NCBI GenBank assembly: GCA_947507965.1
Contig: CANNQU010000031.1
Coordinates: 1-38,290, forward strand
Length of the DNA stretch: 38,290 nt
Direction of reading: 5' to 3'
Source: Bacteroidota bacterium
GTDB taxonomy: Bacteria > Bacteroidota > Bacteroidia > UKL13-3
Made by a program: the position numbers and the translations under genes. The notes beneath the pieces are model-generated. The model worked only from the letters and a program-made list of their open reading frames with translations. It made no database searches and was not told the origin of the DNA. This document shows positions 1 through 38,290 of the stretch, in pieces; positions within the stretch are counted from its first letter, which is position 1; every line of letters begins with the position of its first letter.

Positions 1-133
1 GGTGAAACCCGGGGGTGGCGATGTTAGGATTCCAACCCCGCGAGGGGTTGAACCCCTTTCGGGGTTCTGATAACCTACACCACCGTACCGTAGGTTTCAC
101 CTACGGCTATTATTATTTGACCCTTTCAGGGTC
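1..133. repeat. Cluster of four short hairpins, REP-like
   Basis: Four small inverted repeats follow one another: 33-50 (7-bp stem with a GCGA tetraloop), 51-66 (6-bp stem, loop TTTC), 88-106 (8-bp stem, loop TTC) and 119-133 (6-bp stem, loop TTC). Three of the four have a pyrimidine-rich TTC-type loop, so they look like members of one design rather than chance palindromes. Clustered palindromes of this kind are typical of REP sequences mobilised by RAYT (IS200/IS605-like) transposases. No such transposase lies in the window, so this assignment is an inference. They could also form a structured leader for the downstream VirE_N/primase gene. Confidence 0.5.
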
Positions 134-184
134 GGGAACCAAAATTAAACCACATCGAACCCAAAAAAATTAAACAACCAACCC

Positions 185-2539
185 ATGTCCATTTCAATAT
201 ATAAAAATGCCCTCGATACGGTGGGCAGCACCATCGAACTTTCAGAGGCACTCGATAAAATAAAATCAGGTTTTTGGCAAGACGAAGTACTTACCGTACG
301 CAATTTGTACGACGATAAAAACGCTTACAGCGAAGCGAAAAAGAAATTACCTGCCATCACCTGGAGCGGTAGTTTCGAAGTGCGGAAAGCAGATAAGCTG
401 CAACAGCAAAGCCATATCATTTGTTTGGACATTGATAATGTTCCGGAAATAAATGAGATGAAGGAACACCTTTGCGGGGATCCTTATGTTTATGTTGCTT
501 TCATTTCTCCCGGTGGCAATGGCTTGAAGTTGTTGGTAAGACTGGAACCCCTCCCGCCAGAGGAACACCGCAAACAATTCTTAGCACTCGAGAACTACTT
601 TAAATTAATTTACAATATTAAGCTTGATGCCAGTGGGAAGGACATCAACCGACTTTGCTTTGTGTCGTTTGATGACAATTTGTTCCGGAATGAAAAATCA
701 AAACAATTCAGTTTCCATTATTTCCATTTTGAACGTTGCATCGAATTTACCAATCGCATTAAAACCTATGTGGAAGGGCAACGCAATGATTATGTTTTTG
801 TATTGGCGAATAACTGCAACAGGGTGGGAATACCACAGGAATGGGCTATAAATTACATCACGGCACATTTTAATGATCTCGACCAGAAAGAAATTGCAAC
901 CGTGGTTCATAGTGCCTATAAAGCGCTGAAAGAACACGGCATGTATCCCATTGGGAAACTCGATTTGGAAAACAAACAACGCGAAGTAGCGGTAAGCCGT
1001 GAAGAAGAAAATACTCCTTTAAAATACCAATACGAGAAGGGTGATTTTTGGAAGGTAACCACCTATTACGACCGGAAGACCGGAAAAGAGAAAGAGGAAA
1101 TTGCCCTGGTGCATTTGGACTTTCTTGATTTTTTATATAGAAACGGTTTCGGGTTGTATCGCACAAGCAATAACGAACAGGATTATGAATTTGTGAGGAT
1201 TGTAGACAATGTGGTTTACCCAGTTCAGATTCTTTCGATCAAAAAGTTTACTCAGGATTATGCCGAACGTGAAATAAAAGACAAGCGTGTACAATCTATG
1301 TTGGTAAAAGGCTCTAAGACGTATTTTAGTAAGGATTTATTGGAAGCACTTCCGTTTTTGAAACTTATATTTCTGCGTGATACCGAAGACCGGGCACATA
1401 TTTATTTTAAGAACTGTTTCGTGCAAATCACTCCCGATAAAATTGTTTCCAAGCCATATAGCGAGTTGCAAGGACATATCTGGAATTCCCAAAAGTTGGA
1501 ACGCGAATTTCATTTACAGGAAGTGAGTAATGAAGATGATATTACCTGTCAGTTCTCCGTGTTTTTAGCATTGGCATCAGTGGGCGAAAAGGTAAACAAT
1601 AAAGATACCGACGAAAAAGTAAAGACCGAGTACGGCGCTAAAATGCTGAGCCTGATGAGCACCGTGGGCTATTTATTACACGGCTATAAAAACCCCGCCA
1701 TTGCGAAAGCAGTGGTGGCGGTGGATGCGAAAATTAGCAGTGCGAGCGAGGCGCACGGTGGCTCCGGTAAAAGTATTTTTAGCAAAGCCATAGGTATGAT
1801 GGTGCGAGTTCACCGCATTGATGCGCAGAATTTCAAGTTCGATGGTACTTTTCCATACGATGGTTTGGCACAGTCGCACCGGATCATTGACTTTAACGAT
1901 GCCGGGGAGCGTTTTGATTTTACCAAAGCTTTTTCTATTATCACCGAAGACATGCTGGTGGCCCGGAAATACTTGGGTGCGATGTTATTGGCTTACGAGG
2001 ATTCTCCGAAGGTATATGTTTCCACCAATTATACTTTAAAAGGCGATGGAGGCAGCCATGCCCGCAGGCAGCATATAATAGAGTTTGGCGATTTCTTTAA
2101 CCCGAACAATACGGTGAAGGATTATTTCAAAACTACTTTCTTTAGTAAGGATTGGCGTGCCGAAGAATTTGAATTGTTTCACAAATTCATGCTGCTTTGT
2201 ATACAAACCTATTTAAACGAAGGGCTGGTTCCTTACCCAGTATGCAATTATGCCGAGCGCAAATTATTGGCTTCAATGCCTTTGGAGTTCATTGACTATT
2301 TTGATGAGGTGATTTTACACCGCTGCACCTACAACCCCGGAGAACGCAATAATGATAACCCATTGGAAATGCTTTACAACGAATACAAAGAGGCGAATAA
2401 AAACTCGGATATTAAACAAGCCACTTTTACAAAATGGATTAGCAAAATTTCCGATCACCGTAAATTAATTCTGAACCCGCACACTTCAGGTGAACGGGAT
2501 AGAAGAGGTAATAAAACGTATTTGACGTTTTGGAGGTAG
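185..2539 (+). CDS. VirE_N / SF3-helicase-like primase protein (mobile-element type)
   Basis: This 784-residue protein has the architecture of Bacteroidota mobile-element primase/helicase proteins. The first ~200 residues resemble the VirE N-terminal (BT4734-like) domain, with a primase-like core: the acidic cluster CLDIDNVP near residue 80 and the segment SPGGNGLKLL near 110. The C-terminal half looks like an SF3/D5-type helicase. It has a Walker A motif (GGSGKS, about 525-531), a Walker B-like HRIIDFNDAGE and the sensor-type KVYVSTNY. The likely role is replication initiation for a plasmid, phage or integrative element. No other replication or transfer gene lies beside it, so it may be a remnant or cargo of an island. 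The start follows the hairpin cluster at 1-133, and no clear ribosome-binding site is visible. Base composition is closer to the core genes at the right of the window than to the AT-rich operon that follows. Confidence 0.8.
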   Translation: MSISIYKNALDTVGSTIELSEALDKIKSGFWQDEVLTVRNLYDDKNAYSEAKKKLPAITWSGSFEVRKADKLQQQSHIICLDIDNVPEINEMKEHLCGDPYVYVAFISPGGNGLKLLVRLEPLPPEEHRKQFLALENYFKLIYNIKLDASGKDINRLCFVSFDDNLFRNEKSKQFSFHYFHFERCIEFTNRIKTYVEGQRNDYVFVLANNCNRVGIPQEWAINYITAHFNDLDQKEIATVVHSAYKALKEHGMYPIGKLDLENKQREVAVSREEENTPLKYQYEKGDFWKVTTYYDRKTGKEKEEIALVHLDFLDFLYRNGFGLYRTSNNEQDYEFVRIVDNVVYPVQILSIKKFTQDYAEREIKDKRVQSMLVKGSKTYFSKDLLEALPFLKLIFLRDTEDRAHIYFKNCFVQITPDKIVSKPYSELQGHIWNSQKLEREFHLQEVSNEDDITCQFSVFLALASVGEKVNNKDTDEKVKTEYGAKMLSLMSTVGYLLHGYKNPAIAKAVVAVDAKISSASEAHGGSGKSIFSKAIGMMVRVHRIDAQNFKFDGTFPYDGLAQSHRIIDFNDAGERFDFTKAFSIITEDMLVARKYLGAMLLAYEDSPKVYVSTNYTLKGDGGSHARRQHIIEFGDFFNPNNTVKDYFKTTFFSKDWRAEEFELFHKFMLLCIQTYLNEGLVPYPVCNYAERKLLASMPLEFIDYFDEVILHRCTYNPGERNNDNPLEMLYNEYKEANKNSDIKQATFTKWISKISDHRKLILNPHTSGERDRRGNKTYLTFWR

Positions 2540-2896
2540 ACGTCATTATTTTTTACTCGTGAAAGGTTTAGGATAGAAGTGGACAAAGTGGAAGGTAATA
2601 AAAAATGAATTTCATCAAGCCATTTGAAGGTGTCCACTAAATTTTTAGCCATGTCTAAATAATGGATAGAATGGATTCAAATAAAATTAATCCAAATTCT
2701 CATAATCTAAATCCGTCAAAATAAGGGAAGTGGATTGGTTGAACCGTAAGAAGGTAGTATGAATATATAATAATCCAGTTTGTCCACTGACTATTGCACT
2801 TGAAACCAAGGATTTTAACAAAAAGAGAAAGTGTTGTGAGTAGGTCATTTAAAAAGTTGTCCCTATCCTTTAAGTTAATTAAAAAAGTCAAATAAT
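2540..2896. other. Intergenic region upstream of the restriction operon
   Basis: This 357-bp AT-rich stretch has no convincing gene. It contains the heptamer GTGGACA at 2579-2585 and its complement TGTCCAC at 2631-2637 and again at 2781-2787. These form an inverted pair plus a third half-site, and could be operator half-sites for the downstream operon. No clear TAnnTTTG promoter box was identified. The operon promoter should lie here, because vsr is the first gene of the plus-strand cluster. Confidence 0.4.
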
Positions 2897-3343
2897 ATGA
2901 TTAAATCCGAATTTTGTAATATGTCAGATGTCCACGATCAGGAGACCAGAAGTTATAACATGAGTCAAATAAAGGGGAAGGATACCAAACCTGAACTTAT
3001 TGTTAGAAGGTTTCTTTTTGCGAATGGTTTTCGGTATAGGATTCATGATAAAAAGCTTCCATGGAAACCAGATATTGTAATGAGAAAATACAAAACCGTG
3101 ATTTTTGTTCAGGGTTGTTTCTGGCATGGACATTCAAACTGCAAGTATTTTAAACTGCCTAAAACAAGAACGAATTGGTGGAAATCCAAGATTGAGAATA
3201 CCATAAATAGGGACTCGGAAAATATTTTAGTCTTAAAGAAGGAAGGTTGGAAAGTAATTTGCATATTTGAATGTTCTTTAACAAGTGCAAATAGAACTAA
3301 AACACTTTCAAGAGTAGTAAAAGAGTTGAATAAAAATAACTAA
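2897..3343 (+). CDS. vsr: Very short patch repair endonuclease (Vsr)
   Basis: Vsr nicks DNA 5' of the T in T:G mismatches that arise when 5-methylcytosine deaminates, and so protects methylase target sites. The protein is full length for the family (148 residues). It has the family landmarks in order: MSQIKGKDTKPE near the N terminus, a basic FRYR segment, KPDIVM with the catalytic Asp, the FVQGCFWHGH block with the zinc/active-site His, and PKTRTNWW. Two starts are possible. The upstream ATG at 2897 gives 148 residues. The ATG at 2921 (MSDVHDQETR) fits the family N terminus better and may be the true one. The methyltransferase gene starts 7 bp after the stop, which is the classic vsr-dcm pairing. 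In this operon type Vsr could also supply a nicking activity for restriction, but that is inference. Confidence 0.93.
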   Translation: MIKSEFCNMSDVHDQETRSYNMSQIKGKDTKPELIVRRFLFANGFRYRIHDKKLPWKPDIVMRKYKTVIFVQGCFWHGHSNCKYFKLPKTRTNWWKSKIENTINRDSENILVLKKEGWKVICIFECSLTSANRTKTLSRVVKELNKNN

Positions 3344-3350
3344 CGTAATT

Positions 3351-4604
3351 ATGCACAAATTGAATTTTATTGACCTTTTTGCAGGTGCCGGTGGACTCTC
3401 AGAAGGGTTCATTAGGGCTGGGTTTGAGCCAATTGCTCACGTAGAAATGGATGAGGCAGCATGTTTCACTTTAAAAACCCGGGCTGCCTACCACTTTCTT
3501 AAGTCAGAAAATAAATATGACATATATATATCCTATTTGAAAGGAGAAATTTCTAGAGAAGAATTGTATTCTCACTTACCTAAAGCTTTATTAGACTCCA
3601 TTATAAATCTTCCTATTGGTCCTGAATTGAATTCGTACGTGCATAATTCCATCTCAAAATTAAGGAAAGGCCGAAAAATTGATTTGATAATTGGAGGCCC
3701 TCCATGCCAAGCATATTCCTTGGTAGGCAGAGCCAGATCTGATGATGGGATGAAGAGTGACCCACGAAATAATTTGTATATAGAGTATGCGGGATATTTG
3801 GAAGAATACAATCCTAAAATGTTTGTATTTGAAAATGTAGTTGGATTGAAGTCAGCGAAAGGGGGGGCATATTTGCGTAAGATGGAAGAGCTCTTTTTGG
3901 CAAAAGGTTACCAGATGAAACTTTTTACACTTGAGGCAACCAATTTCGGGGTACTTCAAAAGAGAAGAAGAGTTGTTATAATTGGATGGAAAAAGGAATT
4001 AGATATTGTTCTCCCTGATTTTGAGGTAATTAGAAATGAATCTAATTTTAAGGTAAATTTATTACTTAAAGATTTACCCAAAATTCAAGCAGGTGAAGGA
4101 GCAGATAAGTTTTTAAAATACCTTACAAGAACCAATTCCTATTTAAATCAAAGCTTTATCCGCAACGGTATTGATATTTTAACTCAACATGTGGCCCGTC
4201 CTCACACTGATCAGGATAAAGAAATATATAGAATTGCAATCCAGAAATGGGATAGTCAAAAAGAACGATTAAACTATAATGATTTACCAGAACGTTTAAA
4301 AACTCATAAAAATAGATCTTCCTTTTATGACCGGTTTAAAGTGGTTGCATCAAATGAACCGCATTCGCATACTGTTGTAGCCCATATTTCTAAGGATGGT
4401 CATTACTATATTCATCCCGATATTGAACAGAATCGTTCAATAACTATTCGTGAAGCCGCGAGGTTACAATCCTTTCCGGATGATTATTATTTTGAAGGGG
4501 TTAAAGAGGGGGCCAATAGGACTGCAGCGTTTAAGCAGATTGGCAATGCAGTGCCACCATTAATGGCAAAGAATATTGCTAAAAAAATAAAAAATTTATT
4601 ATAA
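3351..4604 (+). CDS. dcm: DNA (cytosine-5-)-methyltransferase
   Basis: This is a C5 cytosine methyltransferase that transfers methyl from SAM to cytosine in a specific sequence. The motifs appear in canonical order. The SAM-binding FIDLFAGAGG is motif I (residues 6-15). GGPPCQAYS is motif IV, with the catalytic Cys near 119. ENVVGL is motif VI near 161, QKRRRVVIIGW is motif VIII near 203, and IGNAVPP is motif X near 397. The variable target-recognition region lies between about 240 and 360, and its specificity cannot be read. An extra ~80 residues between motifs I and IV make this domain longer than in HhaI-type enzymes. All catalytic landmarks are intact, so it should be active and provide self-marking for the restriction operon. 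Its stop overlaps the next start (TAATG). Confidence 0.95.
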   Translation: MHKLNFIDLFAGAGGLSEGFIRAGFEPIAHVEMDEAACFTLKTRAAYHFLKSENKYDIYISYLKGEISREELYSHLPKALLDSIINLPIGPELNSYVHNSISKLRKGRKIDLIIGGPPCQAYSLVGRARSDDGMKSDPRNNLYIEYAGYLEEYNPKMFVFENVVGLKSAKGGAYLRKMEELFLAKGYQMKLFTLEATNFGVLQKRRRVVIIGWKKELDIVLPDFEVIRNESNFKVNLLLKDLPKIQAGEGADKFLKYLTRTNSYLNQSFIRNGIDILTQHVARPHTDQDKEIYRIAIQKWDSQKERLNYNDLPERLKTHKNRSSFYDRFKVVASNEPHSHTVVAHISKDGHYYIHPDIEQNRSITIREAARLQSFPDDYYFEGVKEGANRTAAFKQIGNAVPPLMAKNIAKKIKNLL

Positions 4605-6733
4605 TGACAACAACTCCCATTCAGACTGGAGAATCAATATTAAGACCCAAAGCTAGGCTTATTAAGACCATTGGCGAAGAGTTAATTAGTAATGACATAG
4701 TAGCGATAATTGAATTAGTAAAAAACAGCTATGATGCTAATTCTCCAATTGTTGTAATTGAGTTTAAAGGAACAATTGAAAAAGTAAAGGAGGGCAAAAA
4801 AGAAAAGAGGGTAATATTGAAAGAAAATTCAAGCATATCAATATTAGATGAAGGCTTGGGGATGGACTTAAAAATAATCGAAGAAGCATGGATGGAACCA
4901 GCTACCACTTATAAAAAGAAAGTGGTAAATGAAAATAAGATCAGAAGATTTACTGGCGAAAAAGGCATAGGAAGGTTTGCTTCAGCAAAATTGGGAAGCC
5001 TGCTAAATATTTACACAAAAAAGGTTAATGATAACGAGGTTGTAGTAAATTTTAATTGGAATGATTTTTCTGATGAAGAAAAATATTTAGATGATGTAAA
5101 AACTAAATGGGAAGTAAGGCTTCCAAATAAAATAATTGATAGTGGAACGGTTTTGGAATTAGAAAATCTTTGTACATCTTGGGATGAAAATAAAATTCGA
5201 GAATTAAGAATAGCATTATCAAGATTATTAAGTCCAATAGCACCATCCGAAGATTTTTTAATTGAATTAAAATTGCCTGATGGCTTAGATGATTTAAGTG
5301 GGCTGATAGAACGTCCAGAAACTTTAAACAAACCTGATTATTATATAAAGGGAAATGTATCAAGTGAAGGTATTCCTTCCTTGGCTTATTTCAGCAAAAA
5401 AGAAAAAAAAGAAATAAAGCTAACCTTGTCAGAAACCGAATTTCAATTACGTAACCCAATTCGTAACTCACTTTTGGGTCCGTTTAGCTTTGAATTTAGA
5501 GTCTGGAATAGGGATGATGATTCAATCAAAAACCTTGCAACTGAAGTCGATTCTTCAGTAAAAAATATAAAAAGTGATTTAAACGATTTAGCGGGTATTA
5601 GTATTTATAGAGACAACTTCAGAGTTTTACCGTATGGTAATAAAAATGATGATTGGCTTAATTTGAATATTAGAAGGGTAAATAACCCTACATTAAGATT
5701 GAGTATTAACCAAATTGTTGGCTATGTATCCATCGGCTTAGATTCAAACCCTGAACTGAAAGACCAAAGTAATCGGGAAGGAATCGTAGCAAGCCAAGCA
5801 TTTGAGGATTTAAAAGAATTCGTTAAGCTAATATTTAATGAACTTGAAATAAGGAGATATACAGAAAGGCCAAGAGAAAATGAGACTGTAATTCAGAATA
5901 AGGAAAGCCTCTTTGCAAGATTCTCACTAGCATCAATTTCAACTTATATCCAGGAAATACTCCCCAATAACAAGGAGGTTTTAGAAGTAATTCAAAAGAA
6001 GGATATTGAAATTCAGGAGGGGGTTAAAAAAGTACAGGAAGTTATTTCAAGGTATAGACGATTAACGACATTGGGGCAATTAATAGATGTGATTTTGCAC
6101 GATGGAGGTAACTATTTAGGAAAGATTGATGCACAAGCAAATATTATCAAAAAGGAGTTAGATAAAAAAGTTATTAATAATGATGTAATAAAAGAGAGTG
6201 CGAATAAAATTGTTAAAACAAGAGAAAACTTTGCTCAGCTTTTTAAACGCATCGAACCATTTGGAGGAAGAAAAAGAGGGCGTCCAAAATCAATTATAGT
6301 TGAGGATGTAATCAAAGACCAATTTTTATTAGCACACAGGGAAATTGAAAAACTCAATATCGAATATACGATACCGGATTCAAAAAATCATGTAACTATA
6401 GATGAAGCCGAGCTTGGTATCATATTAATGAATCTCATACAAAATTCAGTTTACTGGTTAGAATCAATACCAAACGAAAAGAAAATCGAGGTTCTTGTGC
6501 AACGAGAACCAGATGCACTTTCAATTATTTTCAGCGATAATGGCCATGGTATTAAAGAAGGCACAGAGGAATCAATATTTGACCCATATTTCAGTACTAA
6601 ACCAGATGGCATTGGTTTAGGATTAACAATTGTTGGTGAGTTGATTTCTGAATACTATGGCGATTTTCATTTAATAAATAACGGCCCGCTAGAAGGGGCA
6701 TCATTTAAAATAACCTTTAAATATAGAATATAG
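4604..6733 (+). CDS. Double-GHKL protein: MORC/Hsp90-like ATPase fused to a histidine-kinase module
   Basis: This 709-residue protein carries two separate GHKL ATPase folds. The N-terminal one is of HATPase_c_3 (MORC/Hsp90-like) type, with an N-box containing E37, N41 and D44, a DEGLGM box at 82-87 and TGEKGIGRF at 117-125. Residues ~240-430 look like a mixed transducer region. The C-terminal part is a classical histidine kinase: an H-box-like LHDGGNYLGKI with His near 499, the N-box NLIQNSVYWLE near 610, DNGHGI near 645, FDPYFSTK and GIGLGL near 669. Between the two kinase parts lies RKRGRPK (about 556-562), which resembles an AT-hook. No membrane segment is evident, so it should be cytoplasmic. 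The next gene encodes a receiver-domain protein and starts directly after the stop, suggesting a phosphorelay pair. The substrate or signal is unknown; DNA or methylation state is a plausible input, which is inference. Confidence 0.85.
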   Translation: MTTTPIQTGESILRPKARLIKTIGEELISNDIVAIIELVKNSYDANSPIVVIEFKGTIEKVKEGKKEKRVILKENSSISILDEGLGMDLKIIEEAWMEPATTYKKKVVNENKIRRFTGEKGIGRFASAKLGSLLNIYTKKVNDNEVVVNFNWNDFSDEEKYLDDVKTKWEVRLPNKIIDSGTVLELENLCTSWDENKIRELRIALSRLLSPIAPSEDFLIELKLPDGLDDLSGLIERPETLNKPDYYIKGNVSSEGIPSLAYFSKKEKKEIKLTLSETEFQLRNPIRNSLLGPFSFEFRVWNRDDDSIKNLATEVDSSVKNIKSDLNDLAGISIYRDNFRVLPYGNKNDDWLNLNIRRVNNPTLRLSINQIVGYVSIGLDSNPELKDQSNREGIVASQAFEDLKEFVKLIFNELEIRRYTERPRENETVIQNKESLFARFSLASISTYIQEILPNNKEVLEVIQKKDIEIQEGVKKVQEVISRYRRLTTLGQLIDVILHDGGNYLGKIDAQANIIKKELDKKVINNDVIKESANKIVKTRENFAQLFKRIEPFGGRKRGRPKSIIVEDVIKDQFLLAHREIEKLNIEYTIPDSKNHVTIDEAELGIILMNLIQNSVYWLESIPNEKKIEVLVQREPDALSIIFSDNGHGIKEGTEESIFDPYFSTKPDGIGLGLTIVGELISEYYGDFHLINNGPLEGASFKITFKYRI

Positions 6734-7822
6734 ATGAACATCAGAGTACTTTTTATTGACGATGAAGATATTAGGGATGATTTGAAACAAAATTTCGATG
6801 ATTTAGAAATTAGTGGGTTTACATTAAAAGCAGATGTTGCAGAAACATTTGAAATTGGTATTGAAAAAGTGAAGTCTCTTAATTATGATTTAATTGTTTT
6901 AGATTTATGCAGAGGACCTGCTTCAGACACTGCTGAACAGGAAGGGTTAAGTGTTCTTAAAGAAATTCAAGAATTTACTTTTGTACCTGTTGTTTTTCAT
7001 TCAGCAGTTGCATATAAAATAGAAAGTTTAAGGTCAGTTGTAGTAGGTGTTTCAGATAAAAAAGACGGTATTCAAATTCTAAAGCAAGAAATTGAACGTA
7101 TAATTTCATCAAATCTTGTATTGCTAAAAGAAAGAATCCATAGGCATATTGAAGAGGAGTTCAAAAAATATTTTTGGGATACAATCCATTCCAAGAGGGA
7201 TTTATTTACACCAGAATCAAATGATGTTTCATTAGGTTACTTAATGCTTAGAAGGTTAGCAAATTCATTGTCTAAGCAAAATATAAGGGAACTAATAAAG
7301 GATTCGAGAATAACGGGAAAAGCATTGCCTATGGAATTTTATGTTTTTCCGGTTGCTCCCAAAAAAGAATATGAAGCAGGTGACATTTTGGAAAAAGAGA
7401 ATGACATTTTTGTTGTACTTACTCCAGATTGCGATTTTGTTGAGAGGTTTAAAGGGGAACTGAATTTAGGCAGAAAGGTTGGTAAAGTTCTTTTAGCAAA
7501 GGCAAAGAAATTAGAAGAATTTAGCCAGTATTCTAATTTCAAAGCAACTCCCAACAAGGATACAAATAATAAGTTAAGTGAGCTTATAAGAAATAACATC
7601 TCTGATAGATATTTCTTCATGCCAAACACTCCGTTTATTCAAAATCAAATTGTTGATTTTCAGGATAAAATAATGGTTGATTATTCGGAATTAAATTCAT
7701 TTTCAAATATTGCAAAATTGGATGCTCCCTTTGCTCAGTCAATGACATCATCCTTTATAAGATACTATAATAGAATTGGTTTTCCTGATATTGATGTTGA
7801 TTATGTAATTCAAAAACTTTAA
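6734..7822 (+). CDS. Receiver-domain protein with an uncharacterised C-terminal domain
   Basis: The first ~125 residues form a response-regulator receiver domain: acidic pocket D9/D10, phosphoacceptor D57 in YDLIVLDL, Ser in VVFHSAV and a Lys in the DKKDG segment. The remaining ~235 residues match no DNA-binding output domain that I recognise. They contain LTPDCDFVERF near 235 and a mixed alpha/beta pattern. The natural partner is the histidine-kinase-like product of the preceding gene. Start and stop abut their neighbours (0-bp gap upstream, TAATG overlap downstream), so stoichiometric co-expression is likely. Because an HTH is lacking, phosphorylation may control a protein complex rather than transcription; that is inference. 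Receiver identity is fairly secure. The C-terminal function is unknown. Confidence 0.8.
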   Translation: MNIRVLFIDDEDIRDDLKQNFDDLEISGFTLKADVAETFEIGIEKVKSLNYDLIVLDLCRGPASDTAEQEGLSVLKEIQEFTFVPVVFHSAVAYKIESLRSVVVGVSDKKDGIQILKQEIERIISSNLVLLKERIHRHIEEEFKKYFWDTIHSKRDLFTPESNDVSLGYLMLRRLANSLSKQNIRELIKDSRITGKALPMEFYVFPVAPKKEYEAGDILEKENDIFVVLTPDCDFVERFKGELNLGRKVGKVLLAKAKKLEEFSQYSNFKATPNKDTNNKLSELIRNNISDRYFFMPNTPFIQNQIVDFQDKIMVDYSELNSFSNIAKLDAPFAQSMTSSFIRYYNRIGFPDIDVDYVIQKL

Positions 7823-8196
7823 TGGAAAGCAATCATAAATTTGCTCTAAATTTGTCGTATTATTTATCTTGTTTTGATAAAATAGCGTATGAGCATTTGG
7901 GATTTGGGAAGCAACAACTTACTCATAAAAGAATCGGTGAAATATTAGGAATTAATCCTAATACCATTCAAAACTGGCGAGACCAATTCGACCCTATACA
8001 TGGGAATCGAAAAGGTTGGTATCAGAGAGAAATGACACAAAGTAGATTGAATTTCGTTAGAGCACTTGTGGGTTTGAACGAATCAGATGTTAGAGGTGTA
8101 TCTAAAATAAACCCAAAGAAAATTATTTATACGACAATTCAAATAAATTGGAGTGTAACAGAGAACCAACTATTCGAATTAATTTGTTTTCGTTAA
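7822..8196 (+). CDS. Small HTH-like protein of the restriction operon
   Basis: This is a 124-residue protein of unknown function. The central part (LTHKRIGEILGINPNTIQNW, about 34-53) reads as a helix-turn-helix, followed by a conserved-looking FDPIHGNRKGWYQR stretch. A similar arrangement, as I recall, occurs as an N-terminal domain on some restriction endonucleases; this was not verified. Here it would be a stand-alone version. It could be the DNA-recognition adaptor or the operon regulator. Start and stop both overlap neighbouring genes in TAATG junctions (7820-7824 and 8194-8198), which supports it as a real translated gene despite its size. Confidence 0.7.
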   Translation: MESNHKFALNLSYYLSCFDKIAYEHLGFGKQQLTHKRIGEILGINPNTIQNWRDQFDPIHGNRKGWYQREMTQSRLNFVRALVGLNESDVRGVSKINPKKIIYTTIQINWSVTENQLFELICFR

Positions 8197-9716
8197 TGAG
8201 TGAAAAGAGAAATATACTGTCCGAGGCAGCAGACCCAAATCCTGAATATCTAATAAAATCTATTGCAGAGCAAGGATATAGTTTGGAATCATCTTTAGCC
8301 GACCTAATGGATAATTCTGTTTCAGCAAATGCAGATAAATTAGAAGTGCTGATTAAAATGGATGAGGAGCCATTTACTTTATTTATTGCTGATAATGGTG
8401 ATGGGATGAATGAAGAATTTCTTAAAGCAAGTATGCAATTCCCAAGTAAATCACCAGAAGATACAAGGCATACGCTTGACTTGGGAAGATTTGGATTAGG
8501 AATGAAGACAGCATCATTTTCTCAGACAAGATGCTTTACTGTTTTGTCTAGGAAGAAGGGAACAAAAAAATATTTCGGCAGAACATGGGATGTTAATTAT
8601 CTAAAGCAGGTGGGTAAATGGCGATTGCTGGTTAACACAGAAGTAGAAATTAAAAAACTAATTGCACAATATCATTCAATAAGCGAAGGGCATATAAATC
8701 GGTTTGAAAATTTTGAAGCTAATACAATAGTTGTTTGGAAAGGACTTTACAAGTTTGAGAATTATCTTGAAGAGGCAAACAGACAAAACGCATTGAAGAA
8801 ACAAATAAGTGAAGTCACCTCAGATTATTTATCTTTGGTGTTTCATCGGTTCATGGAACGAAAGGTTAATCCGTTAAACATTAGAATCAACAATAATCGA
8901 ATTGCCCCCTTCAATCCTTTTCCTTCTGTTAATGACTTCCGTCCTATAGAATACAAGCAAAAAAATTTCAGCACTGATACGATTAAGATAGAAGGATTCG
9001 TTTTACCTTCCCGAAGTATTGATGAGAGTCAAAGTGGAATTTCCATCTGGACGACAAAGAACAGAAGTTTGATGGACATGGAAGGTATTTACATTTATAG
9101 AACTGACAGGCTTATTCACTTTGGTGGATGGAATGGTTTAATTAAAAAAGTTCCAAGACTTCAGTTGGCCAGACTTCGTGTTGAAGTCGGTAATAGTGTT
9201 GACCATTTGTTGCACTTGAATGTAGCCAAGTCACAGGTCGTAATCCCTCACGATTTAACAACAGCGTTTGAGAAGTATATTGAAGAATTGAAAATTGAAG
9301 CAGAGAGAGAGTTCTTCAATAAAGGCATTCGCAAGTTTTCAAACAACCGCAAAGAGGATAATGTTCAACTATTTGAAAGGAAGGCATCTAACAAAGGTAC
9401 ACTCCTTGAACTAAATAATAATTTCTCATTGCTCCGAACATTGAGGGATGGTTTAAAAAAGGAACAGCTTATAAAGTTGAATTTAGTCATTCGGATGATT
9501 AATACAAGAATCAATCATATTAGACAAACTCATGAAGAGAAAGCTTTCGTAGGAATTGAAGAGAAGGACGGGTTATCATTGAAAGATTTTATAATTTGTA
9601 TAAATGAATTGAAGGAAAGTGGTCTTTCGTCCGAACACATAAAACGTGACATACTTCCAAATCTTGGGTTTACGGAAGCTTCACTTCCATCAGAAATAAT
9701 GCACCTACTAAAGTAG
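8196..9716 (+). CDS. MutL/MORC-like GHKL ATPase
   Basis: This is an ATP-binding protein of the HATPase_c_3 class. The N-box region reads LADLMDNSVSA (D36, D39, N40), with DNGDGM at 66-71 and the glycine lid LGRFGLGMKTAS at 96-107. The position usually held by the catalytic Glu of the N-box is Asp (D36), a form I recall being common in bacterial MORC-like ATPases. Downstream lies a probable S5-like transducer and an alpha-helical tail. The start was moved from 8148 to the ATG at 8196. This gives the same TAATG overlap seen at neighbouring junctions and removes 16 residues that do not look like the family. GHKL ATPases of this type are known from predicted restriction systems, where they are thought to clamp or reshape DNA. 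Expected length is 506 residues. Confidence 0.87.
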   Translation: MSEKRNILSEAADPNPEYLIKSIAEQGYSLESSLADLMDNSVSANADKLEVLIKMDEEPFTLFIADNGDGMNEEFLKASMQFPSKSPEDTRHTLDLGRFGLGMKTASFSQTRCFTVLSRKKGTKKYFGRTWDVNYLKQVGKWRLLVNTEVEIKKLIAQYHSISEGHINRFENFEANTIVVWKGLYKFENYLEEANRQNALKKQISEVTSDYLSLVFHRFMERKVNPLNIRINNNRIAPFNPFPSVNDFRPIEYKQKNFSTDTIKIEGFVLPSRSIDESQSGISIWTTKNRSLMDMEGIYIYRTDRLIHFGGWNGLIKKVPRLQLARLRVEVGNSVDHLLHLNVAKSQVVIPHDLTTAFEKYIEELKIEAEREFFNKGIRKFSNNRKEDNVQLFERKASNKGTLLELNNNFSLLRTLRDGLKKEQLIKLNLVIRMINTRINHIRQTHEEKAFVGIEEKDGLSLKDFIICINELKESGLSSEHIKRDILPNLGFTEASLPSEIMHLLK

Positions 9717-9721
9717 AATTT

Positions 9722-12700
9722 ATGGAGAATAAATACATAGACATAATAATCAAAATCATTGCAAGAAAGGCAAAGGAATATTCATTAAATAACTCTCTTT
9801 CGCCAAGCTATTTTCTGAATCTGTTGCCGGAGATTAAATTATCTATCATAGCAGTAATAAATGCCTATGGGTATGCTGAAATTGACGAAGTCACTTTGAA
9901 AAATTATTATGAGACTGCAAAGAATCAATATTTATCTGTTAACCCAATTGACATTGACCCAAGCAACTCATTAACTAAAAAAGATTTCAGGACCTGGCTG
10001 ACCGCTGACAGAAAAGAGCAAATGAAAAACGACTGGAATTATAGCGACCGGTATTTCACACTTCTTGAAAAGGCAGGTCGTTCTGAAAAGGTTATTGAAG
10101 AAACGCGAAAAACTAGCCTTGAGATATTGGAAAAAATGGGTGACCCAAAATCGAAAGAAGCATTTTATGTTAAAGGGCTAGTTGTGGGTAGTGTGCAAGC
10201 CGGTAAGACACAAAATTTTAATGCAGTAATAAACAGAGCAATTGATTCCGGCTACGGCTTAATAATTGTTCTTGCGGGTTTAATGGAAGACTTGAGAAAT
10301 CAAACCCAGTTAAGAATTGAAAGTGATGTGGTAGGAGAAGGTCTTGATATTGACACTGATAATTTGGTAAAGAAAGGAGTTGGAACTATAAGAAGATTTG
10401 GCAACTTAGGAGATAGCAGTATCAATCAGGTGATTTCAATTACATCCGCAAAATCTGATTTTAAAAAATCATTACTTGATGCTGATTTCTCTCTGAACCA
10501 AACTAATATTCTGGTATGTAAAAACAATGTAAATGTGCTTCGCAATTTGATCGTTTGGCTACATGATTATTTGGAAGAAAATAAAGAACAACACAATATT
10601 CCTTTGTTAATACTTGATGATGAAGCTGACAACGCATCATTGAACAACGAAGGGAAAAAAGGAAGAGAGTATGCATCAAAAACAAATGGACACATCAGAG
10701 CTTTACTGGAATTATTCAAACGAAAAACATATTTAGGCTATACAGCAACACCATTTGCAAACATTCTTGCTGACAGAAATGATGCACCAGAAAATAATTG
10801 GATTGTAAAATATAAACTCAGAGGTCAACAGGAAGAAAAATCACTTCCACAAGTTCCCAATCTTTTTCCTGATGATTTTATTGTATTACTGAATCCACCA
10901 ACAAATTATGTCGGAGCCAAACAAATCTTTGAAACACTTAAACCAATTGAAAATAGCTTACAATCAAAAATTCCTTTGGTTGAACTTGTAAACGACAATA
11001 TTGAAAATTTTCCTGACAGAGTTTACGGACAAAGCAACGGAGAATTAATTGGAGTTCTCAAAATCAACAACCTTAATGAATGGCAAGAGAGGTTTGGCCA
11101 GTTTGGTTCTTATTTAGACTTTGCTGATTACAGAGAATACAGAAGACTGACGAGGGCATCAAGACCGGGGGATAATTTTCCCAGACACTTACCAGATTCA
11201 ATTAAAGAAAGCATCCTCTGTTTTATTCTTTCGATTGCTATTAGGGAAAGCCGGAAACCTGCAATGATTAATTCTACGATGTTTAATCCACATAATTCAA
11301 TGTTGATTCACATTTCAAGATACACCTTATGGCAAAACAAACTTAAAGCTTTAATAGATGTTTATATCCGTGACTTGCAAAGTAGTTTGCTGCTTGATGA
11401 TCCAGGAAATCCAAAATCGGTCTTTTCAACTTTTGAAAAAATATGGTACAAGTTCTATTCAAATATTATTGAGCTTGTGTCTGACTACTTGCCGAAAGGA
11501 TATGATGATGAATTCCTCAAGCCAATCAGTTTCGAAACAATCAAAAATAATTTCCTGACAGATGCTATAAAAGACATAGAAGTTAAAGCAATTAATAGCC
11601 TGACAGGAGATAAACTTATTTACCCAAGAAATACCCCGAAAAAATATATCGCAATCGGTGGGAATAGATTGTCCCGTGGGTTTACCCTAGAAGGTTTAAG
11701 TATTAATTATTTTGTTCGTTCTACAGATTATTCAGATGCACTTCTGCAAATGGGTAGATGGTTTGGCTATCGGCCAGGTTATTTGGATTGCTGCAAACTC
11801 TTCATCACCCGCGATTCAATGGAGAAATATGATTTAGTAACTAGGACTATAGAAGAACTTGAAATTGAATTTAAGAAAATGGAAGAAAGTATCCCTCCAA
11901 AGACACCGGCTAATTTTATTCTTCGGGTAAAAAAGCATCCTGGAGCCCTTAAAATTACAAGACCTTCTATTCTGAGTGATACTTTAGAAGTGAATTGGTC
12001 TTATCAGGATTCACTGGAACAATCTACAAACTTCGACTTACGAAAGAAAAAGATCGAGGATGTTTGGACACAATTTAAAAATAACATAGTTGGCAAGTTC
12101 AAGTTTGAGACTAAAAAGAAAGAAGACGGAAGTGATGCAGGGTTTCTTACAGCACAAACAGATATTGCCGGTGTATTAGAAATTCTTGAACAGGAAAATA
12201 ATTTTGGAAATGAAACATGTGACAGCATAATAAAATTCATTGAGAGATGCCGGGAAGTGAATAAGTTGACGAATTGGACAGTAGCAATTAAGACCACAGG
12301 TAGAGCAAAAGAGAATGAAGGCAAAGGGATATTAAAAAAGAATGAATCGAATTTGCCTATTGATATTACAATGACGATTAGAAGAGGTCCGTCCACAGAC
12401 GAGGGGGTGAAATATTTCAGAGAGAAATTTATACACGGAAAAGTTTTTGGTGCTTCTGGAAGGTCTGCGAACCTTATTTCGGCTGGTTTAGACTTATCAA
12501 TACTTTTAAGTATAACACAGATAGAACAATCGGAAAAAGAATTTATTGAAAACAGAAGAACTTATTATCATGGCAAATATCCTGACTGGACAAAAGAACA
12601 AGTTAATAAAAAAGCAGAGGAAGTAAACATTCCGGAAAGAGTTTACCGTGAGAAAATGACAGACCAAGAAGGGCTCTTGGTAATATACATTTTGGATTCT

Positions 12701-12940
12701 CATTATGTGTTTCTCCAGGAGGAAGGAAAAGAAAAAGATTCGGAACTAAAAGAAATGATAGATAAGGAAGGGATTGATTTAAACATACCTCTGATTGGTT
12801 ATGCAATTGGGTTTCCCCCTATTGAACCAGACCCAGGCGGAGTTTATGTGCATGGGAATTATGGATTTGAAGATGAGGAAACAGAATTGGAATTTAACGA
12901 AACAGATTCGGAATTACCAGCTGATGCAAATGAATTATAA
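9722..12940 (+). CDS. Z1-domain SF2-helicase-like ATPase/endonuclease
   Basis: This 1072-residue protein has a P-loop helicase-like core. Walker A GSVQAGKT is at 156-163, Walker B LILDDEAD near 297-303, and motif III-like GYTATPFAN at 339-347. A C-terminal RecA-like block has GNRLSRGFTLEGL near 645 and QMGRWFGYRPGY near 680. The combination TATPFAN plus LSRGxTLEGL plus MGRWFGYR is the signature of the Z1 family, found in operons with MutL-like ATPases, DUF4420 and AIPR proteins. The likely role is an ATP-driven DNA translocase or remodeller that powers restriction. The C-terminal ~350 residues have no recognised domain and end in an acidic tail. It starts 5 bp after the MutL-like gene. Confidence 0.92.
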   Translation: MENKYIDIIIKIIARKAKEYSLNNSLSPSYFLNLLPEIKLSIIAVINAYGYAEIDEVTLKNYYETAKNQYLSVNPIDIDPSNSLTKKDFRTWLTADRKEQMKNDWNYSDRYFTLLEKAGRSEKVIEETRKTSLEILEKMGDPKSKEAFYVKGLVVGSVQAGKTQNFNAVINRAIDSGYGLIIVLAGLMEDLRNQTQLRIESDVVGEGLDIDTDNLVKKGVGTIRRFGNLGDSSINQVISITSAKSDFKKSLLDADFSLNQTNILVCKNNVNVLRNLIVWLHDYLEENKEQHNIPLLILDDEADNASLNNEGKKGREYASKTNGHIRALLELFKRKTYLGYTATPFANILADRNDAPENNWIVKYKLRGQQEEKSLPQVPNLFPDDFIVLLNPPTNYVGAKQIFETLKPIENSLQSKIPLVELVNDNIENFPDRVYGQSNGELIGVLKINNLNEWQERFGQFGSYLDFADYREYRRLTRASRPGDNFPRHLPDSIKESILCFILSIAIRESRKPAMINSTMFNPHNSMLIHISRYTLWQNKLKALIDVYIRDLQSSLLLDDPGNPKSVFSTFEKIWYKFYSNIIELVSDYLPKGYDDEFLKPISFETIKNNFLTDAIKDIEVKAINSLTGDKLIYPRNTPKKYIAIGGNRLSRGFTLEGLSINYFVRSTDYSDALLQMGRWFGYRPGYLDCCKLFITRDSMEKYDLVTRTIEELEIEFKKMEESIPPKTPANFILRVKKHPGALKITRPSILSDTLEVNWSYQDSLEQSTNFDLRKKKIEDVWTQFKNNIVGKFKFETKKKEDGSDAGFLTAQTDIAGVLEILEQENNFGNETCDSIIKFIERCREVNKLTNWTVAIKTTGRAKENEGKGILKKNESNLPIDITMTIRRGPSTDEGVKYFREKFIHGKVFGASGRSANLISAGLDLSILLSITQIEQSEKEFIENRRTYYHGKYPDWTKEQVNKKAEEVNIPERVYREKMTDQEGLLVIYILDSHYVFLQEEGKEKDSELKEMIDKEGIDLNIPLIGYAIGFPPIEPDPGGVYVHGNYGFEDEETELEFNETDSELPADANEL

Positions 12941-12942
12941 AT

Positions 12943-13911
12943 ATGACAAGTACAGAGCTTAAACAAAAATGGTCAGGACTTTCAGACAATACTGTTACAA
13001 GTGGCTTCAGGTCGTTGAGAGTATCCTCTGCATGTATCTGCGAACTTTATATTGGAGTCAGCAAGGACAATAAACGATGTTTAATTCTTGCACTACCAGC
13101 AAACAAACATTTAAACTTCAAGGGAATTCAAAAAGAAAATTTATCCATCGAATATTTCTTAGAAAAAAACTTGATTGTACTTCAATTAATTGATAATGAT
13201 TACCACGACCTCTTTGACGACCTCATACTTTCTCTATATCATGGGATAAAAGACATAATTCAAGTAGATGAATATTCAAATCATTTTATTGAGGCTTTTT
13301 ATAGGTGGAGTGAATTTTTTGAAGACAAAAAATCAGATTCACTTTCAGAGGATGCTATAAAAGGTCTCATGGGTGAATTGTTGGTTCTGAAATTTTTAAT
13401 CACTTACCCTAATAGAACAGAGATTAATTTTATTTTGAATTCCTGGAAAGGTCCTTATGATAAAGGGAACGATTTTGAACTGGAAACAAAAAATTTAGAA
13501 GTAAAAACAAAATCACCTTCTGGCATTGATGTAAGTATATCAAGTGAATTTCAATTGGAAGTATCCACAGGAAAAGGGCTTGAATTGATTGTTGTTTCCT
13601 TGTCAAGTGATTTTACTGTTGGCATTTGTATTCGGGAGTTAATTTTTGAAATAAAGATACTGGTCCAAGAATCTTCGGGAGAAAATTCAATATTATGGAA
13701 AGCGTTGAGCCAGAAAAATATCACTGCAAAAAATGTTAGTCAGTACGATAAATATAAGTTTAAGCCCATAAACAGTATTTCATACAACTGTGCATCGGAC
13801 GATTTTCCAAAACTAAACAGGTCAAATATTCCTGATGAGATAAGTGGCCTCAAATACAACTTGAGAACAAATCTTTTGACCTCATTTATAATCGATCAAA
13901 CAGATTTTTAA
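12943..13911 (+). CDS. PD-(D/E)XK motif nuclease (DUF4420 type)
   Basis: This 322-residue protein fits the DUF4420 / PD-(D/E)XK motif family. The likely catalytic set is E145 in MGELLVL, D177 in GNDFEL, and E186-V-K188 in LEVKTKS, giving the D-x8-E-x-K spacing typical of restriction-type nucleases. This family sits beside Z1 proteins in MutL-linked restriction operons and is the best candidate for the DNA-cutting subunit. The gene lies 2 bp after the Z1 gene and 1 bp before the AIPR gene, so the three are almost certainly made together. No signal peptide or membrane segment is seen. Confidence 0.88.
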   Translation: MTSTELKQKWSGLSDNTVTSGFRSLRVSSACICELYIGVSKDNKRCLILALPANKHLNFKGIQKENLSIEYFLEKNLIVLQLIDNDYHDLFDDLILSLYHGIKDIIQVDEYSNHFIEAFYRWSEFFEDKKSDSLSEDAIKGLMGELLVLKFLITYPNRTEINFILNSWKGPYDKGNDFELETKNLEVKTKSPSGIDVSISSEFQLEVSTGKGLELIVVSLSSDFTVGICIRELIFEIKILVQESSGENSILWKALSQKNITAKNVSQYDKYKFKPINSISYNCASDDFPKLNRSNIPDEISGLKYNLRTNLLTSFIIDQTDF

Positions 13912-13912
13912 T

Positions 13913-16528
13913 ATGCGCATTCAAGAGTTCCTGAATTACAGGAAAGATTTACTCGAAACCTCAAAAGATGAAGAGGGATTTGTACAGCAAGCTCAATTGC
14001 TAAGCCAAATTCTTCCTCTAATGGTTGATGCTAAATTACTTGATTCGGAAGACTGGAATGACTCGTACTTTTTGAATAATATAGAGAATTTAAAATTGAA
14101 TGGATATACAGTTAATGAATCCTCTGAACGACTTCAGCTTTTTATTATAGATGAAGCAAGCATTGAAATTAATGCTTCCGAAAAAGACTTGCAGGTTTCC
14201 ACCAAAAGCCATTATGATAACCAGTTTAAAAGAGCAACTAAATTTTTAAACAAGGCAATCAAAGGATTCTTAAATGATGAAGTGCAGGATGCTGACCCAA
14301 TTAGACCTTTGTTATCCCAGCTTTCATCAACAAAAGGTGCAGAACAGTTTGATGTAGTTGAAGTTTTTTTAGTGAGTGCTACAGCTACAATAGAAACCCG
14401 TGGTACAATACCACAACCTAAGAGAATAGAATTTGAAGATGAATCAATTACAGTAGGTTTTACAAGAAACAGAGAAAGAGTAAAAAAGGATTTACTCATT
14501 ATCAAGAAATTGGTAGACCTCAATTTTTTATACGATGTGATGATTTCTCAGGGTAACAGAGAAGCATTGGTTATTGATTTCCAAAATTTATTTAATTACA
14601 AAATTGAAGTTATAAAGGCAGCAGAGGAGGAAAACTTTGAATCATACCTCTGTGTATTACCTGCTAACATATTATCTGAACTTTATAAAAGATTCAGCTC
14701 AAGATTACTTGAAAAGAATGTCAGGTCGTTTCTGCAATTCAAAGGTGCAAATAAGGGAATAAGAGAAACGATAAGAATAAGCCCTGAAAAATTTATTGCA
14801 TTCAATAATGGTATTACTATTACTTCTACAGCAAAAGAATTTGAAGTAGTAAATGGTAAAATGTTTATAAAGTCGCTAACTGATTTTCAAATTGTAAATG
14901 GAGGGCAGACTACCGCAAGCATTTATTTTACTCAGAAAGACGGTTTTCCAATTGACCGAGTAAAAATAATGGCAAAGATTAATGTTGCTTTAGATGTTAC
15001 TGAGGATGGATTAGACTCATTAATTTCAGATATAAGCAGATATTCAAATTCTCAAACTAAAGTTTCTAATGTTGATTTAAGTTCGAGAAGCCCTCAACTA
15101 AATAGACTTAAAGCCCTCTCCGACAGCGTTGTTACACCATCTGGTAGGAAATGGTTCTTTGAAAAATCAAGAGGTGATTTCAATACCAAGTTAAGAATTG
15201 CAGGATCAAATAAAGCCAGGATTGAAAAGGAGTATCCAAAGAATTATCGTTTTACAAAGGAACAGTTAGGTAAATATTTTACTGCGTGGGGAGAACAACC
15301 ATTCAATGTAAAAAAAGGTGGTGAAAAAATTTTCAGATACTTTTTAGAAGAAATTACAGGAGAGACTAAGGGTAAGAAGGCTATTAACGTTAACAGAGAG
15401 TTTTATGAAGAGTTAATTTCAAAAATTATTTTGTTTATTGAATTGGAAAAAGTTTATGGACAGGGAAAGCATTCAATGGGTCAATTAAGATCAGCGGTTA
15501 TTCCATACTCGATTTCTATAGTTTACATCTTTACAGATGGAGCTAAACAGGGGAAGCAATTTGATCTTTTGAAAATATGGAAAAAAGAAAAACTTGAAGA
15601 TGATTTAATCGAATTCTTTACTAGTTTAATGTTATTAATGAATAACTTAATAAAAGAGTATTCTGAAAGTGATGATATTGCTTATGGCACTTTGAGTAAA
15701 AGTTTATGGGATAAAATTTCAGTTTGCAAGGAGATTGTAAAATTTATGAACTCAAAAATTGCACTTGAAATATTGAAGAAATATTCCATTCCAGTTAAAG
15801 AGAAAAGGACTTCTGATGATAAGGAAGTTGATTTTGAGAGAATACAAATGAATATTGAGGTGCTTTCTAAAGGAATGGATTTTTACAATGAAGTAAAAAA
15901 GCATTACAAGGGGCTTTCAAAACTTCAGGAGAAAAAAATTGATGGGATCATTTCATCAATAATTAAGGAGGAAGATTTAGGCGAAGATATTTTAAAATTT
16001 GAGAGCAATCTCTTGACAGAAATTAGAAAAAACAGTCCAGAAATATTTGACAAAATAGACATAACGTATAACTACCTTCTTGAGAGTACCTTGAAGTTTA
16101 TTGTTTTAAAATACAATCACGCGCTAGAGAAGGGAATTGATTTAGAAGACTATTTTAAAGCGATAGAAAAAAAGGCAGTCGAGGAAAAAAACAAGAATGC
16201 ATCTGCATTTAATAAGATTGCAAATAATCTTACTAAGGGAATAGCCCCTTCGGTTAAGGAGGTTCTGCTAGCATCCAATTATTTCACAAAAGAACTATTT
16301 GGCGAAAGTTCAAGTCAAAAGAAAACAACTCCTGTACCTAATATAAATCTTAGTATTCTAAAGCAGATGGTGGAATGGGAGTCTAAAATGAAAATATTAT
16401 CAACCGGAGAAAGAACCTATCTAGCAGAATTGGCTTATGAACTTAAATCATTAAATCCTTTTCATAAAACGAATGCTGAAAGACATTTAAAAACCTTAAT
16501 GAGAGCCGGATTCAAAATAATTACTTAA
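13913..16528 (+). CDS. AIPR-family protein (abortive infection/phage resistance)
   Basis: This 871-residue protein has the AIPR core. It includes FIAFNNGITIT near residue 295 and FQIVNGGQTTASIYF near 325-340, preceded by a region with KRIEFEDESITVGFTRNRERV. AIPR proteins occur in phage-resistance loci and in Z1/MutL-linked restriction operons. Their biochemical activity is not established, and nuclease or nucleic-acid sensing is often suggested. The C-terminal ~350 residues are Lys/Glu-rich and probably helical. It is the last gene of the plus-strand operon and converges on an HNH gene 26 bp further on. Confidence 0.88.
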   Translation: MRIQEFLNYRKDLLETSKDEEGFVQQAQLLSQILPLMVDAKLLDSEDWNDSYFLNNIENLKLNGYTVNESSERLQLFIIDEASIEINASEKDLQVSTKSHYDNQFKRATKFLNKAIKGFLNDEVQDADPIRPLLSQLSSTKGAEQFDVVEVFLVSATATIETRGTIPQPKRIEFEDESITVGFTRNRERVKKDLLIIKKLVDLNFLYDVMISQGNREALVIDFQNLFNYKIEVIKAAEEENFESYLCVLPANILSELYKRFSSRLLEKNVRSFLQFKGANKGIRETIRISPEKFIAFNNGITITSTAKEFEVVNGKMFIKSLTDFQIVNGGQTTASIYFTQKDGFPIDRVKIMAKINVALDVTEDGLDSLISDISRYSNSQTKVSNVDLSSRSPQLNRLKALSDSVVTPSGRKWFFEKSRGDFNTKLRIAGSNKARIEKEYPKNYRFTKEQLGKYFTAWGEQPFNVKKGGEKIFRYFLEEITGETKGKKAINVNREFYEELISKIILFIELEKVYGQGKHSMGQLRSAVIPYSISIVYIFTDGAKQGKQFDLLKIWKKEKLEDDLIEFFTSLMLLMNNLIKEYSESDDIAYGTLSKSLWDKISVCKEIVKFMNSKIALEILKKYSIPVKEKRTSDDKEVDFERIQMNIEVLSKGMDFYNEVKKHYKGLSKLQEKKIDGIISSIIKEEDLGEDILKFESNLLTEIRKNSPEIFDKIDITYNYLLESTLKFIVLKYNHALEKGIDLEDYFKAIEKKAVEEKNKNASAFNKIANNLTKGIAPSVKEVLLASNYFTKELFGESSSQKKTTPVPNINLSILKQMVEWESKMKILSTGERTYLAELAYELKSLNPFHKTNAERHLKTLMRAGFKIIT

Positions 16529-16554
16529 ATATGATCCTCAATAAATGATTGATA

Positions 16555-17355
16555 CTATTCTTTCGACAATAGTGTTACGATTTCATCATATTCTAGGTTT
16601 TTTAATTTCATATAAATATGTACAGCTTTGTGGCAATTAGGGCAAAGTAGTGCAAGGTCTTGCGGTTTTATAATGTACTGGGATGAATATGTGGATATGG
16701 GAATCTTATGATGTGCCTCAATGTACTTAACACCATATTTCCCTTTAAAATCTATTTTACAAATTTCACACAGCCAAGAATTTGTGTTTTTTACAACACT
16801 AACTACTTCCTTGCTTCTCTCTGCCATTAGGTGTGTTACATATCGCCTTTCACCCTCTTTGTATTGGGCTTCATCCTGAATCGAATCGGCTACAACATTG
16901 GTAATTGCACCTCGATTTAGTACAACATATGAATCTTCAATTTCTGAAACAGAAAACTCTCCTTCAAATTGCCAAGCTCCTTTTGATTCTGTAAACAGAA
17001 GAACCGGATAAAGATGTTGTGGTTGCTTAATTAAAACTTCATTAGCCTTTTCTTTATAGGAAACCTTTCCATTTCTAGCTTTAAAAGAATAATGATATAT
17101 AGTTTTAGTATTATCTGTCCATCCATCTTCTTTGTAAGACCCAGGGCGAGTTTTAATAATTACCCCTTTGACCATTGGCAAATTACCTATCCAGTTAATA
17201 CCTTGCTGCGGGGTATTACCAATAGCGAAATCAGCGCCAGCCCAATATGGAGATGAAATAACTTTCGAAAATTGAATTAAATCAAAAAAATTCCTTTTTG
17301 TGACCATTTCTCCAATCGAAAGTGAAAATATATCCTGTGGCTTTCTAAGTTCCAT
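16555..17355 (-). CDS. HNH endonuclease with SRA-like N-terminal domain
   Basis: This 266-residue protein ends in a complete HNH nuclease: zinc-type cysteines C206/C209 and C238/C241, the E223-A-H225-H226 motif, N240 and H242/H246. The N-terminal ~145 residues contain SYKEDGWTDNTKTIYHY followed by a strand-rich stretch and WQFEGEFSV. This resembles the SRA-like modified-base-reading domain of McrA-type HNH enzymes (ScoMcrA class). If right, it is a modification-dependent or methylation-sensing nuclease. It is transcribed toward the AIPR gene, with stops 26 bp apart, so it has its own promoter. It may be a second effector of the restriction island or an independent type IV enzyme. The HNH assignment is strong and the SRA-like head is moderate. 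Confidence 0.8.
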   Translation of the reverse strand: MELRKPQDIFSLSIGEMVTKRNFFDLIQFSKVISSPYWAGADFAIGNTPQQGINWIGNLPMVKGVIIKTRPGSYKEDGWTDNTKTIYHYSFKARNGKVSYKEKANEVLIKQPQHLYPVLLFTESKGAWQFEGEFSVSEIEDSYVVLNRGAITNVVADSIQDEAQYKEGERRYVTHLMAERSKEVVSVVKNTNSWLCEICKIDFKGKYGVKYIEAHHKIPISTYSSQYIIKPQDLALLCPNCHKAVHIYMKLKNLEYDEIVTLLSKE

Positions 17356-17683
17356 TATTTCAAAATTTTAAAGTTTATTCAAATATTTCATAACTGTTAT
17401 CAAATCCGAGTATAGTTTTTTTCATATTGTTAATTCGAAGATAAACGATAATAATTGCATTTCAAAGTTGTTTTAAAAAATCATGCACCTGAAAAATGAA
17501 TAGATAATTCAAAAGGAGAGGTTAGTTTACAAGCTAGATTTTAACACTTACGAAAATAGCTTAAGGATTCTCCAAATAATAATTGTCCGACTTGAATTGT
17601 TGCTTACTGTAAGCAAAATGCGAGCAAATTACTTCACCTTTTTTTTCCTCAACCCCCAATTCCATTGCCTCCTCTCCCAAAAA

Positions 17684-17700
17684 CAGGGAGTCGAACCCAC
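17684..17700 (-). repeat. T-arm-like fragment (minus strand)
   Basis: Read on the minus strand this is GTGGGTTCGACTCCCTG, which has the GGTTCGA-x-TCC core of a tRNA T-arm. It lies opposite in orientation to the two similar pieces at 17801 and 17908. It is likely a remnant of a tRNA-type attachment site; no matching acceptor or anticodon arm is present. Confidence 0.35.
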
Positions 17701-17800
17701 AAAAACCCGAAAGCTCATTTCCCCTTCCAGAATAAAAAATCAAATAAATCCATTGATTCCATTGAGAACTATTATATTTGTTTTTTAATGTTTCGGACAA

Positions 17801-17824
17801 GGGTTCGACTACTCCCGGCACCCC
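17801..17824 (+). repeat. T-arm/acceptor-like fragment (plus strand)
   Basis: GGGTTCGACTACTCCCGGC followed by ACCCC resembles the T-arm and 3' acceptor strand of a tRNA. The T-loop is one base too long and the stem pairs poorly, so it is degenerate. It is read as a scar of an integration site rather than a working RNA gene. Confidence 0.35.
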
Positions 17825-17907
17825 GAAAAAACGCTTCACCTCTACTTCACCTATATATTTCACAAAACCTTATAAGTCAATCATAGAAGGGCATTCAAAA
17901 ATACATA

Positions 17908-17927
17908 TCGACTCCCGACAGCTCCAC
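17908..17927 (+). repeat. tmRNA 3'-end-like fragment, possible attachment-site scar
   Basis: TCGACTCCCGACAGCTCCAC closely matches the generic 3' end of bacterial tmRNA (ssrA), where the T-arm is followed by CAGCTCCAC. No upstream tmRNA body is visible, so only the end is present. That is the pattern left by tyrosine-recombinase elements that insert into ssrA and carry a copy of its 3' end. An orphan terminator follows 31 bp later. Confidence 0.45.
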
Positions 17928-17958
17928 AAAATCAGTTTTTAAACGTTCGCAAAAGTTC

Positions 17959-17986
17959 AAAACCCGCCACTAGAGCGGGTTTTTTA
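17959..17986 (+). terminator. Strong rho-independent terminator without an obvious gene
   Basis: The stem AAAACCCGC (17959-17967) pairs with GCGGGTTTT (17975-17983) around a 7-nt loop and runs into a T tract. It reads as a plus-strand terminator. No plus-strand gene lies between the HNH gene and this point. The likeliest explanation is that it belonged to the tRNA/tmRNA gene whose 3'-end-like piece lies just upstream. Confidence 0.75.
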
Positions 17987-18011
17987 TTTCACCTGTTCGC
18001 TCGAGTTCATG
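17975..18011 (+). repeat. Left copy of an imperfect direct repeat (partner at 24268-24305)
   Basis: This copy begins with the 3' arm of the terminator (GCGGG and the T run), then reads CACCTGTTCGCT and AGTTCATG. The partner at 24268-24305 matches at about 32 of 39 aligned positions by eye, including the blocks CTGTTCGCT and AGTTCATG. A third partial copy, GTTCGC then AGTTCA, lies at 17945-17958. The two full copies bracket the hipBST and caspase genes. Confidence 0.6.
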
Positions 18012-18044
18012 TGTTTACCATCTTTGCTTCACCTATTTTAATTA

Positions 18045-18138
18045 TACCCGAACGGGGCTTTATTGTCAATTTATTAATTATTAATACCCGAACAGTACTA
18101 TATTGATATTAATTATTATATTTGTACCCATAAGGGTA
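18045..18138 (+). promoter_or_regulatory. Promoter/operator region of hipBST with three TACCC sites at 40-bp spacing
   Basis: TACCC occurs at 18045, 18085 and 18125, so the spacing is exactly 40 bp twice. The first two sites share a longer block (TACCCGAAC, then CT and TATTG). The third is a clean palindrome, TACCC-N4-GGGTA (18125-18138), ending 10 bp before the hipB start. A TATATTTG box (18117-18124) fits the Bacteroidota -7 consensus TAnnTTTG and abuts the third site. E. coli HipB binds TATCC-N8-GGATA operators, so an autoregulatory role for HipB at these sites is a fair inference. Confidence 0.7.
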
Positions 18139-18148
18139 TACTAGTATC

Positions 18149-18580
18149 ATGGGAAATATAGCAGCATACGTAAAATATCAACGTAAAAAACTGGGAATGA
18201 CACAAGAAGAACTTGCGTTAAAAGCAGGTGTTGGCATTCGCTTTGTTCGTGAATTAGAACGTGGTAAGGAAACCATTCAGTTGGATAAAGTAAATCAGGT
18301 ACTCTCCCTATTTGGAACTTCATTAACTCCAGTGAAACAACATATTGATGCCTATGATATCATTTTCAACTATTTTAATAAGGCCGTTAAAATTACACTT
18401 AACAATAAATTGGTTAAGTATGGGATACTTATTAAGGAGATTATCGACCCTAAAGTAAACCAAATTAAAGAGTGGCAATTTGTACCAAATAAATATGCCA
18501 TAAAATATCATCAAAAACCTGATGAGAATCTCATAGAAATAATTCAGCATTCGGATATTCAAAACATCGAAGAACAATAA
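18149..18580 (+). CDS. hipB: HipB-like XRE-family antitoxin
   Basis: This 143-residue protein begins with an XRE helix-turn-helix (GMTQEELALKAGVGIRFVRE, about 16-35, followed by LERGKETI), the HipB signature. Residues ~68-143 form an extra C-terminal domain not present in classical 88-residue HipB. HipB represses its operon by binding palindromic operators and takes part in neutralising the kinase toxin. The three spaced TACCC sites upstream are probable targets. The next gene starts 1 bp after the stop, and the order hipB-hipS-hipT matches the tripartite HipBST loci. Confidence 0.87.
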   Translation: MGNIAAYVKYQRKKLGMTQEELALKAGVGIRFVRELERGKETIQLDKVNQVLSLFGTSLTPVKQHIDAYDIIFNYFNKAVKITLNNKLVKYGILIKEIIDPKVNQIKEWQFVPNKYAIKYHQKPDENLIEIIQHSDIQNIEEQ

Positions 18581-18581
18581 A

Positions 18582-18899
18582 ATGAAAAAGGGAATTGTTT
18601 TTAAAAAGGACATCGAAGCCGGAAAGGTTTGGCAAGATGAATCCGGATTCGGTTTTCAATATAAAGCGGACTATTTGAAAAATCCGAAGTATGGCCCCGT
18701 TAGCAGAACTTTACCATTGCGTGAAGAAGCATTTACTGATGAAACGATATTGCCATTTTTTGATGGCTTGATTCCTGAAGGTTGGCTCTTGCAAATTGCA
18801 ATTGATAATTGGAAGCTTAATCCGAGAGATCGTATGAATTTGCTTCTTACCCTTTGTCATGATTGCATTGGTGATATAAGAATTATAAAAGAAAAATAA
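18582..18899 (+). CDS. hipS: HipS-like protein (HipA N-terminal subdomain)
   Basis: This 105-residue protein corresponds to the N-terminal subdomain of HipA, here a separate gene. It has the family motif FFDGLIPEGW near 63-72, then a helix and the ending GDIRII. In the E. coli O127 HipBST system the equivalent protein, HipS, is the antitoxin that inhibits the kinase HipT. That role is inferred here from gene order and similarity. It sits between hipB (1-bp gap) and the kinase gene (1-bp gap). Confidence 0.85.
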   Translation: MKKGIVFKKDIEAGKVWQDESGFGFQYKADYLKNPKYGPVSRTLPLREEAFTDETILPFFDGLIPEGWLLQIAIDNWKLNPRDRMNLLLTLCHDCIGDIRIIKEK

Positions 18900-18900
18900 G

Positions 18901-19833
18901 ATGAAGTGTTTACTTTGCTATAAAGCGCTATCGAATGGCGAAACAGATTATCATGCAAAATGTGTGATGAAGAAATTCGGATTCAACGAAATGCCTGCCA
19001 TCGATATTGATGAGAAGAAGCTCACCGATTATGCCAAGAAAATAGTAAGGGCACATACCACTATCACCGGAGTGCAGCCTAAACTTAGTTTGTGGTTGGA
19101 GGAGAGGAAAAATAAAATTCGATTCACTATCATTAATGAAAAAAGTAATTACATCATCAAACCCAAAAGCGAAACCTTTCAATTCCTGCCTGAAAACGAA
19201 GACCTCTGTATGCACCTTGCAGAAGAGTTTGGCATCTTGACTGCAAAGCATGGACTGGTAAGATTACCCGGTGGCTCTTTAGCCTATATTACCAAGCGAT
19301 TCGATAGAATAGGTGAACACAAATTAGCCAGTGAAGATTTATGTCAACTTACAGAAACCTTGACAGAGAATAAATATAGGGGTAGTCATGAAAAAATAGG
19401 AAAAGCTATAAAACTTTATTCATCACAAGCTGGATTAGACGCCTTACATTATTTTGAGCTAGTGGTGTTCTGTTTTATAACAGGCAATGCCGATATGCAT
19501 TTGAAAAACTTTTCATTATTAGAAGATGAACGAGGGATTTTTTCATTAAGCCCTGCCTATGATTTGGTTAGTACCTGTTTGGTTATAAAAAATGAGGACG
19601 AGCAATTGAGTTTATCCATTAACGGAAGAAGAAATAAAATTGCTAAAAAGGATTTTGACGTATTGGCTAAAAGCCTTTCCCTAAAAGAAAAACAGACAGA
19701 AAATTGTTATCAATCAATTTTGAATAAAAAGGATAATGGGAAATGGTGGATTGAAAATAGCTTTTTACCGGATGATCACAAAGAGAAATTAAGTACGTTA
19801 TTGGAAACTCGAATGAAATTATTGGCTAATTAA
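18901..19833 (+). CDS. hipT: HipT-like serine/threonine kinase toxin
   Basis: This 310-residue HipA-superfamily kinase lacks the N-terminal subdomain, which is encoded by the preceding gene. A short zinc-ribbon-like head (C3-x2-C6 and H18-x2-C21) precedes the kinase. The Gly-rich loop region is TTITGVQPKLSL (53-64). Further motifs are IIKPKS with the ATP-binding Lys, the catalytic loop GNADMHLKN and the metal-binding PAYDLVST. All are intact, so the kinase should be active. HipA and HipT kinases phosphorylate aminoacyl-tRNA synthetases (GltX, TrpS); the target here is unknown. In E. coli HipT the autophosphorylated residues before GVQ are two serines (SIS). Here the corresponding residues are threonines (T54, T56). 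Confidence 0.88.
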   Translation: MKCLLCYKALSNGETDYHAKCVMKKFGFNEMPAIDIDEKKLTDYAKKIVRAHTTITGVQPKLSLWLEERKNKIRFTIINEKSNYIIKPKSETFQFLPENEDLCMHLAEEFGILTAKHGLVRLPGGSLAYITKRFDRIGEHKLASEDLCQLTETLTENKYRGSHEKIGKAIKLYSSQAGLDALHYFELVVFCFITGNADMHLKNFSLLEDERGIFSLSPAYDLVSTCLVIKNEDEQLSLSINGRRNKIAKKDFDVLAKSLSLKEKQTENCYQSILNKKDNGKWWIENSFLPDDHKEKLSTLLETRMKLLAN

Positions 19834-20159
19834 ATTTTACACCCCGAGTTACTCGCCAGAGCATAGCGTGTTATACCCCAACTTACATGCCGTGTAACTC
19901 GGCGATTTAAAATGTTTGACACTCCTCAAATAAACAATTTTATTTCCTATTTATCGGCCTATAGGTTAAATTACAACCATTGACGATAGGCATTGAAACT
20001 TTTAGAAAAATTTCAATTCTGTTTTCACCAAAGCATAACTTTCAGAAGATGAATTGAAACTATTTTAAACCCAACTCATCAGTCTATAACAGCTATGAAT
20101 GCTGGATGTAATAAATCCGATTATTTGTTGTTATTTACTTCAAAATAAATCAGCACTCA
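19834..20159. other. Intergenic region with a 9-bp inverted repeat
   Basis: This 326-bp gap carries CCGAGTTAC (19844-19852) and its complement GTAACTCGG (19894-19902), separated by 41 bp. No T tract follows, so it is not a standard terminator. The remaining ~250 bp are AT-rich and should contain the promoter of the WD40-caspase gene. No credible ORF or clear promoter box was seen. Confidence 0.4.
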
Positions 20160-23100
20160 ATGACATTAAGAAAACTAATGAAAGATGCAAGGATAAAGGC
20201 TTCATTTTTTTTATGGATAATTTTCTTTTGTAACTTAATACAAGGTCAGCAGCCGAAGTTGATGCTGCCTATTGGGCATACCGGAAGTATCAATTCAGCA
20301 AACTTTAGCCCTGATGGCAAAAAGATTGTGACCACTTCGTGGGATAAGACAGCAAAAATATGGGATGTCCAAACCGGAAAACTGATTGCAAATTTAGTCG
20401 GACATTCTGAAGAGGTCAAATCCGCAATATTTAGCTCTGATGGTAAAAAGATTTTGACCTTTTCGCAGGATTACACAGCAAAAATCTGGGATGCTCAAAA
20501 CGGAAAGTTGTTGTTTGATTTAGTCGGACACACCGCCAAAATCCTATCAGCAAAATTTAGCACTGATGGTAAAATGATTTTGACCAATTCGTGGGATAAG
20601 AGAGCAAAAATCTGGGATGTACAAACAGGAAAACTGCTCGCAAATTTAATAGGACACACCAAAAAGGTCACATCCGCAATATTTAGCCCAGATGCTAAAA
20701 AGATATTAACAACTTCAGAGGATTTAACTTTAAAGCTTTGGGATGCTCAAAATGGGAAATTGCTTGTGAATATTGCCGTAGGTTCTGATAATTACATTTC
20801 AGCAACCTTTATTGAGAATGGAAAGAACATCTTGACTGCTTCATGGAATCACTCACCAAAAGTTTGGGATGTCCAAACAGGAAAATTGATATTGGAATTA
20901 GCTGATACTTCTACGACGACGGCGGAATATATCTCTAATGCTAAAACGATAGTAACCACTTCAAATTATAATCATAGTGTAAAACTTTGGGATGCTCAAA
21001 ATGGAAAATTGCTTGCCAATATAGTTGGAGATTCTGGTGTATATACCTTCGCAGAAGTCAGCCCAGATGATTTTAAGATTATGATTCATTTCCGTAATAA
21101 TATAAAACTATTGGATGCCCAAAACGGAGAATTTCTTTCAAGTATAGCTGTAAATGATAATGAGTATAATTCAGCAAAATTTAGCCCAGATGGCTTAAAT
21201 ATTATGACTTCATCAGACTATAAAGTTAAGATATGGGATGCCCAAAGCGGAAATTTGTTAATCAACTTAATAGACATTTTTTCAGCAAGAGGCAGTTTTT
21301 ATAGCCCTGATGGTAACAAAATTGTTATCTTACATGATCTCAGCTTGACAATATTAAACGCCCAAACAGGAAGATTAATTTCAGAAATGTCCGGCCATTC
21401 CAATGACTTTACTTCTGCCTGCTTTAGTCCTGATGGCCAAAGTTTGGTTACAGCAGGCGATGGAACAGCAAAAATATGGGACGTCAAAACCAATATTCTT
21501 CATGCAGTTTTAGTCGATGATAAAATCCCCATTAATACAGCGCGATTTAGCCCTGATGGTAAAACGATTCTTACTGTTTCTGAAAAGAGTTATATTAATT
21601 ATGCGAAAATATGGGATGCGCAAACCGGAAAATTAATTTTGGGTTTGTATGGTCATGATCAGAGAATCAATTCAGCTGTATTTAACCCTGATGGCAAAAC
21701 AATTGTTACTGCTTCAGACGATGGAACAGCAAAAATATGGGAGACCCAAACAGGAAAAATGTTAATTGATATAAGGAAGAACTATAAACTAAGAGGGTCT
21801 AAAGCCTCTCTATATTGTGCAAACTTTAGCCCTGATGGCAAAACGATTGTGACCATTTCTGGTGATACAAATGTAAGAATATATGCACAAACCGGGAAAC
21901 TGCTTACAGAGTTACTCGGACATTCAGAGCGGGTCAATTCTGCAGACTTTAGTCCCGATAGTAGGATGATTGTTACAGCTTCGTTGGATAAAACTGTAAA
22001 AATTTGGGATGTACAAACCGGAAAACTGCTTTCAAATTTAGTCGGACATTCTGAAGGGGTCAACTTCGCAATATTTAGCCCTGATGGTAAAAAGATTGTG
22101 ACCACTTCGTGGGATAACACAGCAAAAATATGGGATGCCCAAACCGGTAAGCTGCTTGCAAATTTAGTTGGACATTCTGTAGGGGTCAAATTCGCAATAT
22201 TTAGCCCTGATGGTAAAAAGATTGTGACCGCTTCGGATGATAACACAGCAAAAATATGGGATGCACAAACCGGAAAATTACTATCGAATTTAAACGGACA
22301 TTTGTCAGGGATTAGTTCAATAATATTTAATGCAGATGGAAATAGGCTTGTTACTGTTTCTTCTGATAACACAATAAAATTATGGGAAGTAGCAAATGGA
22401 AGAATATTATACACTTTCCTGACTACTGACAGCGCTGATTATTTGGTGTACGACAAGGATTATAGATATGATGGAACCGAAGGTGCCCGTAAGCTAATTT
22501 ACTTCACGTGTGGATCAGAAATAATAGAACTTGACCAAGTGAAGGATCTCTGCTGGGAGCCTGGGCTCGTCAGTAAAATTAATGGAATAAATAAGGAGCC
22601 GATTACTGCGAAAAAACTATCAGACATAAATATTTGCGGCCATGTCCCAATCTTGGAAAAAATGGAGGGATCAAAAGACTTGAAGAAAATAAAAGTCATA
22701 CGTAATTCAGGCGGCATCGGTGAGGTAACAATCTATATAAACCAAAAAGAAATCGAGAAGGTGCCTGTTTCTTCTCTGGTTTTTGTTAATAATGAGGCCA
22801 CAGTAACAATCGATTTAAAGAATTATAAAAATTATTTCGAACCAGGAAAAGAAAACAGTGTTCAATTGCAATCTCGTACTGCCGATTTAACGATGAGCAC
22901 TAAAGGCGCGGAATTATTATATGTATCGGAAGAGAATACCACCACCGCCCCAAATCTCTATGCAATCATCGCCGGGGTAAGCGATTATAAAGGCACCTTA
23001 CTCGATTTGAAATTCGCGGCTAAAGATGCTTCCGACTTTAGCAATGCATTGCAACTTGCAGCTCGTAAGCTTTTAAACATTGATGGCGTTGAACATGTAT

Positions 23101-24110
23101 TTGTAAATACCTTCGTTACCGGTAGTGCCACTCCTCCAACAAAAGCAAATATTAGCAGTGCCTTTGCGGAATTAAAGTTAAAAGCAAAACCCAACGATAT
23201 TATCGTAGTTTACGTTTCAGGGCATGGTGAGAAGTTCGGAACGGAAGCCACTAATTTCTATTATCTGACATCTGATGCCGGCTCATTTAATTTAGCGGGG
23301 GTAGAAAAAGAGGTTGCCATTTCCACTAACGAATTTGCCGATTGGCTGAAAGTAATTCCGGCTCGTAAACAAATTCTGATTCTTGATGCTTGCGCTTCCG
23401 GTAAACTAGCAGAAGATATCGCCATTGCAATGCGTGCTGCAGTTCCCAGTGATCAGATAAAAGCACTTGACCGATTGAACAGCCGTACTGGAACTTTTAT
23501 TCTAAGCGCCGCTGCTGCGAATCAATCGGCGTATGAGACTTCTAAGTATGGGCAAGGATTATTAACGTACAGTTTATTGTTCGGTATGAAATCGGGTGAA
23601 GCCCTGAAAGATGGAAAATATGTTGATGTAGATAAACTCTTTCAATATTGTACTGATAAAGTAAAGGAACTGGCCAATGGAATCGGTGGTATACAAGACC
23701 CAGTCATTTCGAAACCATACGGAGGCGCTAGTTTTGATATTGGCAAAATCGATGCTGATGTTTCATCCAAAATTATTTTATCATTACCGAAACCGATTTT
23801 TACAAATTCCAGACTCACCAATCCGGAGACAGGTGAGGATAATTTAGGTTTGGAGAATGAGCTTGACAATATATTAATGGAATATGCCTCCAGAGGCAAT
23901 GCAAATTTTGTGTTCGCCGATAGATCACAACTTAATGATTCTTTTAAATTAATAGGAGTGTATCACCTTACTAATAATAAAATTTCTATCACCGTGCGAG
24001 TTAAAAAGGGAGCAGATGAAATTCTGAAATTTGAGATTACAGATTTCGAGAATGATAAGGAGAAGCTGGCAAAGGAAATTTTGGATCAGGTGCAACGGAA
24101 TTTGAAGTAA
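20160..24110 (+). CDS. Secreted WD40-repeat caspase-like protease
   Basis: This 1316-residue protein starts with a signal peptide (basic start, hydrophobic FFLWIIFFCNLIQG, probable cleavage before QQPK near residue 30). About 17 WD40 repeats follow to about residue 755, with the recurring FSPDGKKIVT and AKIWDAQTGKLL. A connecting region with a possible Ig-like fold precedes a peptidase C14 (caspase-like) domain: His1022 in YVSGHGE and Cys1078 in LDACASG, both intact. The last ~100 residues resemble a FlgO/TolB-type periplasmic domain. Export makes a role as a cytosolic suicide protease less likely; a periplasmic or surface-linked protease is inferred. Blades 14-16 and blade 1 are nearly identical in DNA, indicating recent repeat duplication or conversion. 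The gene sits alone and lies inside the direct repeats at 17975 and 24268. Confidence 0.9.
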   Translation: MTLRKLMKDARIKASFFLWIIFFCNLIQGQQPKLMLPIGHTGSINSANFSPDGKKIVTTSWDKTAKIWDVQTGKLIANLVGHSEEVKSAIFSSDGKKILTFSQDYTAKIWDAQNGKLLFDLVGHTAKILSAKFSTDGKMILTNSWDKRAKIWDVQTGKLLANLIGHTKKVTSAIFSPDAKKILTTSEDLTLKLWDAQNGKLLVNIAVGSDNYISATFIENGKNILTASWNHSPKVWDVQTGKLILELADTSTTTAEYISNAKTIVTTSNYNHSVKLWDAQNGKLLANIVGDSGVYTFAEVSPDDFKIMIHFRNNIKLLDAQNGEFLSSIAVNDNEYNSAKFSPDGLNIMTSSDYKVKIWDAQSGNLLINLIDIFSARGSFYSPDGNKIVILHDLSLTILNAQTGRLISEMSGHSNDFTSACFSPDGQSLVTAGDGTAKIWDVKTNILHAVLVDDKIPINTARFSPDGKTILTVSEKSYINYAKIWDAQTGKLILGLYGHDQRINSAVFNPDGKTIVTASDDGTAKIWETQTGKMLIDIRKNYKLRGSKASLYCANFSPDGKTIVTISGDTNVRIYAQTGKLLTELLGHSERVNSADFSPDSRMIVTASLDKTVKIWDVQTGKLLSNLVGHSEGVNFAIFSPDGKKIVTTSWDNTAKIWDAQTGKLLANLVGHSVGVKFAIFSPDGKKIVTASDDNTAKIWDAQTGKLLSNLNGHLSGISSIIFNADGNRLVTVSSDNTIKLWEVANGRILYTFLTTDSADYLVYDKDYRYDGTEGARKLIYFTCGSEIIELDQVKDLCWEPGLVSKINGINKEPITAKKLSDINICGHVPILEKMEGSKDLKKIKVIRNSGGIGEVTIYINQKEIEKVPVSSLVFVNNEATVTIDLKNYKNYFEPGKENSVQLQSRTADLTMSTKGAELLYVSEENTTTAPNLYAIIAGVSDYKGTLLDLKFAAKDASDFSNALQLAARKLLNIDGVEHVFVNTFVTGSATPPTKANISSAFAELKLKAKPNDIIVVYVSGHGEKFGTEATNFYYLTSDAGSFNLAGVEKEVAISTNEFADWLKVIPARKQILILDACASGKLAEDIAIAMRAAVPSDQIKALDRLNSRTGTFILSAAAANQSAYETSKYGQGLLTYSLLFGMKSGEALKDGKYVDVDKLFQYCTDKVKELANGIGGIQDPVISKPYGGASFDIGKIDADVSSKIILSLPKPIFTNSRLTNPETGEDNLGLENELDNILMEYASRGNANFVFADRSQLNDSFKLIGVYHLTNNKISITVRVKKGADEILKFEITDFENDKEKLAKEILDQVQRNLK

Positions 24111-24320
24111 TCGGAGAGCCGAGACAGCTATGGTGGGAAGTAATGTAAAATAAAAAATAACAATAGTTGAAGAAATATAAAATGATTAAATTACTATTCA
24201 TCATATTTTTAGTTCATCTTTTTTTAGGAGAATATTGGTATGGCCATAAGCCGATATTGATGTTAGTGCGGTTTTTTGTTTTTCAACTGTTCGCTAAAGT
24301 TCATGAATGTCTTTTGTCCA
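24111..24320. other. Intergenic region between the caspase gene and the EF-G2 gene
   Basis: This 210-bp gap has no credible gene. A plus-strand frame with a hydrophobic start (MIKLLFIIFLVHLFLGE) begins at 24182 but runs antisense into the EF-G gene, so it is probably chance or a remnant of a signal peptide. The right part holds the second copy of the direct repeat. Confidence 0.45.
24268..24305 (+). repeat. Right copy of the imperfect direct repeat (partner at 17975-18011)
   Basis: This copy has GCGG and a T run, then CAACTGTTCGCTAAAGTTCATG. It lies 16 bp from the end of the EF-G2 gene and could mark the right boundary of the accessory island or of the hipBST-caspase module. The T run after GCGG lacks its 5' stem partner, so this copy has lost the terminator function. 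Confidence 0.6.
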
Positions 24321-26447
24321 TCAATGGCTCTCCATCTTCTTATACTCCTCGGCTAGTTTTTTCTGAATCTCGGAAGGTACCATCGCATATTCTGCGAAGC
24401 GACCGGTATAACTGCCTTTACCTTGCGTAATACTTCGTAATGAAGTGGAGTATTTGTCAAGCTCGGCAAGTGGCGTTCTTGCCTTTACCACCCTGTAATT
24501 GCCTTTGGTATCCATACCAAGAATCACACTACGGCGCGTCTGAAGATCCATTACCACATCACCCATCAACTCTTCCGGAACAAAAATTTCTACCTCATAA
24601 ATGGGCTCTAATATCTTTGGATCGGCTTGCTGAAATGCATCCTTAAAGGCCATCATACCCGCGATTTTAAAAGATATATCGTTCGAGTCAACGGCGTGCA
24701 TCTTGCCATCGTAAACAATAACCCGAATGTCTCTCACAAAGGATCCCGTTATCGGGCCTTCTTGCATTTTTTCCATCACGCCTTTAAGTATCGATGGAAG
24801 ATAACGCTGATCAATAACCCCACCTACAATGCAATTATAAAAAAGCAACTTCCCTCCCCATGTCAGCTCAATCACTTCTTTATCGCGAATGCTTAACCCC
24901 GTTGGCTCCGGCATGTCTTCATAATAGGGTTCCACTTTAAGATATACCTCCCCAAACTGCCCCGATCCTCCACTTTGTTTCTTATGCCGGTAGTTCGCCT
25001 GTGAAGGTTTTTGAATCGTTTCACGGTAAGGAATACGTGGCTTTATAAACTCTACTTCGAGATGATAAATATGACTTAATCTCCATTTAGCCGTAGCCAG
25101 ATGTAACTCACCCTGCCCCGACAAAATTACTTGTCGCAACTCACGTGAGTATTCCACATTAATGGTTGGATCCTCTTGATGAATATCGGAGAGTACCATA
25201 CTTAACTTATCATCATCGGTTTTGTTTTTAGTTATGATGGCGGTATTGATACGCGATTCAGGAAAACGAATCGGATCAAATTCAAAGTCTTTCCCGGGGA
25301 TACATAAGGTATGATTCGTTTGTGTGCTCTTAAGTTTAAGTGTGGCGCCAATATCGCCGGCGGTAAATTTCTCGACCGGTATTCTATTTTTTCCATCCAT
25401 AATAAACAGCTGGTTAATACGCTCTGATGCACGTGATGCTGGATTATAAAAATCCATTCCAGTTTTTACTTCACCACTCATTACTTTGAAAAAATAAATC
25501 TTCCCTAGATGGGGCTCAATTAACGTTTTAAATACGAACAATGCAGGCGTACCTTTCGGGTTGCATGCTAATTCACTCCCATCCTTCAATCGCTCCTTAA
25601 ACTGATCGGTGGCACTTGGCGCTACGTTATCGATGAAACCCATTAAACGGCCACTACCCATATCTTTTTTTGCCGACATGCAAAAAACAGGATACACGTC
25701 ATGGTGTAACATCCCAAGTTTTAATCCTTCTCGAAGTTCATCTTCATTGAGCGACCCCTTCTCGAAAAATATTTCCATGAGTTTCTCATCGTTTTCCGCC
25801 GCCTTTTCAACCAGTTCATTATGTAACGTATTGGCTCTTTCCTGTTCTTCTATTGGAATGGGTAATTTTTTGGGCTTCCCTCCTTGCGGAGGAAACGTAT
25901 ACATAACCATTTTGAGTAGATCGATGATAGAATTAAATCCATCACCTTGTTTAAGAGGGTATTGCATCAGTGTGATGGCTTTACCAAACCGCGTCTGTGC
26001 CTGCTCTAAAGTACCTTCAAAATCCGATTTATTATGATCGACATGATTAATAGCAAAGATGATGGGTTTCTTAAATTCTTCCACATACTTCCAAATGAGC
26101 TCCGTGCCAACTTCTACCCCATGTTCGGCATTGAGGAGCATCACCGCCGTATCGGCCACTCGAAGCGAGGAGATGACCTCGCCAATGAAGTCGTCGAGGC
26201 CGGGGGTGTCGATTATATTAATTTTGTAGTTTCTCCACTCGGTATGCATTGAAGTAGCATAAACCGAACTGCCGCGTTCATGTTCAATTTCGTGATAGTC
26301 GGAGACCGTCGTTTTCTCCTCCACCGTTCCACGACGGTTAATGATTCCTGCTTCAAACAACATCGCCTCGGCTAGGGTTGTTTTACCGGATTTAGAGGCG
26401 CCGAGTAGCACCACGTTTTTAATGTGTTTATCATCGTAAACTTTCAT
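24321..26447 (-). CDS. fusA2: EF-G paralog (EF-G2-like), catalytic histidine absent
   Basis: This translation-factor GTPase homolog of elongation factor G has 708 residues with the start placed at the ATG at 26447 (MKVYDDKHIKN). An upstream in-frame start at 26492 adds 15 atypical residues. The P-loop GASKSGKT (16-23) is intact. Switch II reads DTPGLDDF where EF-G has DTPGHVDF, so the catalytic His is Leu84. The G4 motif is N134-H-V-D137 instead of NKMD. Domains II-V follow. Bacteroides thetaiotaomicron has an EF-G2 that supports translocation without GTP hydrolysis during starvation; whether this protein is its ortholog is an inference. It is transcribed alone, and its 3' end borders the accessory island. 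Confidence 0.85.
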   Translation of the reverse strand: MKVYDDKHIKNVVLLGASKSGKTTLAEAMLFEAGIINRRGTVEEKTTVSDYHEIEHERGSSVYATSMHTEWRNYKINIIDTPGLDDFIGEVISSLRVADTAVMLLNAEHGVEVGTELIWKYVEEFKKPIIFAINHVDHNKSDFEGTLEQAQTRFGKAITLMQYPLKQGDGFNSIIDLLKMVMYTFPPQGGKPKKLPIPIEEQERANTLHNELVEKAAENDEKLMEIFFEKGSLNEDELREGLKLGMLHHDVYPVFCMSAKKDMGSGRLMGFIDNVAPSATDQFKERLKDGSELACNPKGTPALFVFKTLIEPHLGKIYFFKVMSGEVKTGMDFYNPASRASERINQLFIMDGKNRIPVEKFTAGDIGATLKLKSTQTNHTLCIPGKDFEFDPIRFPESRINTAIITKNKTDDDKLSMVLSDIHQEDPTINVEYSRELRQVILSGQGELHLATAKWRLSHIYHLEVEFIKPRIPYRETIQKPSQANYRHKKQSGGSGQFGEVYLKVEPYYEDMPEPTGLSIRDKEVIELTWGGKLLFYNCIVGGVIDQRYLPSILKGVMEKMQEGPITGSFVRDIRVIVYDGKMHAVDSNDISFKIAGMMAFKDAFQQADPKILEPIYEVEIFVPEELMGDVVMDLQTRRSVILGMDTKGNYRVVKARTPLAELDKYSTSLRSITQGKGSYTGRFAEYAMVPSEIQKKLAEEYKKMESH

Positions 26448-26688
26448 GACGAATAGATTTAAGTTAAATGATTTTGGAACACCTCTGTACAATAAGCGTT
26501 AGAATAGTTATACAAGATGTACTAAATATAAAAACAAAATGTAAATGAAGACCGATGTGAACCGTATGCTTAGTTCGACACAAAAATAGGGAAGAAATAT
26601 GGACATCACAAAAAAAATCATTATTCGTCTTATCTTTGTGTCTCGCCATTTTCACTAAAACAGAAGCGTAACGACAGAAGCTATTTTT

Positions 26689-26838
26689 CCTTGCTTATGG
26701 TTTGATGGCCGAGCCAAAGAAGCCGCCCATTACTATTGCTCCATTTCCCCCGATTCGAAAATTATTTTACAACATAATTTAGTGGCAAATTGGAAAATAA
26801 AGGGGCGAAAATTTATGGGTTTAAACGGCGGACGCTAA
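26689..26838 (+). pseudogene. VOC-family (PhnB/glyoxalase-like) pseudogene fragment
   Basis: From 26689 the plus strand translates to PCLWFDGRAKEAAHYYCSIS followed by PDSKII. This is the start of PhnB-type VOC proteins (usually TPCLWFD plus AEEAxxFY). A second piece at 26803-26835 reads GRKFMGLNGG, the conserved middle strand, then stops. Only ~35 bp separate the pieces instead of roughly 150, and they lie in different frames. The N-terminal Met region is also out of frame. The gene is therefore broken by deletion and frameshift. Confidence 0.7.
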
Positions 26839-27190
26839 ACCTCCAGGCAACGAAACATTTAAGGCAGAACGATCAAGATTTATAACATCTAAGGGGGGCT
26901 ATTCAATTTCCGCTTAAAGAACCTTTTACCGGAGAAGCCAATTTCCATCGCATGGTGAAATTTAGAGTAAAGCAAAACATGTTGAAAATCAAACATTAAG
27001 ATACAGCACCCTAGCTAACTTGCAGTACCTGATTTTGATGATAGCGAAAGAAAATGTCTTAGGCTTAGATTTAGAAAAAGAGATATCCTGTTTTATGTTA
27101 CGCTTTAAGTGGTTTCAACTCCTTTTGAATGGTATGATGGTGGTTCTCCTGAAATATTCAAGCCCCTCTGTATTAATACTTATTTTTATC

Positions 27191-27198
27191 TACTTTTG
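27191..27198 (+). promoter_or_regulatory. Bacteroidota -7 promoter box upstream of gcvP
   Basis: TACTTTTG matches the TAnnTTTG consensus of the primary sigma factor in Bacteroidota and lies 51 bp before the gcvP ATG. No clear TTTG -33 element is visible at the expected distance. Confidence 0.5.
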
Positions 27199-27249
27199 CG
27201 CCGCCTAAAAAAGGCATCTCCTATTTCATATTACATTCGATCTATATCC

Positions 27250-30156
27250 ATGAAATTAAACGTAAATTATTCTCAAAAGTTCAGTGCTCGTCATACCGGC
27301 GCCAGCGCTAGTGAAACACAGGCCATGCTTCAACAAATTGGTGCTGCCAGTGTCAATGCTCTTATCAACGAAACCATTCCCGACACCATTCGCCTAAAAG
27401 AGCCCTTAAATATTAAGGACGCTGTTACCGAAGAGCAATTCCTGGTGAACTTGAAAAAGATCGCCTCGAAGAATAAGCTATTTAAGAATTACTTGGGGCA
27501 AGGCTACTACAACACCTATACGCCTGGCGTTATTTTAAGGAATATCACAGAAAACCCGGGATGGTACACGCAATATACGCCTTATCAAGCCGAAATTGCT
27601 CAGGGTCGGTTGGAGGCACTGCTTAATTTTCAGACGATGATCATAGAGCTTACCGGTTTGGAAATTGCCAATGCCTCGCTATTGGATGAGGCTACAGCCG
27701 CTGCCGAAGCGATGCACATGATGGAGGACCTGAAGCCGAAAACGCAAGGCGACAAATTGTTTGTGGATGAAAACACCTACGCTCAAACACTGGATGTAAT
27801 TAACACGCGTTGCGAGCCCTTAGGAATAGAGATTGTAGTAGGCAATTATAAGACAACAACATTAGATAGCTCTTTCTTTGGTGCCTATCTTCAATATCCC
27901 AATAACTTCGGCAGTATCGAAGATTATAGGAATTTTATTAGTCAAGCCCATGAAGTAGGTGCTAAGGTATGTGTAGGTACCGATTTGCTGGCCCTCACGC
28001 TGCTAACGCCTCCCGGCGAATTTGGCGCCGATATCGCTATTGGTTCCTCGCAACGTTTTGGGGTTCCGCTAGGCTATGGAGGTCCACATGCTGGTTTTAT
28101 GGCAACCAAAGATGAGTTTAAACGCTCCATGCCAGGACGAATTATAGGAGTAAGCATCGATGCACAAGGCAACCGTGCGTTACGTATGGCATTGCAAACA
28201 CGGGAGCAGCATATTCGTCGTGATAAAGCCACGAGTAATATATGTACTGCACAGGTTTTATTAAGTATCATGGCCTCTATGTATGCCGTATATCATGGCC
28301 CGGAAGGCCTTAAGAATATTGCACTGCGTACCCATGGCTTAACCCGTCTTTTTGCTGAAGCGATTACCTCCGTCGGCTATAAAGTGGAGAATGAAACGTA
28401 TTTCGACACCCTAAGAATACGCACTCGTTATACCTTCGAAGGCATCAAAGAGTTAACCGAAAAGGCCCATCTAAATATTCGATATTTTGATGATTACCAT
28501 GTAGGCGTTTCTTTCGATGAAACAACAACTCTTGAGGATGTAAAGGTGTTGATCGATATTTTCTGCAAGGCCAATAAATCTAAAATTGGAAATATAGATG
28601 AAATGGCTGAAAAACTTGAATTGAATTGGAGTACACCGCATATTCGTACCTCAAGCTACCTTCAGTATGACGTATTTAATAACTACCATACCGAGCATGA
28701 GATGTTGCGTTATATAAAACGACTGGAAGCGAAAGACTTGAGTATGGCTCACAGTATGATTTCTTTAGGCAGTTGTACGATGAAGCTAAATGCCACCACA
28801 GAGATGGTGGCCATTACCTGGCCGGAGTTTAATTCTTTGCATCCATTTTGCCCTATCGATCAGGCCCAAGGCTATGCAGAAATATTCACGGAATTGGAGC
28901 ATGACCTCTCGGTAATTACTGGTTTCCAAGGTACCTCCCTTCAGCCAAATGCTGGCGCACAAGGTGAATATACCGGCTTGTTAGTTATCCGTGCGTACCT
29001 AAAAAGCATCGGTCAGGGCCATCGTAACGTGGCGTTGATTCCATCATCGGCTCACGGCACCAACCCTGCAAGTGCGGTGATGGCGGGCATGAAAGTGGTC
29101 GTAACGAAATGCGATGAAAATGGTAATGTGGATGTGGCCGACCTGAGAGCGAAAGCAGAATTACATAAAGATAATTTAGCTTGCCTTATGGTAACCTATC
29201 CATCTACGCATGGAATTTTCGAAACAGAGATTAAAGAGATCACCGATATGATTCACCAACATGGTGGGCAGGTTTATATGGATGGAGCCAATATGAATGC
29301 ACAGGTGGGCCTAACCTCTCCTGCTGCCATCGGCGCCGATGTTAACCATATAAACTTACACAAAACATTCTGTATCCCTCACGGCGGTGGTGGCCCGGGT
29401 GTTGGTCCAATATGTGTGGCAAAACACCTGGTGCCATTTTTGCCGGGTCATAGCCTTGTAAAAACAGGCGGCAGTCATGCTATCAATGCTGTGAGTGCCG
29501 CCCCATGGGGAAGTGCCAGTATTTTATTAATCAGCTATGCTTATATAAAAATGATGGGCAGCGAGGGTTTAACAGAAGCAACAAAATATGCAATTTTAAA
29601 AGCAAATTATATCGCTTCTCGACTGAAAGAACATTACAAGATTTTATATACCGGTGCAAAAGGTCGTTGTGCCCATGAGATGATTTTAGATACGCGTACC
29701 TTTAAACATGCCAGTGGCATTGAAGTAGAAGATATCGCAAAACGTTTGATGGATTATGGGTTTCACGCACCGACGGTATCGTTTCCTGTGGCCGGCACGT
29801 TAATGATTGAGCCCACCGAAAGCGAGAGTCAGGCAGAACTTGATAAGTTTTGTGATGCCTTGATTGCAATACGTAAAGAAGTATCCGAAGTGGAGAATGG
29901 CACCGCAGACAAGACAGATAATGTGCTCAAAAATGCACCCCATACCGCATCGGTTATCACCGCCACCACCTGGAATCATGCTTACACGCGCGAGAAGGCT
30001 GCATTTCCTTTGCCTTTTGTTGCCGAACGTAAGTTTTGGCCAAGTGTTGCACGCATCAATAATACCTATGGCGACCGTGTTTTGGTATGTACTTGTGCTC
30101 CTACAGCCTCTTATGAGGAAACCGTAGAAACAACTGTTGAAGGCAGCCGGGCATAG
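27250..30156 (+). CDS. gcvP: Glycine dehydrogenase (decarboxylating), P protein
   Basis: This is the P protein of the glycine cleavage system: PLP-dependent decarboxylation of glycine with transfer of the aminomethyl group to the lipoyl H protein. The length of 968 residues fits the full single-chain form. The start is set at the ATG at 27250 ([17 protein letters not shown]), because the 47 upstream residues of the longer frame are unlike the family and overlap the promoter box. PLP-binding Lys705 lies in [16 protein letters not shown]. Other family blocks present are [29 protein letters not shown], and [13 protein letters not shown] at the start of the second half. It stands alone, with a convergent gene 25 bp after its stop. 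Confidence 0.97.
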
Positions 30157-30181
30157 TATTCCAACGTTAAAAAAGGTTTGA

Positions 30182-30925
30182 TTATCCGATTCGATGGATG
30201 GCTTGAGAAAGAAGCTTGATTAACGTGGCATCTTTCTCTACTGCGTTACCAACTACAATAACATCGGCTCCTGCATGGCATGCTTCAATGGCTTGAATTT
30301 CGTTTCGTATGCCTCCACCGATAAATAAAGGGATGGAAATTTGTTGGGTAACTTCCGTAATAAGTTTTGACGGTACCGGTTGTAATGCTCCGCTACCGGC
30401 ATCCATATAAATCATTTTCAATCCCAGCATTTCTCCCGCCAAGGCTGTACTTGCTGCGATTGCGTACTTATCGGATGGTATTGGGATGGTATTACTCATG
30501 TATGAAACAGATGTCGTTCGTCCCCCGTCGATAAGCATATATCCCGTAGCGATTATTTCAAGTGCGCTTCGTTTTAGTTGTGCCGCTGTGAGCACGTGAT
30601 TTCCAATCAGCAGCTCAGCGTTTCTTCCGGAGATAAGAGAGAGTAAAAGAATCGCATCGGCTTCCCTATTAATCTGGAAACTGTTGCCTGGAAAAATGAT
30701 ACACGGAATAGCGGAGTTTAATTTAATGGTCTCAATACATTGATCGAATGATCCATTGGTAATTAAACTTCCACCCACCAAAATGTAATCAACATGAGCC
30801 TCATTGCACCGGTCAACCACCTTGTTTAATTCGCTACCAGAGGTTGCATCGGGGTCAATGAGAACAGCAAATTTCTTTTGGTTCTCCTTTTTTTGATTCA
30901 GCAGTTTGGAATATAGTGTAGGCAT
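30182..30925 (-). CDS. Geranylgeranylglyceryl/heptaprenylglyceryl phosphate synthase family
   Basis: This TIM-barrel prenyltransferase joins a polyprenyl diphosphate to sn-glycerol-1-phosphate. Landmarks are FAVLIDPD near the N terminus, ILVGGSLIT, IIFPGN, YMDAGSG and the phosphate-binding PLFIGGGIRN followed by ADVIVVGNA. The start at 30925 (MPTLYSKLLNQ) gives 247 residues, the usual length. The longer frame from 30970 would overlap hemW and adds an atypical stretch. Group II members in Bacteroidota are reported to use longer prenyl chains; substrate length cannot be read here. It lies 19 bp downstream of hemW and is probably co-transcribed with it. Confidence 0.92.
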   Translation of the reverse strand: MPTLYSKLLNQKKENQKKFAVLIDPDATSGSELNKVVDRCNEAHVDYILVGGSLITNGSFDQCIETIKLNSAIPCIIFPGNSFQINREADAILLLSLISGRNAELLIGNHVLTAAQLKRSALEIIATGYMLIDGGRTTSVSYMSNTIPIPSDKYAIAASTALAGEMLGLKMIYMDAGSGALQPVPSKLITEVTQQISIPLFIGGGIRNEIQAIEACHAGADVIVVGNAVEKDATLIKLLSQAIHRIG

Positions 30926-30944
30926 CAATTGGTTCGCAAAATAA

Positions 30945-32069
30945 TTAAATAATAAATAATTCGGAGGCAATACGGTCGGCCATGATTAAAAAAGAAGGGC
31001 TGATGGTTAATTTATCCTCCGTTACTATTAATTTAGCTTCATTCACCAAGGGGATAATCTGGTTTTGAAAGGAAGTATATTGCGTTTGAAATTCTTGTTT
31101 CAACTCGGTTAAATTTACACCCCACTGGGTACGTAACCCGGTAAGCAATACCTCATTAAATCGATTATTCATCGTTAAGGTCTCCATCTCACTGGGTAGT
31201 TTATTTTGAGTCAAACTTCTGATATACGTTTCATTATTACGAATATTCCAACTTCGGGAATACCCGGTGTACGAGTGTGCGGAAGGCCCAACACCCAAAT
31301 ATTTCTTACGCTGCCAGTAGGAAGTGTTATGCTTGCTATAGCTGCCGGGTTTGGCATAATTGCTTATCTCATAATGTTCGTACCCTTGTTGTTGCAGATG
31401 GTTTCGAATGAAGTAAAATTGCCTTACGGCTACCTCATCTAAAACCGGCACAACCTTTTTTAACTTTACCAGATGGTGTAAACTGGTTTTTTCTTCTATG
31501 GTTAAATTATAGCAGCTCAAATGCGGAATAGCTAACTGTGTTAAAATCTTTATATTCTTTTCTAATTTATCATCCGTTAAAAGAGGGGTGGCAAAAATTA
31601 AGTCGACACTAATATTCGAAATCCCACCTTGCAACGCATGATCAATGCACGCTGTAGCATCTTTTACCGAGTGAGCCCTGTGCATCCATACTAAATCTTC
31701 TTCAAAAAAACTTTGAACTCCAATACTCAACCGGTTTATACCGATGCTTTTCAACTCGTCGATTTTAACCTTGGTAAGGTCATCCGGATTTGCTTCAAGG
31801 GTTATCTCACAGGAGGGGTCAACGGCATAATTTTTATTTATCGTTTCCAGTAGCACCGCCAATTCTGCCTTGGTACATATACTTGGTGTGCCCCCTCCGA
31901 AATAAATGCTTTGGATTGGTTCGTGAGTCAATTCCTCCTTACGTAATTCCAGCTCCTTGTTGATGCATGTTAATAGCGCCGCCTTGTTTTTAAGTGTGGT
32001 GGAAAAATGAAAATCGCAATATATGCACGCCTGCTTACAAAAAGGAATATGAATATAGATGCCTGACAA
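30945..32069 (-). CDS. hemW: Radical SAM heme chaperone HemW
   Basis: This is a 374-residue radical SAM protein of the HemN/HemW family. The [4Fe-4S] cluster motif is C11-x3-C15-x2-C18 (FCKQACIYC), followed by IYFGGGTPS, ITLEANPDDL, INRLSIGVQSF and a HemN-type C-terminal domain. The short N terminus and the lack of the additional cysteine typical of true HemN favour HemW, which delivers heme, over coproporphyrinogen dehydrogenase. The start codon appears to be TTG: the family start MSGIYIHIPFC coincides with TTG at 32069, and no in-frame ATG lies within the ~40 bp upstream. It is divergent from the Omp85-family gene, with ~64 bp between. Confidence 0.92.
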   Translation of the reverse strand: MSGIYIHIPFCKQACIYCDFHFSTTLKNKAALLTCINKELELRKEELTHEPIQSIYFGGGTPSICTKAELAVLLETINKNYAVDPSCEITLEANPDDLTKVKIDELKSIGINRLSIGVQSFFEEDLVWMHRAHSVKDATACIDHALQGGISNISVDLIFATPLLTDDKLEKNIKILTQLAIPHLSCYNLTIEEKTSLHHLVKLKKVVPVLDEVAVRQFYFIRNHLQQQGYEHYEISNYAKPGSYSKHNTSYWQRKKYLGVGPSAHSYTGYSRSWNIRNNETYIRSLTQNKLPSEMETLTMNNRFNEVLLTGLRTQWGVNLTELKQEFQTQYTSFQNQIIPLVNEAKLIVTEDKLTISPSFLIMADRIASELFII

Positions 32070-32119
32070 GGGTTTTTTAGGATAAAAATGTTGAACTATT
32101 ATTTTTACTTTTAATGAAG

Positions 32120-32127
32120 TAGTTTTG
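32120..32127 (+). promoter_or_regulatory. -7 box next to the Omp85-family start codon
   Basis: TAGTTTTG fits TAnnTTTG and ends 6 bp before the ATG at 32134. The TTG inside the box at 32125 is in frame and could be mistaken for a start codon. Transcription from this box would begin at or within a few bases of the ATG, giving a leaderless or nearly leaderless mRNA. Confidence 0.5.
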
Positions 32128-32133
32128 CATCAC

Positions 32134-33864
32134 ATGTTTCGTCGCACAAAGATATTATATACCATTGGAATCCTGTTTATTGTTTTCAAGGGCTCGACGC
32201 AACCGCTATCGCTCCAAATCGTAACCTCCGACACCGTTTTAAAAACCTATTTAACACCTTTAATTTTCTTACACGAGGCCGATTTAAAGAAAAGATTACA
32301 AGAAGAGCTTCTCTTTTGGCAAAAACAAGATTTCCTGGAAGCCAATTTTGACGAAATTATCCACGACTCCTTAGCCTATACTGGCGTTCTACATTTGGGG
32401 AAACCGTATCTAATGGAGGGGCAGATGACAACCGGAAAGAAAACGGCTGGCAACCATCTAACCCACTATTCGGACTGGATAAAAGCCATTGAAAACAAAA
32501 TAAAATATTTGGAGCAGAACGGATATCCTTTTGCTCAAGTAACCGTAAAGAAAGAATCTTTATCGGGATTAAACCTAAGAATCGAACTCACAACAGATAG
32601 TGGAGTGTACATTACCTATGATAGCTTACTTATCGCAGGCAACTCCATTCAGAACAAACTCTTCCTGATGCAATACTTAAACATCAAACCCAATGCAGCT
32701 TATAACGAGGAGCAAATAAAACAAATAGATAAACGATTACAGCAACTACCCTTCATTCGGTTAGCGAAGGCCTCGTCGGTTTACTTTTATAAAAACAAGG
32801 CGCAGGTCATTATTTGCATTGACGACAAACCTTCCAATAATTTTGAAGGTGTTTTAGGCATTCAAAATGATGAAGTTAATGCCACGAAGTACAAAGTAAA
32901 TGGCGATGTGAATTTGCAGTTGAACAATGTATTGGGCAATGCCGCAGCCTTAAAACTTCAATGGCGGAGATTTGGCCCTCAAAACGCCGACCTTACCGCC
33001 ATGGCCTATTACCCCTATATACTGGGTGCACCTATTGCGCTGTCCAATGAGTTCTCGCTATTTCGACAAGACAGTAATTTCCAACGATTAAAGAATAACA
33101 CCAGTTTTGGTTACCTATTTAGCGGCCTCAACGCCCTTCAATTTTATTACTCATTTGAAAAAAGCAATGTCACCCTTACCGAGCAGCAAGTAGACGAAGC
33201 ACTAACCTACAATACCTTACCATCGGTAAACGATTATGTAAATCGAAATTATGGGATAAAATTCAATTATACGAACCTCGACAATAGGGTTAATCCGGGG
33301 CGTGGTATAAATTTATTGAGTGATATCAGTGCTGGCACTCATCAGTTACTACAGAGTATCTTATTAAAGGATGCCCATACATCGAGTGGAGAGAACTATA
33401 TGGGCTATTCCCGTTTACCAAAACAAGAAACCACCTTTCAACTTTTTCATCTCAACGATGTCTATTTTCCACTATCGAAACGCAATATCATCAATATTTT
33501 CATGCAGGGCGCTTCCATGTATCATCCCCGAATATTTTATAACGAACAATATCAATTGGGCGGCTTACGCACTTTTAGAGGCGTAAACGAACTGGCGATA
33601 AAAGCAACAAGCTACGCCTTACTCCGCACCGAATACCGATATATATTACCTCAAACCGGATATTTTAATTTGTTTTGCAATGCCATTTGGCATGAAAGCA
33701 ATTTGGTGAACTCCTATCATAAGGGTACACTTTGGGGCTTTGGGGCTGGCATAGGACTTCAAACGAAGGGCGGCATTTTAACCTTAGTTTATGCCTTGGC
33801 AAATGAAAATGGATTTGTTTTTAAACTGGGTAAAATTCACCTCGGTTTTATCGCATTATTTTAG
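32134..33864 (+). CDS. Omp85/BamA-TamA-like outer membrane protein
   Basis: This outer-membrane protein has 576 residues from the ATG at 32134. It has a signal peptide (MFRRTKILYTIGILFIVFKG, cleavage probably near STQ), an N-terminal periplasmic part with at least one POTRA-like repeat (YDSLLIAGNSIQNKLFLMQY, then LNIKP) and a C-terminal beta-barrel. The Omp85 signature appears as GGLRTFRGVNE near residue 472. It is shorter than BamA, with fewer POTRA domains, so it is a BamA/TamA-family paralog rather than the essential BamA. The frame starting at TTG 32125 was rejected because that codon lies inside the promoter box. It is the first gene of a three-gene operon; the next gene starts 2 bp after the stop. 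Confidence 0.85.
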   Translation: MFRRTKILYTIGILFIVFKGSTQPLSLQIVTSDTVLKTYLTPLIFLHEADLKKRLQEELLFWQKQDFLEANFDEIIHDSLAYTGVLHLGKPYLMEGQMTTGKKTAGNHLTHYSDWIKAIENKIKYLEQNGYPFAQVTVKKESLSGLNLRIELTTDSGVYITYDSLLIAGNSIQNKLFLMQYLNIKPNAAYNEEQIKQIDKRLQQLPFIRLAKASSVYFYKNKAQVIICIDDKPSNNFEGVLGIQNDEVNATKYKVNGDVNLQLNNVLGNAAALKLQWRRFGPQNADLTAMAYYPYILGAPIALSNEFSLFRQDSNFQRLKNNTSFGYLFSGLNALQFYYSFEKSNVTLTEQQVDEALTYNTLPSVNDYVNRNYGIKFNYTNLDNRVNPGRGINLLSDISAGTHQLLQSILLKDAHTSSGENYMGYSRLPKQETTFQLFHLNDVYFPLSKRNIINIFMQGASMYHPRIFYNEQYQLGGLRTFRGVNELAIKATSYALLRTEYRYILPQTGYFNLFCNAIWHESNLVNSYHKGTLWGFGAGIGLQTKGGILTLVYALANENGFVFKLGKIHLGFIALF

Positions 33865-33866
33865 GT

Positions 33867-34823
33867 ATGCAATTTTTAAAATTATATCTTTTACTCTTTC
33901 TATCTCCTCACGTTATAGCACAGCCTAGAGGAAGTAACCGGCATGCCACCACGGCAGGCACGACAAGGGAAGAAGTTCGCTTGAACGCCAATGATAGTTC
34001 ATACAAAAAGTCAAAATCGGTTGGCAAGCAAGACCTTTATTTCTTTTTCAGAGATACCTTGAGAAGTGACTCTTTTTTTACCAATAATTTCTCAAATTAC
34101 GCCTTACCTAAAACGCAGAAAGTTCTTGTCAATGAATCGAATAATACGTCGCAACTCCAGCCACAACTGAAATCTATAAATAGCCCAAATTGGGTTTTTA
34201 TCGTGGTGATTTCGATCGTGACGCTTTTGTTGTTCATCAAGTTTTCGTTTACTAAATTATATGGCAATGCCTTGCTATCATTCTTCAATAGGGCCGCTAC
34301 TGCCGATATTATTAACGACAAGTATAGCCCAAGATGGCTTTTCGTTTTGTTTGCAAATTTGTTTTTCATTGGCGTCATTTCACTATGGATTTCTCGCGTC
34401 TTTCTTACCACTGAAGCACCCATGGCCGATGAAAGTCCCGGCCGATTCTACTGGATTTTCATTATTATATTCCTTGTTTATTTCGTCAAGTTCTTAATCC
34501 ATCTTTTGTCGGGTGCCTTGTTTCAAATTACAGATGCCATAATTATTTATATACTTAATGTATCGATAACCAATTTAATATGTGGCATGGTTATGCTTTT
34601 TTCAACGTTACTTTTAGTTTATTCCCCTTGGCATGAACAGCAGTGGTTAATCAATACTTCTTTTGGAATTATGATCGTATTTATCCTATTACGATATTTG
34701 CGTGGGTTGCAGCAAACGATGAAATACTTTAAGTACAACTATTTGTATTTGATTTTATATCTTTGCACATTGGAAATCGCTCCATGGTTTTTGATGATTA
34801 AGTATTTAAACAATTATTTATAA
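33867..34823 (+). CDS. DUF4271-like multi-pass membrane protein
   Basis: This 318-residue membrane protein has a signal-peptide-like start (MQFLKLYLLLFLSPHVIAQ), a polar ~85-residue segment, then about six hydrophobic helices from residue ~110 to the C terminus. The layout and its position directly before hemD fit the DUF4271 family of Bacteroidota. Function is unknown, and no enzymatic motif is visible. It lies 2 bp after the Omp85-family gene and 8 bp before hemD. Confidence 0.75.
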   Translation: MQFLKLYLLLFLSPHVIAQPRGSNRHATTAGTTREEVRLNANDSSYKKSKSVGKQDLYFFFRDTLRSDSFFTNNFSNYALPKTQKVLVNESNNTSQLQPQLKSINSPNWVFIVVISIVTLLLFIKFSFTKLYGNALLSFFNRAATADIINDKYSPRWLFVLFANLFFIGVISLWISRVFLTTEAPMADESPGRFYWIFIIIFLVYFVKFLIHLLSGALFQITDAIIIYILNVSITNLICGMVMLFSTLLLVYSPWHEQQWLINTSFGIMIVFILLRYLRGLQQTMKYFKYNYLYLILYLCTLEIAPWFLMIKYLNNYL

Positions 34824-34831
34824 GCAATACA

Positions 34832-35599
34832 GTGGCATTGAAAGTTAAACGAGTACTCATTACCCAGCCAAAGCCTGAAACAGATAAATCTCCTTATTTC
34901 GACTTAGCCAAAAAGCTCAAGTTGATATTGGAATTTAAAAGCTTCACCTCCATACTTCCTTACACTTCGAAGGAGTTTAGGCAGGAAAAAATTAATATAT
35001 TACAACATACAGCCATCATTTTTAATTCTAAAAATATGGTTGACTTGTTTTTTAATTTAATTAAAGAACTGCGTTTAGAGATGCCACCGGAGATGAAATA
35101 TTTTTGTGTAAATGAAGGTACAGCACTTTATATTCAAAAATACATTCAACTCCGTAAACGAAAAGTATTCTTTGGTAAATCAACGGAGAAAGATATGCTC
35201 TCTGTTTTAAAATCGCACGCCGATGAGAACTACCTATACCTGTGCAGTGATTTAAGAAAGCCAGAAGTCCCTAATTTTTTAAAGAAAAATAAGATCAAAT
35301 TCAAGGAAGGCATCGTTTGTTATACCCAGTCGGCCGATTTGAAAGCACTTAATTTAAACGACTACGACCTCATCGCTTTTTTCAGTGCAGCTGCTGTAAA
35401 ATCGGTAAAAGATAATTTCCCGAAATTTAAGCAAGCCACTACGGTTGTCGCAGCCTTCGGAGAAGCCACCGCCATGGCAGCTAAAGAAGTGAAGCTAAAG
35501 GTAAGTGTGTTGGCGCCTACCCCAGACTGCCCGAGTATGAGCATGGCTTTGGAACAGTTTATCACGAAAAACAATAAAGAAGCTGCAAAAGAAAAATAG
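34832..35599 (+). CDS. hemD: Uroporphyrinogen-III synthase
   Basis: This 255-residue HemD homolog cyclises hydroxymethylbilane to uroporphyrinogen III in heme biosynthesis. The fold-typical landmarks are VLITQPKPE at the N terminus, AIIFNSKNMVDLFF, LYLCSDLRKPEVPNFLKK near the middle, IAFFSAAAVKSVKDNF and AAFGEATAMAAKE near the C terminus. HemD is poorly conserved, but this set and the position after a DUF4271 gene support the call. The start codon is GTG at 34832, 8 bp after the DUF4271 stop. Confidence 0.88.
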   Translation: MALKVKRVLITQPKPETDKSPYFDLAKKLKLILEFKSFTSILPYTSKEFRQEKINILQHTAIIFNSKNMVDLFFNLIKELRLEMPPEMKYFCVNEGTALYIQKYIQLRKRKVFFGKSTEKDMLSVLKSHADENYLYLCSDLRKPEVPNFLKKNKIKFKEGIVCYTQSADLKALNLNDYDLIAFFSAAAVKSVKDNFPKFKQATTVVAAFGEATAMAAKEVKLKVSVLAPTPDCPSMSMALEQFITKNNKEAAKEK

Positions 35600-35640
35600 A
35601 CAGCCCAAGAAACCAGTTCAGCGCTTTATAAGGCTAAATA

Positions 35641-38058
35641 TTAATAGTTCAAAAAGGGGAAACTACTCTTCACCACCATTTTTCGTTTGCTGTCACTACA
35701 TTTTTCATAACACTCCATCATCATTTTTTTATAGTCGTTTTGCTGAGAGAAGTAATCTAGCACTGTTTTCACCGGACCCGACAATCGACCGTTGAAACTA
35801 CTCAATGCCTCAAAGCCATTATTCACTACCGTTTGATTGCAGATAAACAACCTTTTCAATGCTTCGAAGGCCGCCACACTGGTCTTAAATTCATAGGCAG
35901 ATGACGTGTATGCAATTAACGTGTTTTTGTTCTCCTCTACTGAGTGTCCGGTTTGTATGGCCAATTCAAGCCATTTTATTCGAATGTTATTGTTTTGCCC
36001 CATTCGATGTTCGGTGCTAGCCAAATATCCCGAAAACTTCTCTGGGGCATTCTCATAAAGTTTTTGCAGTATCGATACCACGATATCATTGCTAGGATGT
36101 TTTAACCACCCTTCATAATAGTACAAAAACCCTGACGGTATTTTATTGTAACTGTTTATAAAAAATTTTATAGTCTCCGTGTTTTCGGTGGCTATTCTAG
36201 ATTTTACTAAATCATACATTTCTTCACTTTCCATTAATTGCTTAATAATCTCACTTCGTAATCCATAAAATGTTTCGTTTTGAAAGGCCCAAACTAAGAG
36301 GTCTCTTTTTTCAATTAAAGGCGTATTTCTTAGTGCTATATAGGCATCATAACGGTCGATCATATTCGGTGCTTTTCTTGCTTGGCTTAGCCACTCATTG
36401 ACTTGCTTTTCGAAAACTACTTTTTTTAGTACCTTACTGTTCGGATCAAAAAGCACATAGTCAATTTCATCTTCTGGTGCCTTGTCGAAATAAAAATCTT
36501 CACTCTGCTTCTCTACCCAAAATTGTTTTTGTGACGAGGTACCGTTTTTATAGTAGATGGCGATATTGATGGGCATTTTGAATAATCCGATTAACGATGT
36601 TAACTCTTGTACTTGCTCTACCTTAATGACCACCCCACGATTCACACTTTTATACGAAACCTTATAATTAGGCTCTCCCCCATGATATAACCATTGCTCA
36701 AAAAACCAGTCGGGACTTTGCCCCAATACATCCTGCACCGCCTGATAAAGGTCGTTTGTTTCAACATTACCATAACTATGTTTGGTTAAATAGTAATTAA
36801 TAACACGCCGAAATTCATCATCGCCTAACACATATCGAAGCATATCAATGACAACAGAGCCCTTTTGATAAACGCGGGCCGTGCCAGCACCTGAAAATCG
36901 CACTGGATTATTATCGGTCTCCGCTGCTTTTAGTGTGATAATCAAATCCTGTCGTGCAAGCCAATGGTATTTATCTTCCCCCTCTAGCGCTCTAAAAAAC
37001 TGTTTCGGGTAATAGGTTGCAAAACTTTCTTGCAACCAAGTATCAGCTCCTGAACGGGCGGTAATTAAATCACCAAACCACTGATGGGTTAGTTCGTGTG
37101 CATTAACACTCACATAATTACGGTCGAAATAACCATTTGAATCAACACTGAAGAAATCACCGAAAACGGTGGCCGTAGTATTTTCCATGGCGCCATACAT
37201 AAAATCCTGAACCATCACCTGACTATACTGTTCCCAAGGATACCGGATGCCTGTCTCCCTCTCCAGAAATTCAATAATCTTCTCTGTATAACGACTCGTT
37301 GGCTCTACCTTCTCTGGAAATTCGGGGTAATACCAAAATTGAACTGGCACGTTGGTGGTGGTCTTGGTGGTTTTTATGGCATACTCATCGATAGCGAGCA
37401 TCAACAAATAGCCGGCATGTGGTTTACCCATCGCATAGTTCCACACTTTTGTTCCATCGGGAAGGACCTTCTGAGATTTCAACGCTCCATTACTTAATAC
37501 ATTGAACTGCCTATTAAACTTCACCACCGTCTCAGTTGTAAACTTATCATTCATATTATCGTACATCGGTATCCAATAACGGTTGTCTATTCCTTGTCCT
37601 TGAGTCCAGATTTGCCTTCTTGTTTTATTACGTTTATCGAGCGAATCATAGGAATTCCATCCAATAAAGTAGATCCCTTTTTTAGGGTACGCTTCGTATT
37701 CGAAGGTGAGGCTATGACTTTCATCCCATTTGGGCTTTTGGGTGAATGCCACCGTAACCCCAGTGCTTGTAACGCTGTAGGTAATCGCTATTCCATCCAG
37801 CTTAGCCGATTTAATCGTAATGCCCGGGGCATCAAAGAACAAAGAATCGAGTTGGGGTCTTAACGATTTGAACGTATGGGTAACTTTTCCAATAACCAAG
37901 CCGGCTTCGGGCTTAAATTCCACCTCGAGTTTCATACTCGTGATATCAGCATAATGTTCTCTGGGCTTAGCATTAGCATCCGATAGCCGGCAATAAAGCT
38001 GACCCCAGCTAAGGTGAAAATTCAAAAATAACAGAATAGAAATTAAGAAATATCGCAT
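35641..38058 (-). CDS. Secreted M1-family zinc aminopeptidase
   Basis: This M1 (gluzincin) aminopeptidase has 805 residues from the ATG at 38058. It has a signal peptide (MRYFLISILLFLNFHLSWGQ). The exopeptidase motif YGAMENTT lies near residue 295. The zinc site is H321-E-L-T-H325 with the third ligand E344 in LQESFATY, 18 residues after the second His of the HExxH. The catalytic Tyr is probably in VYQKGSVV. It cleaves N-terminal residues from peptides outside the cytoplasm. The C-terminal ~250 residues look helical and HEAT-like. The in-frame TTG at 38064 was rejected as a start because it is part of the promoter box. The gene is convergent with hemD. Confidence 0.93.
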   Translation of the reverse strand: MRYFLISILLFLNFHLSWGQLYCRLSDANAKPREHYADITSMKLEVEFKPEAGLVIGKVTHTFKSLRPQLDSLFFDAPGITIKSAKLDGIAITYSVTSTGVTVAFTQKPKWDESHSLTFEYEAYPKKGIYFIGWNSYDSLDKRNKTRRQIWTQGQGIDNRYWIPMYDNMNDKFTTETVVKFNRQFNVLSNGALKSQKVLPDGTKVWNYAMGKPHAGYLLMLAIDEYAIKTTKTTTNVPVQFWYYPEFPEKVEPTSRYTEKIIEFLERETGIRYPWEQYSQVMVQDFMYGAMENTTATVFGDFFSVDSNGYFDRNYVSVNAHELTHQWFGDLITARSGADTWLQESFATYYPKQFFRALEGEDKYHWLARQDLIITLKAAETDNNPVRFSGAGTARVYQKGSVVIDMLRYVLGDDEFRRVINYYLTKHSYGNVETNDLYQAVQDVLGQSPDWFFEQWLYHGGEPNYKVSYKSVNRGVVIKVEQVQELTSLIGLFKMPINIAIYYKNGTSSQKQFWVEKQSEDFYFDKAPEDEIDYVLFDPNSKVLKKVVFEKQVNEWLSQARKAPNMIDRYDAYIALRNTPLIEKRDLLVWAFQNETFYGLRSEIIKQLMESEEMYDLVKSRIATENTETIKFFINSYNKIPSGFLYYYEGWLKHPSNDIVVSILQKLYENAPEKFSGYLASTEHRMGQNNNIRIKWLELAIQTGHSVEENKNTLIAYTSSAYEFKTSVAAFEALKRLFICNQTVVNNGFEALSSFNGRLSGPVKTVLDYFSQQNDYKKMMMECYEKCSDSKRKMVVKSSFPFLNY

Positions 38059-38061
38059 AGG

Positions 38062-38069
38062 CAAAAGTA
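38062..38069 (-). promoter_or_regulatory. -7 box next to the M1 peptidase start codon
   Basis: On the minus strand TACTTTTG fits TAnnTTTG and ends 3 bp before the ATG at 38058. Transcription would start at or just inside the first codons, which suggests a leaderless mRNA or a slightly downstream start. Confidence 0.45.
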
Positions 38070-38127
38070 TCGTTTTGTTTTAGATAATTTGGGGGATAAT
38101 AGGTCGATTAACGAGTCGAGCTGGCCA

Positions 38128-38150
38128 GAATAACCCTTAAAGGGTTATTC
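38128..38150. repeat. 23-bp palindrome
   Basis: GAATAACCCTT (38128-38138), a central A, then AAGGGTTATTC (38140-38150) form a perfect 11-bp inverted repeat. It lacks a T tract. It may be an operator or a REP-type hairpin like those at the left end of the window. Confidence 0.6.
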
Positions 38151-38187
38151 AATACTTGATGTGCTGGCGAAAAAAAACGGAGAGGTC

Positions 38188-38290
38188 ATGTACCACGATA
38201 CAACAGGGTCAATGCATCCGGTTTTCCGTCGCTTCATGAGGGTGTTGGTGGTTGATGATGAGTGGTGTTTTTTCGTGTTGGTTTTTGAGA
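38188..38290 (+). CDS. Open frame running off the window end (uncertain)
   Basis: From ATG 38188 the frame is open to the end of the window (about 34 codons, starting MYHDTTGSMHPVFRR). No family is recognised and no promoter box is evident. It could be the 5' end of a real gene or chance. Confidence is low. Confidence 0.2.
   Translation, partial: MYHDTTGSMHPVFRRFMRVLVVDDEWCFFVLVFE

Follow-up and report, generated by a model that had tools for sequence, protein, structure and literature searches.

A double-GHKL sensor kinase and its adjoining response regulator linked to DNA methyltransferase genes

Genes at the locus

The window, i.e. the whole stretch of DNA analysed (38,290 nucleotides, contig CANNQU010000031.1 of a Bacteroidota bacterium), contains a run of genes at positions 2897–16528 that are all on the forward strand and are separated by gaps of at most 7 bases or overlap by 1 base:

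2897–3343, + strand, Vsr mismatch endonuclease (profile match)
3351–4604, + strand, C5 cytosine DNA methyltransferase (1-nt overlap with the kinase gene)
4604–6733, + strand, double-GHKL sensor kinase (P0001, 709 aa; exact ORF bounds; identified by Pfam, structure model and motif conservation)
6734–7822, + strand, response regulator (P0002; REC at residues 1–128 with Asp9/Asp10, Asp57 and Lys109; C-terminal domain with a TPxCD motif)
7822–8196, + strand, HTH protein of 124 aa, without the middle of the HTH/DUF3883-like protein seen here in relatives
8196–9716, + strand, MzaB-like GHKL ATPase (ORF listed from TTG at 8148; first in-frame ATG at 8196)
9722–12940, + strand, Z1-domain protein, MzaC-like
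12943–13911, + strand, DUF4420 PD-(D/E)XK protein, MzaD-like
13913–16528, + strand, last gene of the same-strand run

No terminator-like site was found on the forward strand between these genes, and the methyltransferase, kinase and receiver genes apparently belong to one operon. Promoter-like sites inside the operon numbered 53, below the chance mean of 58.9, and one of them (4576–4605) lies directly before the kinase gene; with such sites inside the operon, the genes may or may not share a single transcript. A module junction lies near position 8100.

The double-GHKL kinase

The kinase consists of the following parts:

Residues 9–422, paraMORC-like GHKL+S5 module (structure match)
Residues 457–520, helical linker that includes the long DHp helix and its His499 (structure match)
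Residues 526–553, DHp helix 2 (structure model)
Residues 556–562 (6269–6289, + strand), RKRGRPK, AT-hook-like peptide in the DHp–CA linker, clade-specific
Residues 562–709, CA kinase ATPase (Pfam and structure match)

Pfam HATPase_c_3 matched residues 33–170 (E 8.9e-19) and HATPase_c matched residues 600–707 (E 7.9e-15), and these domain matches are far from chance. An AF2 model built from 58 aligned sequences had a mean pLDDT of 86.8. In this model, residues 9–422 matched the ATPase of mouse MORC3 (5ix2; Z 25.1, rmsd 3.0, 306 residues), the top structural match for the N-terminal half, and the C-terminal half matched ZraS (9jfj; Z 22.2, rmsd 2.8, 173 residues) and ThkA (3a0t; Z 21.6, rmsd 1.8, 146 residues). 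The N-terminal half shows a Bergerat fold that carries the N, G1 and G2 motifs, and an S5 domain comes after it, as in GHKL+S5 (MORC/Hsp90/MutL-like) ATPases. The C-terminal half has the DHp hairpin, a phospho-His followed by D/E, and the N, G1, F and G2 boxes in its CA domain, as in histidine kinases. No recognised membrane or PAS-type input was found in the kinase.

The preliminary description, which had proposed two GHKL folds in one chain, was thus borne out by the AF2 model and structural matches: the fold check on both halves revealed a GHKL fold at the N-terminus and DHp+CA in the C-terminal half, and the phosphorylatable His predicted near residue 499 was found as His499 in the DHp helix. 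Its view that both ATP sites are complete also holds. The first site contains E37, N41, D44 and DEGLGM at residue 82 (positions checked), the second half contains His499, NLIQN at 610, DNGHGI at 645 and GIGLGL at 669, and His499 and the signatures of both sites are near-invariant in 97 relatives. Three full-length relatives (L001, L012 and L013; 57–67% identity) share the layout of the window kinase, which is therefore no gene-fusion artefact.

The relatives in alignment A3 (58 rows) and in viral loci had been selected by patterns spanning the first N-box and WMxPxT, and the counts of E37/N41/D44 in them are biased because the patterns cover the first N-box. The fair set for motif counts consists of the 34 relatives that were not pattern-selected (L158 was left out of all counts). 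In this set, E37/N41/D44, G84/G86/M87, G118/K120/G121/G123/R124, R391, H499, N610/N614 and G671/G673 are present in 34/34, and the residue after His499 is D or E in 33/34. Relatives in viral contigs were found by the alignment scan only; a single-sequence P0001 scan of these contigs yielded no relative. The kinase belongs to a widespread family for which no tested function was found in the open-licence PMC literature, and an experimental study of this kinase was absent from the matches listed in that search.

The adjoining response regulator

A response regulator gene, absent from the preliminary description, adjoins the kinase gene. Its product has a REC fold (against AdeR: Z 16.7, rmsd 2.1, 116 residues) with the acidic pair Asp9/Asp10, the phospho-Asp Asp57 and Lys109, and is a response regulator by these features. 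An ORF of at least 150 aa lies 3′ of the kinase gene in 94 of the 95 relative loci with flank (two of the 97 loci had none and fall outside this count), and Asp occupies the Asp57 column in 93 of 95 sequences (94 relative ORFs plus the window receiver), the set to which this count is confined. The C-terminal domain of the receiver has no recognised family and no PDB profile match, its fold was poorly predicted, and the Foldseek/VIA match lists for the receiver were filled by REC; an effector role for this domain is therefore a guess.

Linkage to methyltransferases and downstream genes

The linkage analysis started from 86 of the 97 relative loci, 16 of which were dropped for short flanks. A C5 or N6 methyltransferase was found within 3 kb in 56 of the remaining 70 loci, all flanked by 2.5 kb or more on either side, a count that covers relatives of the window kinase only and for which the queries (receivers, methyltransferases) were partly drawn from the tested loci themselves. 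None was found within 3 kb in the other 14, and the methyltransferase partner is therefore not obligatory or was missed there. On the kinase tree, a quick tree without bootstrap in which long branches were flagged, the methyltransferase type changed 4 times, compared with 15–26 times (mean 21) in 200 shuffles, after removal of 29 of the 98 rows that had no single type; part of this co-inheritance is simple linkage of neighbouring genes.

All 26 N6-type loci contain an HNH gene (7 loci), a metallo-beta-lactamase-fold gene (8) or a gene of unknown kind (11) at the offset expected after the receiver, although 9 of the 26 supplied HNH, MBL or unknown-protein queries, and the position directly after the receiver was read from the offset and checked gene by gene in a listed subset and some plasmid tables. 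Pfam gave the family names for 6 of the 10 tested. Together, the kinase and receiver constitute a portable module that shows linkage to DNA methyltransferases.

Proposed mechanism and alternatives

P0001 is almost certainly a sensor kinase that has a receiver of its own and is linked to DNA methyltransferases. The folds, the completeness of the motifs, the invariance of the His and Asp and the linkage of the genes were observed directly, whereas DNA binding by the N-terminal GHKL+S5 module is inferred from its fold. Tentatively, and with slightly more doubt than confidence, we propose that the kinase senses the state of DNA, gated by ATP, and that its phosphorelay governs restriction or defence. 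Its input domain is a paraMORC-type GHKL+S5 ATPase, and together with the adjoining receiver it would act as a single portable unit within a restriction/defence locus built around a methyltransferase. In a dimer joined through the DHp bundle, ATP binding would close the two N-terminal GHKL halves, and the closed dimer might form a ring by analogy with Hsp90, MutL and MORC. DNA of a given state (e.g. unmethylated or foreign) in the ring would switch the kinase between kinase and phosphatase activity at His499, the phosphate would move from His499 to Asp57 of the receiver, and the phosphorylated receiver would release or activate a restriction arm. This arm may be the TPxCD domain of the receiver and perhaps the Z1/AIPR module in the window; its counterpart in relatives would be an HNH or metallo-beta-lactamase-fold protein. 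Against this mechanism, the nucleases may work independently of the phosphorelay. A further reading, in which a MORC-type DNA ring on a histidine-kinase dimer reads cognate methylation and the His–Asp phosphate, rather than direct recognition by the nuclease, licenses restriction, is rather doubtful.

Alternatively, the pair may be an ordinary two-component regulator whose receiver controls the methyltransferase and restriction genes through their transcription or protein level, with methylation preceding restriction in a new host, and whose MORC half senses nucleotide or metabolic state, not DNA. The operonic position between the methyltransferase and other genes and the HTH gene 3′ of the receiver are consistent with such a role, and NTP sensing and R-M control are suggested in the accessible part of PMC8011034. 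However, no HTH or other DNA-binding output domain was recognised in the receiver, many receivers of the N6 branch are short (209–228 aa), and the HTH gene is not at its place after the receiver in one relative genome (G003, locus L146) and lacks its middle in the window. We consider this explanation somewhat improbable.

It is also conceivable, but unlikely, that the MORC half is the working part, serving DNA looping or bridging for restriction, and that the kinase half is a regulator of this motor or a pseudokinase, with the phosphorelay being secondary. The GHKL+S5 fold, whose S5-region arginine R391 is kept in 34/34, 63/63 and 4/4, argues for this, and in the accessible part of Iyer et al. 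2008 (PMC2292703) looping or bridging is proposed for paraMORCs and MORC/paraMORC genes cluster with R-M genes. The pseudokinase reading is nevertheless hard to uphold, because the kinase motifs, His499 and the Asp of the nearly always adjoining receiver are near-invariant.

Lastly, RKRGRPK may act as an AT-hook, holding the kinase on AT-rich DNA and serving as its means of reading DNA, but this is very unlikely as the peptide is not at its place in the other 94 of the 97 scanned relatives, occurs in 2 of the 58 rows of A3, and sits in the DHp–CA linker, which must move freely in a kinase. The resemblance to an AT-hook that had been pointed out earlier stands in so far as the RGRP core with basic flanks is present; it is no family trait, being confined to P0001 and four close relatives (KRGRP at this position in P0001, L001, L012 and L013; GRKRGRP in L010), and an AT-hook as a general feature of the family was rejected. 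In favour of the peptide, the composition-based expectation for [KR]RGRP[KR] is 8e-5, and it is missing from the six same-genome kinases whose linkers were read (a seventh locus had no N-box match). The expression used to scan the relatives, however, also hit elsewhere in eight more relatives and at one additional site in L012, and short GRP or RGRK strings are therefore not rare. In other relatives, the place of the peptide is taken by a variable, often basic DHp–CA linker. A DNA pattern for the peptide hit 31 loci in viral contigs, none with a P0001 relative.

Implications

The locus bears on the way in which bacterial MORC/paraMORC ATPases work at R-M loci. Because a MORC/Hsp90-like ATPase is combined here with a kinase, a methylating enzyme and its own response regulator, the kinase may let the cell turn DNA state into a phosphate signal. 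The fusion would also provide a built-in readout, in which phosphate on His499 or Asp57 reports engagement of the ATPase; DNA, methylation state and nucleotide could therefore be tested as inputs in vitro. If the phosphorelay does gate a nuclease, restriction would gain an amplification and off-switch step that is missing in classical R-M enzymes, and the methyltransferase–kinase–receiver–nuclease cassettes (HNH or MBL-fold) would represent a class of R-M systems in which a signalling step separates modification from restriction.

Comparison with known systems

The HATPase_c_3 + DHp + HATPase_c architecture was published in 2021 as the HEF_HK/Response_reg_2 two-component-like pair (Bellieny-Rabelo et al., PMC8011034), which, in the accessible part of that paper, shares the one-protein architecture, the adjoining receiver gene and the C5 methyltransferase and Vsr neighbours; bacterial MORCs are called poorly understood there. 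Four full-length HEF_HK proteins are collinear with P0001 (E 5.2e-25 to 5.1e-37), but they are longer (966–995 aa versus 709 aa) and form a separate starred clade in a 102-row quick tree. Eight receivers above the PF19192 cut-off have open frames of 526–580 aa. Membership by Pfam was rejected: PF19191 (HEF_HK DHp model) and PF19192 (Response_reg_2) had no match at E ≤ 10 to P0001 and P0002, respectively. At E ≤ 0.1, PF19191 matched 5 of the 35 members of alignment A2, P0001 not among them, and PF19192 matched 0 of the 11 members of alignment A4; neither was found in genome G000 at E ≤ 0.01.

The GHKL+S5 module and the DCM, Vsr and AIPR neighbourhood are shared with the paraMORC/MORC ATPases of R-M operons, as far as these are covered in the accessible part of Iyer et al. 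2008 (PMC2292703), where no kinase fusion of MORC/paraMORC is described. The MORC-specific S5 motif given there, GhXhhpXXRhl, is present in 0 of the 58 rows of A3 (a one-residue-longer form in 35 of 58), and assignment to MORC proper was rejected. Compared by description, paraMORC 1–5 have family-specific C-terminal extensions (RE-fold, TIR, ExxxH and others), whereas P0001 has a kinase at this place.

The downstream GHKL, Z1, DUF4420 and AIPR genes in the window are of like kind to those of the MZA anti-phage module (MzaB/C/D; NCBIfam and PADLOC names). In a scan of the first three, the scores were far below the NCBIfam equivalog cut-offs (182.5 against 850, 371 against 1500 and 85.4 against 420), and by this test these proteins fall short of membership. 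The kinase–receiver pair was also rejected as a standard part of MZA-like operons: neither gene was found in the available sequence of 24/24 Z1 loci in viral contigs (several incomplete, one of 4.1 kb), and the pair is absent beside the module in a relative (G025) that has 75.7% identity to the window to the right of about 8100.

The DHp+CA half shares all boxes with NtrB/ZraS/HK853-type histidine kinases, while Pfam DHp models gave no match to P0001; the difference from these kinases lies in the input, which in P0001 is a second GHKL ATPase. Detocs is a two-component phage defence system with a kinase–receiver pair whose receiver is tied to an effector, and by description the pair in the window resembles it.

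Predicted fold of the kinase

The central features are two adjoining genes:

4604–6733, + strand: double-GHKL kinase P0001 (open reading frame, 709 residues)
6734–7822, + strand: receiver P0002 (profile and predicted fold), its first base directly after the kinase stop

Pfam detected HATPase_c_3 at residues 33–170 of P0001 (E = 8.9e-19) and HATPase_c at residues 600–707 (E = 7.9e-15). The AF2 model, built from 58 aligned sequences, has a mean pLDDT of 86.8 and falls below 50 only at residues 426–436. In structure comparisons of this model, residues 9–422 match Hsp90 chains (Z of ~21–23) as well as the ATPase of mouse MORC3 (5ix2; Z = 25.1, rmsd 3.0, 306 residues), and a MORC2 ATPase with DNA is among the first Foldseek matches of the model. 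Residues 460–709 match ZraS (9jfj; Z = 22.2, rmsd 2.8, 173 residues), and the C-terminal part also matches ThkA (3a0t; Z = 21.6, rmsd 1.8, 146 residues) and HK853 (4jav; Z = 21.4, rmsd 5.7, 207 residues). The predicted DHp hairpin consists of a long helix (457–520) containing His499, packed with the helix 526–553. The preliminary description had reported two GHKL folds in one chain, and this is confirmed, with a MORC3/Hsp90-like part at 9–422 followed by a histidine-kinase half.

Conservation and spread of the kinase family

The final alignment comprised 34 relatives from a plain protein search, 63 from a pattern scan and four full-length HEF_HK proteins (PF19191); the 34 plain-search relatives are the fair, unselected set for motif counts. 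The reading of both ATP sites as complete was upheld in this set: all 34 retain E37, N41 and D44 as well as D82, G84, G86, M87, G118, K120, G121, G123 and R124 in the first ATPase, and N610, N614, D645, G671 and G673 in the second. A phosphorylatable His had been expected near 499, and His499, within the predicted DHp helix, is invariant in all three sets (34/34, 63/63 and 4/4). R391, an arginine of the S5 region, is equally invariant (34/34, 63/63 and 4/4). Judging from its position, R391 probably serves as the S5 domain's catalytic basic residue, a type of residue described by Iyer et al. 2008 (PMC2292703).

Relatives span Bacteroidota, Pseudomonadota, Campylobacterota, Fusobacteriota, Cyanobacteriota, Deinococcota and one haloarchaeon. 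Campylobacter contributes 41 of the 58 plasmid records with a strong match (E ≤ 1e-30); on one Campylobacter conjugative plasmid (L031), the kinase–receiver pair faces a C5 methyltransferase.

The RKRGRPK stretch (residues 556–562), previously likened to an AT-hook, sits in the linker between DHp and the kinase ATPase in the AF2 model. The resemblance holds for P0001 and for four relatives 57–76% identical to it (L001, L012, L013 and the fragment L010), which carry the KRGRP core at this place; the core is missing there from the remaining members of the 97 relatives scanned. It is present in just 2 of the 58 rows of kinase alignment A3, 41 of these rows carry Lys or Arg at position 558, and no KRGRP-type core was seen in the linkers of six same-genome kinases. 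Basic linkers are thus common in the family, unlike the AT-hook core. Within its clade the peptide is conserved and may be important; the family as a whole does without it.

The adjoining receiver

P0002 was not mentioned in the preliminary description. A profile of 11 receiver sequences matches solved response regulators at residues 5–102 (best E = 2.8e-9), and the predicted fold of P0002 residues 1–128 matches AdeR (Z = 16.7, rmsd 2.1, 116 residues). Pfam on the P0002 sequence alone gave a weak Response_reg match below the family cut-off (E = 0.0012). Asp10 and Asp57 are invariant among the 11 sequences. Two of the 97 relative loci lack flanking sequence and one has no ORF of 150 aa downstream; the other 94 and the window each have such an ORF, giving 95. 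Asp occupies the Asp57 column in 93 of these (exceptions, L026 and L105), in a comparison that covered these 95 sequences alone, position 9 is acidic in 94 and position 109 is Lys or Arg in 78.

Receivers of P0002's branch share a second domain (~130–362) with conserved P-x-E-x-Y and TPxCD motifs, a candidate output domain that yielded no PDB profile match. The L153 receiver also ends in a TPxCD domain. Confidence in the full-length P0002 model is intermediate (mean pLDDT 73.4, pTM 0.44) and drops to its lowest within parts of the second domain.

Organization of the locus

The surrounding genes are arranged head to tail:

2897–16528: Vsr, C5 methyltransferase, kinase, receiver, small HTH, MzaB-like GHKL, Z1, DUF4420 PD-(D/E)XK, AIPR

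Adjacent genes are separated by 7 bases or fewer or overlap by 1 base. A pattern scan found no terminator-like sites on the + strand among them, and promoter-like sites inside the row, including one at 4576–4605, show no excess over shuffles. A Hymenobacter plasmid (L032) has the same gene order, with a DUF3883 protein replacing the small HTH protein.

In the related genome G025 (L217), kinase and receiver are absent from the locus: a 260-aa HTH/DUF3883-like protein is encoded right after the methyltransferase, and the MzaB-to-AIPR genes come next. This genome contains no P0001 relative at E ≤ 1e-40. Window positions 8101–16498 share 75.7% DNA identity with this locus; left of 8101, the methyltransferases are identical at 54.5% and the HTH proteins at 42.6% of residues. 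The small HTH gene (7822–8196) matches the N-terminus and, with residues 93–120, the C-terminus of the 260-aa protein but lacks its middle. This small gene contains the module junction, near 8100. In the related genome G003, the kinase is divided between two contigs (the pieces being 73% and 76% identical), and its second half is followed by a receiver (52%) and an MzaB just 30% identical. L001 has methyltransferase, kinase and receiver, with no MzaB or Z1 within 8 kb downstream. Kinase and receiver thus form a separate module joined to differing downstream modules.

Several other genes were identified in the window:

185–2539, + strand: 784-aa protein, BT4734-like N-terminal domain (primase-polymerase-like) and PriCT_1
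16555–17355, - strand: HNH endonuclease, right after the AIPR gene on the opposite strand
18149–19833, + strand: consecutive genes for an HTH protein, the HipA N-terminal part and the HipA C-terminal part, forming a HipBA-like toxin-antitoxin set with split HipA
20160–24110, + strand: 1316-aa protein with numerous WD40 repeats

The 784-aa protein suggests that a mobile element adjoins the locus.

Partner genes in relatives

Of 97 relative loci, 86 entered the neighbour test and 70 had at least 2.5 kb on each side. A methyltransferase lies within 3 kb in 56 of these 70 (36 C5, 20 N6-type), a frequency counted for these kinase loci alone; Vsr is present in 14. Of 98 loci including the window, 69 could be given one methyltransferase type (43 C5, 26 N6), and type changes 4 times on the kinase tree vs 15–26 times (mean 21) in 200 shuffles. 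All 26 N6-type loci encode an HNH (7), MBL-fold (8) or ~250-aa unknown protein (11) downstream, at the post-receiver gene offset. Pfam supported HNH in 4/4 and Lactamase_B in 2/2 tested, and gave no match for the ~250-aa protein in four tested members. The same queries found none of the three in C5-type loci, except HNH in L063.

Loci of these kinds are as follows:

Compact cassettes (N6-type methyltransferase, MORC-kinase, short receiver, HNH or metallo-beta-lactamase-fold protein): L071, L075, L078, L083, L040, L091, L097; L025, L029, L030, L042, L044, L089, L090, L094
Loci with the ~250-aa post-receiver protein: L092, L098, L101, L102, L106, L112, L117, L120, L133, L135, L041

Among the cassettes, L040, L042 and L044 are from plasmids, L025, L029 and L030 from genomes and the others from viral-collection contigs; the methyltransferase is placed last in L091 and L097.

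Proposed mechanism

In the mechanism that we propose for P0001, the folds, motifs, partner gene and linkage are observed here and the remaining steps are inferred. A dimer would be held by the DHp bundle, and ATP would drive the GHKL heads to close, as a ring, over DNA, the putative ligand; head closure, or its failure, possibly depending on methylation, would switch the DHp bundle from one activity, kinase or phosphatase, to the other, and the receiver would pass the signal on to a restriction or defence output. The main rival explanation is that the R-M genes are simply controlled through their transcription or their levels. The preliminary observation is confirmed, and its interpretation is supported in part. 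P0001 offers a testable handle on the role of MORC modules in R-M loci.

Relationship to known families

The architecture of P0001 is not new, because Bellieny-Rabelo et al. 2021 (PMC8011034) described HATPase_c_3+HEF_HK+HATPase_c proteins (174 of 222), together with their receiver partners and link to R-M genes, and proposed their descent from paraMORCs. Iyer et al. 2008 (PMC2292703) assigned both MORC and paraMORC genes to R-M operons and proposed DNA looping; the MORC-specific motif given there is absent from all 58 rows of A3. P0001 does not match the Pfam HEF_HK model, nor does P0002 match Response_reg_2 (PF19192). The four full-length HEF_HK proteins form a separate starred clade on the kinase tree, apart from P0001, but are homologous to it, with collinear matches across the first ATPase, S5 region and kinase (E = 5.2e-25 to 5.1e-37). 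The HEF_HK family border is soft, because 5 of the 35 members of kinase alignment A2 match the model at E ≤ 0.1. The architecture is thus known, and P0001 represents a distinct branch of it.
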